Part shown: one piece after another, positions 1 through 64,000 of the stretch | How positions within the stretch are numbered: the stretch's first letter is position 1 | Layout: every line of letters starts with the position of its first letter | From: Lachnospiraceae bacterium | GTDB lineage: Bacteria > Bacillota > Clostridia > Lachnospirales > Lachnospiraceae | Length of the DNA stretch: 64,000 nucleotides | Reading direction: 5' to 3' | NCBI GenBank assembly: GCA_017520425.1 | Contig: JAFXFO010000024.1 | Location: forward strand, 1 to 64,000 | Notes under the pieces: model-generated | Told to the model about the DNA's origin: nothing | Databases searched by the model: none | Seen by the model: the letters and a program-made list of their open reading frames with translations, nothing else | Made by a program: the position numbers and the translations under genes

Positions 1-140
1 AATGCTCCGTAAACAATCTTCTGAGCTACGCCTCTCTTACCATCTAACATAATGTTGTTGATAAGCTTGGTAACTACTTTGTTGTTGTACAAAGGATCTG
101 CCAATACATCTCTTTTCTGAATATGTCCTTTACGTGGCAC
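1..140 (-). CDS. rpsG: 30S ribosomal protein S7, 5' part only
   Basis: N-terminal 46 residues or so of ribosomal protein S7, which nucleates assembly of the 30S head domain on 16S rRNA. The gene runs off the left edge of the window. Translation from a GTG at 140 gives [16 protein letters not shown], then a stretch with [13 protein letters not shown] and LDGKRG, typical for the S7 N-terminus. The GTG is preceded by AAGGAGG with an 8-nt gap, which fixes the start. It lies downstream of rpsL in the same direction, the classic str operon order. The identification is secure; only the 3' part is missing. Confidence 0.95.
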
Positions 141-300
141 GGTTCTTCCCTCCTTATTAATGTGTAATATTTGGATTATTTATCCAAACAAACTTGAATA
201 GATCATCGGTACTCACATGTGTTTCCCCAAGTGTTCGCGCTGTATATCTGTATTACAGAATTCCAACACTTTTCTTAGTTACGTTTTTTGTGGTTCCTTT

Positions 301-360
301 GAGACTTTTAGTAAAGTCTCTTGTGAATTGCTTTGCAATTCAACCTAACTACAATTGTAG
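301..360 (-). repeat. Three consecutive hairpins between rpsL and rpsG
   Basis: Within the 240-base rpsL-rpsG spacer there are three adjacent inverted repeats: 301-320 (GAGACTTT, loop TAGT, AAAGTCTC), 325-341 (GAATTG, loop, CAATTC) and 349-360 (CTACAATTGTAG). None is followed by a convincing T tract, so they look like mRNA structure rather than a terminator. A role in S7 feedback control, as in other bacteria where S7 binds this spacer, is inference. Confidence 0.5.
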
Positions 361-380
361 CTGTCCCTAATGCATTCGAA

Positions 381-803
381 TTACTTCTTAGCTGCTTTAG
401 GTCTCTTAGCGCCGTACTTAGAACGAGCCTGCTTTCTGTTAGCAACTCCCGCAGTATCCAAAGTACCACGAATAATGTGGTATCTGGTACCAGGTAAGTC
501 CTTTACTCTACCGCCACGGATCAGTACTACGCTATGCTCCTGAAGGTTGTGACCTTCACCGGGAATGTAGCTGGTTACTTCGATTCCGTTAGAAAGACGA
601 ACTCTGGCGATTTTTCTAAGAGCTGAGTTAGGCTTCTTAGGTGTTGCAGTCTTAACAGCTGTACACACACCTCTCTTCTGAGGAGCGGAAGCGTCTGTTG
701 CCTTCTTGTGCAAAGAGTTGTAACCCTTCTGCAAAGCAGGAGCAGTAGACTTCTTAACTGCAGTCTGACGACCCTTTCTTACTAACTGGTTAAATGTTGG
801 CAT
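381..803 (-). CDS. rpsL: 30S ribosomal protein S12
   Basis: Ribosomal protein S12, part of the 30S decoding centre. The 140-residue product starts [13 protein letters not shown] and carries the near-invariant [19 protein letters not shown] segment around residues 55-73, which contains the lysine whose substitution gives streptomycin resistance elsewhere, and a [13 protein letters not shown] segment. The lysine-rich C-terminus is usual. It is the first gene after a strong promoter at 881-909 and is followed by rpsG after 240 bases. Length matches the family and there is nothing aberrant in the protein. Confidence 0.98.
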
Positions 804-880
804 TCTGTTTCACCTCTTTCTTTAATAAAATATTATTTTATGCACACAAAAAATAAATGCATTCGCGTGCACACTAAATC

Positions 881-909
881 AGTATACTCGTCTGCGAATG
901 CATTGTCAA
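881..909 (-). promoter_or_regulatory. Sigma-A promoter of rpsL-rpsG with an overlapping inverted repeat
   Basis: Read on the minus strand, TTGACA (904-909) is separated by 17 bases from TATACT (881-886), a near-consensus sigma-A promoter about 80 bases upstream of the rpsL start. An 11-base perfect inverted repeat, AATGCATTCGC at 856-866 and GCGAATGCATT at 894-904, spans the -10 box and the predicted start site. Confidence 0.85.
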
Positions 910-944
910 CTTATTTTTTTATTATTTTCAAGATTTCTAGGGAA

Positions 945-1790
945 TTATTCCCCCAGTTCCTTTAAATATCTTCCCAGTGCATCCTTCCAATCAGGAAGTC
1001 TGTCAAAACCGTTCTCTTCCAGCTTATCCTTACTCATACGGCTGTTAAACGGACGTTTTGCCTTAGCCGGATACTGGTCGGAGCTAACAGGTGCCACTTC
1101 TACGGCAATACCTGCCTGTTTGAAAATCTCACAGGCAAATTCATACCAGTTGCAGAAGCCCTCATTGGTAGCATGATAAATACCGTATTTATCAGTCTGC
1201 ACCATATCTACCAGAAGCTTAGCCAGGTCATAGGTATAAGTAGGAGAACCAAACTGGTCACATACTACAGTCAGCTTATCCCTGGTCTTACCCAAATTCA
1301 GCATGGTCTTTACAAAGTTCTTACCATTGATACCAAATACCCATGCAATACGTACAATAAAGTATTTGTCCAGATTTTCCATAACGGCCTGCTCACCTTC
1401 GTATTTGGTCAATCCGTAAACACTCTGGGGATCTGCTTTGTCCTCCGGTTCCCAAGGTCTTTCTCCCAAGCCCTGGAATACATAATCCGTACTGATCTGA
1501 ATCATCTTAATATCCAATTCTTTACAAACCAATGCGATGTTACGAGGGCCGTCTGCATTTACCTTACGGCACAGCTCCACATTGTCCTCAGCTGCATCCA
1601 CTGCCGTATAGGCCGCACAGTGAATCACCGCATCCGGCGCAACACCCTTAATCACTTCATTCACACTTACCGCATCGGTAATGTCCATTTCATCTATATC
1701 TACTCCAACGGCTTCCATGCCTCTCTTTTCCAATTCTTTTACTACATCATACCCTAACTGTCCTTTTACACCGGTAACCAGAACCTTCAT
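945..1790 (-). CDS. rfbD: dTDP-4-dehydrorhamnose reductase
   Basis: Extended short-chain dehydrogenase, 281 residues, predicted to reduce dTDP-4-dehydro-L-rhamnose to dTDP-L-rhamnose with NAD(P)H, the last step of cytosolic dTDP-rhamnose synthesis. Seen: the N-terminal nucleotide-binding glycine motif VTGVKGQLGYD (residues 5-15), ISTDYVFQG near residue 100, YGLTKYEGE with the catalytic YxxxK near 130, and SRMSKDKLEENGF near the C-terminus, all typical of RfbD/RmlD. The other rml genes are not nearby, so it is an orphan in the gap between rpoC and rpsL. It is transcribed toward the rpsL promoter. The divergent GGDEF gene starts 150 bases away. Confidence 0.9.
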   Translation of the reverse strand: MKVLVTGVKGQLGYDVVKELEKRGMEAVGVDIDEMDITDAVSVNEVIKGVAPDAVIHCAAYTAVDAAEDNVELCRKVNADGPRNIALVCKELDIKMIQISTDYVFQGLGERPWEPEDKADPQSVYGLTKYEGEQAVMENLDKYFIVRIAWVFGINGKNFVKTMLNLGKTRDKLTVVCDQFGSPTYTYDLAKLLVDMVQTDKYGIYHATNEGFCNWYEFACEIFKQAGIAVEVAPVSSDQYPAKAKRPFNSRMSKDKLEENGFDRLPDWKDALGRYLKELGE

Positions 1791-1878
1791 CTTTTCAACC
1801 TGCCTTTTCCTTTTATCAGCATTTCTGCCTTTCTATAGTATACACTCCCACAAGACAAAAATCAAATAAAACTAACTC

Positions 1879-1907
1879 TTTAATTTTTTCTCAATATATA
1901 CTATAAT
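1879..1907 (+). promoter_or_regulatory. Likely sigma-A promoter of the GGDEF gene
   Basis: TTTAAT at 1879-1884 and TATAAT at 1902-1907 with a 17-base spacer lie about 35 bases upstream of the start codon, in the divergent region shared with rfbD. Confidence 0.6.
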
Positions 1908-1941
1908 AGGAATAAGAACATCTGCATATGGAGGAAAATCT

Positions 1942-2637
1942 ATGAATGACCATGCGCTCATCCAATCCTTTCGTAGAAAGAAGATTTTTCAGCTTAGTTT
2001 ATTCATCCTTTTAGAGTTTTTCTTCTTTCTGACACTAGTTATAAGTAATACCCTTTTAAGTACTTTCTTCGGAAGTGTATGGGGTATTGTATGTTTTTGT
2101 GTTTTAGTTCTTTTCAGTATCCTTACCATTATTTATTTGGTATACGATATCAAACATATGAACCAACTGATCAATGCCAGCAAGAAATGGGAAGATTTGG
2201 CATACCGTGACAAATCCGGTATCCACAACCGCCACAGTCTGGATTTATTGTTGCGTTCCTACAGCACTCCGGAATCCTTGGAAAATGTGGGCTGTTGTCT
2301 CTTCACCATTAAGAATCTGGAAGAGATTAATAAGAAGGCCGGTCGTGAAGCCGGTGATGCAGTGATTAATGATTTCTGTACCATCTTAGATGAAAGCGGA
2401 GCCAAGTACGGTTTTGTGGGTCGTAACGGCGGCAATGAGTTTATTATCGTTTTAGAAAATTGCACGAAAGCAACTATGTCATTAATCTATGCAGCTCTGG
2501 ATAAGCGTTTACACTTCTATAATGAACGTCATCCCCAGCTCCCCATTAAGATCAATCGTGCATTCACCCTGAATGCAAAAGAGAATTGCACTTCCTTCTT
2601 TGGTCTTCTGTCTGCTACATATTCCAAGTTACAATAG
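1942..2637 (+). CDS. Small membrane protein with a divergent GGDEF domain
   Basis: Protein of 231 residues with two hydrophobic segments at about residues 17-40 and 45-68, a short linker and a cytoplasmic GGDEF-like domain from about residue 85 (DKSGIHNRHSLD, then GRNGGNEFIIVLE). The signature reads GGNEF instead of GGDEF, so Asp to Asn at the third position, and the domain looks short. Diguanylate cyclase activity, making c-di-GMP from two GTP, therefore cannot be assumed; a degenerate or GTP-binding role is possible. The start is supported by ATGGAGGAAAATCT just before the ATG. It stands alone and ends at a terminator shared with rpoC. Confidence 0.75.
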   Translation: MNDHALIQSFRRKKIFQLSLFILLEFFFFLTLVISNTLLSTFFGSVWGIVCFCVLVLFSILTIIYLVYDIKHMNQLINASKKWEDLAYRDKSGIHNRHSLDLLLRSYSTPESLENVGCCLFTIKNLEEINKKAGREAGDAVINDFCTILDESGAKYGFVGRNGGNEFIIVLENCTKATMSLIYAALDKRLHFYNERHPQLPIKINRAFTLNAKENCTSFFGLLSATYSKLQ

Positions 2638-2650
2638 CATAAATAAGAAA

Positions 2651-2680
2651 GCCCGGTTCCTAAGAACCGGGCCTTTTTTA
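2651..2680. terminator. Bidirectional terminator between the GGDEF gene and rpoC
   Basis: Perfect 9-bp stem GCCCGGTTC / GAACCGGGC with loop CTAA (2651-2672), followed by a T tract on the plus strand and preceded by an A-rich stretch that serves the minus strand. The two genes converge here. Confidence 0.9.
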
Positions 2681-2692
2681 TTGGCTTACTGT

Positions 2693-5600
2693 TTATTCTT
2701 CTACCAAAGCTTCTTCTGCTTCTTCTGCTTCTTCTGCATCAAACTCTTCTGTAGCGTCTTCATAAGCAACTGCTTCTTCCATATATTCCTGTGCTACTTC
2801 TTCCTCTTGGAAATCAGTATCCAGGATAGTGGTACGATATCTCTTCATACCGGTACCGGCAGGAATCAACTTACCAATGATAACATTTTCCTTCAGACCA
2901 ACCAGAGGATCGATCTTACCCTTAATAGCAGCTTCTGTCAGAACCTTAGTGGTTTCCTGGAAGGATGCTGCTGACAGGAAAGAATTGGTTGCAAGTGCAG
3001 CCTTGGTAATACCAAGAAGTACCTGCTTACCATCTGCGGGCTCCTTACCCTGAGCTACAAGCTCTGCATTCATATCCTCGTACTCAAGGATATCAACCAA
3101 AGTACCGGGCAGGAACTCTGTATCGCCGTTGTTCTCGATACGAATCTTCTTCAACATCTGACGAACAATCACTTCAATATGCTTATCTGCAATATCTACA
3201 CCCTGTAAACGGTATACACGCTGTACTTCACGAAGCATGTAATCCTGAACTGCACGGATACCCTTAATCTTTAAGAGATCGTGAGGATTTACACTACCTT
3301 CGGTAAGTTCATCACCTGCTTCTAATACTTGACCATCTACAATCTTTACACGGGAACCGTAAGGAATCAAATATGCCTTAGATTCACCGGTTTCATCATT
3401 GGTGATTACTACTTCACGCTTCTTCTTGGTATCACGGATTTCCGCTTTACCACCGAATTCAGCGATAATCGCAAGACCCTTAGGCTTTCTTGCCTCAAAA
3501 AGTTCTTCTACACGGGGAAGACCCTGTGTAATATCGTCACCCGCAACACCACCGGTATGGAAGGTTCTCATGGTCAACTGAGTACCGGGCTCACCGATAG
3601 ACTGCGCTGCGATAATACCAACTGCTTCACCCACCTGTACTGCTTCACCGGTAGCCATGTTTGCACCATAGCACTTTGCACAGATACCATTGTGTGAACG
3701 ACAAGTTAAAATAGTACGAATCTTTACCTTCTCAACAGGTTCACCCTTATCATTCACACCTACGCTGATGATCTTGGCTGCTCTGCTGGGGGTAATCATA
3801 TGATTACGCTTAACGATTCTGTTACCGTCTTTATCAAAAATATCTTCACAAGCATATCTTCCCTGGATACGGTCCTTTAAGCTTTCGATGGTTTCCTTAC
3901 CATCCATGAATGCTTTTACTACCATGCCGGGAATCTCTGCCTTGCCTTCGCAACAATCCACGTCACGAATGATGAGTTCCTGAGATACATCAACCATTCG
4001 ACGGGTCAGGTAACCTGAGTCAGCTGTACGAAGCGCGGTATCGGACAGACCCTTACGAGCACCATGTGCAGACATGAAGTACTCCAATACGTCCAAACCT
4101 TCACGGAAGTTTGACTTAATAGGAAGCTCAATGGTTCTACCGGTTGTATCAGCCATCAAACCACGCATACCTGCCAGCTGCTTAATCTGCTGGTTGGAAC
4201 CACGCGCACCGGAGTCAGCCATCATGTAGATGTTATTGTACTTATCCAAACCGGACAACAGTACTTCTGTCAACTCCTCATCTGCTTCTGTCCAGGTATC
4301 TACTACTGCACGATATCTTTCTTCTTCTGTGATTAAACCACGACGGAAGTTTGCTGCAATTTTATCTACGGTAGCCTGTGCATTTGCCAGAATCTCCGGC
4401 TTCTTAGCAGGCACGGTCATATCAGAAATAGATACTGTCATAGCCGCTCTGGTAGAATACTTATATCCGATAGCCTTTACGTCATCCAATACTTCTGCAG
4501 ACTTGGAAGCACCATGTGTATTGATAACCTTATCCAAAATCTGCTTCAGCCCCTTCTTGCCTACATGGAAGTCTACTTCCAACTTCAGCATATCTTCAGG
4601 ACTCTTTCTTTCTACAAAGCCTAAATCCTGAGGAAGGATTTCATTGAACAGGAAACGACCTAAAGTAGATTCCACGTTGCCGCTAATCACTTCACCTGCG
4701 ATTTCCTTGATCACTCTTACAGTAATTCTGGAATGCAGGGTAATAACCTGATTCTCATATGCCAAAATAGCTTCATTTACATTCTTAAAGAACTTACCTT
4801 CGCCTGCTGCTCCGGGTCTTTCCTGAGTCAGATAGTAAATACCAAGTACCATATCCTGTGAAGGAACGGCTACAGGACCACCATCGGAAGGCTTCAATAA
4901 GTTGTTAGGTGATAACAGCAAGAATCTGCACTCTGCCTGTGCTTCCACTGACAAAGGAAGATGCACTGCCATCTGGTCACCGTCGAAGTCCGCATTGAAC
5001 GCGGTACATACCAGGGGATGAAGCTTAATCGCCTTACCCTCTACCAGAATGGGTTCAAATGCCTGAATACCTAATCTATGAAGAGTAGGAGCACGGTTCA
5101 ACATAACAGGATGTTCTTTGATAACCTCTTCCAGTACATCCCAAACCTGTGTATCCAATCTCTCTACAAGCTTCTTTGCATTCTTAATGTTCTGGCTGAT
5201 TCCCTTTGCTACCAGCTCCTTCATAACGAAGGGCTTGAACAATTCGATAGCCATTTCCTTAGGTAAACCACACTGATAAATCTTCAGTTCGGGACCTACT
5301 ACGATAACGGAACGTCCGGAATAGTCTACACGCTTACCAAGTAAGTTCTGACGGAAACGTCCTGTCTTACCTTTTAACATATCGGACAGAGACTTTAATG
5401 CTCTGTTACCGGGGCCTGTTACGGGACGGCCACGTCTACCGTTGTCAATCAATGCGTCAACCGCTTCCTGAAGCATTCTCTTTTCGTTACGTACGATAAT
5501 ATCAGGCGCACCCAACTCTAAGAGTCTCTTCAAACGGTTATTTCTATTGATAATTCTACGATATAAATCATTCAAATCGGAGGTTGCAAAACGGCCACCA

Positions 5601-6361
5601 TCCAACTGTACCATAGGACGCAGATCCGGAGGAATTACGGGAATGGTATCCATTACCATCCACTCAGGCTTATTGCCTGAACCGCGGAATGCTTCTACTA
5701 CTTCCAATCTCTTGATGATACGCGCACGCTTCTGTCCGGAAGAATCCTTAAGCTCTTCCTTCAGTTCTACGGATTCACCTTCCAAATCGATAGCCTGCAA
5801 AAGCTCCTTGATTGCTTCAGCACCCATACCTACACGGAACTTATTGCCCCATGTTTCTCTGGCATCCTGATATTCCTTCTCAGACAATACCTGCTTGTAC
5901 TCCAGGTTACTTTCGCCTGCATCCAATACGATGTAGGAAGCGAAATATAATACCTTCTCCAACACTCTGGGAGAAAGGTCAAGGATTAATCCCATACGAC
6001 TGGGGATACCCTTGAAGTACCAGATATGAGACACAGGAGCTGCCAGCTCGATATGTCCCATACGCTCTCTACGAACGGTAGCCTTGGTTACTTCAACACC
6101 ACAACGGTCGCAGACAACACCTTTATATCTGATTTTCTTATATTTACCACAATGACACTCCCAATCCTTGTTGGGTCCGAAAATCTTTTCACAGAACAAA
6201 CCGTCTCTTTCCGGCTTTAAGGTTCTGTAGTTGATGGTCTCAGGCTTGGTAACCTCACCATGGGACCACTCACGGATTTTTTCCGGAGAAGCCAAACCAA
6301 TCTTGATGGCATCAAATGTCATGGGCTGATAACTTGCTTCATTATTTCTTGTTTCTGACAT
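2693..6361 (-). CDS. rpoC: RNA polymerase beta' subunit
   Basis: Catalytic large subunit of RNA polymerase, 1222 residues. Seen: an N-terminal zinc site [20 protein letters not shown] near residue 70, the Mg-chelating catalytic motif [14 protein letters not shown] near residue 460, and a second zinc cluster ending [13 protein letters not shown] near residue 890. The trigger-loop region with [16 protein letters not shown] is intact. The C-terminus is a strongly acidic tail rich in Glu and Ala. It follows rpoB by 39 bases and both are read from the rpoB promoter. No intein or split is present. Confidence 0.98.
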
Positions 6362-6400
6362 TAGTAATGGTACTCCCTTCCACTATATTATCATAACTTC

Positions 6401-9400
6401 TTAGAACTCGTCTGCTTCGTCCATTCCTTCATCGCTGAAGTCGTCATCAGCATAGTAATCGTCTTCTGTCGCTTCCAGTTCCCCTTCTGCGTTGAATTCC
6501 TGTGACTGATAACCCATTGCACCGAGAGAAGCACTGTCATAATCATCATCATACTTGCGGTCGCCTTCCATCTCATAACGATAGTCGGTTTCAGCATAAT
6601 CGATGGTTTCCATGATTTCTACTTCGGTACGGTCTTCGCGAAGCACTCTGACATCCAGACCAAGTGCCTGTAATTCCTTCAGTAATACCTTGAAGGATTC
6701 GGGAATACTGGGTTCAGGGATGTTATCGCCCTTGATGATTGCTTCGTAGGTCTTTACACGTCCTACTACATCATCGGACTTCACGGTTAAGATTTCCTGA
6801 AGGGTATAGGATGCACCATATGCCTCCAATGCCCAAACTTCCATTTCACCGAAACGCTGTCCACCAAACTGTGCTTTACCACCCAGAGGCTGCTGGGTAA
6901 CCAGGGAGTACGGTCCGGTTGAACGTGCGTGGATCTTATCATCTACCAGGTGATGCAGCTTCAGATAATGCATGTGTCCGATGGTTACCGGGCTGTCGAA
7001 ATACTCACCGGTTCTACCGTCACGTAAGCGTACCTTACCATCTCTGGAAATAGGAACACCCTTCCACAATTCTCTGTGGTCTCTGTTCTCTGATAAATAC
7101 TGCAGTACCTCAGGAAGCAATTCTTCGCCATGCTTAGCTTCAAACTCTTCCCATTCTAAGTTTACATAGTCATTCGCCAAATCCAAGGTGTCCATAATAT
7201 CCTGCTCGTTAGCACCATCGAATACCGGTGTTGCCACATTGAAGCCCAGAGCCTTGGAAGCCAAAGACAAGTGAATCTCAAGTACCTGTCCGATATTCAT
7301 ACGGGAAGGTACACCCAGAGGATTCAATACGATATCAAGAGGACGTCCATTAGGCAGGTAAGGCATATCTTCTACAGGTAATACGCGGGAAACAACACCC
7401 TTGTTACCGTGACGACCAGCCATCTTGTCACCTACGGAAATCTTTCTCTTCTGCGCAATATAAATACGAACTGCCTGGTTTACACCGGGTGATAATTCAT
7501 CACTGTTTTCTCTGGTAAATACCTTTGCATCTACAACGATACCGTATTCACCGTGAGGAACCTTCAGGGAAGTATCTCTTACTTCTCTTGCCTTCTCACC
7601 AAAGATGGCACGAAGTAATCTTTCTTCTGCAGTCAATTCGGTTTCTCCCTTAGGGGTAACCTTACCAACCAAGATATCGCCGGCACGAACCTCAGCACCG
7701 ATACGAATAATACCTCTTTCATCCAAATCCTTCAGGGCATCATCACCAACACCGGGAACATCGCGGGTAATCTCTTCAGGTCCCAGCTTGGTATCACGTG
7801 CTTCTGCTTCGTATTCCTCAATATGAATGGAGGTATATACATCCTCCTGAACCAATCTTTCACTTAACAGAACCGCATCCTCGTAGTTATATCCTTCCCA
7901 GGTCATGAAACCGATCAGAGGGTTCTTACCAAGAGCCAATTCACCTTCGCAGGTAGAAGGACCGTCTGCGATAACCTGTCCCTTCTCAACGTGGTCACCC
8001 TTGAATACAATGGGCTTCTGGTTGTAACAGTTGGACTGGTTACTTCTGGTGAACTTCGCCAAATGAATTTCTCCTCTTTCCCCATCATCATAGGTCATCT
8101 TAATGAGGTTAGAAGATACATAATCAACAGTACCTGCCTTAGGTGCTACTACGCAGACACCTGAGTCTACTGCTGCCTTTACTTCCATACCGGTACCTAC
8201 TACAGGTGCATCGGTAAACAGAAGCGGTACCGCCTGACGCTGCATGTTGGAACCCATCAGCGCACGGTTCGCATCGTCATTCTCCAAGAAAGGAATGAGT
8301 GCGGTTGCCACAGAGAATACCATCTTAGGAGATACGTCCATGTAGTCGAACATAGCCTTAGGATATTCTTGGGTTTCTTCACGGTAACGACCGGATACAG
8401 AGTTACGGATAAAGTAACCCTTCTCATCCAGAGCCTCGTTCGCCTGTGCTACATGATAATTATCTTCCTCGTCAGCAGTCATATAAACTACTTCCTCGGT
8501 GACACGGGGATTTGCAGCATCACTCTTATCAATCACACGATAAGGTGCTTCCACAAAACCATATTCATTAATTCTTGCATAACTTGCAAGAGAGTTAATC
8601 AAACCGATGTTAGGACCTTCGGGAGTCTCAATAGGACACATTCTTCCGTAATGTGAGTAATGTACGTCTCGAACCTCGAATCCGGCACGGTCTCTTGACA
8701 AACCGCCGGGACCAAGTGCTGACAAACGTCTCTTATGTGTTAACTCACCCAGAGGGTTGTTCTGGTCCATGAACTGTGACAACTGTGAAGAACCAAAGAA
8801 TTCCTTCACTGCTGCGGTTACGGGCTTGATATTGATCAATGACTGAGGTGAAATATCCTCTGCATCATGAGTGGTCATACGCTCTCTTACCACTCTCTCC
8901 ATACGGGAAAGACCGATACGGTACTGATTCTGCAAAAGCTCACCTACCGCACGGATACGTCTGTTACCCAAATGGTCGATATCGTCATCATTACCAAGGC
9001 CATATTCCAAATGCATATTGTAGTTGATGGAAGCAAAAATATCTTCCTTGGTAATATGCTTGGGAACCAATTCATAAGCATTCTTCTTGATTGCTTCTGC
9101 CAAAGCTTCCGGATCAGCAGAGAACTCCTCCAAAATCTGAGCAAGTACAGGATAGTATACCAACTCTGTAATACCAAGCTCTCTGGGATTGCAATCAACA
9201 AAGTTCTTAATGTCAACCATCATATTGGAAAGAACCTTTACATTTCTTTCCTCAGTCTGGATATATACAAAAGGCACTGCTGCATTCTGGATGGTATCAG
9301 CCAACTCTGCGGTCACCTTGGTGCCTGCTTCTGCCAATACTTCGCCGGTAGCGGGATCCACTACGTCAGCAGCCAGAATCTGATGTCTGATTCTGTTTCT

Positions 9401-10255
9401 GAAAGCTAACTTCTTATTAAATTTATATCTACCAACCTTTGCCAAATCATATCTACGGGGATCGAAGAACATGGCAGTAATCAGGCTTTCCGCACTTTCT
9501 ACGCTGAGCGGCTCACCCGGGCGGATTTTTTTGTACAACTCTAACAGACCCTCCTGATAATTCTCAGCAGTGTCCTTTCCGAAGCTTGCTTCAATCTTCG
9601 GCTCATCACCGAATACTTCTCTGATTTCATCATTGGTTCCGATACCCAGTGCACGAATCAACACGGTAATCGGTACCTTTCTGGTTCTATCCACACGAAC
9701 GTAGAACACGTCATTGGAATCTGTTTCATACTCTAACCATGCACCACGGTTAGGAATTACGGTACTGGAGAACAGTCTCTTACCGATTTTGTCATGACCG
9801 ATAGCATAGTAGATACCGGGAGAACGAACTAACTGGCTTACAATTACACGTTCTGCACCATTAATAACGAATGTACCGGTAGCGGTCATAAGAGGAGGCT
9901 CACCCATGAAAATCTCATGCTCACTGATTTCTTCCTTTTCCTTGTTGTAAAGACGCACCTTTACCTTCAGAGGTGCTGCATAAGTAGCATCTCTTTCCTT
10001 ACATTCTTCAATAGAATATTTCACTTCGTTTTCACATAATTCGAAGTCTACAAACTCAAGACTTAAAGAGCCGCTGTAGTCTGCAATAGGAGAGATATCG
10101 TCGAAAACTTCCTTTAAGCCTTCGTCTAAAAACCACTGATAGGAATCCTTCTGGACTTCAATCAGATTGGGCATCTCTAAAACCTCTTTTTGTCTCGAAT
10201 AACTCATACGCATGTTCTTGCTGTTTGCAATAGGACGTATTCTGTTTTTTTCCAT
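6401..10255 (-). CDS. rpoB: RNA polymerase beta subunit
   Basis: Beta subunit of RNA polymerase, about 1284 residues. The rifampicin pocket is readable around residue 500: [20 protein letters not shown] and [10 protein letters not shown], with the usual Gln, Asp, His and Ser residues, so a sensitive-type pocket is expected. Other landmarks are [10 protein letters not shown] and the C-terminal [19 protein letters not shown]. The final 100 or so residues form an acidic tail. Of two in-frame ATGs, the one at 10255 has the better spacing from GGGGTG and is preferred over 10261. rpoC follows after 39 bases. Confidence 0.97.
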
Positions 10256-10357
10256 TGACATTTCACCCCGTTCTTTCTGATTTCAGCTGATTTTCGTTGG
10301 TTAAAAATTCATAAAACCATACGAATAAGCATAACACACCACAATAGTGCATTTACC

Positions 10358-10386
10358 ATAATAACACAAAGGAGTCAATGAGTCAA
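10358..10386 (-). promoter_or_regulatory. Sigma-A promoter of rpoB-rpoC
   Basis: On the minus strand TTGACT (10381-10386), 17 bases, TATTAT (10358-10363). It lies about 100 bases upstream of rpoB and downstream of the rplL terminator, so rpoBC has its own promoter rather than relying on read-through from rplJL. Confidence 0.75.
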
Positions 10387-10450
10387 GCCGCATTTTGTAA
10401 ATTTTGGGAAATATTTGAACAGTAGAATAAATTATTGATTTTTGATAGAA

Positions 10451-10476
10451 AAGGCCTCGTCCGCAGACGAGGCCTT
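10451..10476 (-). terminator. Terminator after rplL
   Basis: Perfect 11-bp stem AAGGCCTCGTC / GACGAGGCCTT with a four-base loop, followed on the minus strand by TTCTATCAAAAA. It sits 18 bases past the rplL stop codon and separates rplJL from rpoBC. Confidence 0.8.
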
Positions 10477-10494
10477 GAGCTTTCAGCAAGTTTA

Positions 10495-10866
10495 TTACTT
10501 AAGAGTAACCTTAGCGCCAACTTCTTCAAGTTTCTTCTTGATATCTTCAGCTTCTTCCTTAGAAACAGCTTCCTTAAGAACCTTAGGAGCGCCATCTACA
10601 GCGTCCTTAGCTTCCTTTAAGCCTAAACCGGTTACTTCACGAACAACCTTGATAACCTTAACCTTTTCAGCACCTACTTCGGTTAATTCAACGTCGAACT
10701 CGGTCTTTTCTTCAACTTCTGCTGCAGGGCCAGCTGCTGCTACAACAACACCTGCTGCTGCAGATACGCCGAACTCTTCCTCACAAGCCTTTACTAAATC
10801 ATTTAATTCTAATACAGTTAACTCTTTGATAGCATCGATTAATTCCTGAGCTGATAACTTAGCCAT
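10495..10866 (-). CDS. rplL: 50S ribosomal protein L7/L12
   Basis: Stalk protein L7/L12, which recruits translation factors to the ribosome. Counting from [16 protein letters not shown] at 10866 it has 123 residues, the normal length; that ATG has GGAGGATATTAAA directly before it, so an upstream in-frame ATG at 10881 is rejected. Seen: the N-terminal dimerisation helices, an Ala/Gly-rich hinge (about residues 38-55, [14 protein letters not shown]) and the C-terminal domain with [20 protein letters not shown]. It follows rplJ after about 60 bases and is followed by a terminator. Confidence 0.97.
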
Positions 10867-10928
10867 TTTAATATCCTCCATTTTAAATAAATTTTTGTTT
10901 TCGTTTGTTAATTTGTTAATAGTTAAAT

Positions 10929-11414
10929 CTATGCATTCTTCTCTGCGATCTGGTTGATTACGCGAGCGAAGTTAGCCATAGGAGACTGCATACTTCCCAG
11001 CAATCTGGAAATAAGTACGTCTCTTGAAGGAATGCTTGCGATTGCTTCCATTCCCTTTGCGTCGTATACATTACCTTCTACAACGCCGGCCTTGATTTCC
11101 AAAGCCTTAGCTTTCTTAGCGAATTCAGCGATTACTCTTGCAGGTGCAGTAGCATCTGTAGTAGAGTAAGCCATAGCGCTGGGACCGTTTAAGTAAGGAG
11201 CAAGTCCTTCAAAATCAGTTCCCTTGAAAGCAAAGTTCATCATGGTGTTCTTGTAAACCTTGTAGACAACTCCTGCTGCACGTAACTGCTTACGTAATTC
11301 GGTATCCTCTTCTACAGTAAGTCCGCGGTAGTCAACCAAAACAACTGACTGTGCGTCCTTGATACCGGCAGAAATCTCTTCTACGATAGGCTGTTTGATT
11401 TCGATCTTTGCCAT
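10929..11414 (-). CDS. rplJ: 50S ribosomal protein L10
   Basis: L10 anchors the L7/L12 stalk to 23S rRNA. The 161-residue product has the typical N-terminal [20 protein letters not shown] and [10 protein letters not shown] segments and a C-terminal helix that ends in [10 protein letters not shown], the L12-binding region. It is preceded by a structured leader with an attenuator (11441-11585) and its own promoter. rplL is next in the same transcript. Confidence 0.97.
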
Positions 11415-11440
11415 TTTATTTCCTCCTTTTTAGATTTTGT

Positions 11441-11585
11441 GCCGAAAGGAGTTTTTTAATATAAAAAACCTCCCTAGTCAAAGACAGGAAGGTATCGTCA
11501 TTTCACAATTAACTCACTCTCCTCGGTAGGATTTACGGTTGCTTTCACATCCACCTACTGTCTTCGGCCGGTTCAATAACCTTTG
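11441..11585 (-). ncRNA. Ribosomal protein L10 leader
   Basis: The transcribed strand contains CCGAAGACAGTAGGTG and, further on, AATCCTACCGAGG, which pair and match the conserved core of the L10 leader RNA family. It lies between the rplJ promoter and the rplJ start and ends with an attenuator hairpin at 11468-11493. Known function: L10 or the L10-L12 complex binds the leader and represses its own operon. Confidence 0.85.
11462..11493 (-). terminator. Attenuator in the L10 leader
   Basis: On the minus strand ACCTTCCT (11486-11493) pairs with AGGGAGGT (11468-11475), followed at once by TTTTTTAT. This is a terminator hairpin upstream of rplJ, fitting L10-dependent attenuation. An opposing antiterminator was not resolved by eye. 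Confidence 0.65.
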
Positions 11586-11587
11586 AT

Positions 11588-11616
11588 AGATTAACATACT
11601 TATTTATTTCTGTCAA
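11588..11616 (-). promoter_or_regulatory. Sigma-A promoter of rplJ-rplL
   Basis: TTGACA (11611-11616), 17 bases, TAATCT (11588-11593) on the minus strand, placed just upstream of the L10 leader. Confidence 0.8.
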
Positions 11617-11648
11617 CCCACTTTTCTATATTTTTTCTTATTCTGTCT

Positions 11649-12698
11649 CTATTTCATGAAACGAATGGTAAATCGGGTATATTTCCCTACTTCACTACGT
11701 ACCGCAATCCGTCCTCCCATACCTTCCACGATGGATTTGGTCAGAGACAAACCGATTCCCACACTCCCCGGATTCACCTCATTGCTTACCCGGTAAAACC
11801 GCTTGAAAATATGATGAAGTGCTTCCTCCGGAATCCCCACACCCTCATCTTCAATATGTATAGCAGTAAACAGATTATTCTCCTCTATGAAAACCTTTAT
11901 CGCAGTATCCTTTGGCGAATAATCCGATGCATTCTTCAGAAGATTTATAATGGCTTCCGTAAGCCACTCCTTATCACAAAGCAAGCTTATCGTACTTTCC
12001 TCTTCCAATGCTTCCGAAAGAACAAGCTCAATTCTCTGATGCCGCTTTTCCAACAAATAATCCACTGCTTCCATTGCGGTATATAGTATCTCCCGAACAT
12101 CACATCTTCTTTTTTCAAACTGTACGCTTCCCGCTTCAATACGTGCCAGTTTCAGCATGGCAAGCACCATCCACTCCATACGATTCAGCTGATTTCCCGC
12201 CTCACGGAGTACTTTTTTTCGCTCCTCCTCTTCCTTGATTTTATCATCGTAAAGAAGCTCCACAAAAACCTTCAAGGATGCCAAAGGTGTTTTCAACTGA
12301 TGGGAGATATCCGATATGGTATCCCTTAAGAACTCCTTTTCCCTGCCTTCCTTCATACGGCTTTCCCGAAGGGCGGTCACCATTTTGTAATAATTGGTGT
12401 AAAGCAGACCCATGGTACCCTGTTTATACACTTCGCCATCACAGGTCACATTTCCGTCTACCACTTCTACCATGAGTTCAGAAATATCTTCCACATCCTG
12501 ATACAGTCTCCGTAGCTTACTATAAGCAATCCATCCTATTGCAACTGCCGGGCCGGCAGCCAATCCGGTTATCAGGAAAGCCCTTCCTATATGAAATTCA
12601 CAAAAGCACCAGCTCACCAGCCAAATTAACGGCAGAGAAACAGCCATACATACTGCCAAATGCTTTTTCAATTGTTTCAGCTCATAGTTATCCTTCAC
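11649..12698 (-). CDS. Intramembrane-sensing histidine kinase (BceS-like)
   Basis: Sensor kinase of 349 residues. Two hydrophobic segments (about 14-30 and 38-57) are joined by a very short loop, the layout of intramembrane-sensing kinases that listen to an ABC transporter rather than binding a ligand outside. Then come a HAMP-less linker, the H box DISHQLKTPLASL near residue 130, the N box LLKNASDYS, and G boxes DEGVGIPEEAL and GSVGIGLSLTKSI. It autophosphorylates on the H-box His and passes phosphate to the response regulator encoded 9 bases upstream. The GTG start has AGAGGTGATAC before it. Last gene of the operon. Confidence 0.88.
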   Translation of the reverse strand: MKDNYELKQLKKHLAVCMAVSLPLIWLVSWCFCEFHIGRAFLITGLAAGPAVAIGWIAYSKLRRLYQDVEDISELMVEVVDGNVTCDGEVYKQGTMGLLYTNYYKMVTALRESRMKEGREKEFLRDTISDISHQLKTPLASLKVFVELLYDDKIKEEEERKKVLREAGNQLNRMEWMVLAMLKLARIEAGSVQFEKRRCDVREILYTAMEAVDYLLEKRHQRIELVLSEALEEESTISLLCDKEWLTEAIINLLKNASDYSPKDTAIKVFIEENNLFTAIHIEDEGVGIPEEALHHIFKRFYRVSNEVNPGSVGIGLSLTKSIVEGMGGRIAVRSEVGKYTRFTIRFMK

Positions 12699-12707
12699 GT
12701 ATCACCT

Positions 12708-13412
12708 CTACGCATTTGTTTCCTCGACACTCAACATATCTCTCGCAAAGCGGTATCCTACCCCTCTGACCGTCTCAATATATCCGGCGTCCTCTCCCAG
12801 CTTATCCCGCAGTCGCTTCAAATACACCGAAAGGGTATTGTCATCGATAAAACTTCCGTCTGTATCATAGAGGCGTTCCAGCAAAGTATTTCTGGATAGT
12901 ACCATTCCCTCATGTTGCACCAGTTCTTTTAGGAGTCTTAGCTCACTGGAGGTGCATTCCACTGTTTTTCCGTCACATAAAAGACGAAATTCCTCCGGCA
13001 AAAAGCGGTGTTTTCCAAAACAATATTCCTTTACACTATTTGCTGAAATCATCTCGTTACGTCGGATATTGGCTGCAATACGGGAAAGCAGTTCCTTCAC
13101 CCGATAGGGCTTTGTCACATAATCATCTGCTCCCAACTCCAGCCCCTGCACGATATTAGCTTCCTCGGATACAGCCGTCAGGAAAATGACAGGCATTTTC
13201 CATCCCTTAGCCCGCACCTCTTTGCAAAACTCATAACCGTTTCCGTCCGGCAACATCACATCCAGCAAAATCAGGCTTAAGCTTGCATCCAAAAGTTCTC
13301 TTGCTCTTTTCACATTCTCTGCACGGACCACTTCATACCCCTCACTTTGCAAAGCATATTCCGTCCCCATAGCCAACGCAAAATCATCCTCCACCAACAA
13401 AATCCGATGCAA
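12708..13412 (-). CDS. OmpR-family response regulator
   Basis: Response regulator of 234 residues. The receiver domain has the acidic pair VEDD near residue 8, the phospho-acceptor in LILLDVMLPDGNGYE near residue 55 and the conserved Lys in DDYVTKPY near 105. The C-terminal winged helix ends LRDKLGEDAGYIETVRGVGYRF. The start is a TTG preceded by GGAGG. Partner of the kinase just downstream; a likely target is the TTACA-N4-TGTAA site at 16609-16624 in front of the operon. Close in layout to BceR and VncR. Confidence 0.9.
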   Translation of the reverse strand: MHRILLVEDDFALAMGTEYALQSEGYEVVRAENVKRARELLDASLSLILLDVMLPDGNGYEFCKEVRAKGWKMPVIFLTAVSEEANIVQGLELGADDYVTKPYRVKELLSRIAANIRRNEMISANSVKEYCFGKHRFLPEEFRLLCDGKTVECTSSELRLLKELVQHEGMVLSRNTLLERLYDTDGSFIDDNTLSVYLKRLRDKLGEDAGYIETVRGVGYRFARDMLSVEETNA

Positions 13413-13500
13413 TGTACCTCCACCTCTTTTCCTAATGCCTATTTCTCTATCAGTATATCCTATCTCCCCACCGCACGCAATATTCTTTTATCCATTACGC

Positions 13501-14169
13501 CTAATCACTAATCACCATACCATCCGAAAGCTTTATAATTCGATCCGCCTCTCTTGCCAAATCCACATTATGAGTAATCAGTACCAGCGTCTGGTTCAAC
13601 TCCTTCACCGAATGCTGCAAAAGAGCCATTACCTCTTCTCCATTCTTACTGTCCAATGCACCGGTAGGTTCATCTGCCAACAAAATGGAAGGTCTGTTTG
13701 CCAAAGCTCTGGCAATGGCCACACGCTGTTGCTGTCCGCCGGACAACTGGCTGGGCAAACTCTTTTTTCTGTCCTTCAGCCCCAGCATTTCCAGCACATA
13801 TTCTGTATACTCCTTATCCGGCTTACGATGATCCAAAAGCACCGGCATCTGCATATTTTCTTCCACTGTAAGTACCGGTATCAAATGGTAGGACTGGAAT
13901 ACGAACCCTATTTTTCTACGGCGGAATATGGACATTTCCTCATCATTCAGTCCTGTAATATCCTTCCCTTCTATGTATACCTTTCCTTCCGAGGGTTCAT
14001 CCACCCCACCTATAATATGCAGCATGGTGGACTTTCCACAACCGGACGGTCCCACCACAGCCACTGCTTCTCCCTTATGGATGGTTATATTGATCCGGTC
14101 AAGAGCTTTCAGTTCATTCTCGCCGCTTCCATATATTTTACTTACATTCTCCAGTTTAATCATTTCCAT
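13501..14169 (-). CDS. ABC transporter ATP-binding protein (BceA-like)
   Basis: ATPase of 222 residues from an ATG at 14169 that has GGAGGATAAAA before it; longer in-frame extensions lack a binding site and run into the permease gene. Walker [10 protein letters not shown] near residue 40, Q loop region [17 protein letters not shown], signature [15 protein letters not shown], Walker [13 protein letters not shown] and a switch His in LITHN are all present. It powers the FtsX-type permease encoded just upstream. Family members act in antimicrobial peptide resistance or signalling, or in lipoprotein or cell division functions; the linked kinase and regulator favour peptide sensing. Confidence 0.9.
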
Positions 14170-14186
14170 TTTTATCCTCCAATTCC

Positions 14187-16535
14187 CTACTCTCCACCGG
14201 CTGTCAGTTCCTCTGCCATATTCAACTTCATACCTCGAATAGGCAAATATACGGTCAGGCACAATATCAAAGTACTGATACCTACCAGTACCACACTCCA
14301 TCCCCAGGAGAAGGAAAACTCTACATAGTACCCATAATTTACAGCATTCATCAAAAGCATTACAATCAAATACCCTAAAGCCACACCGATAATACCGGAG
14401 AAGAAAGCCGCTATCAATCCCTCCAGCAATACTGTAAAGGTAAGCTTCTTCTTAGACATTCCCAGTACCCGAAGCTGGGCAAATTCTTTCCGTCTAAGAT
14501 GCAAATCACTGGCCGTGGTATTGATTACATTCAACATATTCACCACTACCACAAACAGTACAAAGCAGCCCGCACCAATCACAACCTTTATAATCGTGCT
14601 CATCATATATAACGTATCCAGATACCGGAACTGTTCGTATGCTCCATACTGACGTAGTCCTTCCAGCGCTTTCTTTAAAGGTTTGTCTAATTGCATCCCT
14701 TTCAAATGATACATTTTCCCGGCTGTATCTTTCTCATTCAACCCTGTCGCATTAAAGAATTTGTCCAAAGGCAATACAAATCTGGGTCCGTCAAAAAGAA
14801 TCGCCCGATTCACATCACGATTCACGATGCCTTCAATTACATAAGTCCGGGTAGCCCCCTGCCTTATCATCTCCTGATAACCTTCATAGAAAATATTATA
14901 AAACAGTTCATAATCAAATTCCCCATCCTCTGCTTGGAGTTCAATACCATTTATCCGTGTTCTAATCCATGCATCCAGCTTTTGATAGTCCACAATCTTT
15001 ACAGTATCCCCCACCCTATAATTCGTCATGGCATACTCCCGCCAGACTTCATTGATATACTCATTACTTACTTCCATGGTACAACTTCCATTCACCAGAA
15101 GGATTCCATTCTCACTCAAATCCATGGTGCCTTCGATTAGTGCCTCTTCCAAATCCGCATAATCTTCATTGTCATAACCAATCAGACTACATTCTGCCAA
15201 ATCCAATTCATGTAACCCTTTGGTCCATTCATTTTTATCATTATCTTTATTTTTTTCTAACCAATCGATACCGCTCCGTTTGTATCTTCCGTAGTCCGAT
15301 TCATACATGAACTCATGGGTATAATGGTCTGGCAATTCCATAAAATCGGAGGTATACAGATAAGCCTCATAAACATCCTTAGATGCTGACACATACTTAC
15401 TGGCTTCTAATTGTTCCGCATACTCCTCAGGCATCATCATTAACTCAGTCCACCCCTGCTCAAAGCCCGGCATATAGGGTCCTCTGTCCTCAACCTGATA
15501 CTTGCCGTACTGCCTGGTATCATCCGTAGCATAACTATACAAAATACCACACATTGATATTGCCACTATGGACATGGCGATTCCCATGGACATAGCTCCT
15601 ACCGACTTCCACATTCTGGCAGGATTCCTCTTCAAATTCTTGGAAGCATAATCCCCCTCGATTCCAAACAGCACACCGGCCAGGCTCTTACGTCTTGCCT
15701 TAATCTTACGGGTCTTAATCTTAAATTCTCCCCGAACCGCTGCTATAGGAGTCAGCTTGTTTACAAACTTACAATTCTCCTGCATGACAAAGTACAAATC
15801 AAACACAAATGCCGCCACAATTAATAGTACACTAACCACATGGAAACCAATCTCCATCTTTGCCGTTAAGGCAATGGGCAGATATACCAGAAATCCCAGC
15901 ACAATCCCTATGGCAATACCACTGATTTCCAGTAAGAACCCCATCTTAAAAACCATTTCCTTAAGCTGCTTCTTTGTGGAACCCATACAACGCAACATTC
16001 CGTAATCCCGTATCTGTTCCAAGGTCATCAGTTGAATGGAATTTCTTACTACCGCCACCCCAAAGGTTGCAAAAATATAAGCAATCAATAATGCCAATGC
16101 TGCCAAAACCACCAATAAAGAACCTTCTTCCGTATAATAGTATCCTCCCAGTGCGGTGACCTGACACTCCACGGAATACTTCGCTGTGAGCTCCTCAATA
16201 TCCCCCTTCATCAAATAAGGATGTTCCATATTGGCATATACCTCATATTTTACGCCACCTTTATCCTTCGGCAATTCTTTTTCCACGATTTGAGAAGCTA
16301 TGATACAGTTTTCTTTTGCCAGCTCATTGGCCGTCTCCTTGGAATCGCAAAGAAATACCATTTCATATTTCACCTTTTCTCTGGTGTCATTTCTGGCCGT
16401 AACATAGAAGCTCAAGATGGTATTCATCAAAACAAACAAAACCATAGCAGAAAGTGCCACCCCCAGGATGGTTAGTATCGTTCTCTTTTTGTTAAATGCC
16501 AGATATCTTCCGGCTAATTCTTTTAAGTCCTTCAC
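14187..16535 (-). CDS. FtsX-like ABC permease, large
   Basis: Membrane protein of 782 residues with one N-terminal transmembrane segment, an extracytoplasmic part of about 100 residues, three membrane segments (about 140-270), another segment at about 315-335, a large extracytoplasmic domain (about 335-640) and three C-terminal segments. The two FtsX-type repeats contain [18 protein letters not shown] and [18 protein letters not shown], coupling regions for the ATPase. First gene of the permease-ATPase-regulator-kinase operon; its length is above the roughly 650 of BceB. The substrate, perhaps a cell-wall-active peptide, is inferred only from the linked two-component system. Confidence 0.85.
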
Positions 16536-16569
16536 ATTCGTTCATCCTTTCCCCATTTCTCTGACTTTG

Positions 16570-16575
16570 ATTATA
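16570..16575 (-). promoter_or_regulatory. Minus-10 box of the permease operon
   Basis: TATAAT read on the minus strand at 16570-16575, 35 bases upstream of the permease start. No good -35 element is present at the right distance, which fits a promoter that needs an activator bound at 16609-16624. Confidence 0.5.
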
Positions 16576-16608
16576 CCCATCAAGACTTACAGATTCGTGA
16601 CAATCCGT

Positions 16609-16624
16609 CTTACATTTTTGTAAG
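16609..16624. promoter_or_regulatory. BceR-type operator
   Basis: Perfect dyad CTTACA-AAAA-TGTAAG on the minus strand, which contains TTACA-N4-TGTAA, the known form of Bce-type response regulator boxes. Another TGTAAG lies on the same strand nearer the -10. The centre is about 44 bases upstream of the -10. Confidence 0.55.
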
Positions 16625-16627
16625 AAA

Positions 16628-16653
16628 AAAGTCGTTCCTTTCGGAACGACTTT
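16628..16653 (-). terminator. Terminator of rplK-rplA
   Basis: 11-bp perfect stem AAAGTCGTTCC / GGAACGACTTT, loop of four, then TTTTTTCTTAC on the minus strand, about 25 bases after the rplA stop. It isolates rplKA from the permease operon. Confidence 0.85.
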
Positions 16654-16677
16654 CTTATCATTATTGTTCGCTATATC

Positions 16678-17370
16678 TTATACAAACTTAGAAGTAGCAA
16701 CCTTCACACCGGGGCCCATGGTTGAGGTCAAGGTGATGCTCTTTAAGTAAGCACCCTTAACTGCGCTGGGCTTAGCCTTCATGATAGCATCCATGAGAGC
16801 CTTGAAGTTCTCTTCCAATGCTTCCTCAGAGAAAGAAGCCTTTCCAAGAGGAACGTGTACGATGTTGGTCTTGTCAAGACGGTACTCAATCTTACCAGCC
16901 TTGATATCAGCGATAGCCTTGGTAACGTCCATAGTAACGGTACCAGCCTTAGGGTTAGGCATTAAGCCCTTAGGTCCGAGAACCTTACCCAAACGACCAA
17001 CTACACCCATCATATCAGGGGTAGCTACTACTACGTCGAAATCTAACCAACCATCATTCTGAATCTTAGGAATTAATTCCTCACCGCCTGCATAATCAGC
17101 ACCTGCTGCCAATGCTTCGTCTACCTTAGGTCCCTTAGCGAAAACCAAAACCTTTACAGTCTTACCGGTTCCGTTAGGAAGAACTACTGCACCACGAATC
17201 TGCTGGTCTGCGTGACGTCCGTCACAACCGGTTCTGATGTGCGCTTCTACGGTTTCATCAAACTTAGCTACAGCAGTCTTCTTTACAAGAGCGATTGCTT
17301 CGCTGGGATCATATAAAGCTGCTTTATCTACTAATTTAGCAACTTCAGCATATTTCTTACCATGTTTCAT
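16678..17370 (-). CDS. rplA: 50S ribosomal protein L1
   Basis: L1 stalk protein of 230 residues; binds 23S rRNA near the E site and in many bacteria represses its own operon by binding the leader. Seen: a [20 protein letters not shown] start, the [20 protein letters not shown] segment, [13 protein letters not shown] and [10 protein letters not shown] near the C-terminus. The start has AGGAGGTATAATA before it. It follows rplK after about 60 bases. Confidence 0.98.
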
Positions 17371-17431
17371 TATTATACCTCCTAGGTTCTAACGACAATC
17401 TCCTGGGATTGTCTCCCAAAACAAATTAATA

Positions 17432-17857
17432 TTAGTCTTCTACTACAATACCCATACTTCTGGCTGTACCTGCGATCATGCTCATAGCTGCTTCCAGACT
17501 AGCTGCATTTAAGTCAGGCATCTTGGTTTCTGCGATTTCCTGAAGCTTAGCCTTAGAAATGGTAGCTACCTTAGTCTTGTTAGGAACGCCTGAACCGGAC
17601 TTGATGTTACAAGCCTTCTTTAAAAGTACTGCTGCAGGGGGAGTCTTTGTAATGAAACTAAAGCTTCTGTCTGCATATACAGTAATAACAACAGGAATGA
17701 TTAAGTCACCCTTATCTGCTGTTCTTGCGTTGAACTGCTTTGTGAATTCAACGATGTTTACACCATGCTGTCCAAGTGCAGGACCAACCGGTGGAGCCGG
17801 TGTTGCTTTTCCGGCAGGAATCTGTAATTTGATATAACCTGTTACTTTCTTTGCCAT
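17432..17857 (-). CDS. rplK: 50S ribosomal protein L11
   Basis: L11, 141 residues, binds the GTPase-associated region of 23S rRNA. Seen: [21 protein letters not shown] near the N-terminus, the segment [20 protein letters not shown], and the C-terminal [20 protein letters not shown] clean AGGAGGTGCCACA precedes the ATG. rplA follows. A 156-base leader separates it from nusG. Confidence 0.98.
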
Positions 17858-18013
17858 TGTGGCACCTCCTATAATGTGGTAATTCGGCGCAAGACATCTG
17901 TATGAACGTGTCTCGCTCCCACTGGGACATATCGTCCCTTATCTTGTTGCCATGCCGTCAGTCGTAAAACCGTCGACAATATATTTACACTGAAAACTCA
18001 GCGAAATATCGAT
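17858..18013 (-). promoter_or_regulatory. rplK leader, possible L1-binding region
   Basis: The 156 bases between nusG and rplK contain, on the transcribed strand, several hairpins: GGGACGATATGTCCC, and AGACA...TGTCT next to CAGTGGGAGCGAG, then ACCAC just before the ribosome binding site. A GUGGGAG element opposite ACCAC recalls known L1 autoregulatory sites. No sigma-A promoter was clear. The L1 link is inference. Confidence 0.4.
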
Positions 18014-18532
18014 TTAAAGCTTTCTTACTTCTGCAAAGCTGATTTCAACCGGAGTCTCTCTACCAAACAATTCCACATTGATGGTTACAGCCTGCTTGCC
18101 GTGGTCAATCTTCTGAACCACACCAACGGTATCCTTCCAAACACCTGCTACTACTGCAATACTGTCTCCTTCTACGAAATCAACCGAAACGTTCTCAGTC
18201 TTAATACCGAGAGGCTTCATCTCAGCTTCTGTAAGAGGTACCGGTTTACTTCCCGGTCCAACAAATCCTGTAACACCACGTGTGTTGCGAACAACATACC
18301 AGGTGTCGTCATTCATATCCATATTAAGAAGCACATAACCAGGGAACAACTTTCTCTGAACGGTCTTCTTCACACCATTCTTAATCTCAACTACTTCCTC
18401 CATGGGTACTCGTACCTCAAGGATCTGTTCTGCAAGATGCTTATTGTTCTCAATTGTTTTCTCAATATTGGCTTTGACCTTATTTTCATATCCTGAATAC
18501 GTATGAACTACATACCACTTTGCCTCTGCCAT
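18014..18532 (-). CDS. nusG: Transcription antitermination factor NusG
   Basis: NusG, 172 residues, binds RNA polymerase beta' and modulates pausing and termination. The NGN domain starts MAEAKWYVVHTYSGYENKVK and contains FPGYVLLNMDMND and TRGVTGFVG; the C-terminal KOW domain carries VEGDSIAVVAGVWKDTVGVV. Order secE-nusG-rplK-rplA is canonical. The gene begins 16 bases after the secE stop codon. Confidence 0.97.
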   Translation of the reverse strand: MAEAKWYVVHTYSGYENKVKANIEKTIENNKHLAEQILEVRVPMEEVVEIKNGVKKTVQRKLFPGYVLLNMDMNDDTWYVVRNTRGVTGFVGPGSKPVPLTEAEMKPLGIKTENVSVDFVEGDSIAVVAGVWKDTVGVVQKIDHGKQAVTINVELFGRETPVEISFAEVRKL

Positions 18533-18548
18533 AATTTCACCCTCGCTC

Positions 18549-18770
18549 CTACAATTGTGTAATGAAATTTACGCCGTGCTGAATCAAGAAATCCAAAACA
18601 GCAATGATTAAGCCTGCAACTATGGATATGGAAACAACTGCTACGGATTGCTTAAATGTGGAATTCTTATCCGGCCATGTAATCTTCTTGAACTCGGATT
18701 TAACGCCCTTGAAAAAGCTTGGTTTCTTAGCTTTTTTAGCTACGGGCTTCTTTTCTGCGGAATCTCCCAT
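18549..18770 (-). CDS. secE: Protein translocase subunit SecE
   Basis: Small subunit of the SecYEG channel, 73 residues from the ATG at 18770, which has GGAGAGAATA in front; an ATG four codons further upstream has a weaker site. After a Lys-rich cytoplasmic segment ([20 protein letters not shown] is the family hallmark, about residues 23-42) comes one membrane segment, [16 protein letters not shown]. Located between rpmG and nusG as in most bacteria. Confidence 0.93.
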
Positions 18771-18828
18771 TATTCTCTCCATTCTGCCTTTTATTCGGCC
18801 AGTGCGATTGTTCTATACACCAGAACGA

Positions 18829-18978
18829 TTATTTGGTTTCCTTATGGTTTGTATGCTTCTTACAGAATCTACAATACTTCTTGGTTTCCATTCTGTCAGG
18901 ATGAGTCTTCTTATCCTTGGTAGTATTGTAGTTACGCTGTTTGCACTCTGTACATGCTAAAGTAATCTTTGTACGCAT
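18829..18978 (-). CDS. rpmG: 50S ribosomal protein L33
   Basis: Short ribosomal protein of 49 residues, beginning [17 protein letters not shown] and ending [16 protein letters not shown], with two Cys pairs (CTEC and CRFC), the zinc-binding form of L33. The ATG at 18978 follows GGAGGACATT. First gene of the rpmG-secE-nusG unit, behind the promoter at 19098-19126. Confidence 0.95.
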
Positions 18979-19097
18979 AATGTCCTCCATTCCACTGCCG
19001 TAAAGGGCAATCTCTATCTTCTTTGTCTTTTACGTAATTTCAAGTCATTTTGAAATTTAAGCATAAAAAAAAGACCTAAAATCAATCTCGCTCAATT

Positions 19098-19126
19098 AAT
19101 ATAGCATAGATAGATTCACACGTCAA
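19098..19126 (-). promoter_or_regulatory. Sigma-A promoter of rpmG-secE-nusG
   Basis: TTGACG (19121-19126), 17 bases, TATATT (19098-19103) on the minus strand. The leader of about 110 bases contains a hairpin TAATTTCAA / TTGAAATTTA at 19035-19059. The 349-base gap 18979-19327 holds this promoter, the leader and the divergent promoter of the FliD-like gene. Confidence 0.8.
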
Positions 19127-19176
19127 TCACTTTTTTGTACTTTTCTTGTATTTTACGTTTTTTCACGCCGACACAC

Positions 19177-19205
19177 TTGTTTCTTACTAATATTTGTGCT
19201 ACAAT
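19177..19205 (+). promoter_or_regulatory. Sigma-A-type promoter of the FliD-like gene
   Basis: TTGTTT (19177-19182), 17 bases, TACAAT (19200-19205). The 5' UTR of about 115 bases holds a stem-loop at 19248-19267 (GATAC, TCAAA, loop AGGGAA, TTTGA, GTATC). No sigma-28 motif was seen, unlike the flagellar genes at 45-56 kb. Confidence 0.6.
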
Positions 19206-19327
19206 TAACTTATAAAAGTGGGTAACTTTGATTATTTGATACCGTCAAAAGGGAATTTGATTGTATCATAGTTTAACACAAATATCAAGACCGCCGGCTG
19301 AACTCACGGAAGAAAGGAGGCTGGGCA

Positions 19328-20623
19328 ATGAACGCTGCATTATCTACTGTCTATAATCATTATCTGACTACATATGCGCCCAAGGGTACTACCCGCTATG
19401 ATGCTCATAAGAAGAGCGACCTGAAGGGCATATACGATTCCATTGTCAAATTAAATAAAGAGTCTCCATGGTATCTTCCCGCTACCGGCAAAGAGGTCCA
19501 GCATTATGCCATCGACCTGAAGGAAAATGCGCGCAATCTCCACAATACCATTGCGTCCCTTGGTGGTTTGGATGATTCCCAGCTACTCAGCAAAAAGACC
19601 GCATACACCTCGGACGAAGAAATTGTATCAGCTACCTTTGTGGGCAACTATACACCGGGCATGCCTTCTCCCACCTTTACCATGGATATTAAAGAACTGG
19701 CGACTCCTCAGGAGAATATGGGACGTTTCTTAGACAAGGGAAAGGTTTCCCTGCCTGCCGGCACCTATTCCTTTGATGTGGCCATCAACGATATGAACTA
19801 CGAATTCCAGTTCTCCATCTCCGAAACAGATACCAACCAATCCATTCAGGAGCGTTTGGCTCGTCTGATCAGTACCTCAGGTGTGGGACTGAAAGGCAAG
19901 GTGCTGGAAACAGACGGACGGACTTCGCTGACCATCCGCTCCGAATCCACCGGTTTGTCAGAGCAGCAAAAATATATTTTCAATATCAGTGACGAACATA
20001 CCAGCAAGGCAAAAGGTGCTGTGGAATATTTCGGATTGGACTATGTAAGCCACAGTGCCTCCAATGCACGCTTTGATGTGAATGGTGACGAGCGCACCTC
20101 TACCTCCAATCAATTTACAGTCGGTAAAATGTTTGATGTGACCTTACACAGTACCAATCCTTTGGGCATACCGGTGACCATCGGACTTAAGAACGATATC
20201 GAGTCTCTGACGGACAATGTACTGCAACTGGCTAACGGTTACAATGAGTTTATCAAAGCTACCTCCGAGTACATAAACACACAGCCCCGCAGCAAGCATG
20301 CGATACAGGAAATCAGCAGCATCGCTACCCGCTATCAGACAGCCTTCCAAAGCATGGGCGTAAACCTGACGCAGGATGGCACCATCGAGATCAATATGTC
20401 CGACCTGGGCAAGAGTATCGCCAGCGACGAGGATATTGCCGATACTTTCGGCACCCTGAAGGAATTCTCCAATCACCTGATCCAAAAAAGTGAAGAGATT
20501 TCCCTAAATCCCATGAACTACGTAGAGAAAAAAATCGTAGCCTACAAGAATCCGGGACGCAGCTTCGCCAATCCCTATGTAACCAGTGCATACAGCGGCA
20601 TGATGTTCAACGGATATTGTTAA
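19328..20623 (+). CDS. Orphan FliD-like (flagellar cap-like) protein
   Basis: Protein of 431 residues. Residues 105-215 resemble the FliD N-terminal domain (KELATPQENMGRFLDKGKVS, then SLPAGTYSFDVAINDM, and ESTGLSE), and residues 245-310 resemble the C-terminal domain (SASNARFDVNGDERTSTSNQ followed by DNVLQLANGYNEFIKATSEY). It lacks the start of true FliD (GLxSGxD) and the C-terminal coiled coil; instead it has about 100 extra residues at the front. A separate, normal fliD is at 46777-48273. The start has AAAGGAGG. It is monocistronic, under a sigma-A-type promoter, and ends at a strong terminator. A cap-like or flagellar checkpoint role is inferred from similarity only. Confidence 0.65.
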   Translation: MNAALSTVYNHYLTTYAPKGTTRYDAHKKSDLKGIYDSIVKLNKESPWYLPATGKEVQHYAIDLKENARNLHNTIASLGGLDDSQLLSKKTAYTSDEEIVSATFVGNYTPGMPSPTFTMDIKELATPQENMGRFLDKGKVSLPAGTYSFDVAINDMNYEFQFSISETDTNQSIQERLARLISTSGVGLKGKVLETDGRTSLTIRSESTGLSEQQKYIFNISDEHTSKAKGAVEYFGLDYVSHSASNARFDVNGDERTSTSNQFTVGKMFDVTLHSTNPLGIPVTIGLKNDIESLTDNVLQLANGYNEFIKATSEYINTQPRSKHAIQEISSIATRYQTAFQSMGVNLTQDGTIEINMSDLGKSIASDEDIADTFGTLKEFSNHLIQKSEEISLNPMNYVEKKIVAYKNPGRSFANPYVTSAYSGMMFNGYC

Positions 20624-20635
20624 TAGATATAGCAA

Positions 20636-20674
20636 GAACGAAAGTGAGAGCCAATAAGGCTCTCACTTTCGTTC
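20636..20674. terminator. Bidirectional terminator between the FliD-like gene and glf
   Basis: Perfect 17-bp stem (GAACGAAAGTGAGAGCC at 20636-20652 with its complement at 20658-20674), loop AATAA, T-rich after it on the plus strand. The glf stop codon abuts the stem on the other side. Confidence 0.9.
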
Positions 20675-21796
20675 TTATTTGTTTTCGGCAGCCACCATAT
20701 CCAGGGCAGCTTCAATTACTTTGTCCATATCATAGTATTTATACTGGCCCAGACGTCCGCCGAAGAGCACATTCGTCTCCTTGTCAGCCAGTTCCTTATA
20801 CCGTGCAAACAGGGTATTGTTGCGGTCATCATTGATTGGATAGTAGGGTTCGTCGCCCTTTGCCCAGGTGGCCGGATACTCTCTGGTAATGATGGTATCA
20901 GGCTGGGTACCAAATTCAAAATGCTTGTGTTCGATGATGCGGGTGTAGGGAATCTCTCTTTCCGTATAGTTAACCACCGCATTGCCCTGATAGTTGTCAC
21001 AGCCTTCTATCGTCTCCTCTTCAAAACGAAGGGAACGGTACTGCAACTCACCCAACTGATAGTCGAAATACTCATCAATCATACCGGTATAGAGCACCTT
21101 TGAGAAGGTATCCTTGTCTTCACCTTTTTCCTCATTCTGCTGCAAGAACTCTTTGTAAGTAACCCCCAGCTGTATGGGAGTATCCCCAAAAAGCTTCTCC
21201 ACAATCTGCGTATATCCACCTTTAGGGATGCCCTGATAAGGGTCGGTAAAATAATTATTATCATAGGTAAAGCGAACCGGCAAACGTTTAATGATAAAGG
21301 CCGGCAACTCCGTGCAGCTTCTGCCCCACTGCTTCTCCGTGTAGCCCTTCACCAGCTTTTCATAAACATCACGGCCAATCAGATTCAGTGCCTGCTCCTC
21401 TAAATTCTGAGGTTCTTCCACATAAGCATCTCTTTTCTGGGCCGCAATGATTTCCTTGGCCTCCGCAGGTGTCTTGATGCCCCACATTTTACTAAAGGTA
21501 TTCATATTAAAGGGCATATTGTAAAGCTCATCCTTATACACTGCCACCGGTGAGTTGATATAGTGATTAAACTCCGCAAAACCATTCACATAATCCCAAA
21601 TCTTACGATTGGAGGTATGGAAAATATGCGCACCATACTTGTGCACCTGTATCCCATTTTCTTCCCGGGTAAAAATATTGCCACCCACATGCTCTCGCTT
21701 GTCGATGGCCAGACAGGTCTTTCCTGCTTTCTTCATTTCATGGGCAAATACCGCTCCAAACAAACCGGTACCCACAATTAAATAATCATAATTCAT
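20675..21796 (-). CDS. glf: UDP-galactopyranose mutase
   Basis: Flavoenzyme of 373 residues interconverting UDP-galactopyranose and UDP-galactofuranose for surface polysaccharides. FAD-binding motif YLIVGTGLFGAVFAHEMKK at the N-terminus and IDKREHVGGNIFT, then KYGAHIFHT, ALNLIGRDVYEKLVKGYTEKQW and the C-terminal ALFGGRLG-type segment (VLFGGRLGQYKYYDMD). Length fits the family. It is 12 bases downstream of the XRE regulator gene, so both are probably one transcript. The galactofuranose acceptor is not visible here. Confidence 0.95.
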   Translation of the reverse strand: MNYDYLIVGTGLFGAVFAHEMKKAGKTCLAIDKREHVGGNIFTREENGIQVHKYGAHIFHTSNRKIWDYVNGFAEFNHYINSPVAVYKDELYNMPFNMNTFSKMWGIKTPAEAKEIIAAQKRDAYVEEPQNLEEQALNLIGRDVYEKLVKGYTEKQWGRSCTELPAFIIKRLPVRFTYDNNYFTDPYQGIPKGGYTQIVEKLFGDTPIQLGVTYKEFLQQNEEKGEDKDTFSKVLYTGMIDEYFDYQLGELQYRSLRFEEETIEGCDNYQGNAVVNYTEREIPYTRIIEHKHFEFGTQPDTIITREYPATWAKGDEPYYPINDDRNNTLFARYKELADKETNVLFGGRLGQYKYYDMDKVIEAALDMVAAENK

Positions 21797-21808
21797 GCCA
21801 AATCCTTC

Positions 21809-22141
21809 TTATGCCTTGTATTTCTCAATCTCCGCAAAATCATCCATCAGTTCCAGGACTTTTTCCCTGCCTATGGAGTTCAGCTTCATATAGTTTTGCA
21901 TCACACGATTCTCAAGCAGCTGTGCACCCAAAGAGGCATCACGCTCCAAAGAGGTGAAGTCCACCGGATTCAAACTCAGCTTATCACACATCTTAATCAC
22001 GGTACCATAGGCCATACCTTCGATACCACGCTCCAATGCTGTTACCAAAGTACTGTAGGGTATCTCCATATCCATGGCGAACTGTCTGATACTACGATAC
22101 TGACGCAAAATCTCACTTTTCAAAATCTCCGCTTTTGTCAT
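21809..22141 (-). CDS. XRE-family helix-turn-helix regulator
   Basis: Protein of 110 residues with an N-terminal helix-turn-helix (about residues 14-60, SIRQFAMDMEIPYSTLVTAL, then IKMCDKLSLNP) and a C-terminal helical part, LNSIGREKVLELMDDFAEI, seen in many small Lachnospiraceae XRE proteins. Being promoter-proximal to glf, it may control that short operon; this is inference. No protease or kinase domain is attached. The start follows a GGAGGGGATTAGG sequence. Confidence 0.8.
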   Translation of the reverse strand: MTKAEILKSEILRQYRSIRQFAMDMEIPYSTLVTALERGIEGMAYGTVIKMCDKLSLNPVDFTSLERDASLGAQLLENRVMQNYMKLNSIGREKVLELMDDFAEIEKYKA

Positions 22142-22185
22142 CCTAATCCCCTCCGTTTTTCACAAAACGCATATCTTGTGTATTC

Positions 22186-22214
22186 ACTATACTCCATTCT
22201 TTTCCGCTTTGCAA
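22186..22214 (-). promoter_or_regulatory. Sigma-A promoter of the XRE-glf unit
   Basis: TTGCAA (22209-22214), 17 bases, TATAGT (22186-22191) on the minus strand, about 45 bases before the XRE gene. Confidence 0.7.
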
Positions 22215-22281
22215 GGCAAATATTTACTTTTTCCCACATTTTTCTATATGAAATAATGGAAATCGTTTTTTATTTCTATTA

Positions 22282-23232
22282 CTAATAACCATATGACTGA
22301 ATCACTTCCAGATAGTCACTGTTTTGTATATCGCAGGGTGTTACAATCAATCCACCGTCGCTGTCTAAATCTATGCCGAACTGCTTATAAGCATACCAAA
22401 CCAGATGTGCACAGTGGGTGCCTTTTAAGGCAGACACGTGAATCTCTCCGGAGTCTGCTGCCTGCACGGTTTTTATTTTAGTGGGCGAGAGTCTTTCCCA
22501 AATGCCCGCATGCAAATGGTAGGGTACCTCCGTCAGGTTCTTTGTAGCGTAGGCGGCGATTTTTTGAGGTAGTGACTTGGCACCATTAACTGTGTTTTGT
22601 GTTTCCGCTTCTTTTTGGGCATATTCATCCCTCAGTCTTAATACTTGAAAAGAAGGATACGCAGACCATTTCTCAACCGTATTGAGTCTGGTGGCTGTCC
22701 CCAACATCACCGCCTCCAACAATATCCCTTTTTCCGCATCCACCACCAACGCTGCATGACCGTTGCGCCAGCCAAGAAAGCGTGAATTCTTGGTAATCAG
22801 GATATCTCCATCCTGCAGATCCACCAGGGGCATACCCGTGATTCTGCGTCCCTCTTCATCCACCAGATGCTCACTGATGGTAAGGGGTGTGGAGCTATGG
22901 GTCGCGATACGGATAGGGGCAAAGTAGCACTGCTGAAGTTGAAGGAGCAATTGAGTTTTTCCTTGGTTTAGAAATTTTTGAATGGTGCCGGGATGCAATC
23001 CGGTTTGTCCGGATAAAATGTTCAATTGATTGTCTGTGATTTGAGTTTGCTCCAGTATTGGAAGGATATCTTGCGGCTCTGATTGAGGACTGATATGTGC
23101 CTGGGGAATCGCTTCCATGGTCCAACTATATACAAAAAGAAAGAGGGTCAGGGTCGTAAGATATATTACACTACGAAACCTCCTGCTCCTCTTTCGTAAA
23201 GGTTCTATCTGAAAAATGCTCACTTTTATCAC
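22282..23232 (-). CDS. Membrane-anchored permuted NlpC/P60-type (YiiX-like) protein
   Basis: Protein of 316 residues: basic N-terminus, one membrane segment at about 22-39, a helical region of about 80 residues, then a papain-like fold in permuted order. LVDLQDGDILITKNSRFLGW followed by GHAALVVDAEKGILLEA (about 135-180) carries the His, and GTHCAHLVWYAYKQFGIDLD (about 270-290) the Cys, with TPCDI near the end. Families of this type cleave amide or acyl bonds in cell wall or lipid substrates; the actual substrate is unknown. It probably acts outside the membrane. It has no obvious operon partner. Confidence 0.65.
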   Translation of the reverse strand: MIKVSIFQIEPLRKRSRRFRSVIYLTTLTLFLFVYSWTMEAIPQAHISPQSEPQDILPILEQTQITDNQLNILSGQTGLHPGTIQKFLNQGKTQLLLQLQQCYFAPIRIATHSSTPLTISEHLVDEEGRRITGMPLVDLQDGDILITKNSRFLGWRNGHAALVVDAEKGILLEAVMLGTATRLNTVEKWSAYPSFQVLRLRDEYAQKEAETQNTVNGAKSLPQKIAAYATKNLTEVPYHLHAGIWERLSPTKIKTVQAADSGEIHVSALKGTHCAHLVWYAYKQFGIDLDSDGGLIVTPCDIQNSDYLEVIQSYGY

Positions 23233-23250
23233 CGCCGGCCAAAATAATAA

Positions 23251-23282
23251 ACGCCCGCCGGGCAGTGGGCTGCCTGATGGGC
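23251..23282 (-). terminator. GC-rich hairpin after the Rpn gene
   Basis: Nested stems CGCCC/GGGCG and GGGCAG/CTGCCT, followed on the minus strand by TTTATTATTTTGG. It lies about 25 bases past the stop of the Rpn gene and is a plausible terminator. Confidence 0.5.
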
Positions 23283-23308
23283 GTGGTATTAGTATGGGCG
23301 GGAAATCT

Positions 23309-23536
23309 CTATCTATTCACGATTTGACGCAATACTTCATAGTCTTCCTGTGAACTTCCCAACAGCTCACACGCTTTTTCCAAGCTTATGGATAATGACT
23401 TCATAAGATTTTCTACGCTCTGCTTTAAAGCATCCAGACGGCCCTCCTTAATTCCTTCGCTTCGTCCAACCTTGATTCCTTCACTAAGGCCTTCCTGCTT
23501 GCCATCCTCTATTAACTCCCTAATCGCCTGACACAT
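23309..23536 (-). CDS. Candidate intragenic Rpn tail protein (RpnS-like)
   Basis: In-frame internal ATG at 23536 of the Rpn gene, preceded by GAGGAGG (23545-23551) with an 8-base gap, as good as any start in this window. It would give a 75-residue, mostly helical tail protein starting MCQAIRELIEDGKQEG. In E. coli, C-terminal Rpn tails made from internal starts act as antitoxins of the full-length nuclease. Here the separate product is inference; the site is directly visible. The codons of the site also encode the Glu-rich stretch before the tail, so protein constraint is an alternative explanation. Confidence 0.45.
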   Translation of the reverse strand: MCQAIRELIEDGKQEGLSEGIKVGRSEGIKEGRLDALKQSVENLMKSLSISLEKACELLGSSQEDYEVLRQIVNR

Positions 23537-24346
23537 ATCATATTCCTCCTCTTTATTCTTACCTGTATCTTCCGTTTCCTTTTCACTCTTCTTAAATTTA
23601 TGACGCTTCTTCCAGATAGCCGGATTATCCATCACCACCGACAAAAACTCCAGACTGTCCTCATCCATATGGGAATATGCCTCATCTCCTGTCAGCTTTT
23701 CCAGTAGTCGCTTCTTGTCCTTCCGCAGCGGCAAAAGCTCAAACACGCATCTTAACTGCGTATGAAACATGGAAAAGTCATGCTCCTCATTTACACAATA
23801 CAGCCGGAAGGGATAATCCGCAAACAGCTCCTTCATATCCCCCGCATCCTCTCCGAAATCCATCATATCCTGCAGGCTTCTGGGACCATCCCAAGGTTCC
23901 TCGCCCAGATACAAACAAAGCGTATATGTGGGCCACAGGCGGTCCGTCTTCCTCATCCCACAAAGCCGCTCATGTGATGTGGAAAGCCTCTTCTCCTGAA
24001 GGTTCTGTGCTTTCAGCTCCTCCATCTGCTTCCGATACTCCAGGACATCATACTCCATGCAACGCACCGGCATCCCATAGTCAATGTAGCTCTGATGCTC
24101 TATGGCCAGTATCCGAATCGTACTGCCATACTTGTGGAGCATTTTAATATCCCTCACGCGCTCCTGATATTGCCGCTTCTCCTCCTGTCCGGTATACTCC
24201 AACGGCTGAGTATAGCTTTCACCGCTCACCGTCAAATCCTCTGAGTGTATCACACTCCTTCCGTCAAAATACACTCCGTTCACCAGGTCAGCAAATCTGA
24301 CCCTGTCACTGCAAAAACGCTTTGTTACTGCATCTTTACGTCCCAT
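23309..24346 (-). CDS. Rpn-family PD-(D/E)XK nuclease (transposase_31-like)
   Basis: Protein of 345 residues starting MGRKDAVTKRFCSD at an ATG with AAGGAGGAACAGAAG in front. The nuclease-like core is in residues 10-200: VRDIKML and AIEHQSYIDYGMPVRCMEYD, the latter with the E-x-Q form usual for this family. A linker follows, then a helical tail, MCQAIRELIEDGKQEGLSEG onwards, to residue 345. Rpn proteins are DNA endonucleases with roles in recombination and, in Escherichia coli, phage defence. It stands alone between a hairpin-bearing leader and a GC-rich terminator. An internal start inside the gene is listed separately. Confidence 0.8.
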   Translation of the reverse strand: MGRKDAVTKRFCSDRVRFADLVNGVYFDGRSVIHSEDLTVSGESYTQPLEYTGQEEKRQYQERVRDIKMLHKYGSTIRILAIEHQSYIDYGMPVRCMEYDVLEYRKQMEELKAQNLQEKRLSTSHERLCGMRKTDRLWPTYTLCLYLGEEPWDGPRSLQDMMDFGEDAGDMKELFADYPFRLYCVNEEHDFSMFHTQLRCVFELLPLRKDKKRLLEKLTGDEAYSHMDEDSLEFLSVVMDNPAIWKKRHKFKKSEKETEDTGKNKEEEYDMCQAIRELIEDGKQEGLSEGIKVGRSEGIKEGRLDALKQSVENLMKSLSISLEKACELLGSSQEDYEVLRQIVNR

Positions 24347-24417
24347 CTTCTGTTCCTCCTTTTCAGGCAGGAACCACATCACAGAAAGCCCCTGCCTCAA
24401 TATAAAATATGATTTTT

Positions 24418-24478
24418 AAAGCAAGATTTTTCTGAAATGTTAGAAATTAGAATTCGTAGATAAACAGAATATTGCTTT
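24418..24478. repeat. Hairpin upstream of the intact Rpn gene
   Basis: Imperfect inverted repeat with outer arms AAAGCAAGATTTTTCTG and CAGAATATTGCTTT, 72 bases upstream of the Rpn start. A related hairpin is in the same place before the broken Rpn gene (25327-25389). The rest of the 24347-24580 gap shows nothing coding. Confidence 0.5.
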
Positions 24479-24580
24479 GAGGTAAGTTTAGCATAGGTGA
24501 TGAGGATTGGCAAGGAGAAAAAGAGCACTCACATCTTTCTGCCAAACTCCTCCACGGATAAATTAATGTGTATTTATAGT

Positions 24581-25263
24581 TTAACGTAATACCTCATAGT
24601 CTTCCTGCGAACTCCCCAGCAACTCACAAGCCTTTTCCAAACTTATGGCCAATGACTTCATCAGATTTTCCACGCTCTGCAACATGACCTGCTGCATACC
24701 CTGTTGCACGCCCATCTGCTGGGCTTCCTCTACGCCCTTATCATACTCATCTCTAAACAAATCTATGATTGCTTCACACACGTTGCTCTCCTCCTTAAAC
24801 AATTCCTCATTCGCCCGGACGATCACATTCATCACCGAACGGTACAGAGTATTCTTACGATGCTCATGATACTCCCTTGCCAATACATCTACTGCCATCC
24901 TATCCGGCAAATCATCGGTAAGATTTTTCAACCAGAAATTCTCTTCCCCCGACAATTGCGATGTAACGATTAGCTGCATCGTTAAAATATCACCCTTTAT
25001 GTAGTAGATACCGGCTTCCACTGCCTCTACTTCGAAATGACGCACTTCCCTCAGATGCTGTATATCCGCGCTATATTCTTTTCCGTTGTTTCATCTGAAT
25101 TCTTTTTAATAATCAATACATCAATCATCATAGGCCTCGTCCCCAACTGGTGCTCACTTTCAAAGTTCACCTTATCTCCCTCTTCGCACAGCTCAATCTG
25201 CAAGCTTGCAAAAAATGCCGGATGCCACTGAAGCACCGGTTCCTCTCTCTTTACATCTGTCAT
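24581..25263 (-). pseudogene. Rpn-family nuclease gene with internal deletion and frameshift
   Basis: Reading on the minus strand from 25263, MTDVKREEPVLQWHPAFFAS begins a second Rpn-type protein and stops after KNIARIYSI. The next frame then continues as HLREVRHFEVEAVEAGIYYI and on to a normal C-terminal half (SQLSGEENFWLKNLTDDLPD, EYHEHRKNTLYRSVMNVIVR). In intact relatives a long central segment separates these parts, so the middle, including much of the nuclease core, is deleted and the frame is lost. The last 35 residues nearly match the tail of the neighbouring Rpn gene. A GTG at 24781 with AGGAGG 8 bases before it could still start the 66-residue tail. Confidence 0.7.
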
Positions 25264-25326
25264 GTAACCTCCATATTCCGCAAGGTATTCCCCAAAAAAT
25301 CCCTGCTATTTTTACATCTTGAAATA

Positions 25327-25389
25327 AAAGCATAGATTTTCCGAAATATAGAAAGTTAAGAAACTTAGAACAATAAGAAAATATGCTTT
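25327..25389. repeat. Hairpin upstream of the broken Rpn gene
   Basis: Arms AAAGCATAGATTTTCC and GAAAATATGCTTT, 64 bases before the first codon of the Rpn pseudogene; counterpart of the hairpin at 24418-24478. Confidence 0.5.
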
Positions 25390-25436
25390 AAATATAAACC
25401 AAGCATTATGTCACTAATATTTGAGCACCGAACTTC

Positions 25437-26609
25437 CTAATCCCTATATGTACTCACCACTTCTAAAATAGTCTCAAACCGCTTTTGAAAGGTGTGTTCC
25501 TCACGTACCTTTACACATCCGCTTCGAGCGATTCTACGTCTCTTCTCCTCGTGTTCTAAATAGTACTCCACCTTCCTCACCATATCCTCATAGTCTGTAT
25601 AATACACAAAATCCTCATCTGGTACAAAATATTCAAACATTTCCGGTTGATAATTGGTTAGTAAAAATCCTTCATTTCCCAGAATATCCCATACTCGTAA
25701 TGGAATACCTGTTTTAATGCTCCTGAGCGTAATATTAAGATTTATTTTAGACTGTCTAAATACATACGGCATCCCCTCGTAATAATCCACCGGTCCTCTA
25801 TTTACAACACCAGAAATTGACACTCCCCTATCATTGGTATATAGCATCATTCCAAAGCGTTCCCCCAGTAGTTCCAAGACTTCTCTTCGCTCCAAAGCTG
25901 TCACCTGACGATTTAATACATACTCAGCATATATTGCCTCTGGGGACAATACTGTAGTAGCATTAGGATCTGTGGGGTAAGCTTTTTGCATTTCCGCCAC
26001 AATTTCAGGTATCAGCAATTCCTGTATAAAATTATATCCATGAACTCTCTTTTGTGCCTGAATGATACCATCCAGATAACCTTTTGTAAAGCTATCCACC
26101 CCTTGAAACTTATCATAAATTCGATGCTTCTTCTCTGAATACAGCGAACCTACAAACGAAATGTCTGAAGCATATCTCCCTATATTTTTCACACATTCAT
26201 CCAGAGCTTTCATTCGCTTTTCATTAACTGCCAACGGCAAATAATACACTGTTTCTATTCCTGCTCGCTTCAGTTCATCATACATACCATAATCAAATAA
26301 GAATATATAATTGCACGGATTAATAACTGTATATGAATATACTTGTATATGTGGACTGTCATATACCCAAGCTACATACTTTAATCCTAAGTCTTTACAA
26401 CACTCCGATACTTCCGGAAAATAATTAAAAGAGAACACAAAATCACAATTACTTTGTAGCAGTGCTTTCTGCAACCGTTCCATCGCCTGCTCTTTTCGCA
26501 ACTTCTTTTCCTTGTATGATATTTTGATCACATTATGCCCTAATTCATCAAGAACCTGAAAAACATCTTCATTACAATAACTATCCCATTCCAAGTAAAA
26601 AATGTTCAT
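25437..26609 (-). CDS. DUF3880/CgeB-like glycosyltransferase
   Basis: GT-B-type protein of 390 residues. The N-terminal half contains DFVFSFNYFPEVSECCKDLG and YVAWVYDSP, hallmarks of DUF3880; the C-terminal half has KINLNITLRSIKTGIPLRVW followed by DILGNEGFLLTNYQPE and a terminal helix, as in CgeB-like glycosyltransferases. It transfers a sugar from an unknown nucleotide donor. It is transcribed away from the plus-strand cassette at 26768-29200, of which the third gene is a paralogue. Two more relatives (28049-29200 and the second half of 42317-44176) suggest successive additions on one glycan. Nothing is truncated. Confidence 0.75.
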   Translation of the reverse strand: MNIFYLEWDSYCNEDVFQVLDELGHNVIKISYKEKKLRKEQAMERLQKALLQSNCDFVFSFNYFPEVSECCKDLGLKYVAWVYDSPHIQVYSYTVINPCNYIFLFDYGMYDELKRAGIETVYYLPLAVNEKRMKALDECVKNIGRYASDISFVGSLYSEKKHRIYDKFQGVDSFTKGYLDGIIQAQKRVHGYNFIQELLIPEIVAEMQKAYPTDPNATTVLSPEAIYAEYVLNRQVTALERREVLELLGERFGMMLYTNDRGVSISGVVNRGPVDYYEGMPYVFRQSKINLNITLRSIKTGIPLRVWDILGNEGFLLTNYQPEMFEYFVPDEDFVYYTDYEDMVRKVEYYLEHEEKRRRIARSGCVKVREEHTFQKRFETILEVVSTYRD

Positions 26610-26718
26610 TCTGCACCCCTACATTTACATACTCTTTTCTATAACTTCATTATACTCAAAAAATTGTCAACAGACAACTTTTCTATCAAAAATTCTAAAA
26701 CCATCACATTACTTTCCA

Positions 26719-26747
26719 TTGAGTTCATAGCCTAAAAGTAGTATAAT
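26719..26747 (+). promoter_or_regulatory. Sigma-A promoter of the plus-strand glycosyltransferase cassette
   Basis: TTGAGT (26719-26724), 17 bases, TATAAT (26742-26747), about 20 bases upstream of the first gene. No sigma-28 motif. Confidence 0.75.
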
Positions 26748-26767
26748 CAGTTTACAGGAGGGCATGT

Positions 26768-27313
26768 ATGAACACACCTTATATTAACCAAGAAGCAGAA
26801 GAATATTTTAAGACTCTGGCAGACAATAAAGAAGTTCTGGATATCTGTTATCAGCATATATGTAACACCTTAGACGAAGGACTTGCCAAGCTGGATTTTG
26901 AGAAGCTTTTATCCCTGATTCCTTATATCACTACAGGGGAAGGGCATCTGGCCTTTGAACACATAGGAGAGAGCCGTCGCATCTTGCGGATTCTGAATAT
27001 TATTTCCCTGGAACTAAAATATTGTGACGGAACCTTTGCCACAGAATGCTTTTCCAAGGATGAATTAATGGCAAAGTATTTTCTGACCCTTTTTGCTTTC
27101 CGCCGTTTATTATTTGAGTTATCCGAAGACTCCGTTAATGAAGCCACACAATATTTGCAAGCCAATCCCCTTTCTCCCTTTGGAGTTTATATACTGGCTT
27201 CCGAAGAGTTGCTTACACCCACAAGGAGCTTTTGGGAAACACTGGCAGATATCCATGCCCCCTATTGGTCTCCTGCAGATATGCAACAATTTTCATTACT
27301 GATTCAACAATAG
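26768..27313 (+). CDS. Helical protein, paralogue of the flagellin-adjacent helical/TPR protein
   Basis: All-helical protein of 181 residues without a named domain. Its FSKDELMAKYFLTLFAFRRL and SEDSVNEATQYLQANP segments line up with SLEEVEQRYLAIKFCILRIE and CEESVKELVG of the protein at 44160-44834, and both genes come just before a GT2-like/DUF3880 pair. It is therefore likely the partner of those glycosyltransferases; its function is unknown. ATG with ACAGGAGGGCATGT in front. First of three plus-strand genes. Confidence 0.6.
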   Translation: MNTPYINQEAEEYFKTLADNKEVLDICYQHICNTLDEGLAKLDFEKLLSLIPYITTGEGHLAFEHIGESRRILRILNIISLELKYCDGTFATECFSKDELMAKYFLTLFAFRRLLFELSEDSVNEATQYLQANPLSPFGVYILASEELLTPTRSFWETLADIHAPYWSPADMQQFSLLIQQ

Positions 27314-27331
27314 ACTTAAAGGATTGAGACT

Positions 27332-28033
27332 ATGAACGACCATAAATTTTGTTTCATCATATGTACCAACAATGACCTCTATCTGAGTGAATGCATTCAC
27401 TATTTACAACACCTGAACATTCCGGAAGGGTATGAAATAGATTTGCTCACTATTCAGGACGCTCCCTGTATGACCCAGGGCTATAATCAGGCCATGAATC
27501 AAACAGATGCCAAATATAAAATCTATATGCATCAGGACGTTTTCATCCTGAATCGAAATTTTTTAGGCGATATTCTGCAGATTTTCCAATCGGATAAACA
27601 AATCGGCATGATTGGTATGGTGGGTTATGAGAATGTTTCGGCAGATGGGTTGATGTGGCATGGCAAACGTGTCGGTGATTTATACAAGAAAAAACCGGAC
27701 ACCCCATATACTCCACTTTCAGAATATCACTACTCCATTCAGAAAGAAAGCTATTCATTTGCCGCCGAAATTGACGGTTTTTTAATGGCTACTGCTTATG
27801 ATATTCCTTGGAATACAGAAGAAATCACTGGTTGGGATTTTTATGATGCATTTCATAGTATGTACTTTTTAGACCGTGGATACAAAATTGCAGTTCCAAA
27901 TCAGTTGCATCCATGGTGTATGCATGATGATGGTGTAGTACTTAATATGACCAATTACAATAAATATCGCAAACTCTTTATCGAAAGCTATGGTCACTAT
28001 CTGGGCAAACATTATTCCGAAATACTGAAATAA
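27332..28033 (+). CDS. GT2-like glycosyltransferase domain protein
   Basis: Protein of 233 residues with a GT-A-like fold: KFCFIICTNNDLYLSECIHY at the start, TDAKYKIYMHQDVFILNR near residue 70 and IGMIGMVGYE. IDGFLMATAYDIPW and GWDFYDAFHSMYFLDRGYKI follow. The position of a usual DxD is occupied by HQD. It is equivalent to residues 1-230 of the fused protein at 42317-44176, while the next gene equals the second half, so the two probably act as one unit. AAAGGA lies 8 bases before the ATG. Confidence 0.7.
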   Translation: MNDHKFCFIICTNNDLYLSECIHYLQHLNIPEGYEIDLLTIQDAPCMTQGYNQAMNQTDAKYKIYMHQDVFILNRNFLGDILQIFQSDKQIGMIGMVGYENVSADGLMWHGKRVGDLYKKKPDTPYTPLSEYHYSIQKESYSFAAEIDGFLMATAYDIPWNTEEITGWDFYDAFHSMYFLDRGYKIAVPNQLHPWCMHDDGVVLNMTNYNKYRKLFIESYGHYLGKHYSEILK

Positions 28034-28048
28034 AAGGAGACAAACCTT

Positions 28049-29200
28049 ATGAACATCCTTTTTTATGATATGGGAAGCTATACCTACCAGGATATGCTCT
28101 ATTACCTGAAAGAAATGGGCCATACCTGCAAAACAGTCTATTATCACTTCCCGGATAAATTTGAAGATGACTTTTTCTGCAACCGACTGGAAACTCTTTT
28201 ACAACAGGCTCATTATGATGTTGTCATGAGCATCAACTTTTTCCCTTTGGTTGCCAAACTATGTTATGACCACCGGATTCCTTATATATCCTGGTGCTAT
28301 GACAGCCCTCTGGAAGAACGTTTGGAAGAATACTTCCACTATGAAACCAATCGCATCTTTCTCTTTGACCGCTTAGAGACCGAACGCTATCGTTCTGCCG
28401 GATTTTCGCAGATTTACCATTTACCTTTAGCTGTAAATACAAACCGCCTGGACAAGCTTCAATTCCCTTCCTCTTGGATTCAAAAACACAGCTGCGACAT
28501 TTCCTTCATCGGACATTTATACGAATCCCCTTTGGAGATATTGCTTTATTCTACAGACAACTATATCAAGGGATATGTGGAAGGTATCCTTCAGGCACAA
28601 TTACGGATTTATGGTTGCTACTTTATTGATGAACTGGTTACGGACGAGCTATTGGCTTCCATTAACAGTTCCTTCCAAAAAATCGGCCAAACAAACCTCA
28701 CACTGAACCATCGCGGGCTTTCCTTTGCTATCGCCTCGGAAATAACCCATTTGGAACGTTGCTTCCTGTTAGAACAAATGGGCGAACTGTTTCACACCCA
28801 TTTCTACACCTCCAAGCCCCACCAGCTCAGTGAACAAATCCACTCCATGGGACCGGTAAAATACCATGACGAAATGCCCTGTGTCTTCCGTCACAGCAAA
28901 CTGAATCTGAATCCCACACTGAAAAGTATCCAATCCGGTATCCCTCTCCGGGCACTGGATATCATGGGCTCTAAGGGTGTGCTATTGTCCAATTACCAAC
29001 CGGAGCTGGCTGAATATTTTGAAGATGGCACAGATGTAATCATGTACAGCAGTATGGAAGAAGCAGTGGATAAGTCCGATTTTTACTTAAGAAACGATGA
29101 ACTGAGAAAGCAGATTGCGATGAATGGCTACCGGAAGGTAAAAGAGATTTTTACGTATCCGGCTTGTATACAGAAAATATTAGAGAGTGTCGACTTATAA
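28049..29200 (+). CDS. DUF3880/CgeB-like glycosyltransferase
   Basis: Protein of 383 residues: DUF3880 half with YDVVMSINFFPLVAKLCYDH and YISWCYDSP, glycosyltransferase half with KLNLNPTLKSIQSGIPLRAL followed by DIMGSKGVLLSNYQPELAEY. Starts 15 bases after the GT2-like gene with AAAAGGAG upstream. Third gene of the cassette; its stop codon lies in the loop of a bidirectional terminator. Sister of 25437-26609 and of the C-terminal half of 42317-44176. The donor sugar is unknown. Confidence 0.75.
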   Translation: MNILFYDMGSYTYQDMLYYLKEMGHTCKTVYYHFPDKFEDDFFCNRLETLLQQAHYDVVMSINFFPLVAKLCYDHRIPYISWCYDSPLEERLEEYFHYETNRIFLFDRLETERYRSAGFSQIYHLPLAVNTNRLDKLQFPSSWIQKHSCDISFIGHLYESPLEILLYSTDNYIKGYVEGILQAQLRIYGCYFIDELVTDELLASINSSFQKIGQTNLTLNHRGLSFAIASEITHLERCFLLEQMGELFHTHFYTSKPHQLSEQIHSMGPVKYHDEMPCVFRHSKLNLNPTLKSIQSGIPLRALDIMGSKGVLLSNYQPELAEYFEDGTDVIMYSSMEEAVDKSDFYLRNDELRKQIAMNGYRKVKEIFTYPACIQKILESVDL

Positions 29201-29212
29201 TCGACACTCTCT
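29182..29212. terminator. Bidirectional terminator containing both stop codons
   Basis: Perfect 12-bp stem AGAGAGTGTCGA / TCGACACTCTCT with the 7-base loop CTTATAA. The plus-strand gene stops at 29198-29200 and the minus-strand gene at 29195-29197, both inside the loop. Confidence 0.85.
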
Positions 29213-29680
29213 AATTACTTCCTCTATGGCTGAAACTATACACGCTACATTCGACTCTGTATTTTGAGTTTCTTCTGCATTCCAACCGGTCAATTCCTTT
29301 AACCATGGAATCTCAGGGTAGGTCTTCCATAAATAGTCACAATACTCATTTCCCACGCAATAAAAGAACATGGAGATGCTAAGTTGCTTGGAAAGGTACT
29401 TTTCGTTGGGCAGATTTTCGTGGAGCAAAAAGTGAATGAATTTGCTATCTACCAAATTGTAGGACAGGCCATCTGTAAGGGTGCTGATGTCGAAGCCGGC
29501 TAGGTTGAAGGTTACGATTAAATCGGTAGGGTTACCTTTCAAATCCACTAATGCAAGTTCTCTACTGTCTTTGTAAGCACAGATCTCAATGGGACGTCTA
29601 TATTTCTTTTCCAGCAACTCTGCAACCGCCCTTATCAGCTTCTCATCATTACTCTTGTCCTTTAAATATATAAACTTCAT
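29195..29680 (-). CDS. Unrecognised small protein in the glycosylation operon
   Basis: 161 residues counted from MKFIYLKDKSNDEKLIRAVA at 29680, which has GAGGAAG in front; an ATG at 29713 lacks spacing for its AAGG. The middle reads LALVDLKGNPTDLIVTFNLA and the rest is rich in aromatic residues (FFYCVGNEYCDYLWKTYPEI). The alternating strand/helix pattern could be a Rossmann-like half, perhaps the N-terminal part of a GT-B enzyme, but no motif proves it. Last gene of the long minus-strand operon, converging on the plus-strand cassette. Confidence 0.55.
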   Translation of the reverse strand: MKFIYLKDKSNDEKLIRAVAELLEKKYRRPIEICAYKDSRELALVDLKGNPTDLIVTFNLAGFDISTLTDGLSYNLVDSKFIHFLLHENLPNEKYLSKQLSISMFFYCVGNEYCDYLWKTYPEIPWLKELTGWNAEETQNTESNVACIVSAIEEVIRECRL

Positions 29681-29715
29681 AATCTTCCTCTTTATATCAA
29701 AAGCATCGTTCATCC

Positions 29716-30780
29716 TTATGCAAGATTTGCAATAATCTGCGACTCATACACTTCATCAACAATATCTTCTACAATATATCCTTCCGGCCATTCATTATTG
29801 TATTTATTCTTTACTGCCGCCTTTATGCCATTATTCTTGAGTAGCCACTCGTAGGAAATATCCACATGCCCGATATCGATGGCATGATATCCCAGTTTTG
29901 CCAAATCATAGGCCAGTACACTGGCTGTAGGTCCAAGTGCTATCAAAATCGTTTTATTTAATGGAAGCTTCCTTGCCTCTGACAAAATATCTTCGTATTT
30001 ATCAAAAGCACTCTCTGCCGGACAGAGAATACGTTGGATAGACTTTGCATTATCAAACAAATCATTACCAACACCCATTCGGGTTTTATCTCCTTCTATG
30101 AAAACACAATCCCTTCCATCCCAGATACGCTTCTGCATCCTGACCATATCCCAGTTTACTGCTCTGGAAATACAAGCGTGGGCATACTTCTTATCCAGGC
30201 GTAATAATTCCATATGCTGTGCCCTTACCTCAGGGGTAATATAAGCCCGAATACCATCTGCATCGTTTTCTGTTCGATGGGACAAATCTCCATAAAAATT
30301 ATTTAAACCAATCAAGATATTTTCATTGTCAGAAGTCACCACTTCCCGAAGTCGCTCTGCCAATCTTTCATCCTTCTTTTGGAAACGCCACCTGGACACA
30401 CCGAACATGATGCCAAACTCTCCGTCTCCGAACCTAGCTATAGACTTTCGATTATTCACAATCTCATCTATGGTCTCTTCTTCCGTCATAATCTGCGGCA
30501 GCTTATACTTGTCCGCAAACCGCTCATCTAATATCTCATAGGGCAGATTCCTTAATCGATTATATAATGCATTATTATTTCTCGTATTCCCAAGTATTCT
30601 GGTATCCATCTGGGAAACCAGCTTAACCACCTCATTCACAGTCTGGCACAGATTGTTCTGCACATCATTCAATCGATTCACTTCATCCACAAGAGCATTA
30701 TTCATCTCAATCAATTCATTCAAACACTGTCTGTACTCCTGATTTTCCGCTTTTAACTGCTCTAAGATTTCATCACTCAT
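29716..30780 (-). CDS. DUF1792 (GT-D type) glycosyltransferase with N-terminal coiled coil
   Basis: 354 residues. Residues 1-55 are a coiled coil (EILEQLKAENQEYRQCLNEL). From about 110, SIARFGDGEFGIMFGVSRWR, TRMGVGNDLFDNAKSIQRIL, ALGPTASVLAYDLAKLGYHA and IDIGHVDISYEW are all landmarks of DUF1792, the GT-D glycosyltransferase fold first seen in streptococcal adhesin glycosylation. It is thus a protein- or glycan-directed glucosyl-type transferase; donor and acceptor are unknown. It sits between the methyltransferase and the unrecognised small gene, with 35-56 base gaps. Confidence 0.8.
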   Translation of the reverse strand: MSDEILEQLKAENQEYRQCLNELIEMNNALVDEVNRLNDVQNNLCQTVNEVVKLVSQMDTRILGNTRNNNALYNRLRNLPYEILDERFADKYKLPQIMTEEETIDEIVNNRKSIARFGDGEFGIMFGVSRWRFQKKDERLAERLREVVTSDNENILIGLNNFYGDLSHRTENDADGIRAYITPEVRAQHMELLRLDKKYAHACISRAVNWDMVRMQKRIWDGRDCVFIEGDKTRMGVGNDLFDNAKSIQRILCPAESAFDKYEDILSEARKLPLNKTILIALGPTASVLAYDLAKLGYHAIDIGHVDISYEWLLKNNGIKAAVKNKYNNEWPEGYIVEDIVDEVYESQIIANLA

Positions 30781-30836
30781 AAATACGAATCCCCTTATAT
30801 TACACCAGTAACATTTGCATTAGTACCAATACCTTC

Positions 30837-32537
30837 TTACTTCTCTAACAATCGGTTTAACGTGGTTATATGAGCAGTACCCTCCTTATCCCGGAAGCCA
30901 TTCCACTCCAGCATATGCAAAGAATCATTAACCACACCACTGAACAAATCCTCTAATTTTTGGAAGTCCTTCCAGCCTTTCAGCAAATCATATCTCTGAA
31001 CCATGGCTGAAATAGAAATAACACGGTTCACCTCTTCGTAGGAATTGTAAAACCGTAACAATGCACGATAAAAAACAAACCTTGCAGGCACATTCTCCAA
31101 AGTCCATTCCTGGTCAAACCAACAAATCTCACCATCATGCCAAAATGCATTCCTGGGAATCATATCTAAATAACCCGTCTTCAAAATCACACCAAACTTC
31201 TCCTCATTTGGTTCAATATCTAAATCAAAGGTGTACATTATATTCTCTTCCCAGGATGCTCTTTCAGAGGAGTGCAAAATCTGCGCATACAAGCTGTCAA
31301 ACAGAGCATATACTTTGTCCGTATCCCCTGTCCTATATGCTTCCAATAATACCTCTTCCAATGTTTGCAGCTGTGAAAACTTCGTATACAATGAAATCTC
31401 ACCGGCTTCACTGTTCCATACCTTCAATCCTCTATCCAGCAATGCCTGCTCATTTGCCAGTATCTGCTCCAAATGCGGTATACATTCCTGTGGATAAAGG
31501 GGAAATTTCTCTACCCTCTCCTGCTTCCAAAATCTGGTACCAATCTGATATTCCGGGTAACGCATACTGCTTAAAGTTGCAAAAGGTACTTCTCCCAGGT
31601 CACCCTCTACAGAGCACTCTACCAAAAAGGAGTTGGCAAAAAATTCAAACACACCATTCTGAATCACATCTGCATATATTTTACTCTCTTGGGCTATCAA
31701 TGTATGCATATCCGGCACATAGTAATACTGCATATCCATCATATTTGTTTGTTTAGGCAGATAATCCTGTGAGTATACTACTGACGGCATCTTGTAATCC
31801 GGCATAGGATAATAAAAGTAAGTCTTTCCAAAACCACTTGCCTTTACCAGTTCATCCAAAGCTGCCTTGGAAAAGGTTCTCACCTTCTTCTTAGATAAGG
31901 TATACTGGTTCATCCCCTCAAAGGGCAAACCCGTATGGTCTTCTCTGGCCCCACACCAATATTTCAAGCCATACTGATTTTCTATGGCAATCAATAGCTT
32001 CCCATCCGGCTTTAAGAGTTCCTTCACCTTCTTCAAAAAGTCCAAATAAGGATTCTTCGAATGAGTATAACTGCCTTGATATTCCAACACACCAATGAGG
32101 GTAATATAGTCAAATTTCTCCGCAAACTCAATATCATTCAGGTTTCCAACGATGATTTCCAAATTGTCCTTTTCCCTGCAACGCAGAAGAGTTCCTGTGG
32201 CTCTTCTCTTGGAAAGCTCCACTGCTGTTACATGAGCACACCTATCACAAAGCAAGCCTGTTATAGCACCCATTCCACAACCGATTTCCAGCACAGAGGC
32301 ATCCTCTTTGAAAGGATACCAATTTAGGATATTCTTTCGAATATGTGTCAGATGATAAAAAGTGGACCAGTTATAATTGTCAGCAATGGCCTGCACATAT
32401 TTCTCCGGCTCATTCTCTGCGATTATACGTACTACTGTATCCTCTATATTTCCTTCGGAATATGTATCCTTCCCTTGATACCATGTTAAGTTCATATATG
32501 GTTTGGGAGCTAAGTTTTTTATCCATTCACTGTACAT
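30837..32537 (-). CDS. SAM-dependent methyltransferase, large form
   Basis: 566 residues. A class I methyltransferase domain lies near residues 70-190, with SAM motif VLEIGCGMGAITGLLCDRCA, acidic motif VELSKRRA and FDYITLIGVLEYQG. Conserved LLIAIENQYGLKYWCGARED follows. The remaining 350 residues form a second region with TGYLDMIPRNAFWHDGEICW and FDQEWTLENVPA, a layout seen in glycan-cluster methyltransferases. It may methylate a sugar of the flagellar or surface glycan; the target is inferred from context. A weak own promoter is possible in the 76 bases before it. Confidence 0.75.
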   Translation of the reverse strand: MYSEWIKNLAPKPYMNLTWYQGKDTYSEGNIEDTVVRIIAENEPEKYVQAIADNYNWSTFYHLTHIRKNILNWYPFKEDASVLEIGCGMGAITGLLCDRCAHVTAVELSKRRATGTLLRCREKDNLEIIVGNLNDIEFAEKFDYITLIGVLEYQGSYTHSKNPYLDFLKKVKELLKPDGKLLIAIENQYGLKYWCGAREDHTGLPFEGMNQYTLSKKKVRTFSKAALDELVKASGFGKTYFYYPMPDYKMPSVVYSQDYLPKQTNMMDMQYYYVPDMHTLIAQESKIYADVIQNGVFEFFANSFLVECSVEGDLGEVPFATLSSMRYPEYQIGTRFWKQERVEKFPLYPQECIPHLEQILANEQALLDRGLKVWNSEAGEISLYTKFSQLQTLEEVLLEAYRTGDTDKVYALFDSLYAQILHSSERASWEENIMYTFDLDIEPNEEKFGVILKTGYLDMIPRNAFWHDGEICWFDQEWTLENVPARFVFYRALLRFYNSYEEVNRVISISAMVQRYDLLKGWKDFQKLEDLFSGVVNDSLHMLEWNGFRDKEGTAHITTLNRLLEK

Positions 32538-32613
32538 GTTACACCTCTATAAAGTACTATATCAAATTCCACTATATTACTTTTACAAACTCCATATCTG
32601 TTAACTTATATTG

Positions 32614-33678
32614 TCAACACTTACTCGTATATTCCTCAATTTGTTCCCGCATTATAAGTGCTATATCTCCTCCACTTATGTATGTCTTTACCCACTCTAC
32701 AGTTTTTTCTATAGCCTGTTCATAATTCCAAACCGGTCTCCATCCAAACTGCTGTTTCATTTTTGAACAATCTAACTTCAAGAAATTTGCTTCATGCGGT
32801 CCACCATCACCCTCGATTCTCCAGAATATCTCGCTTTGTGTTGAAGCATTCCACTTTCGACAAAAAGTGCCGACAATTTCTCCAGTTGTTACACAAGAAA
32901 CCTCGTCCGGTCCTATATTATAATTACCCGCCTTAACTATCTCTTCATACTGCTCTTTCGCAATTAATAAATACGCAAAAACAGGTTCCAAAACATGCTG
33001 ATAAGGTCTCACCGAGTGCGGATTACGCACAACAATATCCTTTCCAGATATCACAGCCCGCATACAATCAGGAATAATCCTATCAACTGCAAAGTCTCCA
33101 CCACCTATTACATTTCCCGCTCTGGCAGTAGAAACAGCAACTTTTCCATCTGCGAAAAAGGAATTCTTATAACTTTCCGTCACAAGCTCCGAGCATGACT
33201 TACTGTTAGAATAGGGCTCAAAACCATTTAATTCCTCGTTCTCACGATATCCCCACTCCCACTCACGATTTTTATAAACCTTGTCAGTAGTAACGTTCAA
33301 AAATGATTTTACAGACTTACAATTTCGCACACATTCCAGTACATTCACCGTTCCCATCACATTCACATCATAGGTATACACCGGATTCTTATAGGATTCT
33401 CGGACAATAGGCTGTGCAGCCATATGTATTACGATTTCAGGTTGATATTCATTAAACACACTCTGTAATTTATCCAAGTCACGTATATCACCAATGACGG
33501 AAGTAATATAACTATCAACACATGATAAATCATACAAACTGGGATTTGTCGGTGGTTCCATAGCATATCCTATTACCTCAGCCCCAAGCCTATGTAACAC
33601 ACTGCACATCCAAGCCCCTTTAAAACCCGTATGACCTGTTATAAGGACTTTTTTGCCTTTATAGAACTCTTTCAGCAT
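32614..33678 (-). CDS. rfbG: CDP-glucose 4,6-dehydratase
   Basis: 354 residues, NAD-dependent SDR enzyme that converts CDP-glucose to CDP-4-dehydro-6-deoxyglucose. The N-terminal GKKVLITGHTGFKGAWMCSV is diagnostic for RfbG; VTTDKVYKNREW and PYSNSKSCSELVTESYKNSF carry the Thr-Asp-Lys and YxxxK active-site residues, and ARAGNVIGGGDFAVDRIIPD is typical. Of the overlapping GTG and ATG at 33681 and 33678 the ATG is taken. It comes 6 bases after rfbH, second-step enzyme of the dideoxy sugar route here. Confidence 0.93.
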   Translation of the reverse strand: MLKEFYKGKKVLITGHTGFKGAWMCSVLHRLGAEVIGYAMEPPTNPSLYDLSCVDSYITSVIGDIRDLDKLQSVFNEYQPEIVIHMAAQPIVRESYKNPVYTYDVNVMGTVNVLECVRNCKSVKSFLNVTTDKVYKNREWEWGYRENEELNGFEPYSNSKSCSELVTESYKNSFFADGKVAVSTARAGNVIGGGDFAVDRIIPDCMRAVISGKDIVVRNPHSVRPYQHVLEPVFAYLLIAKEQYEEIVKAGNYNIGPDEVSCVTTGEIVGTFCRKWNASTQSEIFWRIEGDGGPHEANFLKLDCSKMKQQFGWRPVWNYEQAIEKTVEWVKTYISGGDIALIMREQIEEYTSKC

Positions 33679-33684
33679 CACTTA

Positions 33685-35040
33685 TTACATCCTTTCCAAT
33701 GCTTCAACAATCTTGTCAGCCATGTAATCCAACATAGCTTCTGTCATACCAGGGTATACACCAATCCAAAAGCTGTCCTGCATAATCTTATCGGTTGCAG
33801 TCAACTCTCCTACCACACGATAACCGGTTCCACTTCTCCTCATTTCATCAAAACAAGGTTGTTTAATCAGATTACCTGCAAAGAGCATACGTGTTTGTAC
33901 TCCGTTTTCTTCCAAATACTGTACTATAGCATTCTTGCTAACACCCTCTTTGCATGTAATTAAATAGCCAAACCAACTGGGTTGTGAATTTGGACATGCC
34001 TCCGGCAAAACAAGCCATTGTGTGGTATCCTTTAATTTTTCGGATAAATATGCAAAGTTTCTCTTTCTGGCTTCTACAAAACCCGGGAGCTTCTTTAACT
34101 GAGCACAACCAACTGCTGCCTGCATATCTGTTATCTTCAGATTATAACCAAAATGCGAATAGACATATTTGTGATCATAGCCAAGCGGAAGCTCACCATA
34201 CTGTCTATCAAACCTATGCCCACACATATTATCCATTCCGGAAGAACATACACAATCACGTCCCCAGTCACGGAAGGAACGAATAATTCTGTTCAATAAT
34301 GGATTATTCGTATATACTGCTCCACCCTCGCCCATCGTCATATGGTGTGGGGGATAAAAGCTAGATGTACCAATATCACCAATTGTACCGGTATACTTCC
34401 ATACACCTTCCATCTCATATTGGCTTCCCAATGCATCACAATTGTCTTCTACCAACCACAAGTTATGCTTATCACAAAATTGCTTTACAGCTTGCAAATC
34501 AAAAGGATTTCCCAAAGTATGTGCAATCATAACTGCCTTTGTCTTATCTGACCATGCCTCTTCCAACATTTCTACATTAATATTGTATTGTGGAATTGTA
34601 ACATCCACAAATACAGGAATCGCACCATATTGTAACATAGGAGTCACAGTGGTAGGAAAACCTGCTGCCACGGTAATTACTTCATCTCCCGGCTGTATAC
34701 GGCGTTCTCCCAGCAACGGAGAGGTTAATGCCATAAACGCCAACAGATTAGCGGAGGAACCCGAATTTACAACACTGCAGAAACGAACATTCAAATATGC
34801 TGCAAATTCCTTTTCAAACTGTTCTGTATAACGACCTGATGTAAGCCAAAACTCTAAGGCACTGTCAACCAGATTTACCATTTCATGTTCATCATATATA
34901 CGCCTGGCATAAGGTATGCGGTCACCTTTTTCATACTCTTTTTGTGTATGAAATTTGTTGCAGTATTCCTTTACTAACTTTAGTATTTCAGCTTTAACTT
35001 CTTCTTTTTGCATATCTTTATACACATCTTTTCCTTTCAC
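33685..35040 (-). CDS. rfbH: CDP-6-deoxy-4-hexulose-3-dehydrase (E1)
   Basis: 451 residues. PMP-dependent, [2Fe-2S] enzyme that removes the C3 hydroxyl of CDP-4-dehydro-6-deoxyglucose. It has the aminotransferase fold but His replaces the PLP lysine, SFYPPHHMTMGEGGAVYTNN near residue 230. The iron-sulfur cysteines are visible in RDCVCSSGMDNMCG. VEDNCDALGS is also conserved. The E3 reductase partner is not in the window, so another reductase must serve it. The GTG at 35040 overlaps the preceding stop; a GTG at 35025 with AAAGGA in front is an alternative start. Confidence 0.93.
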   Translation of the reverse strand: MKGKDVYKDMQKEEVKAEILKLVKEYCNKFHTQKEYEKGDRIPYARRIYDEHEMVNLVDSALEFWLTSGRYTEQFEKEFAAYLNVRFCSVVNSGSSANLLAFMALTSPLLGERRIQPGDEVITVAAGFPTTVTPMLQYGAIPVFVDVTIPQYNINVEMLEEAWSDKTKAVMIAHTLGNPFDLQAVKQFCDKHNLWLVEDNCDALGSQYEMEGVWKYTGTIGDIGTSSFYPPHHMTMGEGGAVYTNNPLLNRIIRSFRDWGRDCVCSSGMDNMCGHRFDRQYGELPLGYDHKYVYSHFGYNLKITDMQAAVGCAQLKKLPGFVEARKRNFAYLSEKLKDTTQWLVLPEACPNSQPSWFGYLITCKEGVSKNAIVQYLEENGVQTRMLFAGNLIKQPCFDEMRRSGTGYRVVGELTATDKIMQDSFWIGVYPGMTEAMLDYMADKIVEALERM

Positions 35041-35041
35041 A

Positions 35042-35962
35042 TTAATCTTGTACCTCTTCCATATAATGAAGCACTCTTTCTATACCTTCTTCAAAACCTA
35101 TCATTGGTTTCCATGATATATCAGAAATCAATTCTGTAATATCAGCTTGCAAATGCATGATTTGATTGTCCGAGTAGGGAATCGCGCCTAATGCAATCCC
35201 ACATGTAGGATTAACTCGCTCGTGAATCACATCAACATAACTTGAAATAGTTCTTACTTCTCCTCCACCTAACACATATGTTTTTCCCTTTTTTCCTCTC
35301 AAAGCCACTCCATAAATTGCCCGTGCTGCATCTTCACTATAAAGATAATCCCATAATTGCTCGCCTAGTGTCAACATAGGTTCTTCATTTTTCTTCAACT
35401 TACTAATCACAGTCATTATCATACTTTTTTCATAATCACAAGGTCCATACACACTCAGCACTCTTATCCAATTAAATTGTATTCCTCTCTGACTAGCATA
35501 CTCTTTCGCCATTAATCCTGCACAAAGTTTAGCCATACCATAGCCTGTTATCGGATTCGTAGGTGTATTCATATTAATCACACCATCCACTTTTCCATAC
35601 TCAGCCTGCGAACCTATACCAATAAACTTGCTGCACCCAAATCTAACTGCAACATCTATTGCTTCCAACACATATTGTACATTTTTATTTTGTATGTACA
35701 TATTATTTCGTGCATTACCTACTGTTCCTTCCCACGCAAGATGGAAAAAAAAATCATAGATTTTTCCCGTATCATTTTCAATATTTGCCAATTGCTCCAA
35801 CGAACATAATTTCTTTGTAACTAAAGGATGTTCAATGATATTTCGATTTCTAGTAGATTTTTCTCTACACAATACCAAAACTTCTACTCCGTTTGCAACC
35901 AGTTCCTTTATCAATGCTACTCCTATAGCACCTGTCGCACCTGTAATAATTGCTCGACTCAA
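35042..35962 (-). CDS. NAD(P)-dependent sugar reductase, YerF-like
   Basis: Extended SDR enzyme of 306 residues: ITGATGAIGVALIKEL at the N-terminus, Ser in FIGIGSQAEYG near residue 120 and the YGMAK active-site pair near 145. TTG start with AGGAGG 7 bases before. By position next to rfbH and the ThDP enzyme it should act on a CDP-3,6-dideoxy sugar: reduction of the acetyl side chain, as YerF does in Yersinia, is the most economical reading. A plain CDP-paratose/abequose synthase-type 4-reductase is the alternative. Confidence 0.7.
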   Translation of the reverse strand: MSRAIITGATGAIGVALIKELVANGVEVLVLCREKSTRNRNIIEHPLVTKKLCSLEQLANIENDTGKIYDFFFHLAWEGTVGNARNNMYIQNKNVQYVLEAIDVAVRFGCSKFIGIGSQAEYGKVDGVINMNTPTNPITGYGMAKLCAGLMAKEYASQRGIQFNWIRVLSVYGPCDYEKSMIMTVISKLKKNEEPMLTLGEQLWDYLYSEDAARAIYGVALRGKKGKTYVLGGGEVRTISSYVDVIHERVNPTCGIALGAIPYSDNQIMHLQADITELISDISWKPMIGFEEGIERVLHYMEEVQD

Positions 35963-35999
35963 ACAAATCCCTCCTAAATTAATTTACAGCTCATTCATG

Positions 36000-37823
36000 T
36001 CACTCAATTAATGGAATAAACATTTGAGCCTCTAGTTCTTCTTTTGGCAAAAAAGGAGCTAAGTCTTCTAATGGTGGACTTATCAATGTGCCATCTTGCA
36101 ATCTTTTTGTGCTACTCTTTGGTTCCCATACCTGCTCTATATCTGTAAAAATCTCACAAAAAACCATTCCATCTAATTTCAACACCGCATCAACAACTTC
36201 TTGCATTTCAGAATTATTGTGTGCACAATAATACGAAAATCCAAAAGCTTCCGCTATTTTTCGATAACAAGGAAATGATAAATCACCTGAATCTCGACCA
36301 ATTCCCACAAATTTTTTGTCAAATAAATTCGTTTGTGTTATACGTATAGAATGATATCCACCATTGTTAATCAAAAAAATTTTTATTGGCAACTTATTTG
36401 TTATAATCGTCTGAAGTTCCTGTAGATTCATCATGATGCTACCATCTCCCTCCAGACAAATAGTCTCCCTTCCTCCGCTACCAATACAAGTACCAATTGC
36501 CGCCGGCAATCCATACCCCATACTCGCAACAGCATTATTATTTGTAAAACGACTGCCTTCTTGTATAACATAAGCTTGACTTCCCACAACGCAACACGCG
36601 CCATTAGATACTGCTGTCAAACTATTCTTCGGAAGTTTACTACTCATATAACGAATAAATGCATAAACATTGGTCCTATCTCTACTTATATCTTCCTGAT
36701 GAGGCATTACTACAGGATACTCTTTTTTCCATCTTTGACAAGTTTCATTCCACACTGTTTTAACATCAATCTTTACCTCCGCCATCTTGTCAAGCTTACT
36801 TAAAAAATCCTTCGCATCTGCCCATATGGGCATCTCAACATGTATAGTAGGTTTTTTTAGTTCCGCCTTGTCTACATCAACCATAATAACTTCTGCTTCA
36901 CGTGCCCACGTTTTCCAATTATATCCCACTTGTCGAATAGAGATTCGGGTTCCTACAGCCAATATCAAATCTGCATTTTGAATCGCCCAATTCCCTGGAC
37001 GATCTCCCATATTCCCTGCACGTCCACAATATAATGTATTTTCATCTTCTATTAAGTCAATTGCATTCCAGTAAGTAACAATTGGAATATTAAGCTTTTT
37101 TATAACAGAACGAAAATGTTCATAAGCACCAGATAATCTTATTCCGTACCCCGCATAAAAAACTGGACGCTTCGCTTTTCTTATTTTTGTCAACACTTGT
37201 TGAATTATGTCTTCTTCTACTTCAGGTGGTACAAAATCCTCTTCAGTATTTGAATTATATCCTTCTAGTTCATCTGTTTCTATATAGCATCCCTGATAAT
37301 TAACTGGAATATCGATCCAAACTGGTCCTGGACGTCCAGTTGTCGCAAGATGCCAGCCCTTTTCCAGAGCATACCTTATCTGTTTTGCTTCTTCTATCAT
37401 CGTTGCATATTTTGTCATAGGTTCAACTGACTTAACAATATCATACTCTTGATCACCAAGAGAACGAAGTGATATTCCAGTATACGATAATGCATAGCGA
37501 GCAGTGGTATCGTATCTTACTTGTCCACTAATGATAAACATAGGAATCGAATCAAGCCAGCCACCCAAAACTCCTGTTAGAGCATTTGTTCCTCCTGGTC
37601 CTGTAGTCACACAAACTGCCGCTATCCTATTATCCAATCGTGCGTAAGCTTCTGCAGCTATCGCACATGCTTGTTCATGATGATTATAAGTTACTTTCAG
37701 CCCCCTATGATGTCCCAATGCATCATTTAAATGCATTGCACCTCCTCCCACAACAGAAAAAACATCCTTCACTCCATGAGCAACAAGAAAATCTGCTACA
37801 TAATCTGCCAATCTAATTTTCAC
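36000..37823 (-). CDS. Acetolactate-synthase-like ThDP enzyme, YerE-like
   Basis: 607 residues, three-domain thiamine diphosphate enzyme. N-terminal domain with DVFSVVGGGAMHLNDALGHH and the catalytic Glu in YNHHEQACAIAAEAYAR; C-terminal ThDP/Mg motif ICLEGDGSIMMNLQEL followed by NN about 25 residues on. The GTG start has GAGAGGA before it. True acetolactate synthase would be linked to ilv genes; here it lies between rfbH and rfbF genes. In Yersinia the homologous YerE moves an acetyl unit from pyruvate to C4 of CDP-3,6-dideoxy-4-keto-glucose. That reaction is inferred for this enzyme. Confidence 0.78.
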   Translation of the reverse strand: MKIRLADYVADFLVAHGVKDVFSVVGGGAMHLNDALGHHRGLKVTYNHHEQACAIAAEAYARLDNRIAAVCVTTGPGGTNALTGVLGGWLDSIPMFIISGQVRYDTTARYALSYTGISLRSLGDQEYDIVKSVEPMTKYATMIEEAKQIRYALEKGWHLATTGRPGPVWIDIPVNYQGCYIETDELEGYNSNTEEDFVPPEVEEDIIQQVLTKIRKAKRPVFYAGYGIRLSGAYEHFRSVIKKLNIPIVTYWNAIDLIEDENTLYCGRAGNMGDRPGNWAIQNADLILAVGTRISIRQVGYNWKTWAREAEVIMVDVDKAELKKPTIHVEMPIWADAKDFLSKLDKMAEVKIDVKTVWNETCQRWKKEYPVVMPHQEDISRDRTNVYAFIRYMSSKLPKNSLTAVSNGACCVVGSQAYVIQEGSRFTNNNAVASMGYGLPAAIGTCIGSGGRETICLEGDGSIMMNLQELQTIITNKLPIKIFLINNGGYHSIRITQTNLFDKKFVGIGRDSGDLSFPCYRKIAEAFGFSYYCAHNNSEMQEVVDAVLKLDGMVFCEIFTDIEQVWEPKSSTKRLQDGTLISPPLEDLAPFLPKEELEAQMFIPLIE

Positions 37824-37878
37824 AAATACAGTCCTCTCTTTTATTTATAATCACTTTACATACCATTTAATGCAAGAT

Positions 37879-38050
37879 CCCATATTTCCATGGGGCTTCT
37901 CCTGATGCCTATTGCTCCCCTAAAAAGTTCTATCACGCAATGTATCCATTGGGGTCACAAAACCATTATGTTTATAAGCTACCATTTCTCCCGCAACTGA
38001 TAACTTTTCATAAGGAGTAATTTCTAGCATCTTATCCGCTTCAAGATATT
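37879..38050 (-). pseudogene. Truncated copy of the rfbF 3' end
   Basis: About 170 bases match the last 57 codons of rfbF (39271-39443), ending abruptly at TCAAGATATT. Relative to rfbF one T is lost, so the frame breaks at RDRTF and stops, and a Trp codon has become TAG further on. No start or upstream part remains. The rest of the 323-base gap 37824-38146 is AT-rich and holds nothing else recognisable. Confidence 0.8.
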
Positions 38051-38146
38051 ATCTTCTTGATAAAATTTAACCTTGACTATTAAGTTGTATATTAACATTT
38101 TTTACAAAAGATTTGGTTCTTCTAGTTCCCTAAACCCTAACGCAGT

Positions 38147-39247
38147 TTAACGTTCTTCTATTGCATTCTCTTCTAGCAGCAACCAATAATACTCTCTTTG
38201 CCTCTGCCAAAGACTCTGCATATCCTTCCCACTAAAGCTCCAAAGAGAACTATACCTATGCACTGAATAAGACGTCTCAACTGGAATTTGCAGTGCTGGG
38301 TCAAAATAATCATTCGGATATATCAACGTCTCACCAATTTTTTGCATAGAACCATCCAACACCAATCCATGACTTACTAACATCTCCGTGGTAACTAATG
38401 GTGTGGTTCTATAGCAAAACTCACCACGTTCATTATAAAAAGCTATCCTTTCATAATTTTCTATATTTTCGGCAAACAAAGGATTATCCTTCCTACCCCC
38501 AAATCCATGACCGGTATTAACATAATTGGATACCTCAAAGCCCATAAAAGAATCTTGATATAGAATCTCATCAATACTTCTAACAATCTCCACATCCGTA
38601 TCCAAATAAATACCACCGTATTGATAAATCACATCCAATCTTGCAACATCCGAAACAAATGCCCATTTTTTTTGTTTGTACGCTTCTCTAGTGAAATCAA
38701 ACTTCGAATAATTGTAATTTGATTCATCCCATCTTATAATCTGGTAATCCGGACAAAACTTTTTCCAGCTTTGTATGCATTCCTGCACAAATAGTGGCAG
38801 TTCTCCCCCACCAAACCAACAGTAATGTATAATTTTAGGAATCATCATCTCCTGCTTTGCAGGTAAAAGTTCCTTACGCACTGTACTGGTATGCAAACGG
38901 AAGAGAATGTAAATAAAACATTCCACTTTATCCGAAATCTTGTAGCTCCTCAACTGCTCCACCATCTGATCCCAAAACCGACTTGTAATAAAGATAATCT
39001 TATTTTCAAAATATTCCTCTTTTAAACACTCTGGCGCGAGAATCCTAAATTCTTTAGTTCCAACTTTGAACATCGTTCCCCATTTCGATGCATCATTGTC
39101 CACAAAATAATCAATCGAATCCAAAAGCCCTTCCTCTTGAAATCCTTCACATATGATTTTTCCTGTAATTCCTGCTCCAAAACAAATAACCTTTTTCCCA
39201 TTATATATGCCCGGAAACTTTTCCGCAGTTGTATTAACTATTTTCAT
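38147..39247 (-). CDS. GT32-like glycosyltransferase with N-terminal Rossmann-like domain
   Basis: 366 residues. Residues 15-115 begin KKVICFGAGITGKIICEGFQ, a dinucleotide-binding-like fold with an IIFITSRFWDQM segment. From residue 135 a capsular/OCH1-type transferase follows: IPKIIHYCWFGGGELP, then FVSDVARLDVIYQYGGIYLD with the DTD motif immediately after (GGIYLDTDVEIV). It transfers a hexose-like sugar; donor unknown. It lies between intact rfbF and the truncated rfbF end, as if inserted with that duplication. AGGTGA precedes the ATG. Confidence 0.75.
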   Translation of the reverse strand: MKIVNTTAEKFPGIYNGKKVICFGAGITGKIICEGFQEEGLLDSIDYFVDNDASKWGTMFKVGTKEFRILAPECLKEEYFENKIIFITSRFWDQMVEQLRSYKISDKVECFIYILFRLHTSTVRKELLPAKQEMMIPKIIHYCWFGGGELPLFVQECIQSWKKFCPDYQIIRWDESNYNYSKFDFTREAYKQKKWAFVSDVARLDVIYQYGGIYLDTDVEIVRSIDEILYQDSFMGFEVSNYVNTGHGFGGRKDNPLFAENIENYERIAFYNERGEFCYRTTPLVTTEMLVSHGLVLDGSMQKIGETLIYPNDYFDPALQIPVETSYSVHRYSSLWSFSGKDMQSLWQRQREYYWLLLEENAIEER

Positions 39248-39267
39248 ACTATTGTCACCTAATCAAT

Positions 39268-40038
39268 TTACCATAATTTCCACGGAGCTTGTTCTGATGC
39301 CCATTGTTCCTCTAAAAAAGCTCTATCACGCACTGTATCCATTGGGGCCCAAAAACCATTATGCCTATAAGCAACCATTTCTCCTGCCAATGATAGCTTT
39401 TCATAAGGAGTAGTCTCTAGCATCTTATCCTCTTCAAGATATTGGAATATCTCCTTATTAAAAATTGCAAATCCTGCATTTACCCATGCCTGTTCTTCCT
39501 TATCTTTCTCTTTGAATGAACTCACCAAATTTTCTTCATCATCAATTTGAATCACACCCCATCTTCCCGTAGGCTTTGCAGCTGTAATTGTCGCAACTTT
39601 TCCGTGATTCTTATGGAATTTTACCAAATCAATTAAATTCACATCAGATACGCCATCTCCATAAGTAAGCATAAATGGTTCATCTTGAACATACTTTTTA
39701 ATCTTCAATATTCTCCCAGCTGTAGGTGTATGTAATCCTGTATTTACCAATGTAACCTTCCATGGTTCAGAGACATTTTCATGTACTACTACCGTATTAT
39801 CCTTCAAATCAATTGTAACATCTGATGCATGCATATAGTAATCCATAAAATATTCCTTTATCATATGTCCTTTATAACCGCAACATATAATAAAATCATT
39901 AAATCCATAATAACTATAAATTTTCATTATATGCCACAAAATTGGATATCCACCTATTTCAATCATCGGTTTTGGTCTTAGATGAGACTCCTCACTTATC
40001 CTAGTTCCCATTCCGCCTGCTAAAATTACAACTTTCAT
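39268..40038 (-). CDS. rfbF: Glucose-1-phosphate cytidylyltransferase
   Basis: 256 residues. Makes CDP-glucose from CTP and glucose 1-phosphate, the entry to CDP-dideoxy sugars. N-terminal MKVVILAGGMGTRISEESHL with RPKPMIEIGGYPILWHIMKI is the nucleotidyltransferase signature of RfbF; LTYGDGVSDVNL and KEKDKEEQAWVNAGFAIFNK are also typical. The ATG at 40038, 8 bases from GGGAG, is preferred to an upstream ATG. First enzyme of the route completed by rfbG, rfbH and the YerE/YerF-like genes downstream. Confidence 0.94.
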   Translation of the reverse strand: MKVVILAGGMGTRISEESHLRPKPMIEIGGYPILWHIMKIYSYYGFNDFIICCGYKGHMIKEYFMDYYMHASDVTIDLKDNTVVVHENVSEPWKVTLVNTGLHTPTAGRILKIKKYVQDEPFMLTYGDGVSDVNLIDLVKFHKNHGKVATITAAKPTGRWGVIQIDDEENLVSSFKEKDKEEQAWVNAGFAIFNKEIFQYLEEDKMLETTPYEKLSLAGEMVAYRHNGFWAPMDTVRDRAFLEEQWASEQAPWKLW

Positions 40039-40079
40039 CCTTCTGTCTCCCACATTCTTTTCTAAAACAAATCTACATT

Positions 40080-40646
40080 TTATTCATTATCAAATAAGCA
40101 CCAAGGTTCTTTTTTATTCAAAATCACAGCCATTGTTTCTTTACTGTTATTTAATTGTTTTTTATTAACAACAACATCTTCAATCTCCTGCCACTTCAAG
40201 TCCTTACAGGTAAACAAGCATCTAACATCAAGCGCATCTACTTCCTCTATTCTTGTAATTTTAGAACTATCATAATTCTCATTTCCTTTTTGAAGTCCCA
40301 ATTTATAACAATTTCCCACACTCAGATACTCTTCTTTATCATTATTCCGTGCTATTTTATATCCTAAGGCACCAAGTATTTCTATATATTTGTTCTGCTC
40401 AAAAATATCAACAACATCCAGCAATAACTCTTTATCCACCAAAAAAATATTTTCATCCAAATAAACCTTAATTATCGCATCCGTTTCTTTCATTCCTGCA
40501 TCATATGCTTGTCCTACTTTTCCCTGCTTGATAGTATACTCTATTTCGTATCCCTCAGGCACTGTTAGATATGATATATAATGTAAAACTTCTTGACACA
40601 AGAAATCATTTTCACCTCTAATGATAAAACATATTTTTTTATTCAC
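40080..40646 (-). CDS. Divergent GT2-like protein
   Basis: 188 residues from a GTG at 40646 that overlaps the end of the previous gene and has GGGGGGAG before it. KKICFIIRGENDFLCQEVLH and YLTVPEGYEIEYTI align with the start of the GT2-like domains at 27332 and 42317, and IIKVYLDENIFLVDKELLLD corresponds to the KVYLHQD segment. The HQD is changed to LDEN and the C-terminal FYDV region is missing, so it is probably a shortened, perhaps inactive, paralogue. Confidence 0.6.
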   Translation of the reverse strand: MNKKICFIIRGENDFLCQEVLHYISYLTVPEGYEIEYTIKQGKVGQAYDAGMKETDAIIKVYLDENIFLVDKELLLDVVDIFEQNKYIEILGALGYKIARNNDKEEYLSVGNCYKLGLQKGNENYDSSKITRIEEVDALDVRCLFTCKDLKWQEIEDVVVNKKQLNNSKETMAVILNKKEPWCLFDNE

Positions 40647-42021
40647 ACTTCTCCCCCCTATAATACATATCACTTAACAACTCCCAACATGCAATAACCT
40701 TTTCTCGATTTATACATTCATTATATATAATATACGATAAAGATTGCACAGACAACTGCTGTTCATAAAAATATGGAACAATATCATTCATAATTTCGTT
40801 AGCACAATCAAACTCCAGTCTTCTTAAAAGATATTTCAATGTTTGATACCTATCTACAACTTCCTTATAAGAATGAGTATTGTAAAATATTGTGTTTGAT
40901 GTTCCATTTTCAAGTTCTAATTTATAAATCTCAAAACACCTTTTCATTACAGCATACTCATACTTTCCAAGCACATCTTCTAACCAATAATTTGTATAGA
41001 ACATATGATATGCATCTGCTATTTCTTGATGATACAAATGCCCTATCCATTTTTCCAAAAGCATCTGTACTACTTTATGTTGTTGCCTCTGCACCAAGCA
41101 TTCAACACACTCTATTGAAATATCTGATACCTCATTCCACACATCTCTATATTTATCTACTGTCTCTTGTGTCAACAATTTATTTTCTCTTAACTGTATT
41201 AAATTATAGATACTACCAAATAATACAGGTTGCATAGTCTCTTCTTTTTTTACAACCGCCTTATATGGTTCGTAATATTCAGGCAACACTTCTACAGCTC
41301 TTGACCACTCTTCTATCCAAACCTCAAATATTCGTTTCACCCACATCGAATTACTACGTTCTGAAACATATCTTATAACCTCATCCTCTCTCAATACCAT
41401 TATTTTAAGAGCTTTAACTTTTAAAAGTTGTTCAAATAAAATATTAAAATGGTCAAACGAACCTGCTATCCCTGCATAGTACCTTTGAAAAAACTCTACT
41501 TTATCAAATTCTTTCAACATCGTATCCCATCTAATAATGGTAGTTTCTAAATTAGGTGTCATTTTTCCGTAATCCCGGAAAAAACTCAAAGCATCTGTAT
41601 ATACCTCTGTCCTTGGTTGTGGATTAGGATCCAACGGCCAATGTGCTACCGGCAAAAAAATTACATCATACCCTTCCAAACTAGCTTCATATATTTTTTT
41701 AATAGTACTTTCATCAAAATATGTTCTATCTTTTACGTTAAACATATATTCGTATTCTTTTTCAAGACCATATCCTGATAATACATCAAGCCCTTTTATA
41801 TGCGTATCAAAATTGGGACCATAATCAATATAAAATAAATTCTGATGCCCATCCTGAATATACTTATCTACAACTCTTCTAGTATCACTTGTTTCACTTG
41901 AATCATATACATATACATCAATTCCATACTTATTATACATTTCTAATGTTATTCCCAGCACCTCATCCATTGTATCAGGATGATTATATGTAGGCACACA
42001 AAATGCTATATTATGTTCCAT
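40639..42021 (-). CDS. Family 2-like glycosyltransferase with C-terminal helical region
   Basis: 460 residues from the ATG at 42021 (AAGGAG 9 bases upstream). N-terminal MEHNIAFCVPTYNHPDTMDE and DVYVYDSSETSDTRRVVDKY are GT2-like; the acidic metal-binding region may be FNVKDRTYFDE. HWPLDPNPQPRTEVYTDALS follows. From residue 300 the protein is helical and aromatic-rich (DAYHMFYTNYWLEDVLGKYE), comparable to helical partners elsewhere in the island. Function beyond sugar transfer is unknown. Confidence 0.68.
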   Translation of the reverse strand: MEHNIAFCVPTYNHPDTMDEVLGITLEMYNKYGIDVYVYDSSETSDTRRVVDKYIQDGHQNLFYIDYGPNFDTHIKGLDVLSGYGLEKEYEYMFNVKDRTYFDESTIKKIYEASLEGYDVIFLPVAHWPLDPNPQPRTEVYTDALSFFRDYGKMTPNLETTIIRWDTMLKEFDKVEFFQRYYAGIAGSFDHFNILFEQLLKVKALKIMVLREDEVIRYVSERSNSMWVKRIFEVWIEEWSRAVEVLPEYYEPYKAVVKKEETMQPVLFGSIYNLIQLRENKLLTQETVDKYRDVWNEVSDISIECVECLVQRQQHKVVQMLLEKWIGHLYHQEIADAYHMFYTNYWLEDVLGKYEYAVMKRCFEIYKLELENGTSNTIFYNTHSYKEVVDRYQTLKYLLRRLEFDCANEIMNDIVPYFYEQQLSVQSLSYIIYNECINREKVIACWELLSDMYYRGEKCE

Positions 42022-42061
42022 TATGATTATCTCCTTTTTAACACTCAATCAGCATTCAAAT

Positions 42062-42292
42062 TTATGCAATATATACAGCCAACATCTCCTTAACCTCATT
42101 TAGCATTCCCACCTTTGCAGATTCTTGCAACAATTCACTTACAACCAAATCAAACAAATTATACTGCATTAAGTATTTTTTGTAACGCGCAATAATATAA
42201 CACTTTGCTTCTACATGTTCCAAAACCGAGGTTGAAATGCTTCCATCTGTAAAAAATACATCTAATAACACTTCATCTACATCATTCAGCAA
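42062..42292 (-). other. Short open frame, probable gene remnant
   Basis: 76 codons open from a TTG without a ribosome binding site, product helical (SVLEHVEAKCYIIARYKKYL). An in-frame stop lies just upstream. It resembles the C-terminal helical parts of island proteins in composition, so it may be the tail of a lost gene. Coding status is doubtful. Confidence 0.3.
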
Positions 42293-42316
42293 TCAATGTA
42301 CCATCAAATTGCATGT

Positions 42317-44176
42317 TTAACAACTAAATATCTTTTTTAAAACACCTTCCAACCTATCTTCATAATTATGTTGTTTTCTAACCTTTTTATAACCATTGAT
42401 AGCAATTCTCACTCGTTCTTCTTCATGTTCAAGATAATAATTAACTTTTTCTTGTAATTCATCCAACGTATGATACACTTCTAAATCTTTACCAATCTCA
42501 AAATAATCCTCCAATTCAGACTGATAATTAGTCAAGCAGAAGCCACCAACAGCCATAATATCCCATACTCTTTGCGGTATACCACTTTCAATACTTCGTG
42601 ATGTAATATTAATATTGATCTTACTTAAATAGAATACCTTCGGCATCTCTGCCCAATAATCCACCCATGGGCGCACCTCGATATTATTGCTCAATGCTTT
42701 CGTTGCCACTTGATCAGCGTAAAGAACTACCCGATGTTTTTCTGCTAATTTATTTAAGATTCTAACTCTTTCCACCTCATTACATCTACGCACCAGCTTC
42801 ATGCTTTCACAATAATAACGTTTATCTATATCATAGATACCCCATACTTCCTGCTCAATCTTTGAACTAATATATTCTATCAACTGTTTAGATGCTTTAT
42901 CAAATAAGTTGATTTTTCCATCCCAAACACAGTTACAAGCATCTATTACCATATCTGCCTCGTTCTGCATTTCGACATTATTATCATCAAACAATTGCTC
43001 ATAGCCTCTATTATCATAAAGTCGACCTACAAAAGAAATATCTGCCTGATATTTCTTTTCATCCTTTTTCTTGATACTTACCGTACCAAATACATCTACC
43101 TCCGTTGCCAATGATACATGATATATATGTTTTATCCGCTTTAATGCGTTTAATCGTTCCAACTGTTTTTTATCAAACACACTTATATAGGTATACTCAT
43201 TCTGTGCTTCCTTGCGATAAAGTTCCAACAAAGGCGAATCATATACCCAAGCATAATATTTTACTTTGCTATTTTCACAAGCAATTGATACAGATGGTAC
43301 AAAATCATAGGTCATTACCAAATCATAATTACCATCCTCTAATTCTTCCTCGATCCGTTCCACCTCATGTGGATAATCTGCAAAAATATTCACATGATAA
43401 GTGCATATATCCACTGTATGCCCCATTTTCACTAAACTGTATGGTAGCCCCATCATCACTATCTGCTGGCTGTGCACAAACAATACACGCAAATATTCTT
43501 TTCCTTCATATATTTCCGGATACTCTTGAAGTAAGATTTGCCGGTTTTGTTCATAGTTCCAAAAAGCAGGTGCTCCACAGGCATGAATCACCCAGTTACT
43601 TTTCTGCCCCGGTACCACAATTTTGTACCCTGCACGTCGAAATTCCAAACACTGAGAAACATCATAAAAATCCCATCCCTTCAGAATATCTTCACGCCAA
43701 GGTATATCATATTGCGTCGCCATCAAAAAACCATCAATAGCTTCTACTTCTTTCATCCCATTCTTTATAAGAGTAATGCTATCCTCACCTTCTGCAATCC
43801 ACTCATCTAAATGATAGAAATTACCACACCTTTGTTCATGCCACATGATACCGTCTTTTGACAACTTCTCCGCACCCATGAAACCTATCATACCTATTTT
43901 TCTATCTTTTTTAAATATTTTAATTATTTTCTCAATAAATTTTTGTTCAACAATAAAGGTATCCTGGTGTAGGTATACCTTATACTTCGCATCTGTAGCA
44001 TTCATTCCCTCATTATATCCGGATGTCATGGATTTAGCCTCTGTAATAGTGATTATTTCTATCTCATAGCCTTCTGGTATCTCCAATAATTCCAAATACA
44101 TTATACATTCTTGCAATTGTCTCTCATCATTGGTACAAATGACAAAACATATCTTCTTATCATTCAGCTGCTTCAT
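42317..44176 (-). CDS. Fused GT2-like and DUF3880/CgeB-like glycosyltransferase
   Basis: 619 residues. Residues 1-225 are GT2-like (KKICFVICTNDERQLQECIM, TDAKYKVYLHQDTFIVEQ, IDGFLMATQYDIPW, GWDFYDVSQCLEFRRAGYKI). Residues 230-619 are a DUF3880-type GT-B enzyme (DLVMTYDFVPSVSIACENSK, YYAWVYDSPL, KININITSRSIESGIPQRVW). The two halves correspond one to one to the separate genes at 27332 and 28049. It overlaps the preceding helical gene by 17 bases, so translation is coupled. It probably adds two sugars or works as a processive pair on flagellin. Confidence 0.75.
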   Translation of the reverse strand: MKQLNDKKICFVICTNDERQLQECIMYLELLEIPEGYEIEIITITEAKSMTSGYNEGMNATDAKYKVYLHQDTFIVEQKFIEKIIKIFKKDRKIGMIGFMGAEKLSKDGIMWHEQRCGNFYHLDEWIAEGEDSITLIKNGMKEVEAIDGFLMATQYDIPWREDILKGWDFYDVSQCLEFRRAGYKIVVPGQKSNWVIHACGAPAFWNYEQNRQILLQEYPEIYEGKEYLRVLFVHSQQIVMMGLPYSLVKMGHTVDICTYHVNIFADYPHEVERIEEELEDGNYDLVMTYDFVPSVSIACENSKVKYYAWVYDSPLLELYRKEAQNEYTYISVFDKKQLERLNALKRIKHIYHVSLATEVDVFGTVSIKKKDEKKYQADISFVGRLYDNRGYEQLFDDNNVEMQNEADMVIDACNCVWDGKINLFDKASKQLIEYISSKIEQEVWGIYDIDKRYYCESMKLVRRCNEVERVRILNKLAEKHRVVLYADQVATKALSNNIEVRPWVDYWAEMPKVFYLSKININITSRSIESGIPQRVWDIMAVGGFCLTNYQSELEDYFEIGKDLEVYHTLDELQEKVNYYLEHEEERVRIAINGYKKVRKQHNYEDRLEGVLKKIFSC

Positions 44177-44834
44177 TCAACATTACCTTTTCCAGTTCCT
44201 GTATCAGTCCCCGGATACCTTCATCTGGTTTTTCGATTTGTTTCAAACATTCATATGCTTGTCGCCACTGTTGTCCTTCTATCCAGCACTCTGCTAAACT
44301 CGTTAATATATCTGTGTTGTTTGGATATTCCTTGTTCACTTTCTGCAACAAATAAATCGCTCGAATCATTTCTCCCCGCATTTTCAGCAAATGCGCTAAT
44401 ACTACTGCATTTTCTGCTCTTTTACAGCTTTCAATGATAAGAATTTTTCCTATAGCAATACCACTTACACGATACCCAACCAATTCCTTCACCGACTCCT
44501 CGCACAGTTGTAGCGGCACTTTATTTTCTATTCTAAGTATGCAAAATTTAATTGCCAGATATCGTTGCTCCACTTCCTCCAGTGAATGAATCCCCCAAAA
44601 GATATCCTCATGAATTCCCACACTTTCCAATTCTTTTTTTTCTTCTATCCAAATATCAAAAAAGCAATCCAACATACTCAGTTGATTGTCTTCTTTTTTC
44701 AACTTTTGAAATACTACTGACTTTTTCAGTTCCAAAATCAACTCTTTGATTTTCTCAAAGTTCAATATCTTTAACTTCTCATTTATTTCTATTCTCAATT
44801 TTAATAATTCATTATATCTCTGTTCTATTCTCAT
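44160..44834 (-). CDS. Helical/TPR-like protein next to flagellin
   Basis: 224 residues. The N-terminal 130 residues are helical and related to the protein at 26768-27313; the rest has TPR-like repeats (RAIYLLQKVNKEYPNNTDIL, AECWIEGQQWRQAYECLKQI). TPR proteins dock partners, so it may present flagellin to the fused glycosyltransferase whose gene it overlaps. First gene after the flagellin terminator, only 16 bases past it, with no room for a promoter of its own. GAGGGATAT before the ATG. Confidence 0.6.
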   Translation of the reverse strand: MRIEQRYNELLKLRIEINEKLKILNFEKIKELILELKKSVVFQKLKKEDNQLSMLDCFFDIWIEEKKELESVGIHEDIFWGIHSLEEVEQRYLAIKFCILRIENKVPLQLCEESVKELVGYRVSGIAIGKILIIESCKRAENAVVLAHLLKMRGEMIRAIYLLQKVNKEYPNNTDILTSLAECWIEGQQWRQAYECLKQIEKPDEGIRGLIQELEKVMLNEAAE

Positions 44835-44850
44835 ATATCCCTCTATGAAA

Positions 44851-44878
44851 AAGAGGGATGACCTAAGTCATCCCTCTT
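44851..44878 (-). terminator. Flagellin terminator
   Basis: Perfect 12-bp stem AAGAGGGATGAC / GTCATCCCTCTT, loop of four, then TTTTTCATAG on the minus strand (partly within the stem end). It is 22 bases past the flagellin stop and 16 before the glycosyltransferase operon. Confidence 0.85.
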
Positions 44879-44900
44879 CTATTGGTAGCTTACTTAAATG

Positions 44901-45731
44901 TTACTGAAGTAATGAAAGTACGCCCTGGTTAGCCTGATTAGACTGAGCCAACATAGCCTGACCTGCCTGTGCCAAGATATTGTTATTAGAGTACTTAACC
45001 ATTTCAGTTGCCATATCGGTATCACGAATCTGGCTCTCAGCTGCAGTAGTATTCTCAACTACGTTGTCTAAGTTGTTAATGGTATGCTCTAAACGATTCT
45101 GAATAGCACCGAGATCTGCTCTCTGCTCATTGATAGTCTTAATAGCTGCCTTAATAGTACTGATAGAATTCTGCGCTGCTGACTGGCTAGCTACACCTGA
45201 TGTACTAAGTGTATTTACAGAAATACCTGCTGCATTCATAGACTTAATGGATACAGAAATTCTGTTATTTGTTGTGCCTTCTGCACCAACCTGAAGTGCC
45301 TTACCAGCGGACCAAGAACCATCCAACAAATTAGCCTCATTAAAGGTTGTAGTAGAAGCAACACGGTCGATTTCACTTACCAACTGGTCAACTTCCTTCT
45401 GGATATAGCTCTGATCTTCAGTCTGATTAGTACCATTAGCTGCCTTAACTGCTAATTCGTTCATTCTCTGAAGCATATCGTGAACTTCATTCAATGCACC
45501 TTCAGCAGTCTGTACTGCAGAGATACCATCCTGAGCGTTCAAAGAAGCCTGTGTAAGACCTCTAATCTGACGTCTCATCTTTTCGGAAATAGCCAAACCT
45601 GCTGCATCATCAGCTGCACGGTTTACCTTGTAACCTGAAGACAACTTCTCTGTAGACTTCGCCTGAGTAGACTGGGTTAATCCTAACATTCTGTTTGAGT
45701 TCATTGCTCTTAAATTGTGCTGTACTACCAT
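44901..45731 (-). CDS. hag: Flagellin
   Basis: 276 residues, filament subunit. N-terminal D0/D1 [40 protein letters not shown] and [21 protein letters not shown]-terminal [20 protein letters not shown] and [20 protein letters not shown]. Only about 60 residues separate the D1 helices, so D2/D3 domains are absent. The [15 protein letters not shown] stretch matches the TLR5-contact region of proinflammatory flagellins. Ser/Thr-rich central part ([13 protein letters not shown] type) offers O-glycosylation sites. Own sigma-28 promoter and a CsrA-type leader; strong AAGGAGG 8 bases from ATG. Confidence 0.97.
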
Positions 45732-45755
45732 ATATTTTTCCTCCTTGAATTTATG

Positions 45756-45771
45756 GTGGCATCCTTGCCAC
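45756..45771 (-). promoter_or_regulatory. CsrA-binding hairpin in the flagellin leader
   Basis: Transcribed strand GTGGC-AAGGAT-GCCAC, a perfect 5-bp stem with GGA in a six-base loop, 10 bases upstream of the Shine-Dalgarno AAGGAGG (45740-45746), which itself contains GGA. This is the two-site layout known from the hag leader of Bacillus subtilis. Confidence 0.75.
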
Positions 45772-45857
45772 TCATTGTGCTGTAATACTGTCCGTCAGCC
45801 GTACGCTCTGTCTTAAGTACTACGTTGGTTGTTAAGTAATTTGTTTTACTTGTATTA

Positions 45858-45884
45858 TATATCGGAGAGTTCTCCGGATACTTA
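45858..45884 (-). promoter_or_regulatory. Sigma-28 promoter of flagellin
   Basis: On the minus strand TAAG (45881-45884), 15 bases, CCGATATA (45858-45865), matching TAAA-N15-CCGATAT. A perfect dyad CGGAGA-GT-TCTCCG (45863-45876) overlaps the -10 and spacer. Confidence 0.85.
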
Positions 45885-45915
45885 ATACCTTTTTTTAAAA
45901 TTTTTCAAATATTTT

Positions 45916-46389
45916 TTACTGCCTGCTATCCATGAATTGCGGTTGTGCCTGCACTGCTTTATTCACATTAGCATAGTAATTATATGCCACTGCTGAGCTC
46001 CTGCGTCCCTGCCCAATCTGTTCCTTTTCCTTTGCAAAATAGGACTCTATCAAAGCTTTGTTTCTAGCCTCCTGGGCCTGCACTGCTACACTCTTTTCCG
46101 TCACCTGGCGAATCAGTTCCTGTAAGATACGAATTTCACTAGCATATCTTTCCCGATTCCCTTTTAGTTCCTCAGCTACATTCGCATACAAGGCTTCAAA
46201 GCCTTCATCCAGCTTTAGCACTTGTTCTATGAGTACTCCTTTTTCCTCGATATACTCATCAAATTTCTCGATTTGCACATTGTCTCCGGAAAACACTTGG
46301 TACTGTGCTTCATTATATGTCTGAATCTTATCCAACAGCTTCAGCTTCTTGTATAAGGAATCTTCTAATACTCCCAGATAATTTTTCAT
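45916..46389 (-). CDS. FliT/FlgN-like flagellar export chaperone
   Basis: 157 residues, mainly long helices (YNEAQYQVFSGDNVQIEKFD, QVTEKSVAVQAQEARNKALI), in the position of fliT directly after fliS, with ATGA stop-start overlap. Small helical chaperones here escort FliD or hook proteins to the export gate. Sequence motifs are weak, so the role is assigned from order fliD-fliS-fliT. Confidence 0.65.
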   Translation of the reverse strand: MKNYLGVLEDSLYKKLKLLDKIQTYNEAQYQVFSGDNVQIEKFDEYIEEKGVLIEQVLKLDEGFEALYANVAEELKGNRERYASEIRILQELIRQVTEKSVAVQAQEARNKALIESYFAKEKEQIGQGRRSSAVAYNYYANVNKAVQAQPQFMDSRQ

Positions 46390-46775
46390 CCCTGGTTCCC
46401 CTTTTCTCTATTCAGCCTCATGACTTCCTTCCAGGTATCACGTATAGAATGCAAATGGGTATTTACTTCTACTAATATCTCTTTATCCTTTTTCATATTT
46501 GCAGTTACCAGACGTTCCGAAAGATACACATACATTCTTTCAAAGTCCTGTGCCACCGGATACTTCATATCCAAAGTCTGTCGCAAATAATCGATAATTC
46601 TCTGCGCCTTCACAATATTAGTATGTGCTTTCTGAATATCATTTTGCTCTATTGCCGTCTCAGCAATATTGCAGAACTTAATAGCACCTTCATAAAGCAT
46701 CAATGTCAATTCTGCCGGAGACGCTGTCAAAACCTTGTTGTTATTATATTGTGAATACGCATTGGGTAAAGCCAT
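46386..46775 (-). CDS. fliS: Flagellar export chaperone FliS
   Basis: 129 residues from MALPNAYSQYNNNKVLTASP at 46775, with GGAGGAATGTAAT in front, so an ATG five codons upstream is not used. PAELTLMLYEGAIKFCNIAE and a four-helix pattern are typical of FliS, which holds flagellin unfolded in the cytoplasm and, with FliW and CsrA, shapes flagellin translation. One base after fliD. Confidence 0.95.
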   Translation of the reverse strand: MALPNAYSQYNNNKVLTASPAELTLMLYEGAIKFCNIAETAIEQNDIQKAHTNIVKAQRIIDYLRQTLDMKYPVAQDFERMYVYLSERLVTANMKKDKEILVEVNTHLHSIRDTWKEVMRLNREKGNQG

Positions 46776-46776
46776 A

Positions 46777-48273
46777 TTACATTCCTCCAAGTAGTGATGT
46801 TACTGCATTGGTATTAGACTGCATCTCTGCCATCGCTTTTTCCATGGCTGCAAACTTTTTATACCATTTATCTTCATAATCTGCCAGCTTTTGTTCCAGA
46901 TCCGCAATCTTTGACTTATAGCTGTCATAGTCTGACTTCATCTTCTTATCATCATAGAAGTTTCCAAAACTACGATAACCATCTACGGATTTAGACTGAT
47001 TTGACATTTCTTCGTAAATATTCTGTGATAATTTAGAGAAGAAGCTGATTACTGTACTGGGGTCATTACTAATCATGGATTTTAATTTATCCGCATTACC
47101 GGATGTATTTTCGTCATCCGGATCTCCATCGATATGGTAAGCGTTCTTCTCATTGTCTGGTGCATTGAAATAGCCCATGGTATTGATTCCGAAATCAGAC
47201 AAGTACATCATCTTTCCGTTTACTTCCACACCACCGGACATAGCCTGCTTCAATGCGGAACTGATAGAAGAAAGGTTACTGTCGCGTCTAAGAAGCGCAT
47301 TCTTAATCTTCTCTTCATACTTCTCCACTTCTGACTCTGACAATGCTTCCTTCTCTTCATCCGTCAAAGGTTCATAACCCTTAGCCGAATCTGCATTATA
47401 GAGCTTATCCATCTCATTAATGATAGAGTTATACTCCTTTAAGAAGTCCTTTATCATATCATAGATACCATCGGTATCATCCTGAGTGGTTACGGTTACC
47501 ACTTCATTCTCCGCTGTCTTGCTCAGTGCTGTGAATGTTAATCCATTGATATTAAAGGTATTGGTACTACTGGTAAAGGTCGCACCATTTAACTCGATCT
47601 CTGCATCCTGACCTGCGATTTTAGTAGCACCATTATTCTTTACAGACAGTCCTAATGCCGTTAACGCCATACCGGTACCGCTTAATGTGAAGTCGTTCTC
47701 TGCTCCGGATTCTTTTGCACTTACAAAAAGTCTCTGATTGTTCTCATCAAAGCTTGCATTCAATCCTTTTTCTTTTAGCTTTGTCAAAACGTCAGAAATG
47801 GTAGTATCTGCTGTCAACTCGCCTTCTGCAAAAAGTGCTTCACCGTTTAGTGTAATATTCGCATTCGCATCAATATTACCCAGTTCACTAATCTTCGTCA
47901 ATGCTGTGGCCTTTTCTCCATCCAGTTTAGCCACCTTCGCACCGGTCAGATAAGCGGTCTTAGCCAATTTCTTCACCTTCAGCTCCTGCACACCATTTAC
48001 AGCGCCTTCGCCGGTAATCACACTGACAGCACTACTGTTAGATACCTTTGTCGTCTTTTTACTATAAGAAGATACAAAACGCATATTTCCAACAAACTTA
48101 TTCTGAAGGTTCTTTAACTTTTTATTCAAGTCCTTCCAGGCATCCTGCTTCCATTCCAGCTTGGTCTGAGCCTTAACTTCCTTATCCACCTTCGTCTTCC
48201 TAGCCGATACCAGTTCCTGTATTAAGCTGTCTGTGTCCATACCGGACATCAGACCGGTTAATCTCATTGCCAT
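46777..48273 (-). CDS. fliD: Flagellar cap protein FliD
   Basis: 498 residues. N-terminal RLTGLMSGMDTDSLIQELVS is the FliD hallmark, then TKLEWKQDAWKDLNKKLKNL, central domains (ADTTISDVLTKLKEKGLNAS), DFLKEYNSIINEMDKLYNAD near 290 and the C-terminal coiled coil ending MEKAMAEMQSNTNAVTSLLG. It caps the filament and assists flagellin insertion. Between flaG and fliS in the sigma-28 unit. Confidence 0.96.
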   Translation of the reverse strand: MAMRLTGLMSGMDTDSLIQELVSARKTKVDKEVKAQTKLEWKQDAWKDLNKKLKNLQNKFVGNMRFVSSYSKKTTKVSNSSAVSVITGEGAVNGVQELKVKKLAKTAYLTGAKVAKLDGEKATALTKISELGNIDANANITLNGEALFAEGELTADTTISDVLTKLKEKGLNASFDENNQRLFVSAKESGAENDFTLSGTGMALTALGLSVKNNGATKIAGQDAEIELNGATFTSSTNTFNINGLTFTALSKTAENEVVTVTTQDDTDGIYDMIKDFLKEYNSIINEMDKLYNADSAKGYEPLTDEEKEALSESEVEKYEEKIKNALLRRDSNLSSISSALKQAMSGGVEVNGKMMYLSDFGINTMGYFNAPDNEKNAYHIDGDPDDENTSGNADKLKSMISNDPSTVISFFSKLSQNIYEEMSNQSKSVDGYRSFGNFYDDKKMKSDYDSYKSKIADLEQKLADYEDKWYKKFAAMEKAMAEMQSNTNAVTSLLGGM

Positions 48274-48285
48274 AGCTTACGCCTC

Positions 48286-48714
48286 CTATCGTCTCTCATC
48301 CACCAGGATACCGGCCATTTCCCATACTTTAGCAATCATGTCTAAGGTCTTTTCGGGAGGCAATTCCTTAATTACTTCCTTAGTATCCTTGTCTACGATC
48401 TTGATGGTTACACGGTTGGTTCCCTCGTGAATACCAAAAACAGCTTCAGAGTTGAACATATTTCTGTTCATCTGCTCCACAGCCTTCTTAATCTGTTCAT
48501 TCGTGGGCTGCTGTTGTTCCTTGTTGCCCTGGTCTGCAGCGAAATTACTCTTCTGCTGAGAGTCCTGCACTACATTCAGGGATTTGTCGATTTTCTGTGC
48601 CTCCTGTACTGTGACAGAAGGATTGTTTTCGCCGGTGCTTCTTTCCACCTGTACTACCGGCTTCGTTTGTACAGCTGATTGAGCCTGTATGCTCATGATA
48701 CTTCCTAATGCCAT
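48286..48714 (-). CDS. flaG: FlaG-family protein
   Basis: 142 residues. The N-terminal half is low complexity, Gln-rich (GNKEQQQPTNEQIKKAVEQM); the C-terminal half is the FlaG domain (NRVTIKIVDKDTKEVIKELP, PEKTLDMIAKVWEMAGILVD). FlaG influences filament length in several bacteria. First gene of flaG-fliD-fliS-fliT, 12 bases before fliD. Confidence 0.9.
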   Translation of the reverse strand: MALGSIMSIQAQSAVQTKPVVQVERSTGENNPSVTVQEAQKIDKSLNVVQDSQQKSNFAADQGNKEQQQPTNEQIKKAVEQMNRNMFNSEAVFGIHEGTNRVTIKIVDKDTKEVIKELPPEKTLDMIAKVWEMAGILVDERR

Positions 48715-48741
48715 TGTCTTCCACCTCCATGTGATACAACT

Positions 48742-48901
48742 GTTTAGGCATGCGTTTCTGTAAATATAGGCTCCGTGGGAGCTTGCTCACTAAGGAGACT
48801 ATGTTTACTGAAACATATGGCGTTCAGCCATCAGCGAGATTTGTAGCTACGTCAGTAGCGGTGAGTCGCTTGCGACGTAAATCGAGCTGGCATGCATAAA
48901 C
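48742..48901. repeat. 160-base structured element with terminal inverted repeats
   Basis: Ends GTTTAGGCATGC (48742-48753) and GCATGCATAAAC (48890-48901) are inverted repeats with one mismatch. Inside are hairpins TATGTTT/AAACATA, TGGC/GCCA and GTCGC/GCGAC. No coding frame. It lies in the leader between the sigma-28 promoter and flaG. MITE-like element or structured 5' UTR. Confidence 0.5.
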
Positions 48902-48948
48902 TTAACTTAAGTTACACGCGTCATCCATTAACGCTTATCTTATTATTT

Positions 48949-48976
48949 TTATCGGATGCTCACCCAATAAAATTTA
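48949..48976 (-). promoter_or_regulatory. Sigma-28 promoter of flaG-fliD-fliS-fliT
   Basis: TAAA (48973-48976), 17 bases, CCGATAA (48949-48955) on the minus strand; the spacing is one or two bases longer than usual. Follows the csrA terminator. Confidence 0.65.
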
Positions 48977-48989
48977 GAGGGCAAACACA

Positions 48990-49015
48990 AAAAGCTTCCT
49001 CAACAGGAAGCTTTT
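48990..49015 (-). terminator. Terminator of the flgM-to-csrA operon
   Basis: 11-bp stem AAAAGCTTCCT / AGGAAGCTTTT, loop CAAC, T tract on both strands. Confidence 0.85.
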
Positions 49016-49031
49016 TTGATCAATCAAATCA

Positions 49032-49238
49032 GATTTTGTTTATTTGTACTCATTGACAACTGTGCCTGCCAATTGGGGACATTGTATTCTACAGCGTGGT
49101 CTTGAAAAACGTCGGCCCTTGGCGAGGTGTTTTCGAGCCTAGTGCCGCTACGTTTTTCACGAAGTGAGAACGTCCCGCAGTAGGATATAATGTTCCCAAT
49201 TGGCTCCACCTCCACACATTTGTACAAATAAACAAATC
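49032..49238. repeat. 207-base long inverted-repeat element after csrA
   Basis: Outer arms GATTTTGTTTATTTGTAC (49032-49049) and GTACAAATAAACAAATC (49222-49238) and inner arms CCAATTGGGGACATTGTATT (49069-49088) and GATATAATGTTCCCAATTGG (49184-49203) are inverted repeats. The right arm overlaps the csrA stop codon. The transcribed strand has several GGA triplets. No reading frame of note. With the 48742-48901 element, promoter and terminator it fills the 520-base gap between csrA and flaG. Confidence 0.65.
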
Positions 49239-49455
49239 ACCCTAACAGATTCTTCAGTGCTTCCAAACCTTCTGCATTGGTTGCTTCCTTGTTTGCTTCC
49301 TGAATCTGCACATATACTTCTTTACGATATACCGGCACTTCCTTGGGTGCGGATACACCGATTTTTACCTGATCACCCTTTATTTCTAAAATAGTGATTT
49401 CGATGTTATTATTGATAATGATGGCTTCATTTTTCTTTCTGGATAATGCTAACAT
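49237..49455 (-). CDS. csrA: Carbon storage regulator CsrA
   Basis: 72 residues from [20 protein letters not shown] at 49455. RNA-binding translational repressor of flagellin; [19 protein letters not shown]-type segment ([20 protein letters not shown]) is the core of the family. FliW, encoded one base upstream, sequesters it until flagellin is exported. Its target is visible in the flagellin leader at 45756-45771. A GTG three codons upstream is not preferred since the family begins MLxLxRK. Confidence 0.96.
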
Positions 49456-49456
49456 C

Positions 49457-49915
49457 TTATTCACCCGCCTTTCTTGCCTGCAGGATATCGTAGATAGGAT
49501 ACTTCACAGGACATTCCTCATTGTCCACGATTACCTGACATGCTTTACATTCGTCCACATTGATGATGATGGGACCCTGCAAGTTCACACTCATCTTGGT
49601 CAAATCACTAGGAACAGTCACAGTTACCAGTACCAGGATATTATCTGCAGTCACATTGCCGATATTCTTTAAAAGCTCATCATCCACTTCCGGATTATAA
49701 TCCTCTTTTACGGTCAAGGGGTCCATCACCGGCATAGCGAAGCCGGGCTCGTCCAAAGACTGCAACCAACGAATTCCTGCATTGCTTCCCTGTTCCTCAT
49801 CAAAAATCAATGTAAATCTGGTCATATCAGCAAAACCGATGATACCGTTAGGAAAAGTAATAATCTTTTCATCTGCGATTTCGATTTCCCCGAACAATCT
49901 GGTATTCACTCTCAT
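49457..49915 (-). CDS. fliW: Flagellar assembly factor FliW
   Basis: 152 residues. [34 protein letters not shown] and [20 protein letters not shown] are typical. FliW binds flagellin and CsrA in a partner switch that matches flagellin synthesis to export. Between flgL (29 bases) and csrA (1 base), the usual arrangement in Firmicutes. Confidence 0.96.
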
Positions 49916-49944
49916 ATCTTCCCTCTTTCTGCCTTCTTCAGGTC

Positions 49945-51525
49945 TTAAATGTAATTCAACAAGCTGGTCTGGGTTACTTTACCGGTAGCCATCAAAGCAG
50001 CCTCATAAGTCAATTTCGCACTACTTAACTGAATCGCGATTTCCGTGATATCCACGTCCTCATTCTCACTCTTCAGGGTTTCGAAGGTGGTCTTCTGCGT
50101 CTGGGTACGGGCATTGATAAGATCCAGCTTACTGCTTCTGGTACCGCACTCCGTGATACACAGGTTGGCCGCATCCAGGTAGCCCTGCATACTTGTGATA
50201 GCCGCCTCAAACATTCTCTGAGACTTATCCTTCATCATATCATAAGCCTTGGTCACCGCCTCAATCTTGCTTTCCAAAGTCGGCAGTTCATCCTCGCTCA
50301 CCTTATCTTTCAATGCAGTCAGCTCATTCTTTATCTTTTGCATATCGATGACATCCTGCATAGCCTGCTTCAAATCATCCACCGTACGGCCGATGCCATG
50401 ATCAAAGCATTCATCCGCCGTAGAATTCACTCTTATGGTCTGATTAAATCCTACATCATATTCGATATCCTGACGTTCTACGATACCCGCCAAGTACTTG
50501 GCATTGTATTCGATAGGGTCTTCCCCTTCCGGATAAGAAGTACATGCAAAATAATGTTCCGGTCTTAAATCACCCTTTACCCATTCCTTCTTTTCATAGG
50601 TAACACGGATTTCGCTTTCATCAAATGCTGCCGTAGTGGAGTCGTCCTTCAGACTCATAAGCTTTTCATAAGCCGCATCTGATAAAAGAAGCTCTCCTGT
50701 TTCCGGAATAAAGATACCTGTCTCCTCACCATTTTCCGAAGCTCTCTGAATCATCTCTGCAGGACTGGGATTCTCGTAATCATGCACTACCGAGGTGGAA
50801 ATTTCCTCCCAAGTAACATCTAAGGAACCGTCCTGATTTCTTGTTGCCACCGGATAAGAAAGTACCGGTGCCGTATCTGCACAGCTTTCATAAGCCAAAC
50901 GAATACGATGTACATCTGTCTTAGTGATATTGATGGCTCCCACATCCAAATCCTTATAATTGGACTGGGTCATATCCTTCAGATTCACTCCGCCTTCTGT
51001 TTCCGTATCCACCACAGTCAATATATCCAGCGAATTCTTGCCTAACTGCTCCGTAATACGATACGTCATCTTTTCTTCCGTACTGAAGCTTAAGGAAGTA
51101 TCCGTACGATATCCGGTAAACACATATCGTCCCGCATAATCCGCATCACCTGTGGTATATACCTCTTCCGCCAAAGAATTTAACTGTTCCAGTATAATCT
51201 CTCTGTCGGATGCTGTTAACTCTCCGTTGGCTCCCTTGGTACACTGTTCTATCATCTTGGTAATGACTTCTGTCAGATTATTCAGAGAATCCTCTGTCAC
51301 ATCCAGCCAGCTCTCCGCATCCGGAATATTCTTGCTGTAATACTGAGTCAGCTCCGTCACATTGCTTCGCAGTCTCAACGCACGAATTGCCACTACCGGA
51401 TCATCCGAAGGACGGCTGATTTTCTTCTGTGTAGACATCTGGGTACTCAAAGTATCCTGATACACCTTATTGGTATTGATGTTCGCCAGATTATTATTTT
51501 GTATGATTTTATTGGTAACTCTCAT
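49945..51525 (-). CDS. flgL: Hook-filament junction protein FlgL, extended
   Basis: 526 residues from MRVTNKIIQNNNLANINTNK at 51525 (GGAGGAGCTTT upstream). N-terminal QMSTQKKISRPSDDPVVAIR, central ANGELTASDREIILEQLNSL, and C-terminal TRSSKLDLINARTQTQKTTF followed by VDITEIAIQLSSAKLTYEAA are FlgL. About 230 extra residues lie in the middle compared with a 300-residue FlgL, forming added surface domains. Third hook-associated gene of the operon. Confidence 0.92.
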   Translation of the reverse strand: MRVTNKIIQNNNLANINTNKVYQDTLSTQMSTQKKISRPSDDPVVAIRALRLRSNVTELTQYYSKNIPDAESWLDVTEDSLNNLTEVITKMIEQCTKGANGELTASDREIILEQLNSLAEEVYTTGDADYAGRYVFTGYRTDTSLSFSTEEKMTYRITEQLGKNSLDILTVVDTETEGGVNLKDMTQSNYKDLDVGAINITKTDVHRIRLAYESCADTAPVLSYPVATRNQDGSLDVTWEEISTSVVHDYENPSPAEMIQRASENGEETGIFIPETGELLLSDAAYEKLMSLKDDSTTAAFDESEIRVTYEKKEWVKGDLRPEHYFACTSYPEGEDPIEYNAKYLAGIVERQDIEYDVGFNQTIRVNSTADECFDHGIGRTVDDLKQAMQDVIDMQKIKNELTALKDKVSEDELPTLESKIEAVTKAYDMMKDKSQRMFEAAITSMQGYLDAANLCITECGTRSSKLDLINARTQTQKTTFETLKSENEDVDITEIAIQLSSAKLTYEAALMATGKVTQTSLLNYI

Positions 51526-51559
51526 AAAGCTCCTCCTCAAAGAATCGCTCTTTTGTCTT

Positions 51560-53530
51560 TTATACTCCGGTCTCCAGAATCAGTCTGTCATAAATCTCTG
51601 TAAAAGTCTGTATCATCTTGGATGCCAGATTGTATCCATTCTGGAATTTAATCAGATTCAAAGCTTCTTCATCCTCATCCACACCGGATATGGAGATTCG
51701 CTGGTTGTCGATTACACCGGCAATATCAGTAAAGTTTTGGCTGAAAATATTGGCTCTGCTGGCATTCAATGCAATATCACTCATAACACACTGCAAAAAT
51801 TCTGATGCATTGCTGCCTCTGAAGCTCATCTTCTTTTCGTCATAAGCCATGGCTTTCAGACTCTCCAAAAGGTCTGTTTGTTCCACACCGTCTGACGCCT
51901 CCCGCCTGGTAGCCAATGAGGACGCATCCGCCTCCAGCAAATATACCACATCGAAGTTCTTGGCTTGCAACTGATAGTAACTGTCACTGGTCACATCCAC
52001 CTTGATTCCCGCAGCTTTCTTGGCTTCTTCTTCCGTCATGCCGCCTGTCACCAGTTCATCCACCTGTTCCAGATAAGCTTCGTAATCAAACAAATCATAT
52101 CTGTACTCATCCGGCAGTTCATATTGCATACTGTCAGAAGCATAATTACCCGTGAAGAAATTAGAGCCCGGATTACCTGCGGTATCATAACCGCTTCTGA
52201 TAATGTCATTCACATGTTGGGAGAAATTACGGATCCACTCATTCATCTGACTCATGTAATAAGGGATACCCTGATAAGAAAGCCCCTTACCGATGGAAGC
52301 TTCTTTTCCCACACGGTCGTTGGTCAGTCTCTGTTCGTTTTTATTGCCATCCGACAGGGTAAAGGTATAGGTGCAAACCTGGTTGCCTTGTTCATCAAAG
52401 GTCTTTGTATAAGACCAGGAATCATAGTAGAACTCCCGATTGCCCAAACTGATGATACCACCCTGTTCGGAAAGATTGCTCTTGTTCAAATCCTGTAGAT
52501 AGCCTTCCTTTACCTGAACGGTTACGGTATCCTGACGGCCATCCTGTGTGGTACCAATCTCTGTCACCTGTCCATGGAAATACTCTCCATTGGTACCGTC
52601 ACGCATCTGGATCAGTCCCTGTAAGGTACCGCCCATGGCTACGTTATATAAACTAAACTTCTGTCCGTTTTCCCAATATACATCATAGAGACCGTCAATA
52701 TCTGTCTGATGCATCTTTTCATATCCTGACTTAGCCACACATTCCAGTCCGAAGAATTCTCCGGTATCCACCAGTAACTGCTCGCCACCGATTTTCACCA
52801 TAAACCGATGTGCTCCTGTCTCTCTGGTAGGGTCGTTGGCATCCACAATAGGAGTTTCCGTCACGTGGATATCCACTATCTGCGAAAGCTGGTCCAAAAG
52901 AACATTTCTTCTATCCCGAAGTTCATTGGCGTTACTGCCGGACAGCTCCACCACATTAATCTGTGTATTTAAAGTGGCAATCTCTCCTGCCAGAGAATTA
53001 ATCTCATCCACTTTCAGCTTAATTTCCTTATTTACATCCTTCTGCAGTTCCTGCAGATTACCGGACAGATTACGGAAGTATTCGGTCAATGCACTTGCAG
53101 TACCCACAAACTGCGCCTTTGCCGAATCACTGCTGGGATCCTTCATCAGCTCCTGCAGACCGTTTACCATCATCTTATCAAATATGGTTTTAAAACCGGT
53201 AGCAATACCGTCATCCGCAAAATAGGTCTCAATCTGCTTCATATAGTATTCCTTGGCACCATATTCGCCGACCTTTTCATTGTTGTTCCAGTACTTGGTA
53301 TCATAGAACTCATCACGAACTCTTTCGATGGCCAAGGTATCCACACCGGCTCCTGCAGAACCATAGGTCTGGAATATTCGGATAGCCTCACTGGCCTGAC
53401 GTACCACTTGTTGTCTGCTAAAACCCTCCGTATGTACATTTGCAATATTATTGGAGGTGGTGTTTAGCGATGCATTGTTCGCCAGCAAACCGGTATATGC
53501 AATATTTAATCCAAAAAACTGTGAAGCCAT
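51560..53530 (-). CDS. flgK: Hook-associated protein 1, second copy
   Basis: 656 residues from MASQFFGLNIAYTGLLANNA at 53530. N-terminal SLNTTSNNIANVHTEGFSRQ and DTKYWNNNEKVGEYGAKEYY, SGSNANELRDRRNVLLDQLS, and C-terminal SGVDEDEEALNLIKFQNGYN are FlgK features. It forms the hook-filament junction. Diverged from the preceding flgK (53561-55285), with a longer variable centre. 34 bases before flgL. Confidence 0.92.
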   Translation of the reverse strand: MASQFFGLNIAYTGLLANNASLNTTSNNIANVHTEGFSRQQVVRQASEAIRIFQTYGSAGAGVDTLAIERVRDEFYDTKYWNNNEKVGEYGAKEYYMKQIETYFADDGIATGFKTIFDKMMVNGLQELMKDPSSDSAKAQFVGTASALTEYFRNLSGNLQELQKDVNKEIKLKVDEINSLAGEIATLNTQINVVELSGSNANELRDRRNVLLDQLSQIVDIHVTETPIVDANDPTRETGAHRFMVKIGGEQLLVDTGEFFGLECVAKSGYEKMHQTDIDGLYDVYWENGQKFSLYNVAMGGTLQGLIQMRDGTNGEYFHGQVTEIGTTQDGRQDTVTVQVKEGYLQDLNKSNLSEQGGIISLGNREFYYDSWSYTKTFDEQGNQVCTYTFTLSDGNKNEQRLTNDRVGKEASIGKGLSYQGIPYYMSQMNEWIRNFSQHVNDIIRSGYDTAGNPGSNFFTGNYASDSMQYELPDEYRYDLFDYEAYLEQVDELVTGGMTEEEAKKAAGIKVDVTSDSYYQLQAKNFDVVYLLEADASSLATRREASDGVEQTDLLESLKAMAYDEKKMSFRGSNASEFLQCVMSDIALNASRANIFSQNFTDIAGVIDNQRISISGVDEDEEALNLIKFQNGYNLASKMIQTFTEIYDRLILETGV

Positions 53531-53560
53531 CTGTCTCACCCCTTACTTATCTTCGTATAC

Positions 53561-55285
53561 TTACACACCCAGCGTATTGATCAAATGTGCCAGCATTTCG
53601 CTGATTGCATTAACATATCTGCTGGATGCATTGAAGGCATTCTGGAAACGTATCATATTGGAAAGCTCTTCATCGGAAGAAACACCGATGATTTGCTGTC
53701 TGGCATTTTCCGTAGCCTCCACGGTATCTTCCTGGTTGGTGTAAATACTACGATACACCGCACCGGAATTGGCCACCTGAGATATTAAGTCATTGTAATA
53801 ATCTAAAAACGTGGTTGTTTTCTTTACTTCCGGATTCAAAGTATAAATCTCTTCCGTAAAGGCATCTTTTAATTTCTCCGCAGTTTCCGTATCCACCGAA
53901 CCATCCCTCATCATGAAGCTCAAGCTGGCCGGCTTCTGCTGCAGTTCCTCATCGATGCGGATATTTTTCAAAGTATATAAGAAATCCTGCTGCGAAAAGT
54001 CTTCCTCGTTGTATACCCAGTACTCTTTTCCATCCGCACCGGTCACCTTGGTATAGCCCTCCGTGGTCACCTTTGCAAACATCTGTATGGGACTGCCGTC
54101 TTCCTTTCGCATATAGCCGCCGACTTCCGTCTCACAATAGCTTACATCACTAAGCACCGTACCGTCTGCCAGTGTCAAATCTCCCTGCACCACGCCTGCT
54201 GCCTCAGCCAGGATGCTGTTTACCTTGGTTGCGATATTGTGTACCAACTGGTCAAATTCTGCCTGAATATTCATAATCACGGATTCCGATACAGAGGAAT
54301 AATCCTTTTCGATATCCGTATAATCTGCCTGATGGTCGCCTCTTGCCAGAAGCATAGCCTTTAATCCGCCGATATCCGTATTCTTGTCAGAAGAAATTTC
54401 TTTCTTCAGATTGAAAACTTCGGCACCCGCTTTATTGTAGATACGGGCTCCGTTTTCAGCAATTACATAGCTCGCATTCTGTGGCCAGTAAGGCGTATAA
54501 AAACCTGTGGTTTCATCCTGGTCCAGGGCAATCTCATAACAGGTTTCACCCTTTATAAAATCCACATTCTCAATCCGTACGGACACTTCACCGAAATCGC
54601 CTTCCTTGACCGATATATTCACCAGTGAACCCAATTCATCTAAAATCCGGTTTCTGGCATCTCTATAATCGTTTGCGCGTTCCACTCCACCGGCTTCCAC
54701 GCATCGGATTTGTTCATTCAATCTTAATATCTGATTTCCGTAGTCATTAATCTTCTCTACGGTTTGCTTAATCTGAAGATTCAGATTATTCTGGTAAAAA
54801 GTCATTCCTTCATAAATGTTTACGGCACGTTCTACGAACTCTCCGGCTCTCTGCACCAAAAGTCCCTGTACAATGGAACTGGAAGGATCTTTCACCAACT
54901 CCTGTACCGCGGTCCACAAATCATTCATATTGGTCTGAAAGGCTTCTCCGTTCAACTCACCAAGCAAACTTTCCGCTTCTTCCATGGTCTCTGTGGTGGT
55001 CTGATAGAAGGAGCATCGACCCGACTCTTTACGATATGTTGTATCTAAAAATATGTCTCTTACCTGTTTTACTCTGGAATACGTAACGCCCAGACCGATT
55101 TGCTGATTAGCAACTCCTTCCGGGTTAATGGATAATGTATTGTAGGACTTTGCAGACTGTTGTACCTGTTGTCTGGTATAGCCCACGGTTTCCACATTAG
55201 ACAAATTATGCGCTGTGGTATTCAGCGCATTTTGACTCGTTTGTAATCCGGAGGAACCGACATATAAACTTCCCATCAATGGCAT
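53561..55285 (-). CDS. flgK: Hook-associated protein 1, first copy
   Basis: 574 residues from the ATG at 55285, 8 bases from GAGG. GSLYVGSSGLQTSQNALNTT, AHNLSNVETVGYTRQQVQQS, ERANDYRDARNRILDELGSL and the C-terminal SDEELSNMIRFQNAFNASSR are FlgK features. It is followed by a second, longer flgK. Whether the copies share the 11-subunit ring or form two stacked rings is unknown. Confidence 0.92.
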   Translation of the reverse strand: MPLMGSLYVGSSGLQTSQNALNTTAHNLSNVETVGYTRQQVQQSAKSYNTLSINPEGVANQQIGLGVTYSRVKQVRDIFLDTTYRKESGRCSFYQTTTETMEEAESLLGELNGEAFQTNMNDLWTAVQELVKDPSSSIVQGLLVQRAGEFVERAVNIYEGMTFYQNNLNLQIKQTVEKINDYGNQILRLNEQIRCVEAGGVERANDYRDARNRILDELGSLVNISVKEGDFGEVSVRIENVDFIKGETCYEIALDQDETTGFYTPYWPQNASYVIAENGARIYNKAGAEVFNLKKEISSDKNTDIGGLKAMLLARGDHQADYTDIEKDYSSVSESVIMNIQAEFDQLVHNIATKVNSILAEAAGVVQGDLTLADGTVLSDVSYCETEVGGYMRKEDGSPIQMFAKVTTEGYTKVTGADGKEYWVYNEEDFSQQDFLYTLKNIRIDEELQQKPASLSFMMRDGSVDTETAEKLKDAFTEEIYTLNPEVKKTTTFLDYYNDLISQVANSGAVYRSIYTNQEDTVEATENARQQIIGVSSDEELSNMIRFQNAFNASSRYVNAISEMLAHLINTLGV

Positions 55286-55302
55286 AATCATTACCTCTTA
55301 CA

Positions 55303-55821
55303 CTACTGCTTTGCATCAAACCCGCTATAGCCCGAACTAATGGTATTGCCTGCATTATAAGCACCTCTGTTATAGTTTGCCGTCTGAGGTGAAGCCTTCA
55401 TTGACTGTAGCAGATTCAAATCGAACTCTACCAATTCCAGCGAATGCTGAATCAGTTCCCTGTTCTGTTCATTAACAATCTGCATCTGTCTGACTGTACT
55501 TTGCAATCTGTCAACAACGTCAGACAGCATCTGTTGCTCTGCCGGTCTTGCATTCAGTAGTTGTATCAAATTTGTTAATTTTAAAGTGGTAACATCCTTG
55601 TTAAGCACATTGGCAATGTCAGCCGTCACCTCAACCCTCTGCTTTTCCAAGCGGTTCAGGCGTCCGACCCATACCTGTTCTTCATCCGTGATTCTCTGTA
55701 TATTTTCTAAATCACCTTTTACTATAAAGGCTTTCTTTTCCTGAGATAATTTCAGCAGTCCCTCATATTCACTGCATTCTGCGTTCAGTACCTCTATCAG
55801 GTTCTCCATAAGACTCGCCAC
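55303..55821 (-). CDS. flgN: FlgN-family export chaperone
   Basis: 172 residues. Long helical hairpin (LIEVLNAECSEYEGLLKLSQ, EKKAFIVKGDLENIQRITDE) and a C-terminal tail with NYNRGAYNAGNTISSGYSGF, as in FlgN, the chaperone of FlgK and FlgL, which are encoded right after it. GTG start at 55821 with GAGG 8 bases upstream. Five bases after flgM. Confidence 0.88.
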   Translation of the reverse strand: MASLMENLIEVLNAECSEYEGLLKLSQEKKAFIVKGDLENIQRITDEEQVWVGRLNRLEKQRVEVTADIANVLNKDVTTLKLTNLIQLLNARPAEQQMLSDVVDRLQSTVRQMQIVNEQNRELIQHSLELVEFDLNLLQSMKASPQTANYNRGAYNAGNTISSGYSGFDAKQ

Positions 55822-55826
55822 TGAAA

Positions 55827-56102
55827 TTACCTCATTTCTTCATATTTCTGCAACAGCTTCTCTGCAAAGGTAGCTGTTTCTACGGAATAGGTACCGTTCT
55901 GTACTCTTTCCTTAATTGGTGCTGTCAACTCTTCCCTAATGTCAGGGCTGGCCTGCACAGCTGCTTTCGCAATCTGGAAATCCCTGCCACGGCTACTGAT
56001 CTGTAACTGGTCTACGGGATATGCCTTGCCTGTTTTCTGTGCCTTATTCACTTTCTGCGACTGGTACAGCTGTTGCACCTGAGTGTATGCCTGTATTCTC
56101 AT
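55827..56102 (-). CDS. flgM: Anti-sigma-28 factor FlgM
   Basis: 91 residues. N-terminal disordered VNKAQKTGKAYPVDQLQISS and C-terminal sigma-binding helices SPDIREELTAPIKERVQNGT and VETATFAEKLLQKYEEM. FlgM holds sigma-28 until the hook is done and it is secreted. First gene of the unit behind a sigma-28 promoter, giving negative feedback. GGAGGGG precedes the ATG. Confidence 0.93.
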   Translation of the reverse strand: MRIQAYTQVQQLYQSQKVNKAQKTGKAYPVDQLQISSRGRDFQIAKAAVQASPDIREELTAPIKERVQNGTYSVETATFAEKLLQKYEEMR

Positions 56103-56156
56103 AAATACCCCTCCTTCCTTGGGTTTTAGGCTTTCATTTCCTGCTTCTTACTATTT

Positions 56157-56183
56157 TTATCGGACAGTTTTTCTTTTTCTTTA
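56157..56183 (-). promoter_or_regulatory. Sigma-28 promoter of flgM-to-csrA operon
   Basis: TAAA (56180-56183), 16 bases, CCGATAA (56157-56163) on the minus strand, about 50 bases upstream of flgM. Confidence 0.8.
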
Positions 56184-56212
56184 GCGTGTTTTTAAGATTT
56201 TCCTACCACAAA

Positions 56213-56247
56213 ACAGGTGACCATGCTTTATCAGCACAATCACCTGT
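56213..56247 (-). terminator. Likely terminator of the GGDEF/EAL gene
   Basis: 8-bp stem ACAGGTGA / TCACCTGT with a 19-base loop, followed by TTTTGTGG on the minus strand, just after the stop codon. The T tract is short. Confidence 0.5.
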
Positions 56248-56253
56248 GTTTCC

Positions 56254-58530
56254 CTATAAGTATATGATTTCAAACTGTTGTACATCCATGGGTCTGCCTA
56301 AATAGAAGCCCTGGAACATTTCACATCCCAATTCCTGTAAAAACTGCAACTGCTCTCTGGTTTCCACACCCTCCGAAATAACCGGGATTCCCAACTGTTT
56401 GGACAATCCCACAACCATACGCAGGATGCTCTTGCCCTTCTCCGAATTCACACTCTGCTGTAAGAAGCCCATATCCAGCTTTATCACATCCACATCAATG
56501 TCCTTCAGCATATTCAAAGAAGAATAAGCGCTTCCGAAATCATCCATCTCTACCACAAAACCCAAGCTTCTCAGTTTATTAATCAATTCTTTTTGGGTTT
56601 CAAAGTCTCTCATCACAGCAGATTCTGTAATCTCCAGCTTCAACTGTCTGGGTTCTATGCGATACTTATCCAGAAGTCCTACAAAAGTCTGGTATACATC
56701 AACGAAGTAGAAGTCCTTGGGCGAAATATTAACAGATATGTAAACCTCTCTTCTTCCTTCATCTGTCCATTTACGAAGCTGTTTGCAGGCAGCCTCCCAC
56801 ATATACTTGTCCACTTCCGTAATCAGACCGTTTCTTTCAAAAATCGGTATAAATACGTCAGGTCCTAAAGTTCCTCTCTCAGGATGGTTCCAGCGAATCA
56901 GGGCTTCCGCACCAATCACCTTTTCATCCGCCGTAGTTTGGGGCTGCAGATACATCTGTAAATGCTCTTTCGCAATCGCCTCCTCCAGCTCCTTGCTCAA
57001 CTCCTGCTCATACAGAATATTATCTCGCAGCACATTATCATAATACGCTACCTTACGTGTCCGATCTCCCTTTACCGTACTCAGCGCCATTTTCGCACGG
57101 CCGCACATAACGGATACCAATAGGTCTCTTTCCACAATTTGATATACACCCGCATAAGCAATCACCTGGAAAGACACCTCCGAAAAAGTAGATCCCGCAA
57201 AAGCTTCCTTGGAATTCAAATCAAAATAACTTTCTTTGAAGTCTTCCTTTTTCATCAGCACTGCAAAATTATCATTACCCAGACGTCCGTATGCAATCAT
57301 TTTGTCTTCTGCTTCTCTGATCTTGTCCGCATAATTCTGAAGTACCGCATCTCCCACACGGGAACCAAAGAAATCATTAATCATCTTGAAATCCTTGATG
57401 TCCGTACAGATGATATAAAGTTCTTCCTCCGGATGGGACTTAATATATTTCTCGGCCTGCTCATAAAAATGCTCTTTGATATACAAATCCGTCAAACGGT
57501 CATGGGTTGCCAGATGCTGCTTCTTCCTCAGCTCCTTAATTTCTTCCGTTCTGTCCTGAATGATAAAATAACATCCCTGCAGCTGTCTCTTGTTATCCAT
57601 GATTCGCTGCATCTGTATCTTAAAGAATACAGGCTCCTTCCCTCTCCAGAAGGTAACTTCCGTCTCCCAATCCCCGGTTTTCTTTCTGGCCTGCTCCCTG
57701 CACCAGGTCTCCAAATCCGTATCATTATCATCATATAGCGGCTTCTCAATATCCAAATATCCATCTACAATACGGTTGTTGTAAATGATTCTGTCCTCCA
57801 AATCGAGAGCCAGCACACCGACGGACATATTGCTCGTCACCTCTGTTAATGTCTTGGGCAACAATCTCTGAGGTGTATATACAAACGCACAATAATAGAT
57901 ACAGATAATCTCCGCCACATAACCTATGATGGAAAAATCAATAGGATCCTCAAAGCCTCTTACATTTAATATCATCATACCACTGAAAATTATAGCTATA
58001 ATCAAATATTTCCCGCGATAGAATGCAGGTGCTTTAAAGAAACGGCAAATCATTCCCACCAGGAAAATAACGGCAATCAGCACCATAAAGGTATAATGCA
58101 CATAAAACAGTTCCTTTAATACGGGCTTATACAAGCTTTCTGCCCCAAGGGCCTGCTCCCATCTGATGTCAAACAGCTTTCGGGAAAAGAAATTCCACAC
58201 CAGCACCAGGGAATCGATTACCAGAAGCACCATCATGAAATCCTTGCGCACAAAGTCTTCCAGGAAGTTCCCCGTATATTCCAAAGAGAAATAAAGCAGG
58301 AAGAACAATAACCATGCAACAGAAACATAGTATGCCGAATAAGCCAACAATGCCAACCACTCTATCTCTACCATCAAAGCGAAAATATAAAAAAACACCA
58401 TAGAAAAGCCGGCCCAGAGTATTCTGCTTACGCTGGGCGCCATTCTATGGTTCTTTCTTGAAGTTTTCCAAAGGTAAATACCGGTAATAATCAGCGCTAC
58501 GGAAAGCACTGCGCCTAACACAATTTTCAT
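56254..58530 (-). CDS. Membrane GGDEF/EAL protein, predicted c-di-GMP phosphodiesterase
   Basis: 758 residues. About seven hydrophobic segments (residues 1-225) resemble the 7TM N-terminus of sensory kinases; a PAS-like region follows (NMSVGVLALDLEDRIIYNNR), then a GGDEF domain whose signature is LGNDNF, so cyclase activity is lost. The EAL domain is complete: GAEALIRWNHPERG, NISPKDF, LEITESAVM, MDDFGSAYSSLNMLKDIDVD and IKLD, SEGVETREQLQFLQELGCE, QGFYLGRP. It should degrade c-di-GMP, favouring motility, which suits its place just upstream of the flgM operon. Transcribed separately, same direction. Confidence 0.9.
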   Translation of the reverse strand: MKIVLGAVLSVALIITGIYLWKTSRKNHRMAPSVSRILWAGFSMVFFYIFALMVEIEWLALLAYSAYYVSVAWLLFFLLYFSLEYTGNFLEDFVRKDFMMVLLVIDSLVLVWNFFSRKLFDIRWEQALGAESLYKPVLKELFYVHYTFMVLIAVIFLVGMICRFFKAPAFYRGKYLIIAIIFSGMMILNVRGFEDPIDFSIIGYVAEIICIYYCAFVYTPQRLLPKTLTEVTSNMSVGVLALDLEDRIIYNNRIVDGYLDIEKPLYDDNDTDLETWCREQARKKTGDWETEVTFWRGKEPVFFKIQMQRIMDNKRQLQGCYFIIQDRTEEIKELRKKQHLATHDRLTDLYIKEHFYEQAEKYIKSHPEEELYIICTDIKDFKMINDFFGSRVGDAVLQNYADKIREAEDKMIAYGRLGNDNFAVLMKKEDFKESYFDLNSKEAFAGSTFSEVSFQVIAYAGVYQIVERDLLVSVMCGRAKMALSTVKGDRTRKVAYYDNVLRDNILYEQELSKELEEAIAKEHLQMYLQPQTTADEKVIGAEALIRWNHPERGTLGPDVFIPIFERNGLITEVDKYMWEAACKQLRKWTDEGRREVYISVNISPKDFYFVDVYQTFVGLLDKYRIEPRQLKLEITESAVMRDFETQKELINKLRSLGFVVEMDDFGSAYSSLNMLKDIDVDVIKLDMGFLQQSVNSEKGKSILRMVVGLSKQLGIPVISEGVETREQLQFLQELGCEMFQGFYLGRPMDVQQFEIIYL

Positions 58531-58636
58531 AATATCTCCATCATTCCATAGTTAATATTATTATAACCGTTTTTCCCTTATTTTGTCTATCTTTTTTGCC
58601 AAATTCTGCATGATTTCTTCCTACTTTTTTTGACCT

Positions 58637-59143
58637 TTACTTACTCCACGCTATGGACAATGCAGATAATGCAACCGGAACCAAAAATGCTGCTAAAAAA
58701 GGATACACAAAATTCCCCCAATTCAGCCCTTGTCCGTCCAAAAGGCTGAATAAAATCTGCCCCACCTGAGCCACTGCGTAAACCTTCCACTGAAACTTCA
58801 AAAGCTTTCTGAACTGATATTTCTTTCGTGCCTTTACGGATATGGGCAGATATCGAAGGTACGGTGCAATCTTCACAATCGTGCCCTTTTTATCAAAGGC
58901 ATGTTGGTAGGCTAATACATAGGATACCGTTCCGTACATACCCATAACCAATATGATTATAAAAACCTTTCCGTCTTCCTCCCAAAAAGTCTGATAGTGA
59001 AACCAGCTGCTAAAAACCAGGAAAAAGGTAAACAGCCCGGTAGTAACCCAATATCCCTGCTGTATACGACTCTTACTAAAATACTCTTTATAAAAATCGT
59101 CCAAAACCTTCATATCCTTCTTTGCACATTCTTTTTTATCCAT
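58637..59143 (-). CDS. Membrane protein, partner of the adjacent ABC ATPase
   Basis: 168 residues with four hydrophobic segments (about 35-50, 60-80, 120-135, 145-165) and a basic N-terminal stretch. No named family recognised. The gene follows the ATPase at 59169 by 25 bases, so it is the presumed permease subunit. Last gene of the GntR/ABC operon. RYLPISVKARKKYQFRKLLK resembles loops of other YtrC/D-type permeases only loosely. Confidence 0.55.
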   Translation of the reverse strand: MDKKECAKKDMKVLDDFYKEYFSKSRIQQGYWVTTGLFTFFLVFSSWFHYQTFWEEDGKVFIIILVMGMYGTVSYVLAYQHAFDKKGTIVKIAPYLRYLPISVKARKKYQFRKLLKFQWKVYAVAQVGQILFSLLDGQGLNWGNFVYPFLAAFLVPVALSALSIAWSK

Positions 59144-59168
59144 AATCTCTATCCTCTCCCTCTATGTC

Positions 59169-59837
59169 CTATGCTTCCTGTCTGTAATCCAAGCTTTCTC
59201 CAAACCAGGTCAATTTCCCCTCATCCATGATTCCCAAAAAGTCGGTTCTCTGCTTCATCTCCGACTCAATATGACTGGTCATCAGCACACTGGCTTCTCC
59301 GGTTTCAATCACCTTATGCAATATCTTAAAGAAATCCAGGCGAAATACCGGGTCCATTCCTACCGTCACCTCGTCCAAAAGATACAGCTTGGGATGATGA
59401 GCCATAGCAAAGGCCATCTGGAATTTTAGCTTTTCTCCACGGGAAAGTTTGTAGTACATGGTACTTAGGGAAACACCCATCTCCTTCATGGTCTCCTGAA
59501 ACAGCTCCTTATCGAAGGTTTCGTAAAATTTCGCCATTAAATTCACATTATCCATGGGACTTAAGCTTTCGAAGAAACCATTATCCTCTGATACAAAGCC
59601 GATGTAATTTCTTAAGTAAGCATGATTCTCTCTGATATCCTGTCCGCAGATTTTGATACTTCCTGTATATTTGGCATCCTCCCGCATGATATAGGACATG
59701 AGGGTACTCTTACCGGCACCGTTGGCGCCCATGAGACCCATCATATACCCTGCCGGTAGCCCAAAGTTTAAATCCTGCAGGCGAAACTTGCCCTTACTTC
59801 CCGTCACATTTGTAAACTCTAAAATCATCTCTTCCAT
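59169..59837 (-). CDS. ABC transporter ATP-binding protein (YtrB-like)
   Basis: 222 residues. Walker A GLMGANGAGKSTLMS near residue 38, signature LSRGEKLKFQMAFAMAHHP (the YtrB-like form without the second Gly), Walker B LYLLDEVTVGMDPVF and switch MTSHIES. Second ATPase in this operon, shorter than the one at 60951. Such ATPases work with small permeases in cell-envelope stress. Follows the GntR regulator by 17 bases. Confidence 0.85.
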   Translation of the reverse strand: MEEMILEFTNVTGSKGKFRLQDLNFGLPAGYMMGLMGANGAGKSTLMSYIMREDAKYTGSIKICGQDIRENHAYLRNYIGFVSEDNGFFESLSPMDNVNLMAKFYETFDKELFQETMKEMGVSLSTMYYKLSRGEKLKFQMAFAMAHHPKLYLLDEVTVGMDPVFRLDFFKILHKVIETGEASVLMTSHIESEMKQRTDFLGIMDEGKLTWFGESLDYRQEA

Positions 59838-59854
59838 CTATTTCCACTCTCCCC

Positions 59855-60223
59855 CTATTGGAATAATGCATCCACCATTTCTTTTACTTCTTCACAACTC
59901 AGTCCCGCCTGCTTGGCCTCCGTAATCACTTCCGTCAGCCTCTTCTCAATCATCACTAACTGCTTTTCCATCAGGTAATCCGTATTGTATTCGCAGGCAT
60001 AAAAGCCCTTGCCTGCCACAGAACGGATAAGCCCTTCCTTTTCCAGCTCCTCGTAAGCTCTCTTGGTAGTAATCACGCTGACTCCCAAATCTCCTGCCAA
60101 AGCTCGGATGGAGGGCAATGCCTCTCCCGCCTTTAGTTCACCTGTGACAATGGCGTTTTTTAGCTGATTCACAATCTGCTCATATATGGCTAATGTGCCT
60201 TGCGGCTGTATAATTATCTTCAT
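59855..60223 (-). CDS. GntR-family regulator, YtrA subfamily
   Basis: 122 residues from the third of three in-frame ATGs (60223), which has AGGAGG 6 bases before. Winged helix YEQIVNQLKNAIVTGELKAG and EALPSIRALAGDLGVSVITT, then KRAYEELEKEGLIRSVAGKG; a C-terminal helical tail of about 40 residues replaces the large GntR effector domain, as in YtrA. It sits inside the operon it likely represses via the palindrome at 61837-61882. Confidence 0.88.
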   Translation of the reverse strand: MKIIIQPQGTLAIYEQIVNQLKNAIVTGELKAGEALPSIRALAGDLGVSVITTKRAYEELEKEGLIRSVAGKGFYACEYNTDYLMEKQLVMIEKRLTEVITEAKQAGLSCEEVKEMVDALFQ

Positions 60224-60225
60224 CA

Positions 60226-60948
60226 TCATCCTCCTATCCTTTTTGGCTTAATCTTAACCACCTCATAGCTAAGTGCCCTTTCTACGGCGGCATTCCAACC
60301 GGTCAGGCCTTTGATGGCAAGGGGTAGCTGCAGCACTACTGCAAAACCCACAAAAATCCATTTGCACCAAACCTCTATGGAAGGTCCAAACTCCAGCATC
60401 ATATACATTCCAAATGCAGCAATCAAACTGAGTATATATGCCGCTCCTTCTATTACACCATTCGTTTCAACAGATTCTAATCGAATAGCGCTATTCTCCG
60501 GTATCTGCACTGTTTGTTTAAAGATTCCTCCGATAAAAATAGATATTACCAGCACATCAAAGAAATATAGTACTGCTGTCAACGGATGACATAGTTTAAA
60601 TCCCCAAAGAGCAACTGCCGCCACACCTCCGATTAAGGAAGGAAACAATATGGAAAACAAAAATTTACGTTTTATATACGCCTTGCGTATTTCCTTTTCC
60701 ATAGGACAGATATAGAAAATCTTTGGCAATCTGTTACGGTGAAATATTTCAGATGTCAGACAGAAAAAAATCGGTATCATCATCAAATAAAAGGTTAATG
60801 TATCTTCCCAACTTCCGAACGATTTAAACATAGCCGGCAACATTGCAAACCAATAAATCACCCAAAACCAATTACCAGCTTTCATTAATGCACTGATTCT
60901 ATACCAGCCAAACGCTGAAAAATAATCCTTAACAACCCATCTCCACAT
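60226..60948 (-). CDS. ABC permease-like membrane protein
   Basis: 240 residues with six hydrophobic segments. Follows the first ATPase by 2 bases and precedes the GntR gene, so it is the membrane half of that transporter. FYICPMEKEIRKAYIKRKFL is a typical cytoplasmic loop in such permeases. Substrate unknown; YtrBCDEF-type systems respond to lipid II-binding antibiotics. Confidence 0.65.
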   Translation of the reverse strand: MWRWVVKDYFSAFGWYRISALMKAGNWFWVIYWFAMLPAMFKSFGSWEDTLTFYLMMIPIFFCLTSEIFHRNRLPKIFYICPMEKEIRKAYIKRKFLFSILFPSLIGGVAAVALWGFKLCHPLTAVLYFFDVLVISIFIGGIFKQTVQIPENSAIRLESVETNGVIEGAAYILSLIAAFGMYMMLEFGPSIEVWCKWIFVGFAVVLQLPLAIKGLTGWNAAVERALSYEVVKIKPKRIGG

Positions 60949-60950
60949 TT

Positions 60951-61814
60951 CTATTTCCTCCTCTTGGTTGTAAAATACATCAATTCTTCAATGGTGGGAA
61001 CCATCACCGTCAGTTCCTTGTCATATAAGCTTCTGCGTGTATGCTTCACCAGTGCCTTGGTACCGTATGTACCTTCCTCCATATGGATGATTTTCTCCGG
61101 TGCCAAAAGCTTGATTTTATAGGTTTCACCAACTACCATACGGTAGCTTTCCCGAAGGGTTTCCACATCTTTGGTAAATACGGTCTGCCCCTTTTCCAGA
61201 TAAATCAGGTAATCCGCTATCCGGTCCAAATCCTCTGTAATATGGGTGGCCAGGATTACGCTTTTCTCTCCGTCCGCCATAAATTCTTTCAAGATTCGGA
61301 AGAACTCTTCACGGAAGGTAGGGTCAAAATTACCGGTGGGCTCATCCAGAATCAATAGCTTGGGATCGTGAGCCAATGCGAAGGCCAGCTGATATTTTAA
61401 CCTTTGTCCCTTTGACAGTTTCCTGTAAAGTCTCTGCTCCTCCAAATCAAAACGTTTCAGATACTCCTTCAGTTTTTCTTCCTTGTAGTGACTGTAGTAT
61501 CTGCCAAAATCGTTGCCGTTTTGCAGTAGAGTCCGGCTTCCTTCAAACAAAAAGCCCTCCGACATATCCTCTACCAGCACTACACCCATACGTTCCAGCA
61601 GCTCCTTCTCTGCTGCTTTTACCGATATGCCGTCCAGTCTAATCTCCCCCCCTGTAGGTTGATACAGTCCCATCAGCAGATTCAGTAAAGTAGTCTTTCC
61701 CGCACCATTGGGTCCTACCAGACCGATGATGTAGCCCGCCGGTATATCAAAGTTTATGGGGCCCATAGTAAATTTGTCTAAATTCTTTTTTACTTCCTGA
61801 AATTCTATTCTCAT
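60951..61814 (-). CDS. ABC transporter ATP-binding protein
   Basis: 287 residues. Walker A GLVGPNGAGKTTLLNLLMG, signature LSKGQRLKYQLAFALAHDP, Walker B LLILDEPTGNFDP and switch LATHITED are present; a C-terminal extension of about 70 residues (RMVVGETYKIKLLAPEKIIH) is usual for YtrB/YhcG-like ATPases. First gene after the operator-promoter; GGAGG before the start. Confidence 0.88.
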   Translation of the reverse strand: MRIEFQEVKKNLDKFTMGPINFDIPAGYIIGLVGPNGAGKTTLLNLLMGLYQPTGGEIRLDGISVKAAEKELLERMGVVLVEDMSEGFLFEGSRTLLQNGNDFGRYYSHYKEEKLKEYLKRFDLEEQRLYRKLSKGQRLKYQLAFALAHDPKLLILDEPTGNFDPTFREEFFRILKEFMADGEKSVILATHITEDLDRIADYLIYLEKGQTVFTKDVETLRESYRMVVGETYKIKLLAPEKIIHMEEGTYGTKALVKHTRRSLYDKELTVMVPTIEELMYFTTKRRK

Positions 61815-61836
61815 CACTTTTCCTCCAACTTAATAA

Positions 61837-61882
61837 GGTGTGCATCTACCGTATATATACATATATACAGCAGATACACACC
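61837..61882. promoter_or_regulatory. Palindromic operator of the GntR/ABC operon
   Basis: Two 21-base arms, 61837-61857 and 61862-61882, read GGTGTGYATCTRCYGTATATA in opposite directions with three mismatches and a four-base centre. It covers the promoter spacer and -10, so binding of the GntR regulator should block transcription. Confidence 0.8.
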
Positions 61883-61890
61883 TTTGTCAA
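61862..61890 (-). promoter_or_regulatory. Sigma-A promoter of the GntR/ABC operon
   Basis: On the minus strand TTGACA (61885-61890), 17 bases, TATATA (61862-61867), 48 bases upstream of the first ATPase gene. Confidence 0.8.
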
Positions 61891-61908
61891 CACATATCTT
61901 TAATTTTT

Positions 61909-64000
61909 TTATTTTTTCTTCTGATTCTTTTTCCACTGCTTCAATTCAACCAGGATTCTTTGGTAGATTTGAAGTGCTTTTTCCTTATCCTTTGCCGTGG
62001 TTTCTTCCGCTGTATAGGCCACTTTCTCCACCAGAAGACTTAAGTCAGAATCCTCCTGTTTATAGGCCTTTTCCAGCTCTTCGCCGTATTCATAAGGGGT
62101 ACAATATACTGCATCCTGAATCTGCTCTTTAGTATAAACAGTCTGCAGTCTGCGATACAGCATTACCACCGCCTGCTTGGGCTTAGCCCGCTTTACCCGA
62201 ATCAGGAATACTCGTTCCTTTACATAAGGTGCGGCAATCTTATGGGTAAATAATATCACAATCAACACCGCAGATACCGCCGCAAATACGCCGGCAATCC
62301 GTACTGCCACCGCCAGCAGATAAGCAATCAGACCGCTTCTTTGTCTGTAACCCGTATTATAGGTGGCGGGAATGGTTGCTTCATAAACCACATAACCCAC
62401 ATTCTCTATATACACCTCCGGATAGGCATGTCCGCAATCCGTACGGATTACATAGTCACCGTTATACTCCATCTTGGGCACAAAGCCCTCCACATAGCGT
62501 ACCGTCAATCCCACCGCTCTGGCCATCAGCACATACGCAGATGCATAATCCGAACAGGTACCGGTTTTTCCTTCAAACAAGAAATATTCCACACTGTCAT
62601 CCGGCGCCTTGTAGGAAAGATCATATACAAAGTCATTTTGTATAAAGTAACTCTGCAAAGCCGCTGCCTTTTGCCAGTCATAGGTACAGTCCTTTGTAAT
62701 TTCCTGTGCCAGCTCCTTCACCTTTTCCGGTATCTCACGGGTATTGTCCGCACATACCATCTGATACACCGTAGCATCCGTTGCCTGCTCCAGGAAAAGC
62801 TGCATCTTTTCAGCCGCCTCATTTTCTCCTGCCTCTGTTAAAATTCTCCGTGCTTCTTCCAACATTGCCATAGACTCCTCACGGCTGAAGTTAGCGCCAC
62901 CGGCTGCCAAAAAGCGATTCCGCAGTGTACTTTCCTCATAATACTCCACCGAATACTTCAGGAATGGATCCAAAAGTCCCGTATTTCTTTGATAAATACC
63001 CGCTCTGGTCACAAAGGTAAATAATTCATCCTCTTCCCCGTTTTCTATCACCGCCAAATCCATGGTTCCCGGAGGCGTCACGTAGCCTGCACTGGGGAAG
63101 TTACTGGTTTCCACTGTATACAGCTTCCGATAATCCCCCTCCGGTTTTGGCAAATTCTTCAATCCAAAGGATTCCAACAGCCCCGGCTCATAGTTCTCTG
63201 CCAGGTTCAATGCTTGAATCAGATTACTCAAGCTTACATGTCTCTGATTCTGCATCCATTGCTTTCTGGTATAAACCGGCTGGGAATAGTACTCGCCGGG
63301 ATACCAATAATCCTTATCAAAATCATAGAAATCAAAGGTCTGCCTGTTGAAGTATAAATCCTCACCGGGTTCTGCCAACTTAATGACATACAGTTTCCTG
63401 TTATTTAACTCATTAAAACCGTCCGCATTACCGGAATGCTCACTCATTTCTGAAAATTCCTCGGGCACTTTTTCGGTAATATTTCCACCCAGAAAAGCAT
63501 TCTCAAACATGTAGTAATACTTGGTCTCCGCTTCCGGAACTGCCAATCCCACCAATACGAAAATCGTGGCATAGATTCCTAAAGAAAGCATTCCCACCGT
63601 ATAACCTACGATACGTTTTCCCTTATCCCGAATGGTTCTGTAATGCACCAGAAAGGCTGCAATATTCAATACCGTAACAAACACCAGCTGGGGTAATTTG
63701 AAAGGCAACATCACCTTCACATAGAGCACAAAAGGAATCAGGCTCAGCAACATCAAAAAGGAGGTTCGATACAGTACTCTGGCAAAATAAAAGCTACAAG
63801 TTGCAAAAAAAGGTGTGAACACCACCAGAAGGGACATCAAGTAGGATGTGGTGGTTTCTACGGAATCTCCCGCAGACATAAACCAGTGCATATATTCCAT
63901 GGCCCCTTGCCCCAAAGCAAGCCTTGCAAACCATCCCAACAGCACCAACACAATCAACGTAGTTGCTAAAGTGGCGATTAGCTTATGGTCCTTAACCGCC
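61909..64000 (-). CDS. Transglutaminase-like membrane protein, 5' end missing
   Basis: The reading frame stays open to the right edge, so the start lies outside; at least 697 residues are present. At least five N-terminal membrane segments are followed by a 350-residue extracytoplasmic part, then a transglutaminase-like domain with catalytic Cys in GKTGTCSDYASAYVLMARAV, His in GHAYPEVYIENVGYVVYEAT, one more membrane segment (YLLAVAVRIAGVFAAVSAVL) and a cytoplasmic tail with DUF4129-like helices. TgpA-type layout; substrate unknown, probably a cell-surface protein or wall crosslink. Confidence 0.82.
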   Translation of the reverse strand, partial: AVKDHKLIATLATTLIVLVLLGWFARLALGQGAMEYMHWFMSAGDSVETTTSYLMSLLVVFTPFFATCSFYFARVLYRTSFLMLLSLIPFVLYVKVMLPFKLPQLVFVTVLNIAAFLVHYRTIRDKGKRIVGYTVGMLSLGIYATIFVLVGLAVPEAETKYYYMFENAFLGGNITEKVPEEFSEMSEHSGNADGFNELNNRKLYVIKLAEPGEDLYFNRQTFDFYDFDKDYWYPGEYYSQPVYTRKQWMQNQRHVSLSNLIQALNLAENYEPGLLESFGLKNLPKPEGDYRKLYTVETSNFPSAGYVTPPGTMDLAVIENGEEDELFTFVTRAGIYQRNTGLLDPFLKYSVEYYEESTLRNRFLAAGGANFSREESMAMLEEARRILTEAGENEAAEKMQLFLEQATDATVYQMVCADNTREIPEKVKELAQEITKDCTYDWQKAAALQSYFIQNDFVYDLSYKAPDDSVEYFLFEGKTGTCSDYASAYVLMARAVGLTVRYVEGFVPKMEYNGDYVIRTDCGHAYPEVYIENVGYVVYEATIPATYNTGYRQRSGLIAYLLAVAVRIAGVFAAVSAVLIVILFTHKIAAPYVKERVFLIRVKRAKPKQAVVMLYRRLQTVYTKEQIQDAVYCTPYEYGEELEKAYKQEDSDLSLLVEKVAYTAEETTAKDKEKALQIYQRILVELKQWKKNQKKK

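Follow-up and report, generated by a model that had tools for sequence, protein, structure and literature searches.

A predicted branched dideoxysugar cassette inside the flagellar locus of a Lachnospiraceae bacterium

Immediately downstream of fliD–fliS–fliC, and hence inside the flagellar locus, the 64 000-nucleotide stretch of Lachnospiraceae DNA analysed here (the window) carries a set of sugar and transferase genes. Which sugar might these genes produce, and is flagellin its acceptor? We consider it fairly probable that the locus is a flagellin glycosylation island that has acquired a branched-sugar cassette and places a CDP-yersiniose-like sugar onto flagellin.

The sugar genes all lie on the reverse strand. 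The rfbF gene (39268..40053) encodes a glucose-1-phosphate cytidylyltransferase (TIGR02623, 383.6 bits; cut-off 300.25), rfbG (32614..33681) a CDP-glucose 4,6-dehydratase (TIGR02622, 441.6 bits; cut-off 278.45) and rfbH (33685..35040) a CDP-4-keto-6-deoxyglucose-3-dehydrase, or E1 (NF011936, 736.8 bits; cut-off 423; 536 bits with the E1 structure 3bcx), and all three exceed their curated cut-offs. Between rfbF and rfbH are found a DXD glycosyltransferase of the Gly_transf_sug/Caps_synth type (38147..39247; PF04488 and PF05704), a ThDP enzyme of 607 amino acids (36000..37823) and an extended SDR (35042..35962). The ThDP and SDR genes are separated by 37 bp and the SDR, rfbH and rfbG genes by only 1–3 bp, and because these gaps are so small the four genes appear to form a single unit. 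Two larger gaps, of 268 and 323 bp, interrupt the island, each with a decayed gene end. The one just upstream of the ThDP gene (37824..38146, reverse strand) holds what is left of a second rfbF, its 3′ end, with 83% nucleotide identity over 196 bases and 42 residues at 81% identity, after which the reading frame is broken. The other (42049..42316, reverse strand) holds a 3′ end of 76 residues; over residues 5–76 it shares 29% identity with the C-terminal end of L119:13167-14006, which comes from a different flagellin locus (E = 3.9e-9, against a small custom set). Among the 117 genomes searched, the ThDP gene and rfbH lie within 3 kb on one contig in all ten with a strong ThDP match, our own included; the threshold of 1e-150 misses divergent copies, so that this count covers strong matches only, and ThDP-like frames of 432, 370 and 275 bits, below the threshold, occur on stretches from G080, G063 and G117. 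A tblastn search of plasmids with the ThDP protein gave no match at 1e-80, and an Rfam scan of 24000–46500 gave none.

The first-pass annotation had rfbF, rfbG and rfbH yield CDP-4-keto-3,6-dideoxyglucose. The genes themselves are borne out by their scores; their sufficiency is not, as E1 requires a reductase partner, E3. RfbH retains the cluster cysteines (C201-x61-C263-x1-C265-x7-C273) and the catalytic histidine, within PHH, of the E1 motif. No dedicated E3-type reductase was found in the genome (about 90% complete), the single PF00970 protein of which has a C-terminal ferredoxin-like domain as judged by eye, and a cysteine-pattern scan for E3 across loci L001–L083 and L102–L121 found none. 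Another electron donor, for example ferredoxin, could serve RfbH.

The closest structural relative of the ThDP enzyme is PDB entry 8rph, which we take to be JanthE from its CDG motif, with 37% identity over 591 positions and 412.9 bits compared with 233.2 bits for the best acetohydroxyacid synthase (AHAS). In a tree with 8rph as the only characterised YerE-like reference, the enzyme forms a clade with JanthE and 18 relatives (UFBoot 98), while the four other sequences used fall outside. Among the 25 families listed out of 54, it stays under the cut-off of every acetolactate synthase model, the best score being 318.7 bits against the 538.35 of TIGR00118. The catalytic glutamate and the GDG...NN ThDP motif are present. 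The position that is Trp or Gln in AHAS is threonine in JanthE and in all 88 relatives counted; the partial frame L099 was left out of these counts and of the later trees. The enzyme thus stands apart from the anabolic acetolactate synthases, clustering with which would have refuted the first-pass proposal, and its kinship supports a YerE-like carboligase. A single scan yielded at least 571 such relatives in Bacillota.

The SDR (PF01370) carries intact GATGAIG and YGMAK motifs. An SDR match of at least 238 bits, a line set after looking, is present in all ten genomes with a strong ThDP match and in none of the other 107, which are those without one. In the SDR tree the window protein falls inside a group of 19 rows, all of them ThDP-linked, with a support of 84. 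With the G080 row labelled ThDP-linked and the G063 and G117 rows (L128 and L130) labelled as lacking YerE, seven of the ten SDRs from loci labelled without a ThDP gene form a separate group and three lie among the ThDP-linked ones; two of these three loci hold shorter ThDP-like stretches. The association with the ThDP gene supports the SDR as a candidate YerF-type branch reductase. Its earlier equation with YerF is supported as a possible partner role, by co-occurrence with the ThDP gene rather than by sequence comparison with YerF.

The surroundings of the cassette bear on the acceptor. Flagellin (FliC, 276 amino acids; 44901..45731; PF00669/PF00700) is followed on the reverse strand by a TPR protein of 224 amino acids, a candidate flagellin-binding factor (44160..44834; PF14559), which overlaps by 17 bp a bifunctional glycosyltransferase of 619 amino acids with GT2-like and CgeB-like parts (42317..44176; PF13712, PF12996 and PF13524). 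Then come orf469 (40639..42048), which has no Pfam match of its own and is a probable GT2-type transferase through a weak homologue in L102 that reaches PF00535 at cut-off, and a small GT2-like protein (40080..40673; PF13712). Beyond rfbG, still on the reverse strand, lie a methyltransferase-domain protein of 566 amino acids (30837..32537; PF13489), a GT-D-fold glycosyltransferase (29716..30780; PF08759, 238 bits) and a 172-amino-acid protein without Pfam match (29195..29713) that ends at a 17-pair hairpin (29215–29179). On the forward strand, convergent with the island, is a CgeB/DUF3880-type glycosyltransferase (28049..29200; PF13524 and PF12996), next to a GT2-like transferase (27332..28033, forward; PF13712), and a further CgeB/DUF3880-type enzyme lies on the reverse strand (25437..26609; PF13524 and PF12996).

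These proteins were compared with 13 flagellin loci, namely 12, chosen among the best matches, from the 57 genomes of the genus with a flagellin match, plus G003, and with 80 ThDP loci. The bifunctional transferase has matches at nine of the 13 and none of the 80, each CgeB/DUF3880-type enzyme at eight and none, the GT2-like transferase (27332..28033) at two and none, the GT-D-fold enzyme at two (G070 and G051) and one, and the methyltransferase-domain protein at one (G058) and two; the TPR protein is matched at one of the 13 at 100 bits and occupies the same position in the relative G082 (L118). One relative can match the bifunctional and both CgeB/DUF3880-type transferases, because these three have domains in common. 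Counting a locus as soon as any one of seven island proteins has a match there gives 10/13 flagellin loci and 3/80 ThDP loci, a descriptive comparison in which the proteins were picked after looking, three share domains and the flagellin loci come from near relatives. In a same-genus control, they occur at none of four ThDP loci that are not beside flagellin. In G083 and G087, fliD–fliS–fliC, transferases and rfbFGH–ThDP–SDR follow on one strand, the distance from flagellin to the cassette being about 23 kb; the two islands are near-identical and therefore count as one origin. In G082 the TPR and bifunctional transferase genes follow fliC and are succeeded by a sugar module of another kind. 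Transferases common to other flagellin loci and the two same-genus islands thus uphold the flagellar setting that had been suggested.

The proposal that an operon starts at flagellin fared less well. The 66 bp 3′ of the gene contain a hairpin resembling an intrinsic terminator (stretch folded 44846..44886, reverse strand; −22.7 kcal/mol, z = −5.57), with 14 pairs and five T closing its 3′ side, and none of 200 shuffles was equally stable. A loose script found a hairpin 3′ of 14 of 18 flagellin copies at 13 related loci. Since this strong hairpin parts flagellin from the island, which the 268 and 323 bp gaps interrupt further, a flagellin-led operon is unsupported. Upstream of flagellin is a candidate sigma-28-like promoter (TAAG-N15-CCGATAT; 45859..45884, reverse strand) with one mismatch to the consensus; the motif occurs four times in the window where 1.52 occurrences are expected, and 9 of 100 shuffles reach four, which makes it weak on its own. 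The island would be transcribed either on its own or, by read-through of the terminator, along with flagellin.

In the proposed pathway, RfbF would activate glucose 1-phosphate with CTP and RfbG would convert the product to CDP-4-keto-6-deoxyglucose, from which RfbH, judged by its family and conserved residues, may remove the 3-hydroxyl with the help of an unlinked electron donor. Like its YerE-like kin, the ThDP enzyme would decarboxylate pyruvate and transfer the resulting acetyl unit onto the ketone at C4, which would become a tertiary alcohol. The SDR, as its ThDP partnership and intact motifs suggest, would then turn the acetyl branch into a hydroxyethyl group by reduction, so that the product resembles CDP-yersiniose. 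The best reading of the predicted cassette product is a CDP-linked 3,6-dideoxy sugar with a C4 branch in which the acetyl has been reduced to hydroxyethyl. In the cytoplasm, the island transferases would attach this sugar and others to flagellin, which the TPR protein, by analogy with FlmG, perhaps presents to the overlapping bifunctional transferase.

Several other readings of the chemistry deserve weighing. An ordinary role as acetolactate synthase is hardly credible for the ThDP enzyme: it has Pfam ThDP domains, sub-threshold matches to AHAS models and an arginine of AHAS that JanthE lacks, but tree, scores and the threonine led us to reject this candidate, and two further AHAS-like enzymes (30% identity) are encoded in the genome. 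The SDR might instead reduce C4 itself, leading to a simple 3,6-dideoxyhexose of the paratose or abequose type and leaving the ThDP enzyme with another role, as would fit the paratose predicted from RfbF, G, H and S for the Clostridium butyricum flagellar island (PMC13317340) and the three SDRs of loci labelled as lacking YerE among the ThDP-linked ones. We think this improbable in view of the 37 bp between the SDR and ThDP genes, their co-occurrence across genomes and the separate group formed by the other seven. A nearer competitor, still unlikely, keeps cassette and flagellar target and has the ThDP enzyme use a hydroxylated 2-oxo acid like ErwE in place of pyruvate, for a branch of more than two carbons. 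According to a review, ErwE prefers 4-hydroxy-2-oxo acids and some YerE-like enzymes accept longer donors. An HMGL-family aldolase-like gene stands near the ThDP gene at 23 of the 80 loci and in the G083 and G087 islands, and its frequency in relatives means that two carbons cannot be assumed for the branch. The curated models closest to its product are 4-hydroxy-2-oxovalerate aldolases, at 66.4 and 89.1 bits with a cut-off of 229. The two ThDP sequences nearest to ours are HMGL-linked, and parsimony puts 17 changes of this label on the tree, at least eight of them forced by starred branches. On the other side, the label is somewhat clustered (2 of 500 shuffles are as low), so that enzymes with and without it may differ, and the window has no HMGL gene, the nearest homologue in the genome being 27% identical over 284 of 525 residues. 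This absence fits pyruvate as the donor.

As to the target, the cassette may feed a capsule or wall polysaccharide and lie beside flagellin by accident, an explanation that we also hold unlikely. None of the 80 ThDP loci has flagellin on the fetched stretch. Among the 49 genomes searched for both genes (50 of the 80 loci taken, without L059), 19 have both, and ThDP and flagellin matches share a contig in only one, about 188 kb apart, many contigs being short. A flippase-like gene is present in one same-genus neighbourhood (L109), and four PF02397 priming transferases lie elsewhere in the genome, beyond the window, including one on this contig (C18:182685). The first-pass argument from the lack of an O antigen in Gram-positives is consequently not strong, the cassette being common in Bacillota on stretches lacking flagellin. 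Against a polysaccharide speak the absence of a priming transferase from the window, the absence of any flippase family among 17 island proteins in the Pfam scan and the presence of transferases of types seen at flagellin loci.

The preferred reading, a yersiniose-like sugar on flagellin, combines features of known systems. The yersiniose pathway of Gram-negative O antigens likewise clusters RfbF, RfbG, RfbH, a YerE-like enzyme and a reductase candidate; here, however, the host is a member of the Bacillota, the locus is flagellar and no E3 was found, and the likeness is one of gene content and grouping. Relative to JanthE and other YerE-like carboligases of its clade, the window enzyme has the canonical GDG in place of CDG and a role predicted to be flagellar. 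The ErwE/erwiniose pathway, as a review outlines it, has a YerE-like enzyme act on the same CDP-ketosugar with longer hydroxylated donors; an aldolase-like gene that might provide these donors is present in relatives and missing from the window. FlmG of Caulobacter (PMC7591256) joins a TPR domain to a GT-B domain, resembling the TPR module and CgeB-like transferase beside flagellin, which here are two overlapping genes serving a presumably different sugar. Genes for CDP-3,6-dideoxyhexoses, with transferases, are already published as predictions in the flagellar islands of C. butyricum DSM 10702, C. sporogenes and C. thermosuccinogenes, with either paratose or a 3,6-dideoxyhexose of unspecified type as the predicted product; neither acetolactate nor thiamine occurs as a word in that main text (PMC13317340). 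Our literature searches found no report of a ThDP branching step in clostridial flagellar islands and nothing on flagellin glycosylation in Lachnospiraceae. Where an Aeromonas flagellin paper mentions thiamine pyrophosphate, it refers to Maf, which has a domain like thiamine pyrophosphokinase, and to no ThDP enzyme.

Branched sugars of this sort are rare and occur mainly in Gram-negative surface glycans and some antibiotics. C4-branched octoses are described in PMC4753412 from Gram-negative polysaccharides and from antibiotics. Should our reading be true, such an octose would also occur in the protein glycan of a Gram-positive, gut-type anaerobe, on a surface structure that meets the host, and its flagella may bear a type of sugar that is new for flagella. 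More tentatively, gut-type Bacillota flagellins may bear C4-branched 3,6-dideoxy sugars with a branch that varies by species, in that the YerE-like enzyme is conserved while the donor-supply genes around it are exchanged (either the aldolase-like HMGL protein and its partners or no such genes); the decayed second rfbF would then be a scar of cassette exchange. The same reading, if true, would make it easier to say what the many uncharacterised YerE-like enzymes of Bacillota, at least 571 relatives in one scan, produce, and would offer new carboligases for the synthesis of tertiary alcohols.

The block lies on the minus strand and runs from fliD and fliS (both named by eye) through a 157-residue protein to flagellin (45731–44901). 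Flagellin is directly followed by a TPR protein, a 619-residue bifunctional glycosyltransferase, orf469, a small GT2-like protein, rfbF, a DXD transferase, the genes of the ThDP enzyme (36000–37823, 607 residues) and the SDR (35042–35962), rfbH, rfbG, a methyltransferase-domain protein, a GT-D-fold transferase and a 172-residue protein, with which the run ends at a 17-pair hairpin. The genes and coordinates of the first-pass annotation, which had proposed a yersiniose-like pathway, are correct, and rfbF, rfbG and rfbH pass the curated NCBIfam cut-offs. The reading as a pathway to a CDP-linked C4-branched 3,6-dideoxy sugar is well supported. Elsewhere in the window, a UDP-galactopyranose mutase (20675–21796; PF03275) means that galactofuranose may be produced as well. 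A FliD-like flagellar cap protein (by eye) is encoded outside the flagellar block on the plus strand (19328–20623), and two open frames (23309–24400 and 24581–25045) have a near-identical C-terminal stretch in common and by eye resemble Rpn-type transposases.

Among solved structures, the ThDP enzyme matches PDB entry 8rph best (412.9 bits), compared with 233.2 bits for the best acetolactate synthase (AHAS). PDB entry 8rph has CDG where GDG is canonical. In the available text of the review PMC12247030 this motif is described as exclusive to JanthE, a YerE-like enzyme, and because of it we treat 8rph as JanthE. Maximum-likelihood analysis of 24 sequences groups the window enzyme with 18 relatives and JanthE (ultrafast bootstrap 98) and leaves outside this group Escherichia coli AHAS I, PDB entry 5ahk and the genome's two further AHAS-like proteins. 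At the Trp/Gln column of AHAS, a specificity residue, Thr is present in JanthE and in 88 of the 88 relatives counted. The AHAS-position Arg does not discriminate between the groups, since it is kept by the window enzyme and 86 of 88 relatives while JanthE has Pro. The enzyme also scores below the cut-off of every AHAS model among the matches listed. Given the bootstrap value and the difference in bit scores, it is YerE-like and does not cluster with AHAS, as the first-pass annotation had anticipated. YerE-like genes are common in Bacillota genomes away from flagellin (loci L004–L083), with single loci from a Spirochaetaceae MAG (L083) and a Synergistales MAG (L046). In 30 of these 80 ThDP loci, some on short contigs, rfbH is absent within 8 kb.

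The SDR gene starts 37 bp past the ThDP gene and its product contains the motifs GATGAIG and YGMAK. Among 117 related genomes, SDR matches of at least 238 bits, a line set after inspection of the results, are found in all ten genomes with a strong ThDP match and are missing from the remaining 107. Both genes are on one contig in nine of the ten and are separate in the fragmented assembly of G100. In a tree of 72 SDRs the window protein belongs to a 19-member group derived entirely from ThDP loci (SH-aLRT 84, not starred). Ten SDRs are from loci that carry the label 'no ThDP gene'; seven are in a separate starred group and three are among the ThDP-linked proteins, and two of the latter three loci contain shorter ThDP-like stretches. 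With shuffled ThDP labels, as few changes were obtained in 0 of 500 trials, on a tree where most rows were gathered via the ThDP gene and are thus biased toward the ThDP-linked label. The name YerF is a functional guess.

RfbH matches the E1 structure 3bcx with 536 bits and retains the His and four Cys (C-x61-C-x1-C-x7-C) of the E1 motif. E1 requires the reductase E3. The single PF00970 protein of the genome has a C-terminal ferredoxin-like motif (by eye), a layout that differs from that of E3. A Cys-pattern scan of the open frames of L001–L083 and L102–L121 revealed no E3-like protein, its two matches both being near the C-terminus. The partner of RfbH is either an unlinked donor or encoded by a gene missing from the assembly (90.38% complete).

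A two-carbon branch is probable. Pyruvate is the simplest candidate donor. In 23 of the 80 ThDP loci, an aldolase-like HMGL-family protein is encoded within 8 kb of the ThDP gene, mostly right behind it. It is closest to the curated models of 4-hydroxy-2-oxovalerate aldolases and scores below their cut-off. The window has no HMGL gene, and its genome has no more than a partial-length homologue (27%). On the 88-row ThDP tree, with loci cut off at contig ends scored as 'none', the HMGL state requires 17 changes by parsimony, at least eight of them forced by starred branches; it is more clustered than by chance (shuffle mean 21.9 changes, with two of 500 as low). In the flagellin islands of G083 (L103:6128–8878) and G087 (L104), the HMGL protein is accompanied by an adjacent AroB-related protein (TIGR04425, above cut-off) beside the ThDP gene, which suggests a more elaborate branch.

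The first-pass annotation had placed these genes in a likely operon led by flagellin, and this is not supported: the 66 bp gap between flagellin and the island contains a terminator-like 14-pair hairpin, the 3′ side of which ends in five T (−22.7 kcal/mol, z = −5.57). Across 13 related loci, a loose script finds hairpins behind 14 of the 18 flagellin copies, and one is also visible by eye behind the flagellin of G082, among the four missed. Flagellin is preceded by a sigma-28-like site; the window has four such matches against 1.52 expected, a number reached in 9 of 100 shuffles. Transcription of the island may start at promoters of its own or proceed by read-through of the terminator. A second, divergent flagellin with a FliS-like gene (by eye) behind it is present on a different contig (G000:C17:5780–6190, L002).

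The flagellar setting was assessed using 13 flagellin loci, from 12 of the 57 genus genomes that have a flagellin match and from G003, an Acetatifactor muris MAG. Seven window proteins were searched (TPR, 619-residue transferase, methyltransferase, GT-D, two CgeB-type and one GT2-type transferase). With a threshold of 100 bits, 10 of 13 flagellin loci and 3 of 80 ThDP loci contain a match to at least one of them, a comparison confounded by kinship. In the fairer control, same-genus ThDP loci away from flagellin (L106, L108, L109 and L110), none is matched at 50 bits or more, and likewise in L111 from another family. The flagellin closest to that of the window (87%), from G082, is followed by the TPR gene and the 619-residue transferase and then by a DegT aminotransferase, WbqC and others. 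Judging from gene content, the putative delivery end is conserved between the two islands and the predicted sugar module is different. G083 and G087 carry the ThDP cassette on the flagellin strand, at a distance of about 23 kb from flagellin and with transferase and other genes in between; these islands are near-identical (SDR branch lengths below 0.04) and therefore count as one origin. The 80 ThDP loci, retrieved with up to 10 kb on either side, show no flagellin on these stretches. Of 19 genomes with both genes, only G033 has them on a common contig, about 188 kb apart, although many of these contigs are short, so that the two genes may still be close to each other in some genomes. The flagellar setting of the cassette is thus a minority one. 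On this comparative evidence the window island is likely to be a flagellin island, and a flagellar destination of the predicted sugar is likely.

The stretch directly upstream of the ThDP gene (37824–38146) contains what is left of another rfbF copy, a decayed 3′ end; its frame is broken, and its nucleotide sequence is 83% identical to the intact copy over 196 bases. A decayed C-terminus at 42049–42316 resembles that of a gene in the flagellin locus of G051 (L119). The GC content is 32–38% between 34 and 46 kb versus 40–46% over most of the window, and is also low (37%) at 26–28 kb. The decayed ends and the GC dip fit cassette exchange.

The available text of a 2026 study (PMC13317340) predicts CDP-paratose genes in the flagellar island of Clostridium butyricum DSM 10702 and 3,6-dideoxyhexoses for C. 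sporogenes and C. thermosuccinogenes, and puts forward TPR-repeat GT2 proteins as candidate flagellin transferases; neither acetolactate nor thiamine is mentioned in its main text as available. Enterobacterial islands with CDP-4-keto-6-deoxyglucose genes are also published (available part of PMC4875605). In Caulobacter FlmG, a TPR domain binds flagellin and a GT-B-type domain is also present (PMC7591256, as available), making it a model for the TPR protein and transferase pair of the window. In the open-licence literature searched we found no flagellin glycan described as containing a branched-chain sugar and nothing linking a flagellar glycosylation island to acetolactate synthase. While this type of island is already known, what is newly seen is a YerE-type branching cassette within a clostridial-type flagellin glycosylation island.
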